A stretch of 64,000 nucleotides of DNA from Promethearchaeota archaeon (GCA_013375475.1 JABXKD010000002.1:1-64000), one strand, 5' to 3'. Positions 1 through 64,000 are shown, counted from the first letter of the stretch. The notes: generated from the sequence alone by a model not told the origin. Translations and numbers: made by a program.

Positions 1-410
1 AAATAGCATATATTCGCTTCAGTTTGGAAAATCCACCTGCCGATAAAATTGATGGACATTCAGATCCCTGGGGTTATATAATGGATAAGCTGATATTTTT
101 AGCCCATTCGGATGATTAGACTAAAAGTGAATAAAATGAGACTTTACACGAAAAAAAATTATAATACCTTAGTAGGAGGTGTGCTAGCTTTACTCTGCGG
201 TATATTGGTGACGGTATCTGATGACAGAGAATATCAATTGAATTTTGATTCTTTTGGGGTTGTGTTCCGGATTCTATTTTTTTCTCTATTTTTTCTATTA
301 CACTGCTTACTCTGAATAATTATTACTACTTTAACAGTAAAGTAAAAAAATAATTAAAGTAATTAGAAATACTGATTATTGTAAAAAATTAGAAATTTAA
401 ATCAAGTAAG

Positions 411-1028
411 TTAGACTTCCATATTATTGACATAGGTGTTATCCGGTTTATCTTGTATTCTCTTCTGTTTGATAAATGCTGAAAAATTCAAATAAAGAAG
501 CAATCCGAGAGAGATTAGACCGATAAACCATATGGGTGTCCTAGATAATAACATCGAGACTGCTATGAAGGAAAGGCAACACGTAAGCGGGTTCAACACC
601 TGTCCCACTAGTGGATTGCCTTGGGTGGTGTAGTAGTTCTGTTTAAGTTTATCAATTTGAGCGAATTTATTGTCTATAAATGTGCTTCCCCTGGTAAAAA
701 CAATTTTTAGTTTTAAGATGGTGTTATTTAAAAGAGTCAAATTCTCGCATCCTTCTATTACCAGGTGTTTAATGGTACAATTTTCGATGGAAATATTTTG
801 CGCGTTGCGACAGATTAACTTGTCGATTACGAGATTTTTGATCTGGTAATATGACCTGCTTCTGGATATTTTTATAAACAATGGGAGCGTTTCTACTTGG
901 TCAATGACTATTGGGTCAAGACTCGAACCATCTCCCTCCCAATTCATTTCGATTTTTAAGGCATCAATTTTTTTATCTGAGATTTTGATAATTTTAGACT
1001 TATTGTGTGTTAGGAGATTCTGAGCCAA
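411..1028 (-). CDS. hypothetical protein, short beta-helix-like repeat region followed by two C-terminal TM segments
   Basis: ORF; repeated short hydrophobic/Asn-rich units (LVIDKLICRNAQNISIENCTIKHLVIEGCENLTLLNNTILKL) and C-terminal hydrophobic segments. Confidence 0.5.
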   Translation of the reverse strand: MAQNLLTHNKSKIIKISDKKIDALKIEMNWEGDGSSLDPIVIDQVETLPLFIKISRSRSYYQIKNLVIDKLICRNAQNISIENCTIKHLVIEGCENLTLLNNTILKLKIVFTRGSTFIDNKFAQIDKLKQNYYTTQGNPLVGQVLNPLTCCLSFIAVSMLLSRTPIWFIGLISLGLLLYLNFSAFIKQKRIQDKPDNTYVNNMEV

Positions 1029-1106
1029 GATTATTATCCTCTATTAGCTTCATTAGTGGATGAGTTATTAATATTTAGGTAGAAGAGACTATAAAAAAGT
1101 TAGTAT

Positions 1107-1158
1107 AGTTTGAGTCGCCCACGATATTTCGAGATTGAAGTTGAGAAGTTGTTACTTT
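1107..1158 (+). repeat. dispersed repeat copy (divergent)
   Basis: agtttgagtcgcccacgatatttcgagattgaagttgagaagttgt. Confidence 0.6.
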
Positions 1159-1181
1159 AAAGTCTCACATATAGCTCTACT

Positions 1182-1604
1182 TTAGTAATACAACCACTTT
1201 ATGGTTTCTGGAATTAGGACAATGTATAAAAGAAAACTCTCGAGAATCATTTCTATGATGACGATTATAAGAATGACGACTAAGGATTCCTGTGCATTCT
1301 TTTTATATATAATTGAAAAAATCTTAACACCGAGAAAGATATTAATGAAGTATGTTACGATAACAAAAAAAATCTGAAAGAATGAATAAGTAATATCTAT
1401 AGATAAAAAAGATATAAAAAATAAGTCAAGAATGATATTAAAAAGAAATACCATGAGAAGCACTGCAGTTCTCCACAAAAGAATATAGTATAAAGAGATT
1501 CTAAATCGATAGCTCCATCCCTTTTTCCTCTCATACCAATTGACAAGCGTTATACCGATTATTATGATGATGGAATAGCGTAAAAGCTCAATGAATAAGT
1601 CCAT
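1182..1604 (-). CDS. small integral membrane protein
   Basis: ORF with several hydrophobic helices; no family recognised. Confidence 0.45.
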   Translation of the reverse strand: MDLFIELLRYSIIIIIGITLVNWYERKKGWSYRFRISLYYILLWRTAVLLMVFLFNIILDLFFISFLSIDITYSFFQIFFVIVTYFINIFLGVKIFSIIYKKNAQESLVVILIIVIIEMILESFLLYIVLIPETIKWLYY

Positions 1605-1632
1605 AATATTCTTTCCTTTTTTCTAACACCAT

Positions 1633-3117
1633 TTAAGAATAATTTTTCTCTTCATTATTTGATTTTATTGAAGGAATTGTTTTTTTTATTGTATATACGA
1701 TCACAAATAAAATAAGGCAATAAAGGGCAGTCATAGTTGGAAAGCTAAATAACATAAATGAGTAAGATGGAGTAGGATATTGTAAAAATGCTTGAGCACT
1801 CATGTTCATTGAAAACAGCTGAAAAATGAAAAAACCAATTAATCCACAACTAGTAGAAAAAAAAATAATTGCATCTGTTTTTGAGAGGTGAAACCCAAAC
1901 CATTTAGTAGTAAACTCCCTCGAATTATCAATAACTTTGACAATCTTATCCAAACGACGGTTTTTTAATATTTTTGCAATAGGATAATAGCAGAAAAGTA
2001 CAAGTAAGATAAATATAACATCAAAGAAATCAAAATCTAGTATTGAAAACCTAAAAAATCCTCCAAATAATAGAACAAAAGATATATACAACCAAGTGAT
2101 AACTACGATATATATTAGTGCTACTGAGAGTAAAATTATAGCCCTATGAGGAGTTAATCTAATTTGAAACCACGATAGCTTATCAGAAGTTTTTGTTCCT
2201 CTAGAGTTTGATTTTTTAAGAAAAAAACTAGAGATCATGAGAGCTAAAAATATACAGAAAAAAATTATGGTTACGATAAAGTCTTCATTTTGGTAAGGAT
2301 TAGGAGCGTTGGGAAATATTCCTAAAAAAGATGCTAATTCATTATTGAATAGTGCGAGGTGACAAAAGATCCTAGCTGAAACGAGAATAATCACTACAAA
2401 AGAAACTATAAAAACGAGAAGACTATAGTTCTTAGAAATCTTTTTTGATTTATCAATGGGTTTGCCTCTTCTAACAATAAATAAACTGTAAAGGCAAAAC
2501 AAAAAAAAGGTTGCCATTATTGCAATTGGAACATTATTTAACAAAATATCGTGCGAAGTTGCCTGATATGGCCCTAGGGGAATCAAACAAAGCGAATCAA
2601 ACAGACCTGAAGAAAAAAAAGGATGTAATATAGATTCAAAAAATAGTTGTACAATGAAGACTATCCCGACTAATGACACACAAAATATAAATAACGACTG
2701 ACCGTGAGATATTTTTAACCCAAAATAGCTTACGATTCTTTCTTGAGGAATGATTTTTTCTTTACCCTCGCGCGTGTTATTTTTGCGCAGTAAAATTTTT
2801 CTTAAAGCATAGATGCTTAGAATCAGAAATATAGTAGATACAATTATCCTTATAAGAATTGGAAAAAAATGGTAGATCAAGTAATTTTCAGGACGATAAG
2901 ATGAATCCAACAAGTACTCAGGAAGTGTATAGAATAGAAAATTAAATAAATTGATGAAAACATCTCCAGCTAAAGTACTAGGGATCATAAAAATCCCTAG
3001 AATGGATAAAATCAAAAATAAGCTGGTATGTGAACGACTTAACTCAAATCTAAATAATTTTAATCCTGAATTATTAAAACCTGACTTTTGTTTTTCTTTA
3101 TCTTCCATATTGATCAT
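1633..3117 (-). CDS. polytopic membrane protein with internally repeated units
   Basis: 494-aa ORF; repeated pattern (FRFELSRSHTSLFLILS / YFGLKISHGQSLFIFCVSLVGIVF / FQIRLTPHRAIILLSV / WFGFHLSKTDAIIFFSTSCGLIGF) suggests four homologous membrane modules. Confidence 0.55.
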   Translation of the reverse strand: MINMEDKEKQKSGFNNSGLKLFRFELSRSHTSLFLILSILGIFMIPSTLAGDVFINLFNFLFYTLPEYLLDSSYRPENYLIYHFFPILIRIIVSTIFLILSIYALRKILLRKNNTREGKEKIIPQERIVSYFGLKISHGQSLFIFCVSLVGIVFIVQLFFESILHPFFSSGLFDSLCLIPLGPYQATSHDILLNNVPIAIMATFFLFCLYSLFIVRRGKPIDKSKKISKNYSLLVFIVSFVVIILVSARIFCHLALFNNELASFLGIFPNAPNPYQNEDFIVTIIFFCIFLALMISSFFLKKSNSRGTKTSDKLSWFQIRLTPHRAIILLSVALIYIVVITWLYISFVLLFGGFFRFSILDFDFFDVIFILLVLFCYYPIAKILKNRRLDKIVKVIDNSREFTTKWFGFHLSKTDAIIFFSTSCGLIGFFIFQLFSMNMSAQAFLQYPTPSYSFMLFSFPTMTALYCLILFVIVYTIKKTIPSIKSNNEEKNYS

Positions 3118-3261
3118 TCTTTATTTTCTAATGCTAAATTGATTGATTAATTTAAAAAGATTCAGGATTGATTGTTGCTATTTATAACAAATAGTATGTC
3201 TTTTAATACATGAAATTTGTCTAATTACACATAAATGTCATCCTTCGTAAGGTTCATTTAC

Positions 3262-4563
3262 TTATAATAATGGTTTTTTTGGGCTTTTTTTTATGTAGAG
3301 GAAAGCTGTTGATACATTGATAACGGAAATGATTCCTATTAGTAAAATCATGATAAATAGGTTATATCCCGGGATTATTAATCTAGGATCAGTAAGTATG
3401 TCTCGATCAAATAAATAGATCCGATGTCTCCCTCCAGCTACTATATACCTACCATCAGATGATATATCTAAATTATAATCATAACTTGAGGCAAATGCTC
3501 CATCTAATCTATATCTCCATATTGGTATTGAACTATTTCTATTAAAAAGATAAAGAAAATTATCATAACTTTGTGCTGCAATATAGTCTCCATTATATGA
3601 AATAGCAACTGATGCAATTTCATCTTTTGTCAAGTAAATCCATTCGGGTGTTGGATTTGATCGATTAAATAAGTATACATTATGATCCGCAAAGCCACCT
3701 CCTACGGCAATATAATTTCCGTCTTTAGATACTTTAATAGAACCTACCTCATCAGAAGTGTTATATGTCCATATTGGAACTGAACTGTTTTTGCTAAAAA
3801 GATACACTTTATCACCGCCAGATGCTATATAATTACCGTCTGCAGATATCGATAAAGATACGCTCATATCCCCTGACAAAGTATAATCCCATTCAGGTGA
3901 AATTTTCGAGGTATTAAAAAAAAAAAGCTTTGCAGCATTATCAGTAACTGCCATATATTTACCGTTTGAAGAGAGTGCCACTCTAAGTGCTAAACCTGTT
4001 GTGGGAAATTCTAAAATTGAAGAAAGTTCTGTATTGTTAAAAAGAAAAACTTTATTACGCGTACCACTTGCGGCGGCTGCTAAAGTCCCATCATCAGTAA
4101 TCCCTACATCATAAATCCAACCTCCTGTATAATACAACCAGTGGGGTGTGGAATTTGCATTAGTAAAACTATAAGCCGTTGCTTCGGAGTAACCTCCACC
4201 TACAACAATGTTAGATCCACTTGCTGAAATCGCTACTGAACAGAAACTATTCACAATTGAATAATTCCATAACGGCTTCTTTGCGTTAGAAGTCAAGTTA
4301 TCAAATAAAAACAGCTTCCCATTTTCCGGCAAATTAATATTATACATATTATTCTGGCTGGTAGCTGTTATATAGTGACCATCAGAAGAAATTGCTACCG
4401 CAGAGGGGTATTGGTTTCCCGTTGAGTAGGACCATAGTGGAGTTGTTGAAGGATCTGAATATATAAAAGCAGAACTCTCACTAATTAACAAAGAATTCGC
4501 TAACATGATGAATGCAAATAAAAGTAAAAAATGAACCTTAAGTCGTTTTAAATTCATTTTCAA
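3262..4563 (-). CDS. secreted or membrane-anchored WD40/PQQ-like beta-propeller protein
   Basis: N-terminal signal-like helix, multiple repeats of the type 'vaISsDGnYIaag...vyLFnrnss.PiWxYxt', single C-terminal TM. Confidence 0.75.
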   Translation of the reverse strand: MKMNLKRLKVHFLLLFAFIMLANSLLISESSAFIYSDPSTTPLWSYSTGNQYPSAVAISSDGHYITATSQNNMYNINLPENGKLFLFDNLTSNAKKPLWNYSIVNSFCSVAISASGSNIVVGGGYSEATAYSFTNANSTPHWLYYTGGWIYDVGITDDGTLAAAASGTRNKVFLFNNTELSSILEFPTTGLALRVALSSNGKYMAVTDNAAKLFFFNTSKISPEWDYTLSGDMSVSLSISADGNYIASGGDKVYLFSKNSSVPIWTYNTSDEVGSIKVSKDGNYIAVGGGFADHNVYLFNRSNPTPEWIYLTKDEIASVAISYNGDYIAAQSYDNFLYLFNRNSSIPIWRYRLDGAFASSYDYNLDISSDGRYIVAGGRHRIYLFDRDILTDPRLIIPGYNLFIMILLIGIISVINVSTAFLYIKKSPKKPLL

Positions 4564-4793
4564 TATTAAATTAGCTGTATTTTTTTAAAAAATCACTGTA
4601 AGTTTTTTTAAATCTTCAATAATTCCTAATTTATTAATATTCCTTAAAAAGATTCAGTATCTATTGTTGTCAAACAAAACAAGATGTATGTCATGTAAGA
4701 CATAAACTTTGTTCAATTAAAATAAATATTCTAACTCATAAAAATTAGGTATAGAAGGTTTTAATAATCAATATACTATATTCTGTACTTAGG

Positions 4794-5258
4794 ATGAATT
4801 CTATTACCGATTTATTTGAAAAATATCATTTAGATAGTTTTGAGGAAGCGCTAGAGCTAAGAGGTAATGAAAAAATTACTTTTTTTAATGATCTAAATTC
4901 TCTATTAAGATCAATTTGCAGAATTTTTGATAAATTAACAACAATATTTTCTCTTAGGGGTGGGCAAGTATTGATGAGCTTAGCAAAATTACAGGATTCT
5001 GAAGAGGTTATCTCCAAAACTGATGTATTGAACTGTTTAAATATAGATCGGCGGGAAAAATTGATCCACGCTTTTGATTATTTATTAGAGCAGAATTATA
5101 TTAAGATTAAAAAAAAAACGAGTAAGTTTCATATGGTTAAATTGAATGAACAGGATAACCCCGATTTTACCTTATTACGGGAAATCGTGCAGAAATTTTG
5201 GACCTCACCTCAGGAGGAAAAAGATAAAGCAAAATCATGGAGTGGAATAGAACGATAA
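4794..5258 (+). CDS. hypothetical protein, possible winged-helix-like region
   Basis: ORF; overlaps the start of the next ORF by about 22 nt, suggesting translational coupling. Confidence 0.45.
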   Translation: MNSITDLFEKYHLDSFEEALELRGNEKITFFNDLNSLLRSICRIFDKLTTIFSLRGGQVLMSLAKLQDSEEVISKTDVLNCLNIDRREKLIHAFDYLLEQNYIKIKKKTSKFHMVKLNEQDNPDFTLLREIVQKFWTSPQEEKDKAKSWSGIER

Positions 5259-6127
5259 GGCAAAACCGGAAAATTCCAGAGATTAGATTTGAGAACGATG
5301 AAAATGCAAATCAGTTTTTTACATTGATTAAAACGGAATATTTAAAAAATTTATATCAAACCTATTTTTGGTTAATTTTGCTGGTTACGATCTATGTGGT
5401 TTACGAGTTAATAACGACTTCTTTTACTCCTACCATTACAATATTAATTATAGACCAAGTCATCATCTGCGTGCTTCTTTCGTTCTACTTATTAATCTAC
5501 TTCTTCAATTTATCCTATATCAGGTTTACACCTACAATAATAAATTTTCTTGAAAAAGAATTGCGCTTGCTAGATTTTAGGTTTCAAAGGAAATATAAGA
5601 TCAGACCCTCCAACTTTTTATTTGTTTGTTTTACAATTATTGTATTTATTCTCGTTACAATTGGTACTTACCTTTATTCTAACAACGATGTAATATCCCT
5701 CATTATGAGATTACTTATTGTTTATATCTTTACAGGCATTACAATACCGGTACTTCGCGGGAAATTACACGATTTTTTTATTGTAAGCTTGAAAAATTCA
5801 TATTTTGTTCAAATAGAACTAAGGTTTAAATTAATTAAACATAAAGAAGTAGAATCTCAAACGGTTAAAATTTTTATGACCTCAAATAAGTTAGGTTCTA
5901 AAGCAGATCACTCAGGAAATGCGCGTTATAATAGAATAAGTGAAAAAAGATGGCTTCAAAGGAAAAATAACCGAACTTTACCACGTTTTATAACTAGAAA
6001 CTCTCTCTTTTTTCATGAAAATGCCACTTTAATAAACTTCAAGGAACAATTTTTGAATATCGTTTCAGCAATTCGAGAGTGGGATACAACTAAAGGTTCA
6101 GGCTTAGAGTGGAACAGGTTTGTGTGA
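5237..6127 (+). CDS. membrane protein (about 4 TM), coupled to the upstream ORF
   Basis: ORF with paired TM helices; its 3' end runs into a dispersed repeat copy. Confidence 0.5.
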   Translation: MEWNRTIRQNRKIPEIRFENDENANQFFTLIKTEYLKNLYQTYFWLILLVTIYVVYELITTSFTPTITILIIDQVIICVLLSFYLLIYFFNLSYIRFTPTIINFLEKELRLLDFRFQRKYKIRPSNFLFVCFTIIVFILVTIGTYLYSNNDVISLIMRLLIVYIFTGITIPVLRGKLHDFFIVSLKNSYFVQIELRFKLIKHKEVESQTVKIFMTSNKLGSKADHSGNARYNRISEKRWLQRKNNRTLPRFITRNSLFFHENATLINFKEQFLNIVSAIREWDTTKGSGLEWNRFV

Positions 6128-6186
6128 GTAGTTGACGATACGCGTAAGTTTAGTTTCGAAGTTGAGAAGTTGTGTTCCTGAATTAA
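6093..6186 (+). repeat. dispersed repeat copy (long form)
   Basis: aaggttcaggcttagagtggaacaggtttgtgtgagtagttgacgatacg...tagtttcgaagttgagaagttgtgttcctgaatt. Confidence 0.8.
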
Positions 6187-6242
6187 ATTTTTTTTATTCT
6201 ATTTGCAATTCCAAATCGCATAAGGAGATTAAATCTCTCTAT

Positions 6243-6485
6243 CTAAATCCTCCAGTCTACAGATTTTAGAAATATATATAAAAATCCTCCTATCAATCCA
6301 ATTATGGCAGATATTACTATACAAAGGACAGAATTATTTCCTCCTATCGCTGTTACATTCCTCGATTCACATTTAGGGCAATTTCGTAGGTAATCTCCTT
6401 TTTTAGGGCAATTTGCATCTGATCCATGTACTTTTACAGAGAATCTATGATTACAGTCTTTACATCTATATTTGCATTCTGTCAT
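6243..6485 (-). CDS. small zinc-ribbon protein with C-terminal TM helix
   Basis: CKYRCKDCNHRF...CPKCESRN plus C-terminal hydrophobic helix. Confidence 0.55.
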   Translation of the reverse strand: MTECKYRCKDCNHRFSVKVHGSDANCPKKGDYLRNCPKCESRNVTAIGGNNSVLCIVISAIIGLIGGFLYIFLKSVDWRI

Positions 6486-6596
6486 TTTTTCACTTACGAA
6501 TTTTTATTCACTTTAGACTGTATATTGGTTTTAGGATATATAAAGCTATTTCACCTTTTTGGTGGTGAAAATGGGATTTTATGTGTAAAAAGAAGT

Positions 6597-6693
6597 AAGG
6601 TTCAGACTTAGAGTGAATCGGGTTTGTGTTGAGTGGTAGACGATACGAGTTTTGTTTCGAGATTGAAGGGAAGGGGTGGAGTTCCAGATAAAT
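6597..6693 (+). repeat. dispersed repeat copy (long form)
   Basis: aaggttcagacttagagtgaatcgggtttgtgttgagtggtagacgatacg...tgtttcgagattgaagggaaggggtggagttccagat. Confidence 0.85.
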
Positions 6694-6820
6694 TTTTTTT
6701 ATTTTTAATCCCATTGAATAACGATAGGAAATATTATTATTGTCTGACTTATTCATTTTTTTAATTAATTGCTACCTTAGCAAACCATTCATACATAAAT
6801 ATCGAATTTATTGTGAATAA

Positions 6821-7981
6821 ATGATACAAGAATTAGAAAAAAAGGACTTTCAAAAAGTAGAGTATTTGTTTGGGGAAAGATCTTTTATTAATAGTTTCCG
6901 AAGTCACCTTGAAAGAACTCCTGTTCCAAAACAAGTGTTTGTAGATGATATAAAAAATCCACAAACAGCGGTAATTATCATTATTCCTAGTCTCTTCTTT
7001 GGAGGTCGAGCGGATAACGAGGAGTTCAACAAAGAATTAAGAAAAATGCTTTATGAAGATCTGCTTCTAATTTTCAAAGAAAAACAACTTCTAGAAATTG
7101 ACTGTTATGTTTCTAACAATGCTTGGGAGAAAGCCGTAAAATCTGTTCTCAAAGATCCATTTCTCTATAATCGATACTATTATGAGATTAAAGAACTGAA
7201 GCTGAAGCATTGGAGAAACCTTATTCCTGAAGGTTATAGTATAAAACCAGTCGATCTAACACTATTGGAAAACGATTATTTGAAAAACTTTGACTGGTTG
7301 ATAGAGGAAATAGAAGAAAATTGGTTTCCCCTTGAAGATGGTTTGAAGGAAAATCGAGGATTCTATCTAGTTCGAGAACAAGAAGAAATAGTATGTTGGT
7401 GCACAACCGAATATCTAACGGCTGATAATGAAATTGAGGTTGGCATAGCAACGAGAGAGGAGTATCAAAGAAAAGGTTTTGCTTCAATAATTGGTTCAGC
7501 AACAGCTGAATTTTGCCTAGAAAAGTACAAGTCTGTTGGATCGCATTTTGGTATTACTAATGTTGGTTCTTATAAAACTGCAGAAAAGATTGGGTATGAA
7601 AAGATAAGAGAATACAAGAAAGCAGCAGCTTTCATTAATCAAGTGGATAATTGGGTCGCAAATGGTTTTCAGAAATCACGGAATAAAGATTATGAGGAAT
7701 CCATCAGTTGGTACGAAAAAATTGTCGATGCTGCAAATAAAGAAACTACAGAATATCTAGAATCCTACTATCTTAATGGAGAATTTCCTATTGAACGAGT
7801 ATGTTTCAGAATAAGTACTTTTTTTTCTGCGTTAGGTAATATTCAGAAAGCAGTTGATTATCTAAGAAAGGCGATTGAAATCGGATTTAAAGAAAAAGAG
7901 GAACTTCTTGAATGTAAATTATTGGAACCCCTGCATGGAACAGAAGAATGGAATAAAATGATTCAACTAATGAGAAATTAG
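6821..7981 (+). CDS. GNAT-family N-acetyltransferase with C-terminal TPR-like region
   Basis: EIEVGIATREEYQRKGFASIIGSATAEFCLEKY acetyl-CoA-binding type motif; C-terminal 'GNIQKAVDYLRKAIEIGFKEKEELLECKLLEPLHGTEEWNKMI' resembles a TPR-like unit. Confidence 0.75.
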   Translation: MIQELEKKDFQKVEYLFGERSFINSFRSHLERTPVPKQVFVDDIKNPQTAVIIIIPSLFFGGRADNEEFNKELRKMLYEDLLLIFKEKQLLEIDCYVSNNAWEKAVKSVLKDPFLYNRYYYEIKELKLKHWRNLIPEGYSIKPVDLTLLENDYLKNFDWLIEEIEENWFPLEDGLKENRGFYLVREQEEIVCWCTTEYLTADNEIEVGIATREEYQRKGFASIIGSATAEFCLEKYKSVGSHFGITNVGSYKTAEKIGYEKIREYKKAAAFINQVDNWVANGFQKSRNKDYEESISWYEKIVDAANKETTEYLESYYLNGEFPIERVCFRISTFFSALGNIQKAVDYLRKAIEIGFKEKEELLECKLLEPLHGTEEWNKMIQLMRN

Positions 7982-8010
7982 ACATATTCAACTCTTTTTC
8001 ATATTAGTAT

Positions 8011-8050
8011 TCAAGATTTAAGAGTGGGATTGTGTTCCAGATTTAATTTT
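8011..8050 (+). repeat. dispersed repeat copy (3' half)
   Basis: tcaagatttaagagtgggattgtgttccagattt. Confidence 0.65.
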
Positions 8051-8231
8051 CTATTTGTTTTTTTCTATTTCGCTAATTAACTTAAATCTTGGGAGTTCAT
8101 ATTGAATGGTCAGCTCACAGTTCGATTCCTTAGAAATTTTCATTAACATATTAAACTCCTTTCAATGCTTTTTATAAAAATATTTATCGAATATCAATCA
8201 AGAATTTGGTTATTTCCATATTTTTAGGAGA

Positions 8232-8408
8232 TTATTGATCATAATCCTCTTCATGGAAAGCGTTTTCATTATCACCGTTTTCCTTATCTTCATCGTCTTT
8301 TGAATTCCACTCATTGTCTTCTTCTTTTGTTTTCTCTTCTTCACGATTCCAACTCCTCTCATTCCATTCATCCGTTTTCATTCTTTTTCTAAACTTAATT
8401 TTTTTCAT
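8232..8408 (-). CDS. 58-aa highly charged small protein (below the ORF-track cutoff)
   Basis: Hand translation: MKKIKFRKRMKTDEWNERSWNREEEKTKEEDNEWNSKDDEDKENGDNENAFHEEDYDQ*; biased composition with repeated WN motifs. Confidence 0.35.
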   Translation of the reverse strand: MKKIKFRKRMKTDEWNERSWNREEEKTKEEDNEWNSKDDEDKENGDNENAFHEEDYDQ

Positions 8409-8524
8409 AATTTAAATCTCCTAACCATTTTTTCTAAAGTACAAATTAAATTTCTTTTAAAATTCTTAGACATAATTATTATACCATATAAAATTTCTAC
8501 ATATTAATTCCGGTAATCTAGGAT

Positions 8525-8566
8525 TGATGTTTCGAAATTGAAGTGTGGAATTGTGTTCCGGGGTTA
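8525..8566 (+). repeat. dispersed repeat copy (3' half)
   Basis: tgatgtttcgaaattgaagtgtggaattgtgttccggggtt. Confidence 0.75.
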
Positions 8567-8592
8567 TTACATCACAATTTTTTATCTTTTGT

Positions 8593-8799
8593 CTATGTAA
8601 CGCTGTGTAAATGAAGTGCGAGTAGTATTATACTAACAATGAGAAATAGTATCCCTGGTGCTAGAAAACCGACGATGAATATTAAATCATAACCTGCAGA
8701 GCTGGTATTAACTCCAATTACACCTATAGTTAGTAGCATTATCCCTATAATCAGAAGGGTAATCCCTAGAGTTTTTTTATTAATAGCCATTAAGATCAC
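8593..8799 (-). CDS. small two-TM membrane protein
   Basis: 68-aa ORF with two hydrophobic segments. Confidence 0.45.
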   Translation of the reverse strand: MILMAINKKTLGITLLIIGIMLLTIGVIGVNTSSAGYDLIFIVGFLAPGILFLIVSIILLALHLHSVT

Positions 8800-8871
8800 G
8801 CTTTTTATTAGTTTGATATAAATATGTATTTACTGTGTATATAATGTTTAGCTATTTCAAATACCTACTCA

Positions 8872-8912
8872 ACAAGTTCCGAGATTGAAGGGTGGGAGTG
8901 TGATCCGGAGTG
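8872..8912 (+). repeat. dispersed repeat copy (3' half)
   Basis: aagttccgagattgaagggtgggagtgtgatccggagtg. Confidence 0.75.
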
Positions 8913-9037
8913 TTTACTTCATTATTTTTTAGATTCTTTTTTTGTTGATGATTTTATTTATTTTAACAATCATTACAATAACTTTTTATATTCGACATTC
9001 AATTTATCTAATGTTTCAAAATCTCAAGATTAATATT

Positions 9038-10024
9038 ATGAAATATAGAGTTTTAGGAAAAACAGGATATAAAGTTTCAGAGATATCAATTGGAACATGG
9101 CAATTAGGAGGTAAATGGGGAGAACCATTCGATAAAGCTATAGCTCAAAATACATTATCTACAGCAGTTTCAAATGGAATCAATTTCTTTGATACTGCTG
9201 ATGTGTATAAAGAAGGCCAAAGCGAACAATTTTGTGGTAGTTTTTCAAAATCTGCTAATGAAAAAGTCTATGTTGCAACCAAATGTGGTAGACGATTAAA
9301 TCCTCATAATACTGAAGGATATAACGAGGAAAATATTAGAAAATTTGTTGATGATAGTTTAAAGAATATGGAAATTGAGACAATTGATTTACTTCAACTT
9401 CACTCTGCTCCAACAGCAGTATATTATAGACCAATGGTCTTTGATATTTTAGATTCCTTGAAAGATGAAGGGAAAATTCAAAATTATGGTGTAAGTGTGG
9501 AAAAAGTTGAAGAGGCATTAAAAGCTATTGAATTTCCAAATGTATCTACTGTACAAATTATTTTTAATGTATTTCGACAAAGGCCAAGCGAATTATTATT
9601 TGAGCAAGCTAAAAAGAAAAACATCGGCATTATTGTTCGTGTTCCATTAGCAAGTGGACTACTTACTGGAAAATTCACCAAGGATACTGTATTTAAAGAG
9701 GGAGATCATAGATATTTTAACAGGAATGGAGAAGCATTTGATAAAGGTGAGACATTTGCAGGAGTGGATTATGAAATAGGATTAAAAGCTGTTGAAGAAA
9801 TAAAGAAAGTCTTTGGAAATCCTGAAACTCTTGCTCCTTATGCATTACGTTGGATTTTGATGTTTGATGCTGTTTCTTGTATCATTCCGGGTGCAAGTCG
9901 GGTATCCCATGTTGAATCAAACATTCAAGCTTCAGATTTAGAGCCTTTATCAAATGATCAAATGGTTCAAATTCAAGAAATCTATGAAAAAAATATTAAA
10001 CAGACAGTGCATCATATCTGGTAA
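9038..10024 (+). CDS. aldo/keto reductase
   Basis: MKYRVLGKTGYKVSEISIGTWQLGG...FFDTADVYKEGQSEQ...VATKCGRR...IDLLQLHSAP; start re-set from the ORF-track 8942 because the preceding 32 aa are not AKR-like. Confidence 0.9.
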   Translation: MKYRVLGKTGYKVSEISIGTWQLGGKWGEPFDKAIAQNTLSTAVSNGINFFDTADVYKEGQSEQFCGSFSKSANEKVYVATKCGRRLNPHNTEGYNEENIRKFVDDSLKNMEIETIDLLQLHSAPTAVYYRPMVFDILDSLKDEGKIQNYGVSVEKVEEALKAIEFPNVSTVQIIFNVFRQRPSELLFEQAKKKNIGIIVRVPLASGLLTGKFTKDTVFKEGDHRYFNRNGEAFDKGETFAGVDYEIGLKAVEEIKKVFGNPETLAPYALRWILMFDAVSCIIPGASRVSHVESNIQASDLEPLSNDQMVQIQEIYEKNIKQTVHHIW

Positions 10025-10116
10025 ATAAAATTTCTTCTTTAATAATATTCGGCCCTTTTTTTCGATTTTCTATTGATAACTTTATAAAAAAAAAATTGAA
10101 AATTATTAGAGTCAAA

Positions 10117-10323
10117 TTATTCTCTAACTATTAAATATATAATACAACCGATACACCCAGACAATAATACGATTAATAACCATACAGCAGCATTCATATC
10201 CCTTTTCTTGGCGTCTTTGTATACCCATACGACCAATCCTATAGCAACAATCCAAAAAATGATAAAAAATATAATTATCCCTATCATTAAGGGTGTTATC
10301 ATTACAGTAGATTGAAAAATCAA
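10117..10323 (-). CDS. small membrane protein, PLDc_N-like
   Basis: WVYKDAKKRDMNAAVWLLIVLLSGCIGCIIYLIVRE resembles the PLDc_N two-TM domain. Confidence 0.6.
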   Translation of the reverse strand: MIFQSTVMITPLMIGIIIFFIIFWIVAIGLVVWVYKDAKKRDMNAAVWLLIVLLSGCIGCIIYLIVRE

Positions 10324-10526
10324 TATAATTTCCTCATTTAATATTCAATAAATATTATTCCTCTGAGTAAAAATATCCTAAATTATCTAAAAATTTTTTT
10401 TTTGAATTATTTTTAGGATAATCTAAGAATTTTTGAGACATTCTAACCACTTTTATTGAATTTTACACTTTTGTTAAAAAAAGAATCTTATAAATTTAAA
10501 TATTTCCACATAGGATTACTTAAAAA

Positions 10527-10597
10527 AAGGGTTTGTGTTTAGTGATAGACGATAGTGTTTCGAGATTGCAGGGTGGGAGTGTGTTCCAGATTATATT
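10527..10597 (+). repeat. dispersed repeat copy (both halves)
   Basis: aagggtttgtgtttagtgatagacgatagtgtttcgagattgcagggtgggagtgtgttccagatta. Confidence 0.85.
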
Positions 10598-10682
10598 CAA
10601 TGATTGATTTCAATGAAAATTCTATGGAAAAAATTCTAATCAATTAAATTATGGAGATGTGAAAAAATACAGAAAAAGGTAA

Positions 10683-12170
10683 TTATTCTTGTCCTTTTCT
10701 TTTGCGTCTAATTAGCAGTATAGTTGCTATGCCTATTACTGCTATTCCACTTATAGTTGAAATTATAATAACCAATTCGAGAGGAAATATATCGATACAA
10801 GTATTATTTATGAAGATGTTTCCTTCACAATTTTCTTCTTTAATGCATTTACCATTTTCAATTAAACTATTTCCCGAAATTGTGTTGAAATCACTTGCAA
10901 TTAAATATATTCCGCTTAAACCGTTTTTATTTGCAGTGTTTCCAGTAATTATATTGTTGCTACTATAATGTAAAAACACTCCGCTGAACTGGTTTTTATT
11001 TGCTATGTTATCAGTAATATTGTTATGTTCACTATCATGTAAATATACCCCATATCCTCGATTATTATTAAGAATGTTTCCAGAAATAATATTAGTATCA
11101 CAGATCCAGGAACTGATGCCATCAAAATTATCGGATGCATTGTTTTTTGAAACAGTGTTATAATAACTAAATTCTAAATCGATTCCAGATTCGGAATTGC
11201 CGTCTACAGTATTCTCCCATATGTTGATAATATAGCTTTCACTTAAATAAATCCCATCATTATTATTATGGCTTGCTATATTTCCCGTGATGTTAATATT
11301 AGTGCAAGAAGATAACGTAATTCCTATGGATCCATAAGAAGTATTTAAGTTTTCAAGTGAAGATTCATGACAATCATACAATATAACTTGTCCAGCATTC
11401 GTGAAATTATCTGACCCTAGGTTTATTTTATCGTTATAATAATAAACAGGTTTTCCGTTCACCAGATTTGTAGAATCTGCATTTATACTATTTGATGATA
11501 GGTCTCCATATAAAATCATCCCACAGTCGTTCATTCTATTATTCGAAATTGTGATATTATTACAAATAAATATATCTATCCCATCTCGCCCCCAATACAA
11601 GCTATTATTAACAATAGTATTATTATTACTAAAGTATAAGAATATCCCGCTCTCAATGCTATAAGTTGCGGTATTTTCTGAAATGGTGTTATTATTACTA
11701 TAACTTAATCTTATCCCGATATAGTGAGATGAACAATTATTTTTGATTAATTGGGAATTGTTAATATTATGCAACTTGATTCCCGCATCTGATCCCATTG
11801 GACCCGAATTATAGACAGTACAGTTTTCAATTTTAAAAAAAACATTGGAATTTTCAATCAGGATGCAACTTCCCGAACCTCCACCGTCAATTACTAAGTC
11901 TTCTATAATATAAGGCTCGGAATATGTTCCGTTTCCCGTGCAGATTCCCGCAGTCTTCGCAGCAGTCCAATTATTATCAATATGAATTTTTCCTGAAACT
12001 GTTGAGATTTTCAAATTTTTATCATCTGAATTGGTATCATCGCTGAAATCTGGACTTTTGTTGCTATTATCAGTAGTAAAACTAAGCTTAGTACTAACAA
12101 TTGGGAATAAAGCGAAAATGACTCCTAAAGTTATGAGAATTATTATTTTTGATTTTCGATTTGATTTCAT
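10683..12170 (-). CDS. secreted right-handed parallel beta-helix protein (NosD/PbH1-like), C-terminal TM anchor
   Basis: Many repeats of 'NNTISgNtasxNxxsGIyLxxSxxNxItxN'; signal peptide; C-terminal TM followed by RRKRKGQE. Confidence 0.8.
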   Translation of the reverse strand: MKSNRKSKIIILITLGVIFALFPIVSTKLSFTTDNSNKSPDFSDDTNSDDKNLKISTVSGKIHIDNNWTAAKTAGICTGNGTYSEPYIIEDLVIDGGGSGSCILIENSNVFFKIENCTVYNSGPMGSDAGIKLHNINNSQLIKNNCSSHYIGIRLSYSNNNTISENTATYSIESGIFLYFSNNNTIVNNSLYWGRDGIDIFICNNITISNNRMNDCGMILYGDLSSNSINADSTNLVNGKPVYYYNDKINLGSDNFTNAGQVILYDCHESSLENLNTSYGSIGITLSSCTNINITGNIASHNNNDGIYLSESYIINIWENTVDGNSESGIDLEFSYYNTVSKNNASDNFDGISSWICDTNIISGNILNNNRGYGVYLHDSEHNNITDNIANKNQFSGVFLHYSSNNIITGNTANKNGLSGIYLIASDFNTISGNSLIENGKCIKEENCEGNIFINNTCIDIFPLELVIIISTISGIAVIGIATILLIRRKRKGQE

Positions 12171-12277
12171 TCTGATTTTATTAAAATTTTTAAGAGTATC
12201 GCTAACGAAGTAAGCTAATAAAATATTTAAGAGTAGACTTTTCGTTTTACAAATTTTTTAATTTTCTTATTAAGATT

Positions 12278-12322
12278 TAGGTTTGTGTTGAGTGGCGACG
12301 ATACGATCCTACTCCGAAATCT
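12278..12322 (+). repeat. dispersed repeat copy (5' half only)
   Basis: taggtttgtgttgagtggcgacgatacgatcctactccgaaat. Confidence 0.65.
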
Positions 12323-12406
12323 TTTAAGATAATTTAGTATTTATAAAATAGGAAAAAAAAAGATACCGTTATTTCTGCTTTAATATTGCATTTATTCAAT
12401 ACAATT

Positions 12407-12904
12407 TTAAGGGAGATATGTTTGAATTAACAATGTACTCTCATCAATCGCATTATTCAGGAAGTTCCCCTGTATGCTTATAGTCGCATTATGAAATCCT
12501 GGTAAAATTGTATCTGTAGCCATTTGAAGTGTAACCGACCCACTCATTTCTTGATGATTACTTGAAAATTCTGTTTCTGGAGAAACAGGACTCGATATTA
12601 CATACCCATCGAGTACAAATTTGAATATAATTGTAGCCACTCCAATTTCGACTAATGTAGCATGAGTATTAAAAAGACCATACACCGATTCTCCTGATTT
12701 TACCGTAAAATTAATTGTAATTGCGTTGATATGAATATCTGTGTAAGTTGGATTTGTGAAATGGACTCCTGAATCATATACAAACCAGGTTTTCTGAATA
12801 CCACTATTTTGTTCCGGAGGGAGAGTTAGAGAAATTACTCCTAACACTAAACCAGATAATCCAATAATAAGGGCAAAGAATACTAATCCCTTTCCTTTTC
12901 CCAC
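12407..12904 (-). CDS. hypothetical exported protein
   Basis: N-terminal TM/signal segment, beta-rich remainder. Confidence 0.45.
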   Translation of the reverse strand: MGKGKGLVFFALIIGLSGLVLGVISLTLPPEQNSGIQKTWFVYDSGVHFTNPTYTDIHINAITINFTVKSGESVYGLFNTHATLVEIGVATIIFKFVLDGYVISSPVSPETEFSSNHQEMSGSVTLQMATDTILPGFHNATISIQGNFLNNAIDESTLLIQTYLP

Positions 12905-13329
12905 AATAGATCACCTCTTTAATTTTGTTTTATTATATTTATTTTTGTATCTTTTTAATTATCTTCCACATCTGATATATTATAAATTTTCTTGTATATC
13001 TGTGGAACAATTTTTCATCAAACTCATTGGTTTAATTATAGGGATTTTTATACATTCTGTATTTGCCAATCTATTTGACACATTAATCCCGTGAAAAAAG
13101 TAAATTGAAATGAATTAGAAAAGGCTAAAAAGAAGTTATTACTATCTTATTAGATTATAAAGATATGTTTTAAATTTAACTAAGTTTTTAATTTTCAATT
13201 CGCACCTTACGAGTTTTATGCGAAGCATATTCCGATTTCTACTTCGAATAACAAGAGCATTTCTTTACGTTTACAGTAAATCGGATTTATAATATTAATT
13301 AGCTTAAAAAATTAAAGAGCAGAATAAAT

Positions 13330-13722
13330 ATGCCTAAAATGAAAAAAAAACAGCAAAAAAAGGGACGGAGGAGTTACACTCCTAATCCAACTCCGACAGT
13401 GTCGAGAGTTAAAATGCCATATAGAAAGAACGGAGAGATGTTTGCGCGGGTTACTGACATTTATGGTCAAGAGCGGATGGGTGTCTATTGTGAGGATGGA
13501 AAACACCGTAATGGAAGAATCCGGGGAAAAATCAAAAAACGAGTGTGGGTAAGAAAAGGAGATTTAGTCATAATTAATCCTTGGGAATTTGAAACGGCAG
13601 TTGATGGTAAACCAGAGAAATGCGAAATCTCTTGGAGATATTTACGACATGAAGTTTCTTATTTAGAACGAAATAGAAGAATTCCTAAATCTTTAGAAAT
13701 TAATAACATTCCTCTCCTCTAA
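13330..13722 (+). CDS. eif1A: translation initiation factor aIF-1A
   Basis: RVKMPYRKNGEMFARVTDIYGQERMGVYCEDGKHRNGRIRGKIKKRVWVRKGDLVIINPWEF; OB-fold S1/IF1 signature. Confidence 0.93.
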   Translation: MPKMKKKQQKKGRRSYTPNPTPTVSRVKMPYRKNGEMFARVTDIYGQERMGVYCEDGKHRNGRIRGKIKKRVWVRKGDLVIINPWEFETAVDGKPEKCEISWRYLRHEVSYLERNRRIPKSLEINNIPLL

Positions 13723-13856
13723 AATTTTTTTTTTTCAAGAAATAAAAAAAGATAAGATTCGATAACAATCGCAGAACAAATTCTTACTAATTACTACCTA
13801 CTACTTACTATATATTAAATATTATTATATTTTATTGATTTGTAACAAAAAGAAGT

Positions 13857-14099
13857 CTAATATCGAAAATCTCGAACTTGCGCAGGAGCGGCTTCTGTTA
13901 CTACTACATTACTCGCAGCAGGACCCTTATCACCTTGAGTGATTTCAAATTCTACTTTATCTTCTTCGTTTAGTGTAGCAAATTCATCATTCTCTTTAAC
14001 AATAGCAGTGTGATGAACGAATACATCTCCTTCTTCTTCAGTTGCAATAAATCCATAACCTTTACGGTTATTAAACCATTTAACTGTACCTATAGTCAA
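13857..14099 (-). CDS. cold-shock domain protein (CspA family)
   Basis: [37 protein letters not shown]1 (KGYGFI) and RNP2 (DVFVHHTAI) motifs. Confidence 0.95.
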
Positions 14100-14258
14100 T
14101 TTTAAAACCAGTTTTCATATAAATTGTTTTTTTTTTATCAGTTCATACTGAACTATTTAAGAAAATTAATGATGATGTAAATAGTTTACTCCCAGAAATT
14201 GTAAATTGACTTATAATTTTTCTATTTATTACCATTCTCCTTTAATGCAAAATTATAA

Positions 14259-14300
14259 TTTGTTTCGAGATTAAAGGGTAGGGTTCTGTTCCTGATTCTA
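14259..14300 (+). repeat. dispersed repeat copy (3' half)
   Basis: tttgtttcgagattaaagggtagggttctgttcctgattcta. Confidence 0.7.
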
Positions 14301-14485
14301 GTTTCCCTTTTTTTTGGAGAACTATATAAATAACATTAGGTTAAATTATTCATGCTTTTTTCTGAAGGAGTCACACTTGGTTAATTATTTAAGAATTTTT
14401 GTTTCTAATCTAATACTTAGACTTAATTGTATATTGCTCAATAAATAAATTTTTTATTATTTATTTTACTTCCCCAGTTGATTTC

Positions 14486-14704
14486 TTAAATACCTTTTCT
14501 AGTGATTCCAATTATCGTGTTACATTGAGAACATACACTCACATCTAAAGAGACATCTGCTGTTTTTTGAGAGTGTATATAAATTGGAGATTTTATTCGC
14601 ATTGTCAGAAGGTTATTAGTTCTTAAAAGACCCCTTTCATCTTTTTCGATGTGCATTTCACTCTTGCAGTGAGGGCAAACCATCGAACTAGCAGGTTTAA
14701 ACAT
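14486..14704 (-). CDS. small zinc-ribbon-like protein
   Basis: CPHCKSEMH...CSQCNTII, two CxxC pairs. Confidence 0.5.
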   Translation of the reverse strand: MFKPASSMVCPHCKSEMHIEKDERGLLRTNNLLTMRIKSPIYIHSQKTADVSLDVSVCSQCNTIIGITRKGI

Positions 14705-14987
14705 ACTTTTTAATCACTTTTTATTACATTTTTGTTGAGAGTTAGAATAAGTGATCCCTAAATATAATAAAAATATACCGTTCATAAAAATTAAATAATT
14801 GGAAACGGTACCTTCTCAGAATGATCAAAAAAAAGATTTAATAAGAAGCTGACATGCTCTAAAGTCTTAAGAACGCTTAAAAAATAAAATTTCTAGGTAA
14901 TATTTTTGATAATTAGATTCTGATACCGAGACTTATTTCTCTCTTATAGATTTTATCAATCTAATCGCTTAAATTGAAAATTAGCAA

Positions 14988-15449
14988 CTATACTTTATGT
15001 CTTAGGTATATTGCTTGTAATCTAAAGGCTTGATAAATATGACCGATTGTGTGATGTATTATGAATCCAAACCAATCTTCGTACGTCATTTCTCTCCCAA
15101 AAGGCGATTCAAACGTTTCTTTAAGATCCTCTTCTGTATATTTAACCCTAACTTCTACATAGGCTTCAATTGCTTTACTAAATAAATCTAATAATTGCTC
15201 GTGTAAAGGTGCGGTGGATTCAGGATCTAACTTAATTGTTATTTCTGTACTACTTGCATTAGGATTATCCATTTTTTTCATCGCCATATATAATGTACTG
15301 ATAGAGTGTATAAATAAATATTGAGCGGTTTTTTCGCGTTTAAATAACGGAGTGTTCATGGATTCCTCAAAATGATTATCCTTTCGCTTTTCAAACAAAC
15401 TTTTAGCGTAATCATATACAAACTTCAGAGATTTGATACTTTCTGGCAT
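14988..15449 (-). CDS. DinB-like superfamily protein
   Basis: Four-helix character with C-terminal HHTIGHIYQAFRLQAIYLR typical of DinB-like proteins. Confidence 0.5.
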   Translation of the reverse strand: MPESIKSLKFVYDYAKSLFEKRKDNHFEESMNTPLFKREKTAQYLFIHSISTLYMAMKKMDNPNASSTEITIKLDPESTAPLHEQLLDLFSKAIEAYVEVRVKYTEEDLKETFESPFGREMTYEDWFGFIIHHTIGHIYQAFRLQAIYLRHKV

Positions 15450-15525
15450 AATTTTTAATATAGGATGTTAAGTAAATAAATTTTTTGGTATAAATGACTA
15501 TTAGGTAGTGGGAGTGCGGCCTAGA

Positions 15526-17061
15526 TTATTTTTTTCTTTTGTCTATCTCTAGGTCGATGGACACAACAACATTCCTATCAATTTCTGGATTATACTGGCT
15601 CAAACAGGTTATTCCAACTACGTCTCGAGACTCTAGAATTGCTATTAGGTTAGGATCAGTAACAATTGCTACCGCCCGTTGCCCATTGACATGCGTACCA
15701 ACTAGAACTCCTCTTTTTGGTTGCTCTGATCGATCGTAGATAATAGAATATCCGTCAATAGTAAGCGTACCGTTCGCTTGTTCAATTGGTTCAGGTAATG
15801 TTTGTGCTAAAATAGATTCTTGGATTTTGGAATCATCTCGAACACCCCAATCTTCCTTTGGTGGTTTAGATCCATAGATTCCAATTGATTGTTTAGTGTT
15901 ATACCCTCCATTAGCTATAACCATTATTTTCAGTGAAGGATCGGAGCGTATTAATTCAACAGTGTTGATAATTGCATGTAACGAATAATTACTTAAGGGA
16001 GAGCCAAAATATGGAAGACCTCCTGTAACTGTTAAGTCGCGAGGATCACCCTCTTTAATTCCAAGTTCTTTAATAAAGATTTCTACAATTGAAGGAAAAC
16101 AACTATATAAGTCAAATTTATCAATATCACTTAGTTCTAGGCCCGCTTGTTCCAAAGCTATTCGAGAACCCTCTTTTATTGCAGGGGAACTATCAAGTCT
16201 TGGACGACGATAAATCTGGTTTATATTTTTTAAATCTACTCCTCCCATTATATATATCCAATGTTTTTTATCAATATTAAGTGATTTAGCAATGGCTTCA
16301 CTTGTAAGTATAATTGTTCCCGCTTGATCAACAAAATTATTGGCGCACATACGTTTGGTGTAGGGATATACGACACGACGATTTTCAGGATAAGGAGTCG
16401 CAATTTCTTTAGCACTAAGATATTTTTGAGACCAGCTTAAAGGGTTTTTTGAAGCTACCTTAGAAAAGCGTTCCATTAGTTCTCCCATGTATTCATTATG
16501 CTCCTCAATACTGCGACCAGATGAAGCTCTTAGGGCTGTTTCGAATATTGCGTAAGTAAGTGATGGAAAATATAAGCTATATTTCTTATCAATTTCAGTG
16601 ATATCCCAATTCTCCCCATACATATATTTTGGTGGTTTTTTCTTCGGCCAATGTTTAGGACGCAAACCTTTGAATAGCTTATTAATAGAGTAAGCTGCCT
16701 CTCCACCCGTAATAAGGATACAACGGTGCTTTCCAGAAACTATAGCTTTTACAGCTCGATTAACCAACATTTGAGGACTTTGACCACCATCGGGTAAATA
16801 GATTTTTTCTTTAGGCTGGATATTGAGCTTTTTAGCAAGTTCACCAGGAGCGTCTTCGTATGACCAAGAGCTGATATTTACCATATAAATAGCATCAATA
16901 AAATTGATGATCCTTCTAGCATGTGTGCTTTTTATTGCGTCTTGACCAGTTTTGACCATTAAACTGAGTGAATCAAGAGGTTGAGGGGTACCTTTACGTT
17001 GAGTAAACTGTGCAGCTCCGATTATAATTGGAATATATTTTTTCCCCATGATATGTAACAA
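15526..17061 (-). CDS. thiolase-like protein (acetyl-CoA acetyltransferase family)
   Basis: IPIIIGAAQFTQRKGTPQPLDSLSLM; GGQSPQMLVNRAVKAI; FVDQAGTIILTSEAIAKSL; DKFDLYSCFPS; LTVTGGLPYFGSPLSNYSLHAI; small beta-barrel at C-terminus. Confidence 0.8.
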   Translation of the reverse strand: MLHIMGKKYIPIIIGAAQFTQRKGTPQPLDSLSLMVKTGQDAIKSTHARRIINFIDAIYMVNISSWSYEDAPGELAKKLNIQPKEKIYLPDGGQSPQMLVNRAVKAIVSGKHRCILITGGEAAYSINKLFKGLRPKHWPKKKPPKYMYGENWDITEIDKKYSLYFPSLTYAIFETALRASSGRSIEEHNEYMGELMERFSKVASKNPLSWSQKYLSAKEIATPYPENRRVVYPYTKRMCANNFVDQAGTIILTSEAIAKSLNIDKKHWIYIMGGVDLKNINQIYRRPRLDSSPAIKEGSRIALEQAGLELSDIDKFDLYSCFPSIVEIFIKELGIKEGDPRDLTVTGGLPYFGSPLSNYSLHAIINTVELIRSDPSLKIMVIANGGYNTKQSIGIYGSKPPKEDWGVRDDSKIQESILAQTLPEPIEQANGTLTIDGYSIIYDRSEQPKRGVLVGTHVNGQRAVAIVTDPNLIAILESRDVVGITCLSQYNPEIDRNVVVSIDLEIDKRKK

Positions 17062-17232
17062 TCTTCCTAATGTTAGAGTAAATTTTTTATTTTTATTAAA
17101 AATTGGTTAATTTTGGTCATTTCTCTGAACAAAATAAATTAATGACAAAAATTTAAATATCAAATTAACCGTTTAATTCTTGGCGGATATTTTTATCAAT
17201 CCGTGGCGAATTACATATTGAAGTGAAATCTA

Positions 17233-18198
17233 TTGGACGACTCATTATTATTTCGTGAAGAGGAAGGAGATTCTAAAGAAAAAACCTATAAAATTTTGTT
17301 CACAGGTTTGGATGGAGCAGGTAAAACAAGTATAATTTTAGCTTTACAGAGAGAATTTTCAAAAATTGCGTTAGTTGAACCAACGAGGGGTGCTGAAAGG
17401 GACACTTTTAAATTGTTGGGAAGTGAAATTACCGAATGGGATTTAGGAGGTCAAGAAAGTTATCGTGAATCCTACTTAAAAAACCCCGGCAAATATTTCG
17501 ATGAAACAGAAATTGCCATCTATGTTATTGATGTATTAGATGATTCTCGCTTCAAAGAATCTTTAGGTTATCTATATGAAGTCGTTGATAAATTCAAAGA
17601 ATTGAAAATTGAGCCCCTGATTGGTATTTTCTTTCATAAATACGATCCTAAATTAATTCATACCGTTGAAAAACAAATAAAATCCGAAATACTCGCATTA
17701 AACAAAGATATTGTTCATAAGTTGAATTACGAAAAGCTTCAATTCTTTAGAACATCTATATATAATCCTTATAATATCATGAATGCAATGTCTAAAATGT
17801 TACTTAACTTAATTCCAAAAGCAGAGTTATTACAAAAAACGATTGAAAATTTTGCGAGTAAATTAGATTGCGATGGCTTAATCATTACTGACAAAAATTC
17901 GATTATCTTAGGTTCTCGCTTTAGAGATGATGAGTCTAAAAAGCTTTTGAGTAGCACCATAGCGTATTTTTTAACGCTTAACGATGTTTTTGAAGATATG
18001 GAAGTTGACCAACAAGAAGATCAAATAGTTGTCAAAAAAATGGGAAAATATTTCTTGTTCAAACCGATCACTTTAATAACAACCAAGCTACCCTACTATA
18101 TGCTTGTATTAAAGAGCCACGATCCGTCAGGGATCAATTCACTTAACAAAGATTTTAACGCATTTGCTCATATATTCAACGATCTTGTAAATGGTTAA
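17233..18198 (+). CDS. Arf/Rag(Gtr)-like small GTPase with C-terminal roadblock/longin-like domain
   Basis: G1 GLDGAGKTS, G3 WDLGGQES, G4 HKYD; C-terminal 'TIENFASKLDCDGLIITDKNSIILGSRF' and following; TTG start codon. Confidence 0.8.
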   Translation: MDDSLLFREEEGDSKEKTYKILFTGLDGAGKTSIILALQREFSKIALVEPTRGAERDTFKLLGSEITEWDLGGQESYRESYLKNPGKYFDETEIAIYVIDVLDDSRFKESLGYLYEVVDKFKELKIEPLIGIFFHKYDPKLIHTVEKQIKSEILALNKDIVHKLNYEKLQFFRTSIYNPYNIMNAMSKMLLNLIPKAELLQKTIENFASKLDCDGLIITDKNSIILGSRFRDDESKKLLSSTIAYFLTLNDVFEDMEVDQQEDQIVVKKMGKYFLFKPITLITTKLPYYMLVLKSHDPSGINSLNKDFNAFAHIFNDLVNG

Positions 18199-18449
18199 AT
18201 CTTTTTGTGAAAAGGAAAACAATTAAAACCGTGTAAATACTGTTTAATTCACAAATAATATTCTTTCGTGAGATAATTGGAAGAATTGTATTAATCTTCA
18301 CTTTATAGCTACCTTAAAATTTTAACTTCAAATTAAGTATTGAGAGCATTTAACACTTTGCTTCAAAAATAATAAGAAATAAGAATTAATAAAAAAAATT
18401 AGATTGATATTTTTCCATTCGAAAACTTTTAACGCTCCTTATTTGTAGA

Positions 18450-19481
18450 TTAAATATATCTCTGACTAACGTTCGTTTGAAATATTTGCTCTCTTTGATT
18501 TTGCTGCGTACTCCCTCCTCTTTTTGACACAATATAGAACTGAACTAACGAATCTTCGTGTACAAGAGTATTGCCGCGCCATTTTTTATCCTTCGACTCA
18601 AATTCAACCACGTCGCCAAGACCAATACCTTTCCTTGTTGTGAAATTCAATTTAAGGCTCTGAAACGCCTTGATTAATTGGATATCGCTTAAATCGGAGT
18701 TCTCCTTAACTGGTTTGTCTTTAAATCTTAGCGATTCGATGGCAAACGCTTTGAGGATATCTTTACTCATTGCTGCCCATACATGTGGATTGGCGTAAAA
18801 TTCTATTCCAATAAATTCACCATTGATAAAAGTAGCAATTCCACACTGGTTCTCACTGTTTTTAAACGAGTTTACGATCTTTTCCGTTTCTTCGTCAATG
18901 TTTTCAGTCATTTCTAAATAGCTCTGAGTCGGGGCAATTTTGTTGCTATAATTCATTTCGGTTCTATACGCCTGTATTTCGTTCCATACTGAGCTCTGAC
19001 CAGCAGATGATATGGCTTCGTATGCAACATTAGGATGTAGTCTTGTACTGGAAGACTTGAAACCTTTTCCCTTCCGATAATTCCATCTCGATTGTTCTAC
19101 GCATTTTGCTGGGATCGTGTATTTTTGCTCCATCGCTCCTTTATTGGTACCAGAAATACTTTGCTTCCCTCCTGCTGCTAAAAGGATCGGTTCCCAAATA
19201 GTTCTATCCTGTTTCCCACCGTGAACGGTTACACCAAAAGGGATTAATACTTGTTTATCACTATTATTTATAACTTCTAATTGACTAACCGTATCTGTTT
19301 CATTTATGCTTATTAAGCCGAGTTCTTCAGCTTCTTTAACGCTTATAAATTCTAAGGTTTTACCCTTATAGATTATTGGGATTACAGTCATGTTAGCGTG
19401 AGATTGAGGTTTTCCAAATTCTAAAATTTCTAAAGGATTTTCAAACAACATTTCTACAATTTGAACGCTTTTATTTTTCAT
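18450..19481 (-). CDS. ARPP-1-like domain protein
   Basis: LEVINNSDKQVLIPFGVTVHGGKQDRTIWEPILLAAGGKQSI...VEQSRW; pattern recalled from the ARPP-1 family. Confidence 0.6.
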   Translation of the reverse strand: MKNKSVQIVEMLFENPLEILEFGKPQSHANMTVIPIIYKGKTLEFISVKEAEELGLISINETDTVSQLEVINNSDKQVLIPFGVTVHGGKQDRTIWEPILLAAGGKQSISGTNKGAMEQKYTIPAKCVEQSRWNYRKGKGFKSSSTRLHPNVAYEAISSAGQSSVWNEIQAYRTEMNYSNKIAPTQSYLEMTENIDEETEKIVNSFKNSENQCGIATFINGEFIGIEFYANPHVWAAMSKDILKAFAIESLRFKDKPVKENSDLSDIQLIKAFQSLKLNFTTRKGIGLGDVVEFESKDKKWRGNTLVHEDSLVQFYIVSKRGGSTQQNQREQIFQTNVSQRYI

Positions 19482-19484
19482 AAT

Positions 19485-19913
19485 TTAATGTCCTCCTTTT
19501 TTCTTATTTTTGCGTTCTTCTTTATGCTCTTTATCTATATTTACTTCTTCGTAAAGAGGTTCTATAAACTGGTTAGCAATATCCTTACCATTTTTTGTAA
19601 GTTCGACACCATAAGAGATTTTTAACTTTCCATTCTCTGTTACTTTATTAACTATCGCACCCTTCAGTTTTGACGCTTCTTCTTCTGAAACTTCCAATTT
19701 CTGTGTTTTGATAATACCACCTCTTTTTAACGCACCTATGTGATAATTAATGTTTTGGCGTTCAACGTCTAATTTATTTGCTAAATCTACAGGTCGTTGA
19801 GAACTTGTAGAAAGCTCCCTAAGTATGTCTACTCTCATTGGGTTTCGAAATACAAGACCCACTTTTTCAAAGATTGGTTTTTTTTTTTCTTTTTTTCCAT
19901 TTTTTTCAGGCAT
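19485..19913 (-). CDS. ArsR-like winged-helix transcriptional regulator
   Basis: VFRNPMRVDILRELSTSSQRPVDLANKLDVERQNINYHIGALKRGGII; 3 nt upstream of the ARPP-1-like gene. Confidence 0.75.
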   Translation of the reverse strand: MPEKNGKKEKKKPIFEKVGLVFRNPMRVDILRELSTSSQRPVDLANKLDVERQNINYHIGALKRGGIIKTQKLEVSEEEASKLKGAIVNKVTENGKLKISYGVELTKNGKDIANQFIEPLYEEVNIDKEHKEERKNKKKGGH

Positions 19914-20515
19914 AAAAAATCACAATACTTTTTTTACTGTAAAAAATCTTTTTACTATAAAAATTATTATTACTTTTTCTATTTAAATGTTTGCATAGAA
20001 TCCTTTTTTTTTTACAAAAATTTATCAAAATTAGAGTAGAAGAAGGGTAATTAAGTATCTCATATTAAAACTAAAAACTTAAAAATTTTATTAAATATGG
20101 ATACAAACTATTTTTTGAGCGAAATATTTCGAAGGATTTAAACTTCTGCTAACATTTTTAATGTATTTTTCTGCCTATTTTCTATATTTTCTACATTTTC
20201 GAAGTTACTTCTTTTTAAAAACAGCTTCAAGTATTTGTGCTCGTTTTTCGTTATCTTTAACGATTGCAGAAATCTAGAATGACGATAAATATTCCAATCA
20301 GTACTTTGCATGGTACCATTGAAATGTTAGATCAGGATTATAAAGAAGATGAGTATGAGAGTTTTCTATTAATTCGGGTTATAATAACAAATAAGATAGA
20401 TTTCGAATAATTTAACTTGGTTCATTCTTTTTCTAACGAAACTAGTTAAGTTTTATTAACGCGTTCAGTCAGATTTAATTCATGAGATTTAAATAGAAAA
20501 AAATTACATAAATGC

Positions 20516-21994
20516 ATGTTATTGGTAAATATGGATATAATAGATGTGTTTTTACACCCAAAATCTGTTGCTGTCATTGGAGCTTCGAAAAAGTTCACAA
20601 AAGGCGGATTTCGAATCACTACAAACCTTGTAACTAATAACTACAAAGGAAAGGTTTATCTTGTTAATCCAAACGCAGATGGTAAACTATACGATTTAGA
20701 ATTCAAAAAATCAATTTTAGATATTGAGGGAGATGTCGATATTGCGATATTTTACGTTCCAAATCGATTTATTCCTGACCTATTAAAAGACTGCATAAAA
20801 AAAGGGGTTAAAGGTGCGATTATTGAAGCATCGGGGTTCGAAGAAGTCGGTGACAAAGGATTAGAATTGAAAAAAAAAGTGATTGAAATAACGCAAAATT
20901 TCACTAAAATCAGAGTTGTAGGACCTAATTGTATGGGACTTAGTACTATTGATGGCGATAGCGACAGCGAAGAAAAAGAAGCATTCTTGACCGGATTTGG
21001 CGTTTTTTCTACTTTTAAGAGGGGTAATATTGGAATTATAAGTCAATCCGGAATGTTGAATGGGGGATATCTAATGCATTTAATGACGCAATATCCAAAT
21101 TTAGGATTTAGATATTCTTGTTCTGTTGGAAATAAAACGGATTTGAGCGAAATAGAATTTTTAGAATATATGATAAAGGACGATACTGTGAACGTTATTG
21201 CTATTTATTTAGAATCGTTTAAAGATCCAAGAAAATTTATTGAATTGTGTAAAAAAGCCAAAACTATGCCAAACAAAACTATCCTTTTGTTAAGAGGGGG
21301 AATCACCAGCCAAGGTCAAAAAGCAACTCTTAGTCATACGGGATCTATGGCTGAAAATGCTCGGTTAATAAACGGAATTATTAAGCAATCAGGATCAATT
21401 CAAGTAAATAGTTTTTACGAATTATTTCAGTACGCTCGTTCATTTTCAATGATGTATAAAACTGGAAAAACCTTCCCTAAGAAGGGTAACGTTTCATTTG
21501 TGGCAGGTTCTGGTGGTGCTGGGACGATTACTGCTGATCTTACAATGAAATATGGTTTAACACTTCCAGTTCTAGAAGACCAAACCTATAGTGTCCTTGT
21601 TAATGTTTTTCCCGATTGGATGCCGCCAAATCGATTCGCATTTGTAGATATTTGGCCAGCTATGGAAAAAGCTATGATGAACAATATAAATCCCGGAGAT
21701 GTGTCAAGTCAAGTCTATAAAGCTTTAGTAAGCGATCCTAATATAGAAGGAATCTTTAACATGCAATTTTGCTCAAAACAATTCAAAGGGATGAGCAACA
21801 TTAAGGAAATCATTAAAATTGCTGAAAATTCTCATAAACCATTTTACTTTTGGTTAGTGGGAGATGCGAAGGAAGTCCAGAGAATTTCAAATCAGTTAGG
21901 GAAGCATCAAATTCCTAATTTTCCTAGTTTGGAAGAAATGGTAAAAAATTTCAGCATTTTAGTTCGAGAGTCAAAAAATACAAGTGGTGTTTGA
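20516..21994 (+). CDS. NDP-forming acyl-CoA synthetase alpha-like protein (CoA-binding plus CoA-ligase domains)
   Basis: FLHPKSVAVIGASKKFTKGGFRITTNLV; VVGPNCMGLSTIDG; GIISQSGMLNGGYL; LLRGGITSQGQKATLSHTGSMA. Confidence 0.85.
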   Translation: MLLVNMDIIDVFLHPKSVAVIGASKKFTKGGFRITTNLVTNNYKGKVYLVNPNADGKLYDLEFKKSILDIEGDVDIAIFYVPNRFIPDLLKDCIKKGVKGAIIEASGFEEVGDKGLELKKKVIEITQNFTKIRVVGPNCMGLSTIDGDSDSEEKEAFLTGFGVFSTFKRGNIGIISQSGMLNGGYLMHLMTQYPNLGFRYSCSVGNKTDLSEIEFLEYMIKDDTVNVIAIYLESFKDPRKFIELCKKAKTMPNKTILLLRGGITSQGQKATLSHTGSMAENARLINGIIKQSGSIQVNSFYELFQYARSFSMMYKTGKTFPKKGNVSFVAGSGGAGTITADLTMKYGLTLPVLEDQTYSVLVNVFPDWMPPNRFAFVDIWPAMEKAMMNNINPGDVSSQVYKALVSDPNIEGIFNMQFCSKQFKGMSNIKEIIKIAENSHKPFYFWLVGDAKEVQRISNQLGKHQIPNFPSLEEMVKNFSILVRESKNTSGV

Positions 21995-22086
21995 TTCCTA
22001 AATACGCACTATATTTTTTTCGCTTAAAAAAAAGAATAAAATACTCAACCCTAAAACCTTAAGATTTCAAGACTGAGAATTAAAAT

Positions 22087-22797
22087 CTAAATTTCTACTT
22101 TATATTTTTGTAGTTTCCAAGCTCCGAATCCTTGAATTAAAAAGCAGAGTAAAAAGGAGTATTGAGAGAATTTTTGCATGGAAGCTTGTATTATTAGTCC
22201 GTCTAACGTAATGGATTCTGGTATAGTGATTAAAACTATGGTATAAATAACTACAATAATTAACAGAGCGATATATACAAAACCGTATAAATTTGGGTAA
22301 TCTTTATTGTTTAGAACGGCAATAGTAAAAAAAATTATACCAAGTATACCAGTAATATTAAACAAATTTGAAAAGATCAAATGCGTTCTATCAAAAAGGT
22401 CCCAAGGAGTGAGAATTGTAGCGATCAAAAAGCCACCAGACACTAAACAAATTAAAGCACCTATTTTGGCTATTAAATACTGCCTTTTATCGTTTTTAAA
22501 ATATGACGAGATTACGAAAGCAAAGGGGATAAACGAAAGACTTAATATCAACGCTGTAATTGTAAATATTGTAAAGGAAACAACATTCGAAGCTCCTGAA
22601 AGCGCTATAATACGACCTAAATCACTAAAAAAATTACCCCAAAAATAATATCCTGGACTTAGAGGATCTATCATGGTACCTCCTGCATAAAATACCATAG
22701 CTACAGCTGTTAATACTATATATTGAGCGGGACCGAATATTACAAATAATGAAGCAAACATTTTCCAATTTTTAATTAACTTCAATAAAACCACCAA
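22087..22797 (-). CDS. DUF998-like membrane protein
   Basis: GPAQYIVLTAVAMV...SPGYYFWGNFFSDLGR...TPWDLFDRTHLIFSNLFNITGI; six or so TM. Confidence 0.6.
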   Translation of the reverse strand: MVVLLKLIKNWKMFASLFVIFGPAQYIVLTAVAMVFYAGGTMIDPLSPGYYFWGNFFSDLGRIIALSGASNVVSFTIFTITALILSLSFIPFAFVISSYFKNDKRQYLIAKIGALICLVSGGFLIATILTPWDLFDRTHLIFSNLFNITGILGIIFFTIAVLNNKDYPNLYGFVYIALLIIVVIYTIVLITIPESITLDGLIIQASMQKFSQYSFLLCFLIQGFGAWKLQKYKVEI

Positions 22798-22930
22798 ATG
22801 GTTAATTCTTATTATATTTTTAAACTAACATTTTTAAAGCTCGAAAATAATTACACCTAACTAAAAAATCTATTTTCTAAAAATCAAAAAAAAGAGTAGA
22901 TTTACAATATTTTAGCTCCTTAGAATGACC

Positions 22931-23752
22931 TTACTTGGCGTATTTTGGTTTGGAGATGAATCCAATAAATATTAATAAATTGACACCTATATCGATTAAT
23001 TCAGCAAAAATGCCCAAAGAAAGATCGGTATTAATTAGGATTGTCCGTATCAAATTCGATATCAGAAAACAAATAAAAGCAATTCCAATTATCAATCCGT
23101 TTGCTTGAACGAGACGCTTATTTTTGTACATGAACAAAAACATGAAAGCAATTGCAATGTAAATTAATATGGTAACGAAGGGAAACACTAGATTAAGAAA
23201 ATCCACTGACGGTGCTAGGATAATAACCAATGTTGTCACCAAAACATAGCCTAGCATAATTCTTAATCGCAACTTGTTAAATTGCTTCTTATTCATCTCT
23301 TTATTTTTATTCATATTAATATATATAAGAATTGCGTCTAAACCAATATACAATATAGGCATTAAATTCACAATTATTACGAAAAACCTGACCTTTGCTA
23401 AAAGTAAGATAAGTTCGGAAGGAAATGCACCGGAGATAAACACTAAATTAAAGAAGAGATCGTAGATTTTTGCACAAGTTAATATTCCAAAAAAGGATCC
23501 AAATAAAAAGTAGGCGTCTGATATGTATATAGCTTCTTGTCTTAACCATTTCCGAAATAGAACGAACGACATAATTCCAAGTATAAAAACTCTTGAGATT
23601 ATTGCGACTACTCCAATCCATAGACCTTCATTGCTAAGAATAATAGTAATTAAATCAGACCAATACAAAGAATATAAAATGCTAAAGACGATCGCTAAAA
23701 CGATAATCACGGTAAAAATGCTATATAGAAACTTTTTCTTTTTACTTTCCAT
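22931..23752 (-). CDS. seven-TM-like membrane protein
   Basis: ORF with about 7 hydrophobic helices. Confidence 0.5.
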   Translation of the reverse strand: MESKKKKFLYSIFTVIIVLAIVFSILYSLYWSDLITIILSNEGLWIGVVAIISRVFILGIMSFVLFRKWLRQEAIYISDAYFLFGSFFGILTCAKIYDLFFNLVFISGAFPSELILLLAKVRFFVIIVNLMPILYIGLDAILIYINMNKNKEMNKKQFNKLRLRIMLGYVLVTTLVIILAPSVDFLNLVFPFVTILIYIAIAFMFLFMYKNKRLVQANGLIIGIAFICFLISNLIRTILINTDLSLGIFAELIDIGVNLLIFIGFISKPKYAK

Positions 23753-23948
23753 TTTTTACAACCTTTTGACTTTAGACAAGATAATTCTATTTTAATATGA
23801 TGTTAAAATATCTTATCTGTTCTAAACATTATTTTGTAAAATTCTTTTAAAAACCCTCTTTTTTTTTCTTTTAACTTAATTTTAAGAAGAAGAATTTCCA
23901 TTATTTTAGAAATAATATAGCAATATAAAAATAATTTTATAGTTTTTT

Positions 23949-25322
23949 ATGGTTTACTTTAAGATAAATGGATTAGGATATAATTGCGGGTATAACGAGA
24001 ATAAGTGTCCAAACGAGAAGGAATCTTGTATAGAATGTATTAAAGCGCGGTTAAAGGAATTAGGGTTCGAATTCGACTCAACGATAGAGATAATTAAAGT
24101 AGATTCTATTGAAAAGCAGCTGAAATTGGAAAGAGAAACGATATGGCGGAAATTCTTAGATGTATTAAATATTAAGCACATAATTGTAATGGATAAAGGA
24201 TCAGGTCTAACCCTCTTAAACTATGCAGTCTCAGGAGTCGATATTGACGCTAATTTGTTGACTGGCTTTATTCAAGCTAACATTACATTTTCCGAATCGG
24301 GAGAAGTGTCGGATCAATATCTTATACCTTCATTTGAATACAATTATTATGAATTTCAATACAAAAGCTTTAACATTCTACTCAAGGATGGAGATTATGT
24401 AAGAGTATGCTTAATACTAGATCACAAAGCTTCTAATAAACTGAAAAGTCATACTTTTCGATTTGTAGAAGGGTTTGAACACTCTTTCGAAAATGAGCTT
24501 ATTATCTTTCAAGATACTGGTGGTATTGAAACTAATAATATGATTAATGCTATTGTTGAATCTTTTAATATTAGTCTTATGTTTCCAATGACTTTAGAGC
24601 ATTCAATTCCTCCCTATGAATTAGAAAAAGTTAAAAGAAGCGTAATACAGAAAGCAATCTATAATCTCGCAAATGAAATGCTTGCGGTGAAGCCCTTCTT
24701 TTTCATTTATAATATGCTTAAACGTCTTAAGAAAATCGTTAATATCGAAGACGAAGTCGTTATTTATGAAATTCACCAGCTATTGGAAAGACGCGTATTC
24801 AAACCTACATCAATAGAAGCTATGGCAAATAATATAGAATCAGTCCAAGAGGCCGATCAAAAAAAAGAGATGAAAACAAGCTCAATATCTTCAATTATTA
24901 TGAGTGATACAGATATCGATGAGTTAAAAGATCGATTAGAATTTATGGATGAGTATACAGCACATAAGTTAATTAAGGAAATAATGCGAAAAGCAAAAGC
25001 AGCGGAAAGGGATTCAACTTATCAGATTCCCATAAACGAGTACAATAAAGCCCTTTACATAGCACAAGATTTTAAATTCAAAGACGAAGTTAATAAGCTT
25101 TCTCGAAAAATTTTCGATCTAGAACATAAATTCAAAAACATAGAATTAGATTTCAATATTGAAAAAGCAGAAAATGCTGAGAAATACGGAGATTTTATTA
25201 ATAGTATTAATTATTTCCAAAAAGCTTTAGAAATTCTTGATGGTTTTAAAGTATATAATATAATTGATCCTAGGATAAAGAAATTCAAGAAAAAAATATT
25301 GAAGCTTAGGGATGAAATTTAA
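23949..25322 (+). CDS. Cys-rich N-terminus, roadblock/longin-like domain and C-terminal helical (TPR-like) region; possible GTPase regulator
   Basis: CGYNENKCPNEKESCIECIKARLKELGF; 'IKHIIVMDKGSGLTLLNYAVSGVDIDANLLTGFIQANITFSE' pattern of longin/roadblock sensors; C-terminal 'DFINSINYFQKALEILDGF'; 132 nt upstream of a Ras-like GTPase. Confidence 0.5.
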   Translation: MVYFKINGLGYNCGYNENKCPNEKESCIECIKARLKELGFEFDSTIEIIKVDSIEKQLKLERETIWRKFLDVLNIKHIIVMDKGSGLTLLNYAVSGVDIDANLLTGFIQANITFSESGEVSDQYLIPSFEYNYYEFQYKSFNILLKDGDYVRVCLILDHKASNKLKSHTFRFVEGFEHSFENELIIFQDTGGIETNNMINAIVESFNISLMFPMTLEHSIPPYELEKVKRSVIQKAIYNLANEMLAVKPFFFIYNMLKRLKKIVNIEDEVVIYEIHQLLERRVFKPTSIEAMANNIESVQEADQKKEMKTSSISSIIMSDTDIDELKDRLEFMDEYTAHKLIKEIMRKAKAAERDSTYQIPINEYNKALYIAQDFKFKDEVNKLSRKIFDLEHKFKNIELDFNIEKAENAEKYGDFINSINYFQKALEILDGFKVYNIIDPRIKKFKKKILKLRDEI

Positions 25323-25454
25323 TCCTATATTATTGACACTTCTGTATAAACAGAAGAAGAAATATATTGTAAAAACTTTTTTACGTGTTAACATTACACA
25401 AATTAACTTTAAATAGAATTTTTATAATCTTTATCTGCAAAGATAATAATAATT

Positions 25455-25964
25455 ATGAAAAAAACAATAAAAGTCATAGTTTCTGGAGATGGTGGAGTAG
25501 GAAAAACCTCCTTTTTGAATCGTCTCGTTAACGACAGTTTTGACGATTATAGCGCATTAACAAAAGGCGTTGACTTTTATTCAAAAAGCATTTTTGTTAA
25601 TGGAACTGAATTTAATTTCATAATGTGGGACTTTGCTGGGCAAGATCGATTCAAAACACTGTTAAATGATTTTGTTGAAGGCTCTCTCGCCGCCTTTATT
25701 CTTTTTGATTTATCGAGAATTAATACCATAGAAAATGTGCATGATTGGATAATTACTCTAAAAACATTTGGACATATTCCTATTATCTTGATAGGGACTA
25801 AAAATGATTTAATTTCTCCTCCTGAATCTCAGCTTATCGATAATTATATCTCTGAAATTAAGCAAGAGTATGATAATGTAATGTCGTACATAAAAATATC
25901 TTCGAAGACTGGGGAAAATATTAGAAACGCATTCAAATTTTTAATAGGAAATCTGATTCTTTAA
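25455..25964 (+). CDS. Ras/Rab-like small GTPase
   Basis: G1 GDGGVGKTS, G3 WDFAGQDRF, G4 GTKNDL, G5-like SSKTGEN. Confidence 0.88.
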   Translation: MKKTIKVIVSGDGGVGKTSFLNRLVNDSFDDYSALTKGVDFYSKSIFVNGTEFNFIMWDFAGQDRFKTLLNDFVEGSLAAFILFDLSRINTIENVHDWIITLKTFGHIPIILIGTKNDLISPPESQLIDNYISEIKQEYDNVMSYIKISSKTGENIRNAFKFLIGNLIL

Positions 25965-25988
25965 CTTAATCTGTTAATTAAAGAATTT

Positions 25989-27023
25989 TTAAACTTTCTC
26001 AATCCATCCAAATTCGTCATCGATCTCTAAACGTTGAATTCCTGTCAGGAGTTCGTATAGTTTTCGTGTAAATTCTCCTGGTTCTCCTTCACTAAACAGC
26101 CTTCTTTTATCGTCTAGTACGACAGATTTAATAGGAGTGACAACAGCAGCAGTTCCGGAACAAAAAGCTTCGGTACAGGAATCCTCAAACAGTTCCTTGT
26201 AAGATATGTCTCTTTCTTCCGTTTTCATTCCTATTTTCTTTGAAGCTAAGTCTAGTATTGATTTTCGAGTAATGCCCGGTAAAATTGTGCCCGCAGTTTT
26301 TGGAGTTACTAGCGTTCCATTAATCACCGCAAAGAAGTTAGCTGTTCCGACCTCGTCTATAAATTCGGAATGCACTGCGTCTAGAAAAATAACTTGAGCA
26401 AATCCCCTTTCCTTCGTCTCCTTCGCAGGTAACATAGACCCTGCGTAATTACAACAAGTTTTAGCCGCTCCAGTTCCCCCAGGGGCAGCTCTTGTATATT
26501 TTTTAGTAATTTCTAAATCGATACCTGTAAAACCTTCTGGAAAATAGGGTCCTACTGGAACCGCGAATATTATTATTTTGTATTCTTTCGCAGGTTTTAC
26601 TCCAACTATAGGGCCTGTTCCAATCATTAAAGGTCGAATATAAAGCGCTCCACCACTATCGTACGGTGGTATGTAATCCTCGTTAGCTTTCACTACGTCC
26701 TTTACGGCAGAAACAAAACTATCTGTATGATAAATTGGCATTAACAATCTTTCTGCACTATCGTTGAATCTTTTTGCGTTTTCTTTAGGTCGAAAAAGTA
26801 CAATTTCTCCGTTCTTAGCCCTTAAAGCTTTCATCCCCTCGAAAATTCCCTGACCATAGTTTAATACACAAGCCGCTGGTGAAATTTCAAAATTGCCGAA
26901 AGGTACTAATTTTCCTTTTTCCCATTTTCCATCTTCGTAATTTGAGACAAACATTTCTTTTGTTTCTATAAACTCGAAACCTAGAGAATAGTAATCTATA
27001 TCTTTAGCATCCATAAATATCAA
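25989..27023 (-). CDS. ilvE: branched-chain amino-acid aminotransferase
   Basis: LNYGQGIFEGMKALRAKNGEIVLFRPKENAKRFNDSAERLLMP; YTRAAPGGTGAAKTCCNYAGSMLP; FLDAVHSEFIDEVGTANFFAVI; GITRKSIL. Confidence 0.93.
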   Translation of the reverse strand: MIFMDAKDIDYYSLGFEFIETKEMFVSNYEDGKWEKGKLVPFGNFEISPAACVLNYGQGIFEGMKALRAKNGEIVLFRPKENAKRFNDSAERLLMPIYHTDSFVSAVKDVVKANEDYIPPYDSGGALYIRPLMIGTGPIVGVKPAKEYKIIIFAVPVGPYFPEGFTGIDLEITKKYTRAAPGGTGAAKTCCNYAGSMLPAKETKERGFAQVIFLDAVHSEFIDEVGTANFFAVINGTLVTPKTAGTILPGITRKSILDLASKKIGMKTEERDISYKELFEDSCTEAFCSGTAAVVTPIKSVVLDDKRRLFSEGEPGEFTRKLYELLTGIQRLEIDDEFGWIEKV

Positions 27024-27195
27024 TTCCTTGTTTATTATATCAGATTTATTTAATGAAGAGTATACTAAAAAATTTTATTGATAAAAATCAGTATATCAAC
27101 AGTCTTTAGAAAATCAATAAAAATAAATAAAAAAAACAAGATTTATAAATTAATTTGAGAAAATGTCTAAAGGTAAAAGTTAACACTCAAGAGCT

Positions 27196-28140
27196 ATGAC
27201 CGAAAATCCTCGAATATCAAACGAATTTAAAATAGTTATTGCAGGATTAGATAACGCAGGAAAAACAAGCGCTTTAATAGCGTTAAGACAAAAATATAAT
27301 TTCTATGAACGAGTAAAAAATTTAAAACCCACCATCAAAATAGATTACAGCTCCTTCAAGTTCCTTAAAACCTTCCGTATTAATCTCTGGGACATGGGAG
27401 GGCAAAAAAAATTTAGAAAAATTTACATTAATAATCCTATTTATTTTGAAGATACCGATTATATTTATTATCTCATAGATATGCAAGATGAAATCAAATT
27501 TGAGGAAACCATAGAATATCTTCACGAATTACTTGAAATCTATAGAACTTTGAGTTATTCTAATGAAGTAATAATATGTTTTAACAAATTTGATCCCCAG
27601 TTTAAAAGTAGTGTAGAATTTTTAGATCGAGCGAATATGATTAAAAATTTGATTATATCGCAAAATAAGGATATTAAATTTGAATTTTATAATACATCAT
27701 ATTACGACATCTCATCAATTTCGCAAGCTTTTTCTCATTCGTTAAATAGCTTATTAAATTTAGACGATGTAGATGACGGATTAAATAAGTTAGTAAAAAA
27801 TTTTAATTGTAGATATGCAATTTTATACACAGATTCGGGTATAATTATATCTGACCATTACATAGACACGATGGATATAAGAGAGTTTGAGGAGAAAATA
27901 AGTCGTAAGATTAGCGAAAACCTCGAATTTTTTCAGAGGTTAAAGGATGAGAACGTTAATATAGATGATAGATTAGCTTTTTCAAACGATAAAGCTGATT
28001 ATGTAAAAAAATTTTCAATCTTATCTGAGAATAAAGATAATACCTTCTACATTGGAGTGAGTACGACATTAAGTAAGATTAATGAAATTAAGACTGAATT
28101 AGAAAAATTAAGAAATGTTTTACAAATGAGTTTTACTTAA
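27196..28140 (+). CDS. Arf/Rag(Gtr)-like small GTPase with C-terminal roadblock/longin-like domain
   Basis: G1 GLDNAGKTS, G3 WDMGGQKKF, G4 FNKFD; C-terminal 'KLVKNFNCRYAILYTDSGIIISDHYID'. Confidence 0.8.
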   Translation: MTENPRISNEFKIVIAGLDNAGKTSALIALRQKYNFYERVKNLKPTIKIDYSSFKFLKTFRINLWDMGGQKKFRKIYINNPIYFEDTDYIYYLIDMQDEIKFEETIEYLHELLEIYRTLSYSNEVIICFNKFDPQFKSSVEFLDRANMIKNLIISQNKDIKFEFYNTSYYDISSISQAFSHSLNSLLNLDDVDDGLNKLVKNFNCRYAILYTDSGIIISDHYIDTMDIREFEEKISRKISENLEFFQRLKDENVNIDDRLAFSNDKADYVKKFSILSENKDNTFYIGVSTTLSKINEIKTELEKLRNVLQMSFT

Positions 28141-28233
28141 ACTTACATACTTCCTCTCGATATCGATTTCTTTAACACCTTTTATTTTTCCCATAAACAA
28201 AATATTTTTCTAAAATATAACGCTACTTTACAT

Positions 28234-29109
28234 ATGGCGCTTCAAAAAATGACGGCTAAGAAAATCATCGAGAAAAAAAAGCAGGGAGAAAAAATTGTTA
28301 CCATAACCTCGTACGATTATTCATTTGCTAAAATTGTAGATGATTGCGGGATAGATTTAATTCTCGTCGGCGATTCCCTTTCCATGGTAGTTCTTGGATA
28401 TAAAAATACGTTATCAGTTACGATAGACGAAATGATTCACCACACTAAAGCAGTAGTTAGAGGGGTGTCGAATTCTATGGTCGTTGGCGATATGCCCTTT
28501 TTATCTTACAAAATCGGGATCAAGGAGGCAGTAAAAAATGCGGGAAGGTTTATTCAAGAAGGTGGCGCGGAAGCTGTCAAAGTTGAGGGCGGAGCTAAAA
28601 TATGTCCGACGATAAAAGCTATGATCGATGCAGATATACTAGTGATGGGCCACATAGGACTAACACCTCAGGCAGTATATAGATTTGGTGGGTTCTTAGT
28701 ACAAGGAAAAACCGTAGAGGCCGCCAAAAAGTTAATAATTGACGCTAAAAAATTAGAAAAAACAGGTGTATTTTCAATCGTGCTTGAGAGCGTACCCTGG
28801 CAAATTGCAAAATTAATAACAAAGTCGTTAGACATTCCTACCATTGGTATTGGTGCTGGTCCGTATTGCGACGGGCAAATATTAGTTATAAATGATATGT
28901 TGGGGCTATTCACAGATTTTAAACCGAAATTTCTCAAGTATTTTGGGAATATTGGTACTTCCGTTCGAGAGGCTATAAATAACTATAAAAGCGAGGTAGA
29001 AGGAGGAGTATATCCCGATGCTGAACACTCCTACGAATTTCCAACAGAAGACTTGAATGAGATTGAAAGTTGGTTTGAAAGTGTTGAAATTGAAAAGGAA
29101 CTAAAGTAA
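28234..29109 (+). CDS. panB: 3-methyl-2-oxobutanoate hydroxymethyltransferase
   Basis: [51 protein letters not shown]...[11 protein letters not shown]...[17 protein letters not shown]...[23 protein letters not shown]. Confidence 0.96.
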
Positions 29110-29377
29110 CTCCAATGGTAGCATAATCAAACAACCAAATATAATGAATGAAAAGTTGTGTAAGATTTTTTAATGATTTTTATTTTTATACAAGTGATTA
29201 TGCCCTCGAAATATATTCAAAATACCTTTTCATTAGGCAAAAAGAATTTGGAAAATAAGATGTAAATTATCCAAAAGTATAATTAAATAAATTTTTATTA
29301 ATAATAATAACATAAGAACTTTGTTTGATGTTTTGTTCTTAAAAATTAAGACCGAATAAATTAATGGAAGATTCAAA

Positions 29378-31135
29378 ATGGCTGATGATTACGATTACCT
29401 TTTTAAATCTATTGTTGTAGGTGATGGGGGTGTTGGTAAAACAGCTCTTACACTCCGTTTTTCAAAAGGATTCTTTACAGAAGATTATAAAATGACAATT
29501 GGGGTAGATTTTCACGTAAAAACAATTTCAATAGATACTTCTGAAGGGGCCATTAAGTGTAAACTCCAACTCTGGGATACAGGTGGTCAAGAGCGATTTA
29601 GTTCGATAAGACCGATGTACTATAGGGGATCGTTAGGGACAATACTTGTTTTCGATCTCACAAATTCCGCGAGTTTTGAACATTTACCACAATGGATAGA
29701 GGAAGTTAGAGCAAACATAAAAACTGAGATTCCGGTGGTGCTCGTTGGAAATAAAAGCGATCTACTCAACCAGAGAGCCGTTTCAGCCGAGGAAATTGGT
29801 AGATTTACAAACGATTTTAACTTGTATTATATGGAAACTTCAGCTAAAACCGGTAATGGAGTAGGTGATTGTTTTTATATTCTTGCGTGTTTAATGATAG
29901 GACAAGGTGTTCCTGAGCAATTGGTTGCAAACAAAACTGTTTATGCTCCAGGACAAGTACTTGAAGAAAAGGGTAAAATACCCTCAAAAGAGTTGCCTTC
30001 TAGCAAACCCCAAGATGAATATATCGCCCCGCCTGTTCCAGAACCCGCTCAATTCTTAAACGAACAACCTGAAATCGAATATGAGGCTCCGCCAGTCCCC
30101 GAACCGAAATTGACTAAACTAGTGGAACTTCCTTCTTTTTTTGAATCTGAAAAGGAAATTGAATACGAAGCTCCACCTGTTCCCGAACCAAAACCTGAAA
30201 CGGAACCGCAATTCATTCCCGATATCTCAATTCCTGAACTAACCGAAATTGAATTTAAAACTCCAGATGAAATTTTGATCAAAGAAACGATAAAATCCGA
30301 ACTTGAATCCTTAACCAGCGACGATACGGTCTATAAACCAAAAACAATTCCTTTTACTAACGCTCCAGAACCTGCACCACCTCCCAAGGAGTTTCAAAGC
30401 CCTCCCTCGGAAAGACCAAAAGAAAGCACTCCAATTCATACTCCATTTCGCGTAATTAAAAGGGAAGAACCTACGAAACCTCAACCTACATCAATAACAT
30501 TTGAACCTAGCCCCAAACCACAACCAGACTCTATAAATAGATCACCACTTTTTCAAACCCAAACACCTCCAGGATCTACTTCTGATTCGCTTATCGATTA
30601 TATGCCTCAAACAATTATATCAAAAAAGGAGAAGAAAAAGAAAGTTAAGGAACAAAAGAAGCAAGATAAAGAAAAAGCAAAGATTGAGAAGGAAAAAAAA
30701 ATATCTGAAGAACGGGAGAAACAAGAGAATTTAATTAAAGCTATGAAAAAATCGAAAAAAGAAAAACAAACTGAACCTAAAAAAACCAAACCGTCATCAC
30801 CCCCTACTGTTAGCGAACCCAAAGTTGGGATGGATTCCTTATTTCAAACTCTTAGCCAAAGAACTGAAGTAGAATCTCAGGATCAGAGCGTTCCTTTTAT
30901 GTATTTTACAGGAGAAAGGAAAACTAAGGAAGAGGGGGCGTCTAAATTAAGAATAATTCCTAATGTAGCGGATGTTGAAGCCGATTCTAATTCTTTTACA
31001 GCGTTTACGTCTGCTCAACAAGTAGAAGAAGAAAAACCAAAAAGTAAATCCAAAGATCTTTTAATTTGTGAACAATGTGGATCTATTTTATCCTCTGATT
31101 ATGCATTTTGTAATAAATGCGGAAATAAATTATAA
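29378..31135 (+). CDS. Rab-like small GTPase with long Pro/Glu/Lys-rich linker and C-terminal zinc ribbon
   Basis: GDGGVGKTALTLRFSKGFFTEDYKMTIGVDFHVKTI, WDTGGQERFSSIRPMYYRG, GNKSDL, ETSAKTG; repeated EYxAPPVPEP; C-terminal CEQCGSILSSDYAFCNKCGNKL. Confidence 0.9.
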   Translation: MADDYDYLFKSIVVGDGGVGKTALTLRFSKGFFTEDYKMTIGVDFHVKTISIDTSEGAIKCKLQLWDTGGQERFSSIRPMYYRGSLGTILVFDLTNSASFEHLPQWIEEVRANIKTEIPVVLVGNKSDLLNQRAVSAEEIGRFTNDFNLYYMETSAKTGNGVGDCFYILACLMIGQGVPEQLVANKTVYAPGQVLEEKGKIPSKELPSSKPQDEYIAPPVPEPAQFLNEQPEIEYEAPPVPEPKLTKLVELPSFFESEKEIEYEAPPVPEPKPETEPQFIPDISIPELTEIEFKTPDEILIKETIKSELESLTSDDTVYKPKTIPFTNAPEPAPPPKEFQSPPSERPKESTPIHTPFRVIKREEPTKPQPTSITFEPSPKPQPDSINRSPLFQTQTPPGSTSDSLIDYMPQTIISKKEKKKKVKEQKKQDKEKAKIEKEKKISEEREKQENLIKAMKKSKKEKQTEPKKTKPSSPPTVSEPKVGMDSLFQTLSQRTEVESQDQSVPFMYFTGERKTKEEGASKLRIIPNVADVEADSNSFTAFTSAQQVEEEKPKSKSKDLLICEQCGSILSSDYAFCNKCGNKL

Positions 31136-31174
31136 TTTTTAAACAATGAAATAGATCTTTTTTATTTGAATCTT

Positions 31175-31903
31175 CTAAAGATTTTTACCACAGATGGGGC
31201 AAGTGCTCCACAGTTTTTTGATCTTTGAATTACAATATGGACATATTTTTAAATCTGGATCTATTTGAGTTTGAAGCTTTCCAAAAATAGTTAAATTATC
31301 CTCTTCACGATAGGTTTTTGGTTGTGGTGGGGGTTGAATCGAAGGTTCGCTTAAATTATTGTTAGGTTCTAGCATCGAGTTATTTGTCAAATCTGGTGGC
31401 TCGTTATATTCGCTCTTTACCGTATCTTGTTGTGAAAATCGTCGATCTCCTTCTGATTCTTCTATAGGAATGCCAACTTCATAATGGAAATAATTTCCCT
31501 CGTTATTTTCAATTACAACCTCACCATGAGCTAGTAATACTTCAATGTAATAGATAATAATAGAACCCATTGGAACTTCAGCTATTTCTGCTATAAAATA
31601 ATCTAATTCGTGTTCCATTTGCAATCGATACCACGATTTTCCACGATCAGCACTAAATATGAGCAGAACCCTTTCTAAGATATTGTTGAAATCATCTTCT
31701 GTTATTTTAACAACAATTTTAATAGTTTTTTTTAGTATACCCTTTTGCCCTAAAGCTTCTTCTGCTTTAGTAGCATCCCACGCTGTTCCGCATTTAGGGC
31801 AATTCGTAAACCAATTTGGGTATTCGAACATGCAGTTAGTGCAGTTTTTCGTAAAATAGCGGGTGGTTTTTATTCCAAATGTTTTTTTTTTATCTTTTCC
31901 CAT
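31175..31903 (-). CDS. protein with N- and C-terminal zinc ribbons flanking a beta-rich (E-set-like) domain
   Basis: CTNCMFEYPNWFTNCPKCG ... 'SADRGKSWYRLQMEHELDYFIAEIAEVPMGSIIIYYIEV' ... CPYCNSKIKKLWSTCPICGKNL. Confidence 0.6.
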   Translation of the reverse strand: MGKDKKKTFGIKTTRYFTKNCTNCMFEYPNWFTNCPKCGTAWDATKAEEALGQKGILKKTIKIVVKITEDDFNNILERVLLIFSADRGKSWYRLQMEHELDYFIAEIAEVPMGSIIIYYIEVLLAHGEVVIENNEGNYFHYEVGIPIEESEGDRRFSQQDTVKSEYNEPPDLTNNSMLEPNNNLSEPSIQPPPQPKTYREEDNLTIFGKLQTQIDPDLKICPYCNSKIKKLWSTCPICGKNL

Positions 31904-32020
31904 TCTCCAATCAGTTCTAAAGAGGAATTTTACCCTAATAATCTTATATAAAATATTAAATTACTTTCCGACTAATAAATATATTTCAGACGGATATATA
32001 AAAAACTAAATTCTTACTTA

Positions 32021-33196
32021 TTATAATTTTAGTTTTTTTACAATTTTTTCTAAATCAATAGCAAAATTAGATAAATGGTCTCTCTTTACATGAGGCATTA
32101 TCACAACTCTAATTAAATTAAAATCTAGGAATTTCCCTAACATCCAATTATTATTACGTAATGTTTTTTCGAGTTCACATATACTATCTCCATTTTCCGT
32201 GGTGATCCCAACCACATTCATAACGGGATCCGCAGCTAATTTTACACCGCGAATTTCAGAGATCCTTTGTGCTAAATATTTAGTTTTATCCATACATTTC
32301 GAAACAATCTCATTAAAACCTTTAATTCCTAAATACTTTAATACTACCCAAAAGGCTATGATTGAAGCTCCTGGTCTAGTCCCAACAATATGAAAGTGTT
32401 TAAATGATCCTCCCGCTAAATATGGAATTTCAAAACCTGTTTTCTGTAATATTGAAGAGTCTTTAACAAAATAACCACCAGAAGGAATTATTCCTAAACC
32501 CATTTTATGAGGATCAGCAGTAATTGAATCTACAGAGTTTATCGAAAAATCCCATGGAGGAACCTGATAACCTAACCTTTTAAGAAAAGGCAAAACAAAA
32601 CCTCCGAATGCGGCATCAATGTGAAAAAAAATATCTTTACCTTCAACAATTGTACCTATATCTTCAATTGGGTCAATTAAACCTAATGAAGTTGTGCCCG
32701 CAACTCCAACAATAGCACAAGTATTTTTATTAATTAATGTTTCAAGATGATTTAAATCAACTTCGTAATTCTCTAATAATTTTACCTTTCTCAGTCTAAG
32801 GTTTAACAAATCAGCTGCTTTATCAAAAGAAATATGAGCAGAAATTGGAACTACAACTTCCGGATTTTTAATATCAGATCGCAAATTTCTGGCAATCCTC
32901 ATAGCTATCAAATTTGCTTCAGACCCGCCAGTAGTAAATGTTCCTATAATGTTTTTATTTCCAAATAAATCCCCAATTTCAGAGATTAGTTCATCCTCCA
33001 ATGCAGCAGTACCTGGGAATAACCCGGGATCTCCTAAATTCTTAGAAATATATTTAAGATAGATTTCTTTAGCAAAATCTAATGGCTCTGTGCACATTGA
33101 TCCCAAAATTGAGCCTGAATCGTAGGAAAAATCTTTCTCAAGCTTTTTTTCCAACAAATGAAGTATATCTCGTTTCTCTAGACCGTCTTCTTCCAT
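32021..33196 (-). CDS. mfnA: PLP-dependent L-tyrosine/L-aspartate decarboxylase (MfnA/PanD-type)
   Basis: GSMCTEPLDFAKEIYLKYISKNLGDPGLFPGTAALEDELISEIG; TTGGSEANLIAMRIAR; HIDAAFGGFVLPF; SITADPHKMGLGIIPSGGYFV. Confidence 0.88.
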   Translation of the reverse strand: MEEDGLEKRDILHLLEKKLEKDFSYDSGSILGSMCTEPLDFAKEIYLKYISKNLGDPGLFPGTAALEDELISEIGDLFGNKNIIGTFTTGGSEANLIAMRIARNLRSDIKNPEVVVPISAHISFDKAADLLNLRLRKVKLLENYEVDLNHLETLINKNTCAIVGVAGTTSLGLIDPIEDIGTIVEGKDIFFHIDAAFGGFVLPFLKRLGYQVPPWDFSINSVDSITADPHKMGLGIIPSGGYFVKDSSILQKTGFEIPYLAGGSFKHFHIVGTRPGASIIAFWVVLKYLGIKGFNEIVSKCMDKTKYLAQRISEIRGVKLAADPVMNVVGITTENGDSICELEKTLRNNNWMLGKFLDFNLIRVVIMPHVKRDHLSNFAIDLEKIVKKLKL

Positions 33197-33327
33197 TTTT
33201 GAAAGTGAATACTTAATTATTGTTATAGTTTCCTATAATTCTAAAAAAGATAAAGCTTAAAAAAATAAAAGTTTTACAAATCAGATTTGTATAAGTAGTA
33301 TTCTAATAAAAATGGTAAAATTGATGC

Positions 33328-33645
33328 TTAAACAAATCTTTTTGAATCTCTTTTAGTATATTTTTCAATTACAAGGTTTAATTCGTTGTTCAAGTCAATT
33401 TCATAATAATTTGCGATGCAAAGGATGGCAAAAATTACATCTGCGAGCTCTTCGCCTATTCCTGTTGAACTATCGTTAGGCTTTTTTGGTTTAATTCCCT
33501 CCAGGAAATTTAACTCCTTAGCTAATTCACCTACTTCTTCCACTAATGCACTAAACATAGAAAGAGGAGGCCAGTAACCACCATGATTTATAATCCATTT
33601 ATCAATTTTTTTTTGAAACTCTTTGAGCGATAAATCTTCTTCCAT
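33328..33645 (-). CDS. MazG-like nucleotide pyrophosphohydrolase
   Basis: YWPPLSMFSALVEEVGELAKELN...GIGEELADVIFAILCIANYYEIDL. Confidence 0.88.
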   Translation of the reverse strand: MEEDLSLKEFQKKIDKWIINHGGYWPPLSMFSALVEEVGELAKELNFLEGIKPKKPNDSSTGIGEELADVIFAILCIANYYEIDLNNELNLVIEKYTKRDSKRFV

Positions 33646-33683
33646 AAATAAAGTAAGACACTGGTATATTTATTATCAGTGAA

Positions 33684-36600
33684 TTAGGAAAATAAATTAT
33701 ATCTTTTTCTAGATTCCCATTCTGCTTTCTTACCGGAATTGTATCTATTTACTTCACTGTAATACCCGGTAATTCTTGAATACACCTTAACATCTCCAGA
33801 GTAACATTGAGGACAAATAAAATTTCCACCTCGAAACATCTTCCTACAATGAGGACAATAAGTAAAATCGGTCGTATAAGCAAAATAAGCGGTATTAGTA
33901 TTGAGACAAATATTCTTAGTCAGTTCCCATAACCCATTAATATCTGGATTTTGCTCACCAAGCCAGATATGCGTTATTACTCCTCCTTCAACAACGGGGT
34001 GATAATCTCCTTGCTTTTTAATTCTTTCAGATAAAGTAATGTCAGCATCATATCTAAAATGACTAGAATTTGTGTAGTAGGCAGAGTTACCGGATGATTG
34101 TGGAATTGCTTTTTTGGGGAAATGTTTTAAATCTAGCCTTGCTAACCGGTTACTTGTCGATTCTGCAGGTTGCTCCCAAAGTGAATACGAAATTCCGTCT
34201 CTTTCGGTCATCGAATTACACTTTGCTACCATATATTCTAACACTTTTTTACCAAAATTGTATGCAGTGTCGTGTTCGTGCAATTCATACCCAATCAGAC
34301 TTTTTAAGGCTTCGTTTAAACCAGTAAAACCAATAGAGAGATTCTGATCTTTTAGGTTAAAAATTGGCTCTCCGTCTATTTTACCGCTACATAAGGGTAG
34401 ATGACCCGATCTTAAGCGTTTTTCCATTAATTTCCATTTTTTTAGTAGCACTCTTGCAGAGAGCTCCATATTCTTATCTAAAATCCTAAAGTAATCGTCT
34501 TCGTTAGCAGACATGTACGCATACCTAGGTAAATTAAGACTGACGCTTTGAAGCGAACCAATTGAGACGTAATTTTCCCAGGCATTGGCGATTTTCCTCT
34601 TTTCGGGGTCTAATTCACATCTGCTTATAATCTGATTGCCACTTAAAAATTTACGGCAACATTGACTATGAATTTCGTCGGGCATCCATTCTGGGCACAT
34701 ATTGAGAAAATATGGAGTGCCCATCTTAGCAACTTCTTCCATTAATTTAATGTAAGACGGTTCGAACTCTTTGAGCCACTCTTTTTTAATCTTTATTTCG
34801 TGTTTTGGGAATGCAAATAACTTTCCATCGTAGTCTCCATGGATATAAACATCAGTTAGAGCGTCAAAAAGCTTTAAACACTCGTCTTTATAATCACCAT
34901 ATTTACCAATAATTTTACCGTGGGGACCAATAGCCTTAATGGATAACAAACCTTCAGGTATTGTAGGAGTACAAGAAATTGAAGTGAAGGGTACTTGCCC
35001 TCCTCTCGCTGCAAAAATCTGGTTTGTTTCGTATATTAAACATTGCATAGATTGTTCGATTTCTCTGGCGGAAAGTCCTTTAGCATAAGGAGCGAGGAAC
35101 GATGTTATGTAATCGTAACCTTGACCTCCACTAAATTCACCTTGTATTGTCCCTAACCATTTGGCTAGATGAGTTACAGCAACCCGTAAACTCCCAGCTG
35201 GACCAGACCTACTGCAATGTGCCCAACTATTTACCGGGGGAAGTCCATGCTCGAGAATCATACGAGGATCCCACTCTTGACAATTATGAATGAGGATGGA
35301 ATTTGCATAAAATGTATGATTGGGCCAGTCTCCATTACCCACTAAAGTGAAATCATATAGATATGGATGAGTAGGTTGTATTTTTTTAATATTAGTAACA
35401 ACATCGTATGGTTTTCTTTCAGAAAATTTAGGTGAATGGGTTTTAAGATATGAATTTAGTTTTTGCTGCTTTTTTACCTGGAAAAATTCAACTAACTTTG
35501 AGAATTTAAGAATATTATCGCCACCAAATATTTTTAGTCTATACATCATACCCTCGCCCTTATATCCCTTAATATCATACTCATAATTCTCTTCTTTAAT
35601 ATAATGATAAATAGAGTGCGTCGCAAATATAAAACTCAAGTAATCTATAAGTGATTTTGATTTTGAAGTATAAGTTATATCGCAATCAGATCTTTTCGGT
35701 CTATAGATTATATGTCCATCTCCACTATAAAGGGCAGATAATAATGGTTTTAATTTCTCATCAGACAAATTCAAAAAAAAGTTATTAACCTGTTTTTTGT
35801 GGCTAAGGGGTTTAATCCCAAAAACATACCTGAATAAGAGATAAATCATTTTACCTCCAAAGTATAATTGAGGAGCTTTATTCTCAATTAAAGTATGTGT
35901 GATATATGTATCAAAACTGTCTCTAATAGACTGCTCCATATCCTCAAGTATAAAAGGATCTTTACTGGTTAATACAAGATTATAACTCAGATTATCTTCT
36001 ATATTATAAATTCCCTCAGATAAAAAGTATCCAATCAGTCTTAAGATTGGTTCTTTAATATTTAATATTGCTGGAATTGAGAGAGAAGAACCAACAACAC
36101 CAATTTCTAAATTAGAATATGGAACATTGTATATTTCAATTATTTTTATTGCCTCCAGAATAGGAAGACTGCCCCGTTCCCAACTTCTTGGATAACTTAG
36201 GACTTCTGCTTTACAGAAAACATCGTCCCAAGACAGTGAGTTCCTCTCTTTCTCTGCAATTAAGAAATTCCTTAGATTTTTTACATAAACATTCTTTAAC
36301 AAATCTGATGGACATTTTTTAATCAATTCTTCAATGATATTTAATTCATAATGATCTCCTTTTATTACACTATTATTTAAAATCATCAAAGAATCACCTA
36401 TGCAAAGGTTCTTAGCAGGTATTTCTTTTGGAAATAAATCATTAAAAGTCATTATGCGATGGTCATCGCTAAGGAGAATTTCTTTTCCACTTTTGGTTGT
36501 TATTTTATTAATATAATCATCTGATGGTCTTCTTGAAACAAATTTCAGTTTTTTTATTCCAGTAGGTGTATATAATGAGAGAGATTTTCTTGATAAATCA

Positions 36601-37244
36601 ATCAATTCTTGATTTTTATCGAAAAACTCATCAAAATCTTTTGCTTTATTTAGTGATAAATTTTTCCCATCATATACCGGTATTTTGGTACTACCATCTA
36701 CGCAAAACGGTCTTAAATCAAAATATCTTAGCATATGTACATGAATGTCTCCATATAAATGAGCATGCGCTTCTTCTGAGTCTAAAATCCTTAAGAGAGC
36801 GTATTCATCAGAAATCCTATTTGCAGCCCAATGATGGATGCTTTCTGGGTTTAAATCTTGATTGGCGTTTTCGTTAACGCCTTTCTCCAATATCGCTTCA
36901 TAATCCATTAATGGCATACCTATTCTTGTATATAGTTTACGCTCGTCTTCGTAGTGTTCTTCTGATAATATTGAGCAAACTATTTCCCTAATATGTGGTC
37001 CAGAAAGAAAACTAATATTGGAAGATATAATTCTTCTCACAACAAGCTCAGTAATTTTGCCAGCAGATTTTAAATCTAATCCCGTTTCTTTAACGATGCT
37101 TTCTTTTATTTTATCTAGCTCAAAGGGTACAACATCGCCTTCCGTCCGTGAAACACTTGGAAGTAAATTTTTTAAAAACCCACTTTCTAACATTTTTTTT
37201 CCTTTAATTGTTTCAAACTTTGGAGTTAAAACCATATTAATCAT
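33684..37244 (-). CDS. nrdD: anaerobic (class III) ribonucleoside-triphosphate reductase containing an in-frame intein
   Basis: ATP-cone N-terminus; HLYGDIHVHMLRYFDLRPF|C...HN|CQEWDPRMILEHGLPPVNSWAHCSRSGPAGSLRVAVTHLAKWLG; C-terminal CPHCRKMFRGGNFICPQC and RITGYY glycyl-radical motif. Confidence 0.95.
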   Translation of the reverse strand: MINMVLTPKFETIKGKKMLESGFLKNLLPSVSRTEGDVVPFELDKIKESIVKETGLDLKSAGKITELVVRRIISSNISFLSGPHIREIVCSILSEEHYEDERKLYTRIGMPLMDYEAILEKGVNENANQDLNPESIHHWAANRISDEYALLRILDSEEAHAHLYGDIHVHMLRYFDLRPFCVDGSTKIPVYDGKNLSLNKAKDFDEFFDKNQELIDLSRKSLSLYTPTGIKKLKFVSRRPSDDYINKITTKSGKEILLSDDHRIMTFNDLFPKEIPAKNLCIGDSLMILNNSVIKGDHYELNIIEELIKKCPSDLLKNVYVKNLRNFLIAEKERNSLSWDDVFCKAEVLSYPRSWERGSLPILEAIKIIEIYNVPYSNLEIGVVGSSLSIPAILNIKEPILRLIGYFLSEGIYNIEDNLSYNLVLTSKDPFILEDMEQSIRDSFDTYITHTLIENKAPQLYFGGKMIYLLFRYVFGIKPLSHKKQVNNFFLNLSDEKLKPLLSALYSGDGHIIYRPKRSDCDITYTSKSKSLIDYLSFIFATHSIYHYIKEENYEYDIKGYKGEGMMYRLKIFGGDNILKFSKLVEFFQVKKQQKLNSYLKTHSPKFSERKPYDVVTNIKKIQPTHPYLYDFTLVGNGDWPNHTFYANSILIHNCQEWDPRMILEHGLPPVNSWAHCSRSGPAGSLRVAVTHLAKWLGTIQGEFSGGQGYDYITSFLAPYAKGLSAREIEQSMQCLIYETNQIFAARGGQVPFTSISCTPTIPEGLLSIKAIGPHGKIIGKYGDYKDECLKLFDALTDVYIHGDYDGKLFAFPKHEIKIKKEWLKEFEPSYIKLMEEVAKMGTPYFLNMCPEWMPDEIHSQCCRKFLSGNQIISRCELDPEKRKIANAWENYVSIGSLQSVSLNLPRYAYMSANEDDYFRILDKNMELSARVLLKKWKLMEKRLRSGHLPLCSGKIDGEPIFNLKDQNLSIGFTGLNEALKSLIGYELHEHDTAYNFGKKVLEYMVAKCNSMTERDGISYSLWEQPAESTSNRLARLDLKHFPKKAIPQSSGNSAYYTNSSHFRYDADITLSERIKKQGDYHPVVEGGVITHIWLGEQNPDINGLWELTKNICLNTNTAYFAYTTDFTYCPHCRKMFRGGNFICPQCYSGDVKVYSRITGYYSEVNRYNSGKKAEWESRKRYNLFS
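35283..36704 (-). mobile_element. intein, 474 aa, with LAGLIDADG-type homing-endonuclease domain, inside nrdD
   Basis: N-terminal splice junction RPF|CVDGSTKIPVYDGK, C-terminal ...TFYANSILIHN|CQEWDP; LIGYFLSEGI and LSALYSGDGHI resemble the two dodecapeptide motifs; removal leaves a continuous NrdD. Confidence 0.93.
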
Positions 37245-37651
37245 TTTATTAATTTAATTTGCAATTCCTATCGAAGTGATAACAGTATATAACTTGTATG
37301 AAAATTAAAAATTTATGTCGTTTTTATTAACCTAAGTAATAGCTTTAATTGTTATATATTCTCGTTAATACTTTGCCTCTTTTGATATAAAAATGTATTT
37401 TTTTTTCCAATTTAAACTTATTCTATTAACCTTCTATTCATAATCTAATAAACCAGTTTAGAAATCCACAGAAAATTCCATAGTTTCACCTAAAAGTCCA
37501 GTCGTATTACCTATATCCTCGTTATTTTACTAGCAAACTTAAAATTGTCGTCTTTACTGGTTTTGTAATTTTCAAACGATTAATGTAAAATTTAAAAATT
37601 ATCAACTACGAGAATATTTAAATAAAAAACAGATGAAATCAACTTATATAA

Positions 37652-37990
37652 ATGCTTGAAATTAAAAAAAATCCCGTAAATAAAAGCTCTGTCAATTCTA
37701 TAGAAACTTTGCCAGGAATTTATCGAAAAACTCTAATTTTTAATGAGAACATGATGTTATGCCATTTTATCCTCAATAAAAATTCTGAAGTCCCCCTTCA
37801 TTCGCATAAGGAACATCAAATCGGATATGTAATTAAAGGAAAATTACAATTTTTTACCGATAATGAAGAATTTTTGGCTAAAAAGGGAGATAGTTATGTT
37901 TTTGAATCAAACGAAAAACATGGGGCAAAAATATTGGAGGATTCAGAGGTTATAGACGTGTTTAATCCTCCAAGAGAAGATTATAAATAA
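37652..37990 (+). CDS. cupin-domain protein
   Basis: NSEVPLHSHKEHQIGYVIKGKLQFF...KKGDSYVFESNEKHGAKI. Confidence 0.85.
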   Translation: MLEIKKNPVNKSSVNSIETLPGIYRKTLIFNENMMLCHFILNKNSEVPLHSHKEHQIGYVIKGKLQFFTDNEEFLAKKGDSYVFESNEKHGAKILEDSEVIDVFNPPREDYK

Positions 37991-38024
37991 ATCTGCGCAG
38001 TTACAAAAGGAAAATAAAAAGTAA

Positions 38025-38378
38025 TTACCATTGATAAGCGGCAACAACAAAAACTGCAATCATACAAAAAATAAATTGACCTAAAAGCCAATCTATAAAC
38101 AATTTCCTTTTTTGATCTCTGTTTTTCTTAACGCGAGTTGCTAAGGCAAAGCTAATTGCTGCATTAGTGCCAGTGAAAATTATTAATGTAAATGTTGATG
38201 CATTTAATGTTAGTTCAATCAAGTCGAGTATCATGTCAAAAATAAAAAACGCGCTTATTAAAGCTAATAAAGCAATTAAAAACATCCAACCTGAAAAATT
38301 GATAACTTTCTCAAATACTATTTCTTCTTGGGATAATCCTCCCGGCGACCGAGTGGGCTTTTTCTTTACTTTTGACAT
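38025..38378 (-). CDS. small membrane protein
   Basis: 3-TM pattern after a charged N-terminus. Confidence 0.5.
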   Translation of the reverse strand: MSKVKKKPTRSPGGLSQEEIVFEKVINFSGWMFLIALLALISAFFIFDMILDLIELTLNASTFTLIIFTGTNAAISFALATRVKKNRDQKRKLFIDWLLGQFIFCMIAVFVVAAYQW

Positions 38379-38461
38379 ATCTTTCTACCGTACTAATTAT
38401 AAAAAATTGAATGGTCAATGATTCTTAATTCTTATTTTTTCTACAAATACAATTCAAGATA

Positions 38462-38953
38462 TCAAGGTTTATTTTTTAAAAATAAAATGGCTTTAGCAAT
38501 ATCTCCTTCACTATCAATCAACGCAGCATTCGCTTCTTCTTTATCTACATTCGCTTGAGCTGCCACTAACATTATATCATTTTCAGTAATAACCGTTTTA
38601 GCTTCAGATTCTACTATAGCGTCCTCTCGTTCTCCTACTTCCCTATCCCCTATTTGAACCTCCCCTACAGAATATTCTTCTGCATCCCCTATTATTTGAT
38701 AAATCTCTTGTCCCATTTGTTTCATTAAAACGACTTCGGGTTGATCGATTACAAGAGTATTTTCAGGACCTTCTATTATTACTCGCGTAGCGTTAATTGG
38801 TTCCATATCAATTCCTTGCTGTTGCATTCGACGGCGCATCTGTCTTGAAGCAATTTGTTGTCCTTCTCTCTTCTTTGTTGCTTGTGGTCGCGTTGGTTTA
38901 CTTTTTTCCTTTTTTTGCATTTCCTTTGGTAATTTAACCATTTTTTTCAACAA
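38462..38953 (-). CDS. nac: archaeal nascent polypeptide-associated complex protein (NAC) with C-terminal UBA
   Basis: NATRVIIEGPENTLVIDQPEVVLMKQMGQEIYQIIGDAEE; VAAQANVDKEEANAALIDSEGDIAKAILFL (UBA). Confidence 0.85.
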   Translation of the reverse strand: MLKKMVKLPKEMQKKEKSKPTRPQATKKREGQQIASRQMRRRMQQQGIDMEPINATRVIIEGPENTLVIDQPEVVLMKQMGQEIYQIIGDAEEYSVGEVQIGDREVGEREDAIVESEAKTVITENDIMLVAAQANVDKEEANAALIDSEGDIAKAILFLKNKP

Positions 38954-38991
38954 CTCTAAACTATATATATATTATAGTTATCTATTAATTT

Positions 38992-39483
38992 TTATAATTT
39001 TGATTTAGCTGTACCTTTTCGAACTTTAATCGCAATTCCAGTTTTAAAACTTCGAACATAAGGGACTGGGATCAATAATTTTCCAATTGCTAAAATTTCG
39101 TTTTCTTGATTAACAACAATAATCTCGTCGGAGGGTCTTAAACTATCATCTATGTCTATAACATGTTTACAAAAGACATTACGCCCTTTTCTAATGAATT
39201 CTGATATTTCATTCATTACTATCGCTCTTAATTTTAGCGGTGGAATGCTTTTAATTATTTTAACAGCGGAAAATAAACTCAATGTAAAAAATCCATTAGT
39301 TGGTCTTAAATTTAGGATTAGCTTGTCTTTGTCATACACATGTTTAATTTTACCAGTGTTTTTAGAAAATTCAAAATTAATTTCATTTTCATTTTCAAAC
39401 AGAATATCAGTTATCGACTGACCAAATTGGTAATCAGATATAGCCCTTACTTTTCTTAAAGCAAAAAGCAGTTTAGTTTCCAT
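38992..39483 (-). CDS. PUA-domain RNA-binding protein
   Basis: C-terminal 'GRNVFCKHVIDIDDSLRPSDEIIVVNQENEILAIGKLLIP...GIAIKVRKG' PUA pattern. Confidence 0.75.
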   Translation of the reverse strand: METKLLFALRKVRAISDYQFGQSITDILFENENEINFEFSKNTGKIKHVYDKDKLILNLRPTNGFFTLSLFSAVKIIKSIPPLKLRAIVMNEISEFIRKGRNVFCKHVIDIDDSLRPSDEIIVVNQENEILAIGKLLIPVPYVRSFKTGIAIKVRKGTAKSKL

Positions 39484-39545
39484 ATTAATTTGATTTCTGT
39501 ATCAATTAATAATAAAATAAAGGTAAAATTTCGTAAAAATGATGG

Positions 39546-40760
39546 TTAGGAATACATCCGTGATTGAATAGCCTTATCTTTCATTTTATTCATTACTTTA
39601 TTGACAGCTTTGATAAAATCATCTTTAACTATTTGCTCCGCATCTTTTCTTATTGCAAACATTCCAGCTTCAGTACATATGGCTTTAATATCTGCTCCAG
39701 TAGCACCCTCAGTTAACTCAACTAGTTTTTTAAAATTAACATCTCCTTCAATGGTTAAAGATTTGCTGTGGATTTTAAAGATCGATAATCTTGCTTCTTC
39801 ATCAGGGATTGGAAAGTCTATCATTCTGTCAAACCTACCAGGCCTTAGCAAAGCAGGATCTAAAATATCAATTCGATTAGTCGCACCAATTATTTTTACG
39901 TCTCCCCTTTGTTCAAATCCATCTAATTCGCTTAATAATTGCATTAAAGTCCTTTGAACTTCTCTATCTCCTGATGTTGCGATTTTTAATCTTTGAGACC
40001 CAATTGCGTCTAATTCATCAATAAATAAGATAGTAGGGGCTTTTTGTTTTGCCAAATTGAATATTTCTCGCACTAATCGAGCACCTTCTCCTATAAACTT
40101 TTGAACCAACTCTGAACCGATTATTCTTATAAATGTAGCTTCGGTTTCATGCGCAACTGCTTTCGCTACTAGCGTTTTACCCGTACCTGGAGGGCCATAA
40201 AGTAAAACACCTTTAGGAGGATCAATTCCAATTTTTTTAAACAACTCTGGTTTTAACAAAGGTAGTTCCACAGTTTCTCTCACCTCTAGTATTTGGTCAT
40301 TTAATCCGCCTACATCCTCGTAAGAGATATCTGGAATTCCATCTATGACTTCCATTCCTTTAACAAATGGATCTAATTTAGTTGGTAGAATTTCCATTAT
40401 TGCAAAAGTTCTTTGATTTAGAGCGACTCGCATTCCTGGAGTCAAGTTTTCATTCTTGACTTTTCTGCTGGGGTTAACAACAAAACTAGGTCCAGTGGAG
40501 CTTTTTACTATAACTTTTCCCGTATCTTCTAGCATATCAATTACAGTTGCCGAAACTAATGGAGGTTCTCTTAATCTATCGATTTCATTTCTTAAACTGT
40601 TTAATTCTTGCTCTAATCTTAAACGTTCAGCATCTAGTAGCTGCTTTTCTGTTTCTAGATTTCTTAGTCTTTTTTCTAAATGCCTTGTATAAGTGATTAA
40701 ATATTCTTCATCTTTAGTTTCTTCCTGTTTCTTCCTTTCTTTTCCTTTAATCGTAGTCAA
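39546..40760 (-). CDS. pan: proteasome-activating nucleotidase (AAA ATPase)
   Basis: Coiled-coil N-terminus, OB region, [37 protein letters not shown]-terminus MYS rather than the expected LYR/HLYG-type HbYX. Confidence 0.93.
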
Positions 40761-41002
40761 GTATTAAATTCCCCAACTTTTACTTATTTCAATATTAAGA
40801 TACTAAATTAATTTAATAATAACAATTTATTCATTTAAACTTAAGGTAATACGCTAATATCAGAAAGCAGTGTAGTTTTAAAAAATTTTTGGATTATATT
40901 TTATAACGAGTTGTAGCTAAAAACCAAAAATTATAAGAGTTCTATATCCCGATCTTATTCATAGTGCTTTTCCTTTGAAAATTTTGAGTGTAATGTTATT
41001 TT

Positions 41003-41539
41003 ATGTCGAAAAAATTAACAGATGAATATGAGAAGGAATGTCCCATATGTGGTGGAAAAATATGGGGGAGAGGAGAAAAAGTCTTAATAGAAGGGGCAAA
41101 AATCGTTGTTTGTCAAAGTTGTGCCCAATTTGGAGTTAAAATCAAATTAAAGACTAAAATTGCACCTAGTAACAAAGGATTATATCCTAAACCTAAATCG
41201 TCCGTGACAAAAGTAGTCCGGCCTAGAGAAATCGAAGAGAGCGTAGAAATTGTCAGTGATTATGTCACAAAAATAAGAAAAGCTCGTAATTCTCGCGGAC
41301 TGAACCAAGATCAATTTGCTCAAAAACTAAACGAAAAACCTTCACTTTTAAGAAGAATTGAAGCTGGGAAAGTTGAGCCTACAATAAAGTTAGCGAAAAA
41401 AATAGAAGATGTCTACAATATTAAACTTCTTAAACAAGTCGACGAAATTGAACCAACTGCTAAACAAAGTCAGTATATGAAAAAAGCTAACGGTTCTTCT
41501 TTAGGTGATATCGCCTATGTTAAAAAGAAAAAGAAATAA
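41003..41539 (+). CDS. mbf1: MBF1-type HTH transcription factor
   Basis: N-terminal CPICGGKIWG...CQSCAQFG zinc ribbon; HTH_3 'IRKARNSRGLNQDQFAQKLNEKPSLLRRIEAGKVEPTIKLAKKIE'. Confidence 0.9.
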   Translation: MSKKLTDEYEKECPICGGKIWGRGEKVLIEGAKIVVCQSCAQFGVKIKLKTKIAPSNKGLYPKPKSSVTKVVRPREIEESVEIVSDYVTKIRKARNSRGLNQDQFAQKLNEKPSLLRRIEAGKVEPTIKLAKKIEDVYNIKLLKQVDEIEPTAKQSQYMKKANGSSLGDIAYVKKKKK

Positions 41540-41653
41540 ACACTAATAGAATTAAGAGATTTGCAAAAATATTACGTCAGATCGTAGTAACCCATAAAAT
41601 TAGACACTAAATTTTTTTTAGAACGAATCTCTTAGCCGAAATATGAGATGTAA

Positions 41654-42244
41654 TTAAACTATTGTATCTATAGATAAATCTATATTTTCGATTAGAACTA
41701 TTTTTTCCATTAGAAAATGAATTAAATCCTTATTTTCTTGAGCCTCTAATGGACCTCCACAATCAGGGCATCTGAAATTTAATTCAAACCCTCTATCAAA
41801 ATTGAATTGGTTATTTGAATCTTTACAATCTTTACAAACAAAGAAGTAGTTATTTTCCTCGAATTTTAATCTATCTCTTAGCTTATTCTCCATTACTCTC
41901 CTTTTTTCTAGTAAAATTTCTTCAAACAAGTCAAATTCATGCCACCAATAATATATAAACCAGCCTGTAGATTTATCACGAATTCTTCTAAATTGAGCTA
42001 ATTTTCCACTATATAACTTATATAAAGTCTTTCGTACGGTATTTAATTTTAAGAATTCTCCATCATTTTCTTCAAAACTTATGTCCGGGTTTTCGCCTTT
42101 AAAGCGGTCTTTAATATTTTCAGTAATACCCTCATCAGTTATATCATCTTCTTCTGAATTCAATAATTCATTTCCAACTTCTATAGCTATATCGCCACCT
42201 AATATATATAAAAAAGACTTTAATAGAGGGTTTAATTCCTTCAT
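41654..42244 (-). CDS. tfe: transcription factor E (TFE alpha)
   Basis: Winged helix 'NTVRKTLYKLYSGKLAQFRRIRDKSTGWFIYYWWHEF' and zinc ribbon 'FVCKDCKDSNNQFNFDRGFELNFRCPDCGGPLE'. Confidence 0.9.
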   Translation of the reverse strand: MKELNPLLKSFLYILGGDIAIEVGNELLNSEEDDITDEGITENIKDRFKGENPDISFEENDGEFLKLNTVRKTLYKLYSGKLAQFRRIRDKSTGWFIYYWWHEFDLFEEILLEKRRVMENKLRDRLKFEENNYFFVCKDCKDSNNQFNFDRGFELNFRCPDCGGPLEAQENKDLIHFLMEKIVLIENIDLSIDTIV

Positions 42245-42346
42245 AATCCTTGATCTTCTTATTCTCTTCTATTCGTTGTCCAAGTAAAACATTCATTAAA
42301 ATTAAATTTTTTGAATTTCAATTTATTAGAATTTGTGTGCTTAATA

Positions 42347-43129
42347 TTAAACTACAATTGAGTATTGCTTTTCTATTAATTCACCGTTAATGTCAATTGA
42401 TCGAAACATTTTTCCTTTTCGTATAGCCATGATTCTTAATAAACGAGAATCCTTAATATTTGTAGGAATCTCAATCTCTTTTATTTTATAATTATTAAAT
42501 ACGGTAAAGGTCTTCCAATTTGCAGGGATATCAGATATAAAATCAGGAATAGTTAAATCTAGCACCATCTTTAGATTAGCATCTGTATTACTAAGTACAC
42601 CAGTACAAAATTGAATTCTTTTGCTCACATCGTCGTCTTCAACTTTTTTTTTGGATGGTTGTGGTATGTTTTTTTTGGTCGTAACCTTACAATTGGGATT
42701 AATCACGAAAGACAACAGCAGATAGCTGTTTTCTCTAAATAATTCTAGGGCTTGAAGTAACAGGCTTTTATTGATTTGGTCCACTATTTCAGCTTTGTAA
42801 TTTTGCGTTTTACCTGTAGATTTTTTCAAATCCCAGTTTAAACCTAGATTTGATATCGTATCTTTTAAATCTCTTCCAGTAATCAATTTTCCTTTAATTT
42901 CAATATCAGCTTGAGCATTTGATAAGGATTTCACAACAAGCTCTAAGATTAAATCTTCGTATTCATGAGTTCCTTTAAGTGTTATTTTTCCACTTGTTTT
43001 AGTAATTTTTAAAGCAGGACCGATAAAATCTCCTTTAGAATATCTGTAGAAATGTCTATGGATTCTCATGTGTTCTTTAGCAGGATCGTCTAATTTTGGC
43101 GTTTCGATTAACTTAGTTATAAAATGCAT
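42347..43129 (-). CDS. conserved-looking hypothetical protein
   Basis: 260-aa ORF, no family recognised. Confidence 0.5.
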   Translation of the reverse strand: MHFITKLIETPKLDDPAKEHMRIHRHFYRYSKGDFIGPALKITKTSGKITLKGTHEYEDLILELVVKSLSNAQADIEIKGKLITGRDLKDTISNLGLNWDLKKSTGKTQNYKAEIVDQINKSLLLQALELFRENSYLLLSFVINPNCKVTTKKNIPQPSKKKVEDDDVSKRIQFCTGVLSNTDANLKMVLDLTIPDFISDIPANWKTFTVFNNYKIKEIEIPTNIKDSRLLRIMAIRKGKMFRSIDINGELIEKQYSIVV

Positions 43130-43223
43130 TTTAACTCGTAATATTATTTCTCTAATAATATAAATCTAAATAATGATATTATAAATAGAACATAACTTTA
43201 AATTTTAATTTAAGCAATAAATT

Positions 43224-44111
43224 GTGAACAAAATTAAAACAAAAGATAGTATAATTTCAAAGATCATCGCCTACTTAGAGGATAGTTTTAAAGAGAGCAT
43301 CATTAGTGTGTTCGGTATAGGAAGCTGTTTCGATATAACACTTCCATCTGATTGGAAAATCACTGATATTGATGTAATTGTTATAGTTAACTCCTTCGAT
43401 AAAATCCCTAAACTCGAATGGACAGAAGTTCGACACGAAACTAAAAATGTCGATAATTTTAATGTTTGGTTAGGATATAATACATTACAAGGATTAAAAG
43501 AAAAGGAGCTGTTTATCCACCAATCATTTGCTAATTATGAGTGGAGTATTTTAGACTTGAAATTTCAAGAAAACTCCCAACTCCTATATGGTAAAGACAT
43601 AAGAAATCAGCTTCCTAAGATTTCTGAACTTAAGTATGATTTCGACGATATTTTCGTGAGAAGCCTTTACCATCTAGATAAAAGCCTAAAAGAAAGTAAA
43701 TCTCCCCAAAAAATTTTAGATTCCATGAGAGAATTTACTAAGGCTGTGTTCAAATTCGGATTCTATTTTTGTAAATATTTCGATAAAAGCTATTATTTAA
43801 CTTCTGTTCTTAATATATCAAATCATATAGAATATTTACATATTGAAGATAAAATAAAAAAAAATATACTGCATTTTATGAGGGAATCTATAAATTTTAG
43901 GAGAACTAATAAGTTTTCTATTGAATTTAAGATTCTAATAAAAAACTTTATCTTTTTTATTTTTTCTTTACTTAGAAACGGATATCTTCATAGAAAATTA
44001 GAATTTCAAGAATTCGTTAATTTTCTTGAAAAAAAGTTCAATGGTTTACCATACCTCATAAAATACCTAAAAACCGCAAAAAAGATCTACGATTCTTCAA
44101 AATTTCTATGA
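43224..44111 (+). CDS. nucleotidyltransferase-fold protein
   Basis: 'SVFGIGSCFDITLPSDWKITDIDVIVIV' GS...DxD-type motif with helical C-terminus; likely TTG/GTG start. Confidence 0.55.
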   Translation: MNKIKTKDSIISKIIAYLEDSFKESIISVFGIGSCFDITLPSDWKITDIDVIVIVNSFDKIPKLEWTEVRHETKNVDNFNVWLGYNTLQGLKEKELFIHQSFANYEWSILDLKFQENSQLLYGKDIRNQLPKISELKYDFDDIFVRSLYHLDKSLKESKSPQKILDSMREFTKAVFKFGFYFCKYFDKSYYLTSVLNISNHIEYLHIEDKIKKNILHFMRESINFRRTNKFSIEFKILIKNFIFFIFSLLRNGYLHRKLEFQEFVNFLEKKFNGLPYLIKYLKTAKKIYDSSKFL

Positions 44112-44221
44112 AAATTATTAACAATTTTATCCCATGGCGACATATATGAAATCAGATTAATAAAGTTAAAAAAAAATAAAAGATAAGATATTACTTAAAC
44201 CATAAAAACAAGTTACGATTA

Positions 44222-44452
44222 TTGATGTTATTTTTATATCTGCAGATCGATGATTTTCAAGTTCCCTCAATAACTATTTGGGTCTTAGCGTGGATTTTTC
44301 TTTTCATAGGATTCTTTTCTTTGGCTATTTTAATCGTTTATACGAGATATGGAAGAGAATTATCAATAAAACTCTCGATTATATCAATTAGCATTGCTGC
44401 AATTTTATTAGGGTTTGCGTTTCACTTCTTCCTTATTACATTTGGGATTTAA
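44222..44452 (+). CDS. small membrane protein
   Basis: 76-aa ORF with 2 hydrophobic helices. Confidence 0.35.
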   Translation: MMLFLYLQIDDFQVPSITIWVLAWIFLFIGFFSLAILIVYTRYGRELSIKLSIISISIAAILLGFAFHFFLITFGI

Positions 44453-44656
44453 TAAAACTCGTAAAAAATTTTACTCAAACTATGGGTAAAATCGGATTTC
44501 ATTTTCTCCTCTCTTATATTATTGACACTTTTTACCGTTCTCCTAATTTCCAATAAATTCAATAAAAAATATGAAAAATATTTATAAAAGAGGGAGAATA
44601 TGTCTTTCTTAATTTAAATATAAACTTACTTAATATATCTAACTGGAGCAATAAAA

Positions 44657-45076
44657 ATGTTATTTCAACTAGACCCTACTATAGAGTTTATTCTATGGTT
44701 AATTTTAGCAACTGTACTTGTCGCATTGATACTATACATTGCGGTTTTACTTATAGCATCGAAAACTAAAGCTTCTGATAAAAAGTTTGTTATCATCATC
44801 TTAGCCCTGATCTTTGTTTTGATATTACCAATAATCTTGGGCGCCGTGAATTCAGTGCTCTCAGTCGTCGGTGACCTTGTTGCTTTTAGTGGTTCAAACC
44901 ACTTAACTCAGTTAACACCAATCATAGGATTTCTATTAATTTTAGTATTAGCCAAATTTTTCATCAGTATTCCGTGGGATCAGGCAGTATGGATAGCCTT
45001 ATTGACCCTATTTTTCCTGTTCCTTCTCTATACTATGATACCAGAGTTGTATAACTTCTTGGGATTTGGAATTTAA
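44657..45076 (+). CDS. small membrane protein (about 4 TM)
   Basis: 139-aa ORF with multiple hydrophobic helices. Confidence 0.5.
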   Translation: MLFQLDPTIEFILWLILATVLVALILYIAVLLIASKTKASDKKFVIIILALIFVLILPIILGAVNSVLSVVGDLVAFSGSNHLTQLTPIIGFLLILVLAKFFISIPWDQAVWIALLTLFFLFLLYTMIPELYNFLGFGI

Positions 45077-45161
45077 AATTTCTTTTTTTTTTTACTTCAC
45101 AAATGTAATCTAAGCTCGTTTTTTTAACCAATAAAAAAGAACGTAAAAAAGAGAAATTAAC

Positions 45162-48100
45162 TTATATTTTTTCTTTTAATTTAAGTCTCGGAGCTAATCC
45201 AAGAGACATCATTTCTTGCAATAAAAGTTTAAAGGCATAAGAACATACTACTTTAGATATCACAGTGCTTTCTCCACATACAGGGCAGTATCTCTTATCT
45301 CTGTTGCGATCGTACACAGCTAAAAGCCCACATTTTTCACAAACTAAAATCACTGTTCGATCAGACTCATCGAGTAGTCTCTCCTTTAATAATAGTGCCG
45401 ATCCATGGCCAACTAAGCAATCTCTTTCCATCTCACCAAAACGTAATCCCCCTTCTCTTGCTCTACCTTCTGTAGGTTGTCTCGTTAAGATTTGAACGGG
45501 TCCTCTCGCTCGAGCATGAAGCTTATCTGCAACGAGATGATGTAATTTTTGATAATAAATAGGTGCGCAATAAATCCCGGCTTCGTATTTTTTACCGGTA
45601 ATACCGTTATACATAACCTCTCTGCCATTAAATTCAAAGCCTGCTTCTACTAATTGCTCTTGAAGTTTCGTGATATCTTTCCACTCGAACGCCGTAGCGT
45701 CGCCCAACTTCCCCGTTGTGCAAGCGATTTTACCGCTAATGCCCTCAAATAATTGTCCTAAAGTCATTCTCGATGGCATAGCATGAGGATTTACGATAAT
45801 ATCTGGAACTACTCCATTTGAAGTGAAGGGCATGTCTTCTGCGGGTTGGACGAGACCAAGTACTCCCTTCTGACCATGCCTGGAAGAAAATTTATCTCCC
45901 AACTCTGGAATTCGTAAATCTCTAACTTTAATCTTAACTAATTTATTTCCATCCACAGTCTCAGATATGATTACTGTGTCCACAATCCCTTTTTCATTGT
46001 GACGCATATTTTTTGAGGTTTCCCGTCTATTTGGTTGCATCAATTCAAATTCTTCGTAAGATTTAATAAATCGTGGGGGAGATGTACGACCAATAAGAAC
46101 ATCACCGCCGTTAACAGCCGTTTCGGGTTCGATAATTCCATCTTCTTCAGAAAGTAACCTATAAGATTCAGCAGATTTGAATCCTCTTACTCCTCTCTCT
46201 GGAATCTCGAATTTGTCTAATTCTCCTCCTGGATATTTCCTCTCTTCAGCATCGTAAGTTCTAAAGAAGTGAGAACGTGCTAATCCGCGTTCTATTGACG
46301 CTTTGTTTATAATAATCGCATCTTCAATATTATATCCTTCATAACTCATCATTCCTACTATGAAATTTTGACCCGCTGGCCGACGATTAATACCAATGAT
46401 TTCCATTGGGCTTGTTTTCACTAAAGCTTGTTGAGGGTAATGAAGGGTATGACCGCGGGTATCGAGTCTTAAATGCATGTTTGCAGCAAACAGACCTAGT
46501 GCTTGCTTTACCATTCCTGCTTCGTAAGTATTTCTTGGAGACTGATTATGCTCAGGAAATGGAATAATGGAAGCGCAAATGCCAAGAATTGCTGCCGGTG
46601 AAATTTCTAAATGAGTATGTTCAGGGGTAATTTCTTCTTCGAACATCGCAATAAATGCGTTTTCTTCTTCTTCAGCGTCTAAATACTCTATAACACCTTT
46701 CTGAATCAAATCAGACCAAGTATACTTACCTTGCTTTAATTTCTCTATATCCTCATTTGTGGTAAGAATTTGGCTATTTTTTATTATAAATAGTGGTCTA
46801 GTTGCTCTTCCAGCATCGCAATTTATCTGAATTTCTCTTGAATCGTGATAATAACCAATATTAACGTGCTGACCAATCTCACCCTTCCGCCTTTTCTCTC
46901 GAAGTTGATTCGTGAAAGGATTGTATTTTTGATGAATGCCAACTAATTTACCATTAAGAAATATGTTTACTTTTTCCCCCTTTATGTTTTTCACTTCGTT
47001 AATAGGAATTACTCCGAGATCGATTAAAATATTCTCGATAACTCTCTCGTCTGTACCTACTGAGATAATAGAAGCCAATCCTAAATTTTTAACTAAACCA
47101 CAATTTGGTCCTTCTGGGGTTTCTGCAGGACAGATCTTCCCCCACTGGGTAGGATGTAAATCTCTTGCTTCAAAATGAGGTTGACTTCTACTTAATGGAG
47201 ATATAACTCTTCTTAAATGACTTAATGTTGCCACATGGTTAGTTCTGTTTAATAATTGACTAACTCCTGCTTTTCCACCAACCCAATTACCCGTTGCTAA
47301 AGCGTGCCTTATTCTTTCAGTTATTACATCTGCTCTCACAGCAGTTTTAATATTAGGTGCTCTTCCTCGAACGGCGGTACGTTCTAACTGATATTTTATG
47401 TCTTTTACAAGATTTAAAAACGCTACTCTGAAAAGTGATGTAAATAATTCACCAGCTAATTTCAATCTTTTGTTAGCGTAATGATCCTTATCATCTGGCT
47501 CACGAAACCCTAAAGCAAGTTCCATAACCTTCTGAGCCATTTGTCCTAAATAATAAGCTTTTTTAATGCGGTCTTCCTCCGCATTTCCAACATGAGGTAA
47601 TAGGTATCGATCTAAAACTTGAAGCGCTCTTCTAATACGATAGTCTTTTGTTTGTCCTATTGCTACTCTTTTTCCTATATAGTCTAAAGAGTTTTGTTGA
47701 GATTTCTCAGGATCTTTTAAAACTTGGATTTCAGAAGCAACATCTATGACGGGGATTAATTCTTTTTGAATATCATCATTTTCGGAGATGGCTTCAAAGA
47801 TTTCTCTATCAGAGTGTAATCCCAAGGCACGCATCAAGATTGCTAATGGTATTTTACCAGGAACTGAAGGAAAAGAAACTCTTAGGTTTCCATCTTTTTT
47901 TCTTTCTATTGTTACTGGTGCTCGAAAACCACTTCTTGTTGAAAACACTTTTGCTTGGTGCGTTGCACTGGAACTTCGGCTAGCTTCTTCAGCTAGAATT
48001 CTATTAGGTGCTAAATCTTCTTGCGTTACTAGTACCCGTTCTGTTCCATTAATAATAAAATATCCACCAGGATCGAGTGGGTCTTCCCCTCTATTAATTA

Positions 48101-48533
48101 ATTCTTGTTCAGATAAACTTTCCAAAGGACAACGGCAACTTTTTAGCATAATTGGTATTTTACCAATATAGATGTCAAGGATTTCTTCCTCCTCTTCCCT
48201 TTGAGTTCGTTCATCAATAGTTATAGGGGTCATTTCTAAGGTAATATCGGCTGCGTAGCTTAACTCCCTTATCCTAGCTTCAATAGGTGTAATTTCCATT
48301 GTAGCACCATCTGCTTCTCTAACTTTTGGAACCCCAACTTTAATTTTACCAAAATTGATTTTAAATCCGGGAATATCCGGTATTACTTCATTCGATTCAT
48401 CAACTATGCTTTGCATCTCTTCTTCTATAAAATTATTATAAGAATCGAGATGTTGGCGTACTAAACCTTTTTCGTCAAATAAGCTTTTTAACACAACCCA
48501 TTTACTACTATTAGATAATTTTTCAGAACTCAA
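45162..48533 (-). CDS. rpoB: DNA-directed RNA polymerase subunit B (unsplit)
   Basis: GGYFIINGTERVLVTQEDLAPN; HPTQWGKICPAETPEGPNCGLVKNLG; GDKFSSRHGQKGVLGL; HKLHARARGPVQILTRQPTEGRAREGGLRFGEMERDCLVGHGSA-type C-terminus. Confidence 0.98.
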   Translation of the reverse strand: MSSEKLSNSSKWVVLKSLFDEKGLVRQHLDSYNNFIEEEMQSIVDESNEVIPDIPGFKINFGKIKVGVPKVREADGATMEITPIEARIRELSYAADITLEMTPITIDERTQREEEEEILDIYIGKIPIMLKSCRCPLESLSEQELINRGEDPLDPGGYFIINGTERVLVTQEDLAPNRILAEEASRSSSATHQAKVFSTRSGFRAPVTIERKKDGNLRVSFPSVPGKIPLAILMRALGLHSDREIFEAISENDDIQKELIPVIDVASEIQVLKDPEKSQQNSLDYIGKRVAIGQTKDYRIRRALQVLDRYLLPHVGNAEEDRIKKAYYLGQMAQKVMELALGFREPDDKDHYANKRLKLAGELFTSLFRVAFLNLVKDIKYQLERTAVRGRAPNIKTAVRADVITERIRHALATGNWVGGKAGVSQLLNRTNHVATLSHLRRVISPLSRSQPHFEARDLHPTQWGKICPAETPEGPNCGLVKNLGLASIISVGTDERVIENILIDLGVIPINEVKNIKGEKVNIFLNGKLVGIHQKYNPFTNQLREKRRKGEIGQHVNIGYYHDSREIQINCDAGRATRPLFIIKNSQILTTNEDIEKLKQGKYTWSDLIQKGVIEYLDAEEEENAFIAMFEEEITPEHTHLEISPAAILGICASIIPFPEHNQSPRNTYEAGMVKQALGLFAANMHLRLDTRGHTLHYPQQALVKTSPMEIIGINRRPAGQNFIVGMMSYEGYNIEDAIIINKASIERGLARSHFFRTYDAEERKYPGGELDKFEIPERGVRGFKSAESYRLLSEEDGIIEPETAVNGGDVLIGRTSPPRFIKSYEEFELMQPNRRETSKNMRHNEKGIVDTVIISETVDGNKLVKIKVRDLRIPELGDKFSSRHGQKGVLGLVQPAEDMPFTSNGVVPDIIVNPHAMPSRMTLGQLFEGISGKIACTTGKLGDATAFEWKDITKLQEQLVEAGFEFNGREVMYNGITGKKYEAGIYCAPIYYQKLHHLVADKLHARARGPVQILTRQPTEGRAREGGLRFGEMERDCLVGHGSALLLKERLLDESDRTVILVCEKCGLLAVYDRNRDKRYCPVCGESTVISKVVCSYAFKLLLQEMMSLGLAPRLKLKEKI

Positions 48534-48578
48534 TTTTAATTAACCTATTGGAATATTATTTTTAATAAAAGAGATTTA

Positions 48579-48836
48579 CTAAACTTTTTCTTTTTTGATA
48601 TAGCGATAATAATCTATATTTTTTACAGTCGTATGGGATTCCCGAACAATTTTTACAATATCTCCCTCTTTTGCACCAATTGCTATCGACACCGGGTCCT
48701 TTTCATCCATTTGAGGTAAGTCAGAAATATTTATCTGATATTTCTCTAATAAATTTTGTGATTCTTCTTTTGTCAGAAGGTAATGTTTAGGGACTAGTTC
48801 ATGAAGTAGCACATCTATTTTCCTTTTCTTAGTCAA
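48579..48836 (-). CDS. rpoH: DNA-directed RNA polymerase subunit H (Rpb5-like)
   Basis: HELVPKHYLLTKEESQNLLEKYQINISDLPQMDEKDPVSIAIGAKEGDIVKIVRESHT. Confidence 0.93.
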   Translation of the reverse strand: MTKKRKIDVLLHELVPKHYLLTKEESQNLLEKYQINISDLPQMDEKDPVSIAIGAKEGDIVKIVRESHTTVKNIDYYRYIKKEKV

Positions 48837-48973
48837 AAAAAAATCCTCTTTCCTCGCTAATTATTGCATGAAATATTCGATTTCTAAAAAAATTTACCCT
48901 TTTTACTCATAATCTCTTTTATTATTCTAGTTGGAAAATTGATAATAAATACAATTCTAACACTTGAGAAAAT

Positions 48974-49612
48974 CTAGAATGATGTCAAACAGAAAATCCA
49001 GTATCCAGATCTCTTAAAAGTTACCTCAATTATTTCAAACAACTCTGAAAGATGCTTTTTCAAATAGATATGTATATATTCTGCTCCCATTTTTTTTTTT
49101 ATAACGAATTGAAATAAACCCTTGGAGTTTAAATATCTAGGTATGTCCTCACACAAAGTGAGAAATTCTCGTCTACCACTACGTAAGGGGGGATTCATAT
49201 ATATCCCATCAAATTTAACGCTCTTAGCTTCAAAGGGTTTAAAATAACTTCCCTCCAAAACTATAACTTTGCCTGATCTCTCTGACAAATTATATTTAAT
49301 GTTTTCCCTAACACACCAGAGCGCTCTTTTATTAATATCGGTTAAATATATGGTACTTTGGGGCGTTAAATATGCTAGTACAATCCCAATCGGGCCATAT
49401 CCGCATCCCAGATCAAGTAATACGCACTTTTCTTCTGGAATTTTCATGTGTTCTATAAAAACTTTAGTTCCCAAATCTAGTTTTTTGAACGAGAATACTC
49501 CTGTAATCGTTTTAAAGAGATATAAGTGGTGTTTCAGACTTTCTGAAACGGAATGTACTTTAACTCTTACATCAGGAAATTGTGTTGAGTAGTGTTGATT
49601 CTTTTTATCCAT
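48974..49612 (-). CDS. class I SAM-dependent methyltransferase (RsmC/MTS-like)
   Basis: CVLLDLGCGYGPIGIVLAYLTPQSTIYLTDINKRALWCVRENI...FDGIYMNPPLRSGRREF. Confidence 0.85.
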   Translation of the reverse strand: MDKKNQHYSTQFPDVRVKVHSVSESLKHHLYLFKTITGVFSFKKLDLGTKVFIEHMKIPEEKCVLLDLGCGYGPIGIVLAYLTPQSTIYLTDINKRALWCVRENIKYNLSERSGKVIVLEGSYFKPFEAKSVKFDGIYMNPPLRSGRREFLTLCEDIPRYLNSKGLFQFVIKKKMGAEYIHIYLKKHLSELFEIIEVTFKRSGYWIFCLTSF

Positions 49613-49629
49613 ATCTACTGAGCTGATTC

Positions 49630-50655
49630 TTAATTATTTTTGATTTCATTCCATCTTGGATATACTCCCCGTTCCATAAACACCTTATTTGTTTTTGCTA
49701 CAATACCCGACTTCGCTTTGTAAATCTTCATTGCATCCAAACTTGCTACGCCAAATCCAATTAATTCTTTCTTGAGAGACATATATACAATCTGTAGTTC
49801 TGGTTTAATTCTTGCATCAATATAACAAACTCCAGCAGCAGCTAAATCAGCACCATGGCATAATGCATCAACGGCAGTGTCTCTCACATAAATTTTTGGC
49901 AAATGGGAAACAATCTTTTCCATAGGTGAGATAATTTTTCTTAAATAGAACTCTTCACCCTCATCCTTGTATAAAGAATATGAGTCTTTTAGATTTTGAA
50001 GGCTTATTAAACTCTCATCTTCTTTAAAATGCCCAACTCTAGTTCTCCTTAGTTCCAACATATGGGCTCCAGAACATAAGGCTTCTCCTATGTCAAAACA
50101 TAACTTTCGAATGTAGGTTCCTGCTTCGCACCCAACTTTAAATAACACATGATTGCTATTAACTTCAAGCACGCTCGCATAATATACTTCCCTTATTCTT
50201 AATTTTCTTACTACTGACGATTTTATGGGAGGAGTCTGATAAATTTTGCCTGTAAATATCTTAAATACTTTCTCTATTTTTTTTGGCATCACAGGTTCGT
50301 GCAAATACATAACTCCAACATATTCTTTACCTGCATTTAATAATGCTGACAAAACCCGAGTAGCTTTGCCAAGAGCGCAAGGCAAGATTCCTGTTACTTT
50401 TGGATCTAATGTTCCTCCGTGCCCAGCGTTATCAATATCTAAAATTTTACGCGCCCATGAGACTACTTCGTGACTCGTTGGACCACTAGGTTTGTCTAAG
50501 TTTATAACTCCATACTTTAATAGATCTTTAATATCTCTATTATTAGGATCGCATCCATAACTTACATTTGCTGTATCTTGAGACTTCACTAACAATTGCT
50601 CTGATTCGTCAGAGGGTAATTTAAATTCTAAATCGGGCATGAAACTTAACTTCAA
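49630..50655 (-). CDS. cbf5: tRNA/rRNA pseudouridine synthase Cbf5 (TruB family, PUA domain)
   Basis: GVINLDKPSGPTSHEVVSWARKILDIDNAGHGGTLDPKVTGILPCALGKATRV; EAGTYIRKLCFDIG; RRTRVGHF. Confidence 0.95.
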   Translation of the reverse strand: MKLSFMPDLEFKLPSDESEQLLVKSQDTANVSYGCDPNNRDIKDLLKYGVINLDKPSGPTSHEVVSWARKILDIDNAGHGGTLDPKVTGILPCALGKATRVLSALLNAGKEYVGVMYLHEPVMPKKIEKVFKIFTGKIYQTPPIKSSVVRKLRIREVYYASVLEVNSNHVLFKVGCEAGTYIRKLCFDIGEALCSGAHMLELRRTRVGHFKEDESLISLQNLKDSYSLYKDEGEEFYLRKIISPMEKIVSHLPKIYVRDTAVDALCHGADLAAAGVCYIDARIKPELQIVYMSLKKELIGFGVASLDAMKIYKAKSGIVAKTNKVFMERGVYPRWNEIKNN

Positions 50656-50777
50656 AAGAGTATTATTATAATTATTAATTTTCAGCGAAATTAATTTTTA
50701 TCGTTATGATATTTTAGAAAAAATTGAAATATCCTTTAAGCTCTAAACTCAAAACCTATACCAATTATTGAAAAATA

Positions 50778-50881
50778 CGGGCCATGTGGGAATTTCGCAT
50801 CAATTCTAAACGATTGAGTGTATCGAACCCACGACCTTCAGGTTAAAAGCCTGCTGCGCTACCTGCCTGCGCTAATGGCCC
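50778..50881 (-). tRNA. tRNA-Lys(TTT), containing a 30-nt intron in the T-loop
   Basis: Acceptor GGGCCAT/ATGGCCC, D-arm GCGC/GCGC, anticodon loop CTTTTAA, T-stem GTGGG/CCCAC interrupted by 37 nt instead of 7. Confidence 0.93.
50792..50821 (-). other. tRNA intron (30 nt, position 59/60) with canonical BHB motif
   Basis: Outer helix GUGGG/CCCAC, 3-nt bulge AUU, 4-bp helix UUCG/CGAA, 3-nt bulge AUA, inner helix CA(C)UCAAU/AUUGAUG; excision restores a 7-nt T-loop UUCGAUU. Confidence 0.88.
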
Positions 50882-51029
50882 TTACTAAAAAATTTTATTA
50901 AGATCAAATGTTTTTTTCTGTGAAAATGATACTTAAGTAAAATTGTAATAGATCAAATCTAGAATAATTTATAACTTTTTCTGTGATTATGTATGTTCTA
51001 CATACATAGAGTGATTTCCTTGAATCAAA

Positions 51030-52046
51030 TTATCTGAAATGTTCATATCCTTGATTTTTTAGTTCAATCCTTTTACCTTCTTTTAAATAATAGATTTTTT
51101 CCTCAGGAATAACTTTTCCAACTTTAAATAATTTCCCACCTTTAGAAGAAACTAACTTTTGAGCGACTTCAAAGTTTTTTCTATCAATTGTAAAAAGATG
51201 AATAAATTCTTCTCCCGCGCTAAAGACTAATTTTTCAAGCGAAATTGGGAAATCTTTGGAATATCGTAAAGCGTCTGGATGGATTAAACTTTCATCGAAT
51301 TCGATTTCAAAACCCAAATCAGATATTGACAACATTAAATCTTTCAAAGATTTCGATAAGCCATCTGAAGAATCAATACTACCCGTAGCTAATTCGTTGT
51401 CGGCCAGAATAATTCCCTCTATTCCTATTTCGTTTGGTTCTAACACACTTTTTATTGCTCTCTCATATTCAGAAAAATCTTCTAATCGCCCTTTCTTGTT
51501 TAAAATTATATCAAACCCTACACCTGTTAAACCAAATTTATTGTTTATTGTTACTATATTACCTGGTTTTACACCTTTTCGGTAAATTATTTTATTAGGC
51601 TTCTTAAAACCAAAAACTGTTGGATTAATGATAAGATCATGTGTAGAATTAATATCTCCACCAATGTAATTTAAATTCCATGCTTTAGAGTAATCAACGA
51701 TGCCCTCCATTAACCTAGTAAAATCTAGGACTTTTAATTCTTCCGGGAGCCCTAAAGAAACAATAATCCCTTCAGGTTTTACACCCTTAACGACGAGATC
51801 ACTAATATTCATGAGAACAGATTTTCGTCCCATCTGATAAAAATTCATTTGGATAGGGGCGTCCGTTGTGGCATTAAACATATCCGAGTTAAGAACTAAA
51901 TCTTCCATATCTTTCCTAGTTTCAATTTTAAAAAAAAAGGAATCGTCTCTAACTAATTCTTTACCCGTCTTTTTTAGAATTATATCTTCTATTATGTGGA
52001 TTAGTTTTACTTCTCCGATTGCACTAACGATATCGTTTTCATTCAT
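51030..52046 (-). CDS. thiL: thiamine-monophosphate kinase
   Basis: DDSFFFKIE...NATTDAPIQMNFYQMGRKSVLMNISDLVVKGVKPEGIIVSLGLPEEL...NYIGGDINSTHDL...GSIDSSDGLSKSLKDLM. Confidence 0.9.
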   Translation of the reverse strand: MNENDIVSAIGEVKLIHIIEDIILKKTGKELVRDDSFFFKIETRKDMEDLVLNSDMFNATTDAPIQMNFYQMGRKSVLMNISDLVVKGVKPEGIIVSLGLPEELKVLDFTRLMEGIVDYSKAWNLNYIGGDINSTHDLIINPTVFGFKKPNKIIYRKGVKPGNIVTINNKFGLTGVGFDIILNKKGRLEDFSEYERAIKSVLEPNEIGIEGIILADNELATGSIDSSDGLSKSLKDLMLSISDLGFEIEFDESLIHPDALRYSKDFPISLEKLVFSAGEEFIHLFTIDRKNFEVAQKLVSSKGGKLFKVGKVIPEEKIYYLKEGKRIELKNQGYEHFR

Positions 52047-52097
52047 TAGAAAATTTTATAATTTTTTAAAATTTATATTTATAATATTCATTTACTA

Positions 52098-52191
52098 GCC
52101 TTTGTGGCTTAGTCGTAGAGCAACTGATTCGTAAAATTAATTGATTCGAATCATCAGTAGATCGGGGGTTCAACTCCCCCCAAAGGCTCCA
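52098..52191 (+). tRNA. tRNA-Thr(CGT) with 19-nt intron; 3' CCA encoded
   Basis: Acceptor GCCTTTG/CAAAGGC, anticodon stem ACTGA/TCAGT, loop TTCGTA|A, T-arm GGGGG TTCAACT CCCCC, discriminator T followed by CCA. Confidence 0.93.
52134..52152 (+). other. tRNA-Thr intron (19 nt, canonical 37/38) with BHB motif
   Basis: Outer ACTGA/TCAGT, bulge TCA, 4-bp TTCG/CGAA, bulge TAA, inner AAT/ATT; excision gives loop TTCGTAA. Confidence 0.9.
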
Positions 52192-52192
52192 T

Positions 52193-53209
52193 TTATATAT
52201 CTTGCGTTTCTATATACCTTTTAATAATTTGTAGAGCAAGCATTTTGAAAGCGTCATTTATGTTCTCTCCCGTCTTAGCAGATGTTTCAATATATATTAA
52301 CTGTAATTTCTCTGCTAGTGATTCCCCCTCTTTGCTTGAAACAACTCTATCTTCTGTTAAATCTATCTTATTCCCTACCAATATAAGTGCGATATTAGGA
52401 GAACTTTTTTTAATCTCGATATACCAATTTTTATCTATACTTTCAAAACTAACTCGATTAGTTACGTCATAGACCAAAATTCCTGCTTCTGCATTTGCTA
52501 AATATGACTGTCTTACCAGTTTGAACTGAGCTTGACCTGCCAAATCCCAAATTACAAACCTAACAGTGCTATCGAGCTCTTCAAAAGAACATTCCTTTTT
52601 CATTATTGAAGTCCCTATTGTAGATTTATAGTCTTTAGCAAAAACATTCTCTACATATCGATGTACCATACTTGTTTTACCAACAGCTCCGTCTCCTCCA
52701 AGAATTAATTTAAAAGCGTATTCCTTAGATTTAATTTTAACTTTTTGAACTTTATCTACTTTTCGCTGGATTTGGTTCCCACCGGGTTCTGAAATTAATT
52801 TAGGAATAACAGGGCTCACAGTTCTTCCATCCATTATACGCGCAATCTTCTCAGCTGCTAAATACGCGTAAGGGAAAACCGCGTCTACTCCTGATAAAGA
52901 ATTTAAAACTGTAACTAGAACAGCTTCTGGTCCAGATTCACAGAATATGAATCTATATTCTTCAGTATCAAATGTACCCGTTCCAAACGATCCTGAACTA
53001 AATTCTTCCGTGATTCTAGTTAATACCGGTTCAACTAAAGCACTTACACCCCCAATGATTTCTTCATCAAGCGATTTTTCTGAAGCCCCTACTAAAGAAT
53101 CCATGATCAAACCGTCTCTATTTACAACAAGCACTGCAACTAAATCTTCACCCAAGCTCTGTTTATACCATTGGAGTAAAGCCATCAACTTTTTTGTATC
53201 AACCGACAT
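52193..53209 (-). CDS. fusion protein: N-terminal roadblock (MglB-like) domain plus C-terminal Rab/Ras-like GTPase
   Basis: N-terminal 'EDLVAVLVVNRDGLIMDSLVGASEKSLDEEIIGGVSALVEPVLTRITEEFSSGSFGTGTFDTEEYRFIFCESGPEAVLVTVLNSL'; GTPase GDGAVGKTS, WDLAGQAQF, GNKIDL, ETSAKTGEN. Confidence 0.93.
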   Translation of the reverse strand: MSVDTKKLMALLQWYKQSLGEDLVAVLVVNRDGLIMDSLVGASEKSLDEEIIGGVSALVEPVLTRITEEFSSGSFGTGTFDTEEYRFIFCESGPEAVLVTVLNSLSGVDAVFPYAYLAAEKIARIMDGRTVSPVIPKLISEPGGNQIQRKVDKVQKVKIKSKEYAFKLILGGDGAVGKTSMVHRYVENVFAKDYKSTIGTSIMKKECSFEELDSTVRFVIWDLAGQAQFKLVRQSYLANAEAGILVYDVTNRVSFESIDKNWYIEIKKSSPNIALILVGNKIDLTEDRVVSSKEGESLAEKLQLIYIETSAKTGENINDAFKMLALQIIKRYIETQDI

Positions 53210-53472
53210 TCCTTCTCATCTTCGTTTTTCTTGTTAAATCAAAATCTAAACAAACCAATTATATAATTATTTAAAACTTATGAATAAAAATTTTGTTAAA
53301 TAAATACCATTATGAAACTCGCAAATATCTTCTAATAAAGTCAGTGTCTACTCCTTTCACTATTTTCTAATCAAAGAAAATAAAAAAAAAATTTTTTAAT
53401 GGTTCTATTCTTTAATGCTATTAAGTTCAAGAAAATTGATAAAAAACTATCCGCTTTTTATTTAGAATTTTT

Positions 53473-53557
53473 GCAGGAGTTGCCAAGCCTGGTCAACGGT
53501 GCTAGACCGAGGCTCTAGTCTCATAGGAGTTCGAGGGTTCGAATCCCTCCTCCTGCA
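53473..53557 (+). tRNA. tRNA-Leu(GAG)
   Basis: Acceptor GCAGGAG/CTCCTGC, class II variable arm TCTCATAGGAG, anticodon stem CTAGA/TCTAG, loop CCGAGGC, T-arm GAGGG TTCGAAT CCCTC, discriminator A. Confidence 0.92.
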
Positions 53558-53634
53558 TTTTTTATTTTGTCTGTAATTTGCTTTAAGACTAAATAGTATC
53601 AGAGATATAAAAAATAAAACAATATATTAAAAAG

Positions 53635-54861
53635 TTGACATGTATTGAGAAAGTTATGAACACTATTTTAAGCTTAAATATAAATCAAATTGATACCTCA
53701 ATAAATCACGTTAAGGCTTTGGCTTTTTCTCGTTCACCTTCTTCCACGGGAGAAACTAAAGCAGCTTTGTATATCAAAAGTGAGATGAATAACGAGAATA
53801 TAAAATGTAATATGGACTATTTCGCCTTTACTGGAGCTAAAAGGATATTTATGAGGCTTACTTATATTATTTTATTTACTTATCTGATAGTATTTCGTTT
53901 GTTATTAGTTATTGTTGCTTATTTTGCAGTCAAATATGTTTTTCCACGCCTGCGAAATTACTCGTTAGTAGGAAGGGAGGAATCAAAAAATGTAGTTGCA
54001 AAAATTAAATCAGTTAAAAAACAGAAGAAAAAACCAGTTATAATATTAAGCGCCCATTACGATACTTTTTCCGCAAACTTTCCGTATGGCATACAAAAAG
54101 TTTTCTTTTTTTTCTTCAGAATTATTATTATTCCCTATGTCATATTCGCCATACTTATCGCAAACATCGCTTTTTTCCTTAATAGTACAGAAGAGACAAC
54201 TCAATTGATGGTTACTTTTACGCTAATTGAATTTGCTATGACAACAATCATCTTTTTACTTATATACGATAATAACCGTTCTAAGGGGTCTATTGATAAC
54301 GCTAGTGGAGTTGCCATTTTAATTGAACTGGCAAAATTAATTAAAAGGAATCCCCTTGAAAATTACGATGTAATAATATTATGGAGTAGCGCTGAAGAAT
54401 GGGGTTTAAAAGGATCGAAAGCTTATTGTAAGAGTAACCGCGCTTACTTAAGAAAAAAGTATGATTTAAATAGTTCTTTCAATATAAATGTAGATATGGT
54501 GGGATCTTATATAGGACTTGAAACAAAAAGTTCATTGCATTTAAGACGTCGGAAAGCTCCGTTTGACTTAAATAAAAAACTTGAAGAAACCGCAAATGAA
54601 TTGAATATTCCAATAACTGTGTATGATAGAGTTTTAGGATCTAAAGCAGATCACAAAAGTTTCCGATCTTTAGCTAGAAGAACTAAATCATCATTTCAAG
54701 TGGCATACTTTCATTCCGCAAATGATTCTAAATTCATTCATTCCTTTAAAGATACTCCCGATAAATGCAACCCTGAAAATTTGAACGGTTGTATAGAAAT
54801 CTGTTATACATCAATAAGATCCATTGATTCATTATATTCTTCTTCAAAAGAAGTTAGATAA
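53635..54861 (+). CDS. M28-family metallopeptidase with internal TM segments
   Basis: ILSAHYDTFSANFP, SIDNASGVAILIELAKLI, WSSAEEWGLKGSKAY, NVDMVG, GSKADHKSF; TM helices between motifs. Confidence 0.85.
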   Translation: MTCIEKVMNTILSLNINQIDTSINHVKALAFSRSPSSTGETKAALYIKSEMNNENIKCNMDYFAFTGAKRIFMRLTYIILFTYLIVFRLLLVIVAYFAVKYVFPRLRNYSLVGREESKNVVAKIKSVKKQKKKPVIILSAHYDTFSANFPYGIQKVFFFFFRIIIIPYVIFAILIANIAFFLNSTEETTQLMVTFTLIEFAMTTIIFLLIYDNNRSKGSIDNASGVAILIELAKLIKRNPLENYDVIILWSSAEEWGLKGSKAYCKSNRAYLRKKYDLNSSFNINVDMVGSYIGLETKSSLHLRRRKAPFDLNKKLEETANELNIPITVYDRVLGSKADHKSFRSLARRTKSSFQVAYFHSANDSKFIHSFKDTPDKCNPENLNGCIEICYTSIRSIDSLYSSSKEVR

Positions 54862-57800
54862 TTTCTGTTGCTTTATCTTAGGATTATTAGTAAGACTTTC
54901 GACATATTCTTCTGTTAATTCCATTCTTTGAATTGTATATTCATCTAAATTAAAAGATTTGCATAGTTTCAAAGCTTTAGGGATATATTTTCCGATACCT
55001 CCTCGATTGACTGTCAAAATTACTTTATTACCACATTTTGGACACTTTCCCGCATTTGAAAGTGGTGGACGTGAGAATTTTTCATTACATTTTACACATC
55101 TAAAAGTCTGCATAGCAAATTTTCTTAAATTTCCTAAGATATCAGGGTTGAAATGAGTAGATAAAATCTTTTCAGCAACCTTTTTCTCGTTCACAGCTTT
55201 AATAATTTTTGCAAGGTGCAATTGAGCGTCGATTTTTTCTTCCATTGTAATATAAGTTTTATATGCTGTAGTAATAGGACCTTCGTTAATATTTTTGGTA
55301 GGGATGTTAAAACCAAGATTTATGTATTGATCGATCGTTCCTAATCGTTTTTTTACTAAATTCATTTTATCTTCTATTTCTATGGGCATAACATAGTTCA
55401 GAGTTGCCTCATAAAACTCTAACGGGTATTTATAAAGAGTATCTATATTATGAGCTTCGCTATCTATTTCGTTTGGATCTAATACAGAAGATATTACGAG
55501 GGTAGCGTCCATTCTTCCACCGATTTTACTTGGTAAATAATATCTAGAGAAATTTAGTAGAGGATCTAAAAGAAGCATTACACCATCTTCATCTCCGTCG
55601 CAATTTCTGCGTTTTGCTGCGTGCCAAAATGGATGTGCATATATAGATCTCGCGTGGGTAAAACCAATTATTCTTCCTACAATTCCAGCACTGGTGTGAG
55701 GTGCTAGGCCTACGACTAGATGACCTACAAGATCTTCTCTCGTTCTAACTTGGTAAAACTTATCCATTTTATAAAAATGCTCAAGTTCGTCGTCAATAAA
55801 TTTAGCTACCCTCACGAAATAGTCAGCGCAATCATCTGACAATAGGACATCTTGCACTTGAAGTTCTAGTATCTGATCAGGATTGGTTAAAATGTTATTT
55901 TTAAAATCTTTTTCATATCCTAATTCTATTAATCTTTTTACTGGTGTCTTGATTTCTTTCGGTTTGAAATGAGTTAATGGGATATCAGTAGCATCATAAC
56001 GGATTTCAGCAGTTTTATAGACCATTAATCCATTTTTAGCTCTCAATATTCCCTTAACTATTGGTTCTGGAACTTTAAATTTATTAGTTAAACCAAGAAT
56101 CCCCTTAAATTTACTTGGCAAAGCTAGATTTAGCGAACTTGACATAGATTGTGTATAATTTTTTATGTTAAAGGAAGCTTCTTTAGAAAAATTAAGCAAT
56201 CCCCCGCACTGGTGACATTTTTCTTCGTTTTTAGGATAATATTTATTGCATTTAAGACATATCTTTTGAAATTCTGTATGCGTTCCACAATTAGGACATA
56301 AGTTAAAAGGAGTAATGGTGTCACATTTAGGACATTTCTTTCTACAAATGTCAATTTTTACTTTTTCAAGTTCTACCGCTTTCTCTACTAATCTTGTATT
56401 TCCCACCTTGTCACTAAGTGGAAATAAACTCTGAACGCCTTTCATGCTTTTTCTTTCGGATTTCTCAGGTCGGCCCATTCGAGTTCCCATGAAGATTGGA
56501 GCTTTATTCCTAATTTCTACAGGAGAAAACGCAGAAAAAAGTGTAAAGACATCATCATCTTTAGTTAGATCATGATCTTTTTTATTTTTCAAATCAAATA
56601 TAACTACAAAAATTTCTGTTGTAGGAACATCTAATAATATTTTAGCATCATTAATCGTATGAGAAACAAATGCTTTTTCTAAAATATCCTTAAGTTCTTT
56701 AGTATTTTTTAAACTGATTCTGTTGCTATTCTCGTTATAATTGGAAATCAAAGCTTTTCTTAGAATTAATAATTCTTCCCCTGAGATATTTCCCCAAAAG
56801 TCAATATATTTTGGATGAAGGGGTATATTGTATTTTTTCGCTATATCTAAAGCTTCTATTGTAGAAGGAATATTATTAAAGGGATCTTTTATATATTTAA
56901 CCAGCTCTGCGCTAGGATTTTGTAGACTATGTATCGCTTCCTCTAATTCTAGAGCCCACCATTCTTCTACGTAGCCCGAAGGAACTAATTTATGATTATT
57001 TTCAGAAAATTCACCAAATCCAAAAAGAATATCGCCCAAAAATAGAATTTTTTCTATGTTCTGAAAACATTCTTTTGCCATTTTCATATTTGAAATTTGC
57101 ATTACAGCCCCATTTTTCAACTTTACAATAGGGGGTTCTATTGAACTAACCGGACAGATACTAGCGCTTTTTCCTGGTCTTTCAATTCTTAATTGCGTTC
57201 CAATCGCAATAAAATCATCTAATAACGTCATTGTTATAGGGTTCATACCTGCCGCAGCTAATCCAGTGTTTCGGGATCTTCCATATCGAATTCTATGCCC
57301 ACCAATTTCAGAAGGGTGACTAAATACAGGTCTACCTGCGATAACATCAGAAACATATTTTGAATTAGGAGGAATAACAACCTTACTGTTTTTATCCATG
57401 GTATCAATATTAACTTTCTTTTCACCTTTCTGTGAGATGTCTTTTAATTTCGCTAACCAATCCCAGCCTTCCAAGTTCATGCTTTTTGCAATTTTTAAAA
57501 GTTTTGGAGCTTTGAGAAGAATACCGTCGTTTAGGACTAAGCAAGCACCTCCCCTTATCTTATTTGTTTCGATTCTCGGAAGTTTCCTAAAAGCTGAAAC
57601 TTCTTCATCTTCGGTGGAATCTCCGTTTATTTCCACGGGTAAATGCTCAACAGCAAATCTTATCTCATCATTAGAGGAAGGATATTGTAAATGTACTCGT
57701 CTGTCGTAAAGTTTTACTTCTTCTACGTACCTCCCGATTTCACCTTCAGTTGCTTCATACTTTGGTATATTTGACTTTTTCCTAACATAATCCGCTATTA

Positions 57801-58290
57801 ACACACATAAAGCGGCCGTCGTCCCTCCTGCAGCTCTAATAGGTCCCGCAAAATACAATGACAGATATTTATTGTGGTGGCGATCCTCTCGTATTAAAAT
57901 TTTGGAAATGCCTTCAAGTGGAGCGCTAACAACACCCATCGTTTTTATGGCAAGCCCAACTCGTATTGCTCTCTCAACTCTCTCTTCAAGGGAGTCAATA
58001 TTTCCAATTTTCTGTCCAAGTATGTCAGAAACTACTTGAAATACTATTTCATCTTCAGATTTACCTAAATTTTTTAACCTTCTTATTAATTTAGCTACTC
58101 CTAAAGGGCCCACGAGTTTTTCAACCCTTCCCGCCAAATCTTTAGCTTGAGGAGATTCTACGAAGATTTCAGGATCCAATCCTTTTTGCCGAGCATTTTC
58201 AGCAATTTCGTAACACTCATCTACATCTTTTTGCAAGTTAGAAAAATATTCCTCTGTTTCTTTGCTCATTTCTACCATAATACAGCTCAC
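54844..58290 (-). CDS. polC: DNA polymerase II (family D) large subunit DP2
   Basis: YLSLYFAGPIRAAGGTTAALCVLIADYVRKK; GSRNTGLAAAGMNPITM-type motif; HPFWHAAKRRNCDGDEDGVMLLLDPLLNFSRYYLPSKIGGRMDATLVIS; C-terminal zinc fingers. Confidence 0.97.
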   Translation of the reverse strand: MSCIMVEMSKETEEYFSNLQKDVDECYEIAENARQKGLDPEIFVESPQAKDLAGRVEKLVGPLGVAKLIRRLKNLGKSEDEIVFQVVSDILGQKIGNIDSLEERVERAIRVGLAIKTMGVVSAPLEGISKILIREDRHHNKYLSLYFAGPIRAAGGTTAALCVLIADYVRKKSNIPKYEATEGEIGRYVEEVKLYDRRVHLQYPSSNDEIRFAVEHLPVEINGDSTEDEEVSAFRKLPRIETNKIRGGACLVLNDGILLKAPKLLKIAKSMNLEGWDWLAKLKDISQKGEKKVNIDTMDKNSKVVIPPNSKYVSDVIAGRPVFSHPSEIGGHRIRYGRSRNTGLAAAGMNPITMTLLDDFIAIGTQLRIERPGKSASICPVSSIEPPIVKLKNGAVMQISNMKMAKECFQNIEKILFLGDILFGFGEFSENNHKLVPSGYVEEWWALELEEAIHSLQNPSAELVKYIKDPFNNIPSTIEALDIAKKYNIPLHPKYIDFWGNISGEELLILRKALISNYNENSNRISLKNTKELKDILEKAFVSHTINDAKILLDVPTTEIFVVIFDLKNKKDHDLTKDDDVFTLFSAFSPVEIRNKAPIFMGTRMGRPEKSERKSMKGVQSLFPLSDKVGNTRLVEKAVELEKVKIDICRKKCPKCDTITPFNLCPNCGTHTEFQKICLKCNKYYPKNEEKCHQCGGLLNFSKEASFNIKNYTQSMSSSLNLALPSKFKGILGLTNKFKVPEPIVKGILRAKNGLMVYKTAEIRYDATDIPLTHFKPKEIKTPVKRLIELGYEKDFKNNILTNPDQILELQVQDVLLSDDCADYFVRVAKFIDDELEHFYKMDKFYQVRTREDLVGHLVVGLAPHTSAGIVGRIIGFTHARSIYAHPFWHAAKRRNCDGDEDGVMLLLDPLLNFSRYYLPSKIGGRMDATLVISSVLDPNEIDSEAHNIDTLYKYPLEFYEATLNYVMPIEIEDKMNLVKKRLGTIDQYINLGFNIPTKNINEGPITTAYKTYITMEEKIDAQLHLAKIIKAVNEKKVAEKILSTHFNPDILGNLRKFAMQTFRCVKCNEKFSRPPLSNAGKCPKCGNKVILTVNRGGIGKYIPKALKLCKSFNLDEYTIQRMELTEEYVESLTNNPKIKQQKLSNFF

Positions 58291-58546
58291 TTTATCGTTA
58301 CTAAAATACAGTCTATACAGAAAACTAGATACATAAAATTAAATTCTTACTTCGAAAATAAAATATTTTATTAATAGGTTAGTTGAACAGTATTATAAGA
58401 ACTTGGGGAGATTTACAGTTTATAATGAAAGTATGAGAATTGATACACCCTCCTAATACTTAAAAAAATTTGTTTGTTCTTTAATAATAAACAATTTAAT
58501 TGTATCATTTCATAAATATAATAATTCTATTCTGGATAAGAGTGAT

Positions 58547-60310
58547 TTGAAGACCAAGATATCTGAGCAGAAACATGTAATTCTAAAAAAATTAGTTAAT
58601 TCTGGTATTAACATTAGCCCCAAAATGTTAGAGTGTGTGTTAAATCTCGACAATCCGATGAAAAATGTAAACATCCTTATTAAGGAAACTAGCTTTATTC
58701 CTTCATTTAAAAGCCATTTAACGGAAACCGTTGTTAATGAAATATCAAATGAAGAATTACAAAAAGCTTTAAAGCGAGCGTTAACTAAACATCTTTCTCT
58801 GCCTTTGAAAGAAGAAGCTCAAAATAAAATCAATGTTAGCCAAAATGAATCAATTGCAGAAAATTTCAAACAAGAATTTGCTCCAATGAAATTGGGACAA
58901 ATTGTCAATCCTTCCCTACCTGAAAAAATAAAGCATGCTATTCCTAAATCCTCGCCAGTAATAAAAAAACCATCGGAAAAAAAAAAAAAAAAAAATCACG
59001 AATCGACGGTATCAGCTTTTGCGTTTAAGCCTGTTGCAAAGGATTATGATTTTCAAATTGAGATTTTAAGTGATCCTACCGGAAGATTATATACAAACGG
59101 GGGATATGATGATTTTTACGAATTAACACTCGATAAATACAATAAACTCAGAAATCTCATGAGAAAAAGACCCGAAGCAAGCGCAGCAACGAATATTAAT
59201 AATATTTTTAGATTATCAAATAGTGCTGAAATCTCTACAGTAGGTTTAGTAGAAAATGTGCATCAAACAAAAAAAGGGAATTTTTTACTAACTTTAGAGG
59301 ATTTAACTGGAAAAATTAGCGTTTTAATTCAAAATAACTCTGATAATTTGGAATACATCAACATTATTGAGAGAACTTTTAACGATCAAATGCTTTTTGT
59401 CAAGGGTTCATATAACCCTGGTGAAGATGGAAGAAAAGGGATAATTTTTGCCAATTATATTACAAAAATCGATATTCCAACTGATTTTGAACCAAATTTA
59501 TCTCCTGATCCTTTGTCTATTGCATTAATCTCTGACACCCACATCGGTAGTAAAGAATTTGAGGAATATTTATTTAAAAGGTTTCTAACATTTTTGAACG
59601 GGAAGAGTAGTAATAAGATCTTAAGAGATAATGCTGCAAAAATAAAATATCTCGTCATTAATGGTGATTTAATTGATGGTATAGGTATTTATCCAAACCA
59701 AAAAGAAGATTTAATCATATCAGACATATTTAAACAGTTCAAAAAAGCTTCAGAACTATTATCAGAAATTCCCGATTACATTAAGGTGTTTTATGTATCT
59801 GGCAACCACGAACCCGTTAGAAACGCAATACCCCGACCAGCGGTACCCAAAAAATATTGTGAAGAATTAACAAATTTAGGAATTAAATGTTTGGGTAATC
59901 CTTCTCTTATCAAAACACACAATGTTAATACACTGATATACCATGGAGAAAGTATGCATGACATAAATAGATTAATTCATGATTTAGATATTAACAAACC
60001 TATTGAGACCATGAAAGAATTTCTTATTTGTAGACACCTTGCTCCAGTTTTTGGTGAAAAGACACAAATAGCTCCTATAAATAACGATCTACTTGTGTTA
60101 GATAAGATTCCAGATATTCTTCATACCGGACATATTCACATTAATGGAATGGGAAAATATCGGAACGTGACACTAGTTAATTCTGGATGTTTTCAAGCTC
60201 AAACTGATTTTATGAGAAGTTTTGGAATAATCCCTACTCCGGGTATTGTACCGATAATAGAACTTGACTCATTGAACTATTTCCAGTTAGACTTTAAGAA
60301 AATCGATTAA
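58547..60310 (+). CDS. polB: DNA polymerase II (family D) small subunit DP1
   Basis: OB domain then calcineurin-like motifs SDTHIGS, NGDLIDGIGIYPNQ, VSGNHEPVRNAIPRPAVP, HTGHIHINGMG; likely TTG start. Confidence 0.96.
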   Translation: MKTKISEQKHVILKKLVNSGINISPKMLECVLNLDNPMKNVNILIKETSFIPSFKSHLTETVVNEISNEELQKALKRALTKHLSLPLKEEAQNKINVSQNESIAENFKQEFAPMKLGQIVNPSLPEKIKHAIPKSSPVIKKPSEKKKKKNHESTVSAFAFKPVAKDYDFQIEILSDPTGRLYTNGGYDDFYELTLDKYNKLRNLMRKRPEASAATNINNIFRLSNSAEISTVGLVENVHQTKKGNFLLTLEDLTGKISVLIQNNSDNLEYINIIERTFNDQMLFVKGSYNPGEDGRKGIIFANYITKIDIPTDFEPNLSPDPLSIALISDTHIGSKEFEEYLFKRFLTFLNGKSSNKILRDNAAKIKYLVINGDLIDGIGIYPNQKEDLIISDIFKQFKKASELLSEIPDYIKVFYVSGNHEPVRNAIPRPAVPKKYCEELTNLGIKCLGNPSLIKTHNVNTLIYHGESMHDINRLIHDLDINKPIETMKEFLICRHLAPVFGEKTQIAPINNDLLVLDKIPDILHTGHIHINGMGKYRNVTLVNSGCFQAQTDFMRSFGIIPTPGIVPIIELDSLNYFQLDFKKID

Positions 60311-60381
60311 ATTTATCAAATTAACTAAATAATAGGTGTATTTAAATAAATTTCTCAATCCCGCGCAATAATAATTCTGAA

Positions 60382-61029
60382 ATGATTCTTTATATCTGGA
60401 AAATTATTGAACTTCCATATATATCTACAAGTGATTTAGCCTATAAAATATCTTTCGAACTATTTCTATTCTCCCCTAACGATGCAAAGAAATTCATTAA
60501 GAAGGCAATTCACAACGGTTTCCTAATAGTAGGCGATAATAACAAACTTAGCCTGTCAGATGATTTAGCTCTTGAGTTAAAGAATTGGCATAAAAAAAGA
60601 AGAGTAGAAATTTCAAAAAAAGTCAATAAAACTAAGAGTATAACACAATATTCAGATAAATTTAAAAAAAATGATTCGAATAAGTTCAATATATTATTAA
60701 AAGCTTTTTTAGATACAGGTACTATCAATAGAGCCGTGCTAGTCTCAGATAGTGCTATCACACTCCGTACAATTGAATCTCAAGGTAAAATTATTAAAGC
60801 TGAAGTTCAAGGTTCTCGAAAAATTCCCTATCTTATTGAAATCTCTACTAGTGAAAAGGTTTTAAAACACGATTGTCACGATTTTAAAACCAAAAGAGTT
60901 CAAAATAAAAAATTCTGTAAACACTTAGCCAAATTATTTCTACTACTTAAAGAAAGGGATGAAAAAGGAGCAACTACTCTTCTTGAAAATATAGCTAAAG
61001 ATATTAATAAATGGGAGTTTTTAATCTAA
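60382..61029 (+). CDS. SWIM-like zinc-finger protein
   Basis: C-terminal 'YLIEISTSEKVLKHDCHDFKTKRVQNKKFCKHLAKLFLLLKE' resembles a SWIM CxC/H...CxH module; helical N-terminus. Confidence 0.6.
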   Translation: MILYIWKIIELPYISTSDLAYKISFELFLFSPNDAKKFIKKAIHNGFLIVGDNNKLSLSDDLALELKNWHKKRRVEISKKVNKTKSITQYSDKFKKNDSNKFNILLKAFLDTGTINRAVLVSDSAITLRTIESQGKIIKAEVQGSRKIPYLIEISTSEKVLKHDCHDFKTKRVQNKKFCKHLAKLFLLLKERDEKGATTLLENIAKDINKWEFLI

Positions 61030-62345
61030 ATTAATTTTTTAAAAACGATATTCTTAATCTTAACCTTATCGGTTTGGAGTATTATGGGTTTATAATCTAA
61101 CAATTTATGGTCTTTTATTTTTTTAATTTGGGATAATACTCGTTCTACTACCCCAAGTTCGATATCAAGTGTTATGATTTTTGTTCGCCCGTAATGCCCC
61201 ATTGACCTCGTATTTGCAATAATTATTCCCGATAAAGTTAGTTCGTTAATATAATCGCTAATTCTTCTACGCGATAATTGTTTCAAGCCCGGAATTTTGC
61301 TAGATAGTTCTGAGTGAACTTCGTATATGTCTCCCGATGTGATTACATGTCCTTTGGTAAATCTAGATAATACGTAAATTGCTGTCAGAGTTAATTGGGT
61401 TTGAAGAGGCATTGAAAAGATATATTCAACAATGTGGTCTTTATCTATATCTTTTTGAGCTTTTTCTACATGATTTTCAGTAATTTTCTTACTTTGATTT
61501 CTTTCCGCAATCTCTCCTGCTTTTCTTAATAATTGAAGAGCTCTTCTTGCATCGCCGTGTTCTTTGGCAGCAAAACCTGCACACAACTTCACCACGCCAT
61601 TATCGATGACATCCTCAATAAATGCTATCTCAGCTCTTTGCTTGAGTATTTCTGCCAATTGATTTGCGTTATAAGGATGGAAAACGATAGGCTCCTCTTC
61701 TTCTAAATTAGAACTAACTCTCGAATCTAGGCACTCCATAAATTTCAACTTATTAGATATTCCGATAACACTTGTTCTACATAAGTCTAAATTTTCATTG
61801 AGCCTTGTTAAATTATAGAGGATTTCATTTCCTCCTTTCTTCTCTATTAAAATATCGATTTCATCTAATACAAGAAAACAAATGCTGTTTTTGATAAATT
61901 GATCCAAAAGTCCAAGTAATTTCTTCAGTATAACATCTTTGGGCAAACCAGTTGCGGGAATTTTCTCTTTTCCAACGATTGTATTATAAATATGAGCCAA
62001 AATTCGGTATGGGGTCGATACTACTGTGCAATTGATGTATACCCACCAAGGTGGATTGTTAGTACAGTGTTGAGCTAGTTTTTGAGAAATGTATCTTACA
62101 GTTGCTGTTTTCCCAGTGCCTGTCATCCCGTAGCATAAGAGATTAGGTGGTACATCTCCTTTTAAAGCACACGCTGTTATGCCTGCAATTTTTTCTATCT
62201 CGGAGTTTCGGTGTGGTAGTTCGTTAGGAATAAATGATGGTTCGAGTGCTTCCCTATTTTTAAAAAGTTTTGGACCCGCTAAATAGGTTTGATAAAATTT
62301 ATCAATGTTAAAAGAATACATGCCTTTATCATTTTGATTCGTCAA
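61026..62345 (-). CDS. cdc6: Orc1/Cdc6 replication initiator
   Basis: LPHRNSEIEKIAGI, CYGMTGTGKTATVRYISQKL, FLVLDEIDILIEKKGG, SRVSSNLEEEEPIVFHPYNANQLAEILKQRAEIAF; C-terminal winged helix. Confidence 0.95.
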   Translation of the reverse strand: MTNQNDKGMYSFNIDKFYQTYLAGPKLFKNREALEPSFIPNELPHRNSEIEKIAGITACALKGDVPPNLLCYGMTGTGKTATVRYISQKLAQHCTNNPPWWVYINCTVVSTPYRILAHIYNTIVGKEKIPATGLPKDVILKKLLGLLDQFIKNSICFLVLDEIDILIEKKGGNEILYNLTRLNENLDLCRTSVIGISNKLKFMECLDSRVSSNLEEEEPIVFHPYNANQLAEILKQRAEIAFIEDVIDNGVVKLCAGFAAKEHGDARRALQLLRKAGEIAERNQSKKITENHVEKAQKDIDKDHIVEYIFSMPLQTQLTLTAIYVLSRFTKGHVITSGDIYEVHSELSSKIPGLKQLSRRRISDYINELTLSGIIIANTRSMGHYGRTKIITLDIELGVVERVLSQIKKIKDHKLLDYKPIILQTDKVKIKNIVFKKLI

Positions 62346-62656
62346 CGCTTAATCCCACCATATTCATTGTTTCCACTCGAAATGATCACTAGAATAATAT
62401 TTCGATTCCGCAATATTTAAACTTGATTATTAATCGAAAAACTAAAGATAATTTGTTAAAGCTTTAATATGTTATTCTCAACTTATCAGATTAGCTACTA
62501 TTAGATCGATAGTTTATAATATTATTGTCGGAGCTTTAAAAGATAATTATTTAGGAAGCAATATTATTAAGGGTTTAGTAGAACTAATTATATTTGCAAA
62601 AACTTAATTTCAATCTAAAATTTACCAATCTAATTTTTATAATAATAGGAACTATT

Positions 62657-63430
62657 ATGTCAACGCATAATAAAAATGGAGATATTAATAGAAAAGATGT
62701 AAGACTTGCGATATTTTTGACGATATTTTTCATAAGTCTGCTCTTTTTTAACTTTCTGGTTATTTCTATCGTATTTAGCTGGGCTGATTGGTTAGCAACC
62801 CTTATTTTTAGTGTACTTTTTATCGTTCCCGCGTATTTTTCAAACGCAGGAATGGTTATTGTCGGAGGTGGTAAACCTATAGATGGGGGGAAGTTTTGGC
62901 GTGATGGACGCAGAATATTAGGAGGTCATAAAACCATTTCGGGATTTGTTAAAGGACCATTATATATTGGTATTCCATTGAGTTGCGGTTTATTTTTATT
63001 GTTTTTATTGTTATGGCCTGCTATACAACAGATTCCAATAGAAGGAGCTTCAACTGGAGTATATGTATTATACTCTGAGATATTTTATTATGAATATTTT
63101 TTTATAGGTGGACCAATTCCGATTGGAATGCTAATGATAGTGTTTAGAATTATATTTTGCTCATACGGTGCCGCGTTTGGAGATTTAGCAGGTTCATTTC
63201 TTAAAAGAAGATTTAACATTAAAAGTGGAGATCCCTTTTGGGTTGTAGATCAATTAGATTTTGCTGTAGGCGCTATTATTTTTGCTATAATTCCTGCTAT
63301 CTTTTTTCCAGCATTATATTTGATCCCTGATATTAATATTATAATATTCCTCCTAATCCTGACTCCCTCTGTTAGTCTTATTGCTAACACTATTGCTTAT
63401 CTCGTCAACTTGAAAGAAGTTCCCTGGTAG
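62657..63430 (+). CDS. carS: CDP-archaeol synthase
   Basis: GGGKPIDGGKFWRDGRRILGGHKTISGFVKGPLYIG...GAAFGDLAGSFLKRRFNIKSGDPFWVVDQLDFAVGAIIFA; start re-set to the internal ATG (ORF-track start 62594 is TTG). Confidence 0.9.
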   Translation: MSTHNKNGDINRKDVRLAIFLTIFFISLLFFNFLVISIVFSWADWLATLIFSVLFIVPAYFSNAGMVIVGGGKPIDGGKFWRDGRRILGGHKTISGFVKGPLYIGIPLSCGLFLLFLLLWPAIQQIPIEGASTGVYVLYSEIFYYEYFFIGGPIPIGMLMIVFRIIFCSYGAAFGDLAGSFLKRRFNIKSGDPFWVVDQLDFAVGAIIFAIIPAIFFPALYLIPDINIIIFLLILTPSVSLIANTIAYLVNLKEVPW

Positions 63431-63435
63431 GTTTT

Positions 63436-63951
63436 TCACAAACTTACAACTTCACACTTAATTTTTACTTGAAATCCCTGGTAATCTGAGAATTTAACAT
63501 AACTTTCGAAGATGAAATTTATAGCTTTTATATAATCACCATTAATACCTACTGCGATTCCTCTTTCTTCGAAGGAGAGAAACCCTACAATAATTATAAT
63601 CTGCCCAGTGTTAAAATTTCTTTCTATCCTTATTCTGTGAATATATAGATCAGGGAAAAAACCAAAAACTAAATTAATTAAAACACTTTCTTCCCGAACA
63701 AACACAATTCTCCTATTTTGAAATTTTTTTCTTAGATATGGTAATTTAGATTTCGCTTCAAAATACCTTCCATTATCAAGAAAGAAAAACACAATATCTT
63801 TAACAATAATAACATTTTTCGGAAAAATTTTAGTAGAATCATAGAAGAAGTGAAAGAGTAAGAGTTCTTTATTCGAGAATTTCTTCCTTACGGATAATTT
63901 CTGATAAAAAAGCAAATCATCAATAAATGAATTATGAGTCGTACTCAACAT
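63436..63951 (-). CDS. putative NusA-like KH-domain protein (diverged)
   Basis: Layout and phrases match archaeal NusA: 'VREESVLINLVFGFFPDLYIHRIRIER' and 'IIVGFLSFEERGIAVGINGDYIKAINFIFESY...VKIKCEV' (second KH GxxG = GING). Confidence 0.5.
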   Translation of the reverse strand: MLSTTHNSFIDDLLFYQKLSVRKKFSNKELLLFHFFYDSTKIFPKNVIIVKDIVFFFLDNGRYFEAKSKLPYLRKKFQNRRIVFVREESVLINLVFGFFPDLYIHRIRIERNFNTGQIIIIVGFLSFEERGIAVGINGDYIKAINFIFESYVKFSDYQGFQVKIKCEVVSL

Positions 63952-64000
63952 ATAATTAAGAATTCAGACCTATTATTTTAAACTCCTAAGAAATTTAAAT

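What the first reader, a model, noticed from the sequence alone, without database searches (positions are those of the whole stretch)
252..15530. Uncharacterised family of dispersed, same-strand intergenic repeats confined to the accessory part of the window
At least nine recognisable copies (1107, 6093, 6597, 8011, 8525, 8872, 10527, 12278, 14259) and two weak ones (about 252-276 'ttttggggttgtgttccggattcta'; about 15500-15526 'ttaggtagtgggagtgcggcctagatta') share the core TGTTTCGAGATTGAAGGGTGGGAGTGTGTTCCAGATT. Fuller copies also have a 5' module GGTTTGTGTTGAGTGGTAGACGATACG. All are on the + strand regardless of flanking gene direction, lie in or at the edges of intergenic spaces, and most are followed within about 5-25 nt by a T-rich tract. 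I saw none from 15.6 to 64 kb. The pattern fits a mobile or regulatory element, a terminator or small-RNA family, or eroded gene fragments.
Basis: partly seen in the sequence, partly recalled or inferred. Interest (0 to 1): 0.8.

Follow-up and report, generated by a model that had tools for sequence, protein, structure and literature searches.

The report
Gene array built from 23S-rRNA tails
The repeats are broken copies of the tail end of the 23S ribosomal-RNA gene, scattered on one strand through a zone beside that gene where a Lokiarchaeal archaeon has collected one accessory gene after another, so the archaeon appears to have an integron-like gene-collecting site with no recognisable integrase.

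Summary
The repeats are real: seven significant plus two to four eroded copies, all on the + strand, found in the 3.9-Mb genome almost only in this window. They are not an orphan family. They are partial copies of the 3' end of the 23S rRNA gene, its G-rich/C-poor trailer and the terminator behind it. The genome is a Lokiarchaeal MAG.

In relatives the 23S gene is followed directly by the gene block that starts at about 18.37 kb in the window. Window 1-18.36 kb is an insertion zone between the two, usually with one or two accessory genes between repeats. The same architecture recurs in other genera, and probably a second family, each with its own trailer and on the 23S strand. Copies share a 3' edge at the terminator T-tract but have variable 5' edges. 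Unselected DNA of the genus has no such repeats.

No integrase, resolvase, reverse transcriptase or attC structure explains it. Most likely genes are inserted at the 23S terminator with duplication of the upstream trailer, then shuffled by homologous recombination. Origin and position are shown; the insertion chemistry is inferred.

The parts
1..18364 (.). accretion zone: accessory genes and repeats inserted between the 23S rRNA gene (left of the contig start, not assembled) and the conserved downstream block
   Evidence: synteny with 23S-flanking loci of relatives; left boundary lies off the contig
215..274 (+). eroded copy, 3' end only (weak, E 0.7)
1107..1143 (+). eroded trailer copy
   Evidence: (E 0.06), blastn
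6093..6184 (+). trailer copy beginning at the 23S 3' processing region
   Evidence: 8e-16
6597..6700 (+). fullest trailer copy with T-tract
   Evidence: (1e-36 to consensus)
8010..8043 (+). short copy (terminator part)
8526..8564 (+). short copy (terminator part, hairpin type)
8872..8912 (+). short copy (terminator part, hairpin type)
10526..10597 (+). trailer copy, middle and 3' parts
   Evidence: (6e-20)
12275..12320 (+). trailer copy, 5' part only
   Evidence: 6e-4; 0.09
14255..14304 (+). short copy with T-tract
15506..15532 (+). very weak copy
   Evidence: only, 25 nt at 80%
6821..7981 (+). cargo: GNAT acetyltransferase with TPR; found in 2 of 39 genomes
8942..10024 (+). cargo: aldo/keto reductase
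10683..12170 (-). cargo: NosD-type beta-helix protein
13330..13722 (+). older cargo: aIF1A-like protein, 87% identical in the G007 zone
18365..31903 (.). start of the conserved block that directly follows 23S in relatives without arrays

Best explanation
The repeats are partial direct duplications of one native sequence: the last 0-130 nt of the 23S rRNA gene, its G-rich C-poor 3' trailer, and the terminator behind it. They are left each time an accessory gene is inserted just downstream of the 23S rRNA gene, so the zone between 23S and the next conserved gene grows as an array: terminator copy, gene, terminator copy, gene. SHOWN: derivation from 23S plus trailer; position between 23S and the conserved block (in relatives; in the window by synteny); orientation; usually one or two genes per interval; recurrence in several genera with each genome's own trailer; common 3' edge at the T-tract with variable 5' edge. 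INFERRED: (1) new DNA is joined at the end of the 23S terminator, where a strongly transcribed, R-loop-prone trailer ends, and repair of a staggered break duplicates the trailer on the far side of the insert; (2) once direct repeats exist, ordinary homologous recombination between them, and with incoming DNA carrying the same trailer, excises, exchanges and re-inserts units. I hold the accretion reading at about 0.9 and this insertion mechanism at about 0.35.
For: A complete LSU_rRNA_archaea gene ends directly before one copy in three genomes and blastn joins gene, trailer and repeats. Own-genome trailer copies lie downstream of 23S on the same strand in G010, G034, G026, G037, G050, G051, G046, G059 and G064. 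The zone lies between 23S and a block conserved across the genus; homology of close relatives ends at the T-tract, +159 to +195. Interval medians 1.1-1.3 kb, usually one or two genes. 3' edges near +152 (sd 28), 5' edges -128 to +78. Trailer GC skew +0.69. Control 39:0 direct to inverted in zones, 0 in 249 kb elsewhere. Mixed 3'-end types in one array and non-monotone identity to the resident trailer suit later recombination.
Against: The window's own 23S gene is not in the assembly, so its link to the zone is by synteny. Cargo origin is not traced outside the group. No empty and filled pair differing by a single unit was found, so the junction reaction was not seen. A few copies break the pattern (an internal 23S fragment -153..-35 in G051; copies at distant loci in G053, G010 and G000). 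R-loops and breaks are inferred from composition only.
Confidence: 0.6

Rival explanations
1. Site-specific recombination: the 23S trailer/terminator serves as the attachment site of an unidentified recombinase that captures single-gene circles, as in integrons or in elements that use tRNA 3' ends.
For: Unit sizes, one orientation, variable cargo in both directions and recurrent short copies of about 45-60 nt resemble a site array.
Against: No serine recombinase in 8 genomes; tyrosine recombinases are few (mostly one per genome), lie on contigs other than the arrays, and none was found in G010, which has an array; 5' edges vary by about 200 nt; no foldable site.
Confidence: 0.22
2. Homologous recombination alone: circles or fragments from relatives that carry a 23S tail integrate by single crossover at the 23S tail, leaving a displaced partial tail each time.
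For: Direct repeats of variable length with diverged copies are what single crossovers leave; at G010:C89 a HerA-like gene end is duplicated at 95% around a piece of 23S array; mixed 3'-end types within arrays. SAR11 HVR2 beside 23S was explained by homologous recombination (PMC2217521).
Against: Does not by itself explain why homology always stops at the T-tract or why most units hold only one or two genes.
Confidence: 0.25
3. Retro-copying: trailer RNA is reverse transcribed from its 3' end and inserted, giving 3'-anchored, 5'-truncated copies.
For: Fixed 3' and variable 5' edges.
Against: No reverse transcriptase (PF00078) in 8 genomes; copies are clustered beside 23S on its own strand, and hold genes between them.
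Confidence: 0.04
4. Retained terminators: the copies are kept by selection to stop transcription within the zone, and their spread is incidental.
For: The terminator end is the part kept in nearly all copies; the hairpin is 96.7% paired.
Against: Copies stand on the 23S strand whatever the gene direction; it explains retention, not origin; covariation is modest (32 of 500 shuffles).
Confidence: 0.08
5. Decay of duplicated rRNA genes: the fragments are leftovers of former tandem 23S genes.
For: Some copies hold up to 130 nt of 23S.
Against: No copy holds more than the 23S tail, and the trailer end is the common part; units contain unrelated genes.
Confidence: 0.05
6. Assembly artefact of metagenome-assembled genomes.
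For: rRNA regions misassemble in MAGs; many copies lie near contig ends.
Against: The same pattern occurs in many separately assembled MAGs, including long contigs (G051:C35 323 kb, G034:C1 205 kb), and copies are typically 8-23% diverged from the resident trailer, not identical.
Confidence: 0.03

Closest known systems
Integron gene-cassette arrays, including those of Asgard archaea (Ghaly et al. 2022, PMC9668308)
   Same: Single-gene units of about 1 kb separated by related sites in one orientation; host-specific site sequences; variable cargo.
   Different: No IntI, no attC structure or R boxes, genes in both directions, sites derived from the host 23S rRNA tail and of variable 5' length.
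Serial insertion of integrative elements at the 3' ends of tRNA (or other RNA) genes
   Same: The target gene 3' end is kept intact while displaced 3'-end copies mark insertions, all in one orientation.
   Different: No integrase in the units, units hold one or a few genes, displaced copies have no common start, and the target is the 23S tail and terminator.
SAR11 hypervariable region HVR2 beside the 23S rRNA gene (Wilhelm et al. 2007, PMC2217521)
   Same: A hypervariable island directly beside the 23S gene, no attC sites, homologous recombination at rRNA genes proposed.
   Different: HVR2 is a large surface-polysaccharide island between 23S and 5S; repeated 23S tails between its genes were not mentioned in the passages read.

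Membership tests
Integron / CALIN | attC sites with R boxes (RYYYAAC / GTTRRRY) and a conserved single-strand fold | tested here: not met
   no properly spaced R-box pair in 8 window copies; no fold beyond shuffled controls on either strand
Integron / CALIN | integron integrase (tyrosine recombinase with IntI domain) near the array | tested here: not met
   PF00589 hits are on contigs other than the arrays; none in G010. CALINs lack IntI, so this alone is not decisive; the IntI-specific domain itself was not tested
Integron / CALIN | array of small single-gene units with sites in one orientation | tested here: met
Integrative elements at RNA-gene 3' ends | displaced copies of the target gene 3' end in direct orientation | tested here: met
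Integrative elements at RNA-gene 3' ends | constant crossover point, seen as a common start of the displaced copies | tested here: not met
   5' starts from -128 to +78
Integrative elements at RNA-gene 3' ends | integrase gene in the element | tested here: not met
   none among 20 window proteins scanned
rRNA-adjacent hypervariable island (SAR11 HVR2-like) | variable gene content between 23S and a conserved neighbour | tested here: met
   (in relatives with assembled 23S; in the window by synteny)
rRNA-adjacent hypervariable island (SAR11 HVR2-like) | exchange by homologous recombination at the rRNA gene | not testable with these tools
   needs population or strain data
Described RNA family (Rfam) | match to a described RNA | tested here: not met
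   no Rfam match for the window copies; they match the flank of LSU_rRNA_archaea genes in relatives
Retroelement / group II intron copies | reverse transcriptase in the genome | tested here: not met
   PF00078 absent in 8 genomes

The most novel reading that the evidence does not exclude
Lokiarchaeia have a gene-capture system, separate from integrons, that uses the transcription-termination zone of highly expressed genes (23S rRNA first, perhaps thermosome and ribosomal-protein genes too) as a loading site for single genes, leaving a terminator copy as the recombination handle of each captured unit; the second repeat family 'B' may be its partner or a sister system.
Probability: 0.3. Interest if true: 0.92.

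Novelty: new variant of a known kind. Interest (0 to 1): 0.75.

Why it matters
How Asgard archaea acquired their mosaic of genes is an open question tied to the origin of eukaryotes. This gives a defined chromosomal address, beside the 23S rRNA gene, where genes arrive one or two at a time, with recognisable scars that can be counted and compared between strains. It also shows that a repeat family that looked orphan is decoded by the host's own rRNA trailer, a test that can be applied to other genomes.

Tried and rejected
Unknown small-RNA family: no Rfam match, no fold. Phage origin: no match in phage records or viral contigs (exact patterns only). Integron: see membership test. Serine recombinase and reverse transcriptase: absent. 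16S rRNA tail as source of family B: not supported. Strict 'youngest next to 23S' order: identity to the resident trailer is not monotone, although copy quality in the G007 array declines with distance. Per-gene terminators for + strand genes: the copies follow genes of either direction.

Full report
OBSERVATION. I rebuilt the family with an iterative profile HMM and a blastn consensus search of the whole 3.9-Mb genome. All nine named copies exist, all on the + strand. Seven are individually significant by HMM, one more by blastn (12275), and the rest are eroded (1107 and the two weak ones). In the genome the family occurs only in this contig, apart from a 47-nt copy of the 23S end at C155:146. 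Nothing lies between 15.6 and 64 kb.

WHAT THE REPEATS ARE. Searching 97 related genomes gave strong hits in eight members of the same genus, on one strand per contig. Reading upstream of the fuller copies showed the constant sequence TCGAAAGAGGAGCTCAAGGTTCAGGCTTAGAGTG and further GC-rich sequence. Rfam then identified a complete LSU_rRNA_archaea gene ending just before one copy in each of three genomes, and blastn joined gene, trailer and repeats. The family is therefore the 3' end of the 23S rRNA gene plus its trailer and terminator. Exact-pattern hits in named records are all Candidatus Lokiarchaeota MAGs.

WHERE THE ARRAY LIES. In relative G009 the 23S gene is followed, 1.27 kb on, by the gene block that starts at window 18365; in others by the same block with fewer genes. 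Upstream of 23S, genomes G009, G006, G010 and G012 are collinear, mostly at 87-98% protein identity. Downstream, homology runs from 23S to +159 to +195, the end of the T-tract, and is then lost until the conserved block. The variable zone is thus bounded by the 23S terminator and the conserved block. In G007 it is at least 36.8 kb long, with repeats recognisable in the first 19 kb. In the window it spans 1-18364. The window's own 23S gene is missing from the assembly, so this last link is by synteny.

ANATOMY. Intervals are 0.35-5 kb, median 1.1-1.3 kb, usually with one or two complete genes in either direction. Cargo in the window includes a WD40-like beta-propeller, a Zn-ribbon protein, a GNAT acetyltransferase, an aldo/keto reductase, a NosD-type beta-helix protein, an aIF1A-like protein, a cold-shock protein, a DinB-like protein, a thiolase-like protein and a Gtr/Rag-Arf-like GTPase. 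No recombinase or transposase was found among the 20 proteins scanned. The GNAT gene is present in only 2 of 39 genomes. The aIF1A-like, Zn-ribbon and GTPase genes keep the same order in G007, so part of the distal zone is inherited and the rest differs.

GENERALITY. Comparing each genome's own 23S tail with its own downstream DNA found same-strand copies in G010, G034, G026, G037, G050, G051 (five), G046 (three), G059 (four), and one weaker copy in G064 of another family. Trailers differ between lineages and the copies follow the local trailer. The few opposite-strand matches are in the T-rich part. Many other genomes have no copies. Control: 0 short local repeats in 249 kb of unselected genus DNA, against 39 direct and 0 inverted in 78 kb of zones.

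EDGES. Across genomes with a known resident trailer, 3' edges lie near +152 (sd 28), in or just after the T-tract; 5' edges run from -128 to +78 (sd 65) relative to the 23S end (one internal 23S fragment in G051 is left out). Two types of 3' end, a hairpin GGAGT..ACTCC followed by T-rich sequence, or ATTATATTTTTTTT, alternate within single arrays. Hairpin pairing is 96.7% with one two-sided change; 32 of 500 shuffles reach this, so covariation support is modest. Trailers are G-rich and C-poor on the transcript strand (mean GC skew +0.69), a composition known to favour R-loops (general knowledge). Copy quality declines with distance from the 23S side in G007 (rho -0.58, p 0.02), but identity to the resident trailer is not monotone elsewhere.

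MECHANISM. A common edge at the terminator and a variable edge inside the trailer are what a staggered break at the end of a transcribed, R-loop-prone trailer would leave if foreign DNA were captured and the gap filled: the trailer is duplicated on the far side of the insert and the resident 23S-trailer stays intact. Direct repeats then allow homologous recombination to excise and exchange units, which suits mixed end types and non-monotone identity. The accretion statement is well supported; the break-repair step is inference. Dedicated recombinase, homologous recombination alone, retro-copying, selection for terminators, decay of duplicated rRNA genes and artefact are the rivals.

COMPARISON. 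It works like an integron array or like serial insertion at an RNA-gene 3' end, but fails defining tests of both: no attC, no integrase found, no single start point of the displaced copies. The nearest published case I read is SAR11 HVR2, a hypervariable island between 23S and 5S genes with no attC and with homologous recombination proposed at the rRNA genes (PMC2217521); repeated 23S tails were not mentioned in the passages read. Integrons in Asgard archaea are described (PMC9668308). The literature search covered open-access text only.

Noticed in passing
L062:1275-1385; G000:C177 15618-29308; G000:C111 99493-102371; L116, L117, L119; window 10595-10631 (-): A second intergenic repeat family 'B' (TTTTCAAAGGAATTTTCATTGAAATCAGACTCTGAATTTACCTTTCC, palindromic core TCAGACTCTGA) forms same-strand clusters with one to a few genes per interval across the genus and in a complete genome of genus g8. 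It often stands convergently just behind a 23S-trailer copy, and behind the true 23S trailer in G053. Source unknown.
   Followed up: partly
L034 (G010:C89) 954-1061, 15140-15210, 17047-17143, 19916-19997: Another direct-repeat array beginning right behind a thermosome-like gene, with genes between the copies.
   Followed up: partly
L034 4822-5329 and 7842-8349: The end of a HerA-like ATPase gene is duplicated (95%) around a 2.5-kb insert that contains two 23S-trailer copies and a GTPase gene: a piece of 23S array moved to another locus.
   Followed up: partly
L040 (G022:C141) 631-875 and 7843-8088: The region just behind an rpS11-like gene is duplicated (82%, 246 nt) around 7 kb holding a 23S-trailer copy and two B copies.
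   Followed up: partly
window 3152-3236 and 4644-4727: Direct repeat of 85 nt (75%) on both sides of the beta-propeller gene 3262-4563, unrelated to the 23S family.
   Followed up: no
window 10683-12170; L031 7436-10006; L040 4141-6603; L060 3398-5845: NosD-type beta-helix proteins recur next to 23S-trailer copies in four different genomes, as if favoured cargo.
   Followed up: no
G053:C1 728255 and 932700; G054:C1 487423 and 1134980: In two single-contig genomes of genus g8, 23S tail fragments lie far from the 23S gene.
   Followed up: partly
G051:C35 between 94583 and 95357: About 0.77 kb of extra sequence inside the 23S gene, possibly an intron.
   Followed up: no
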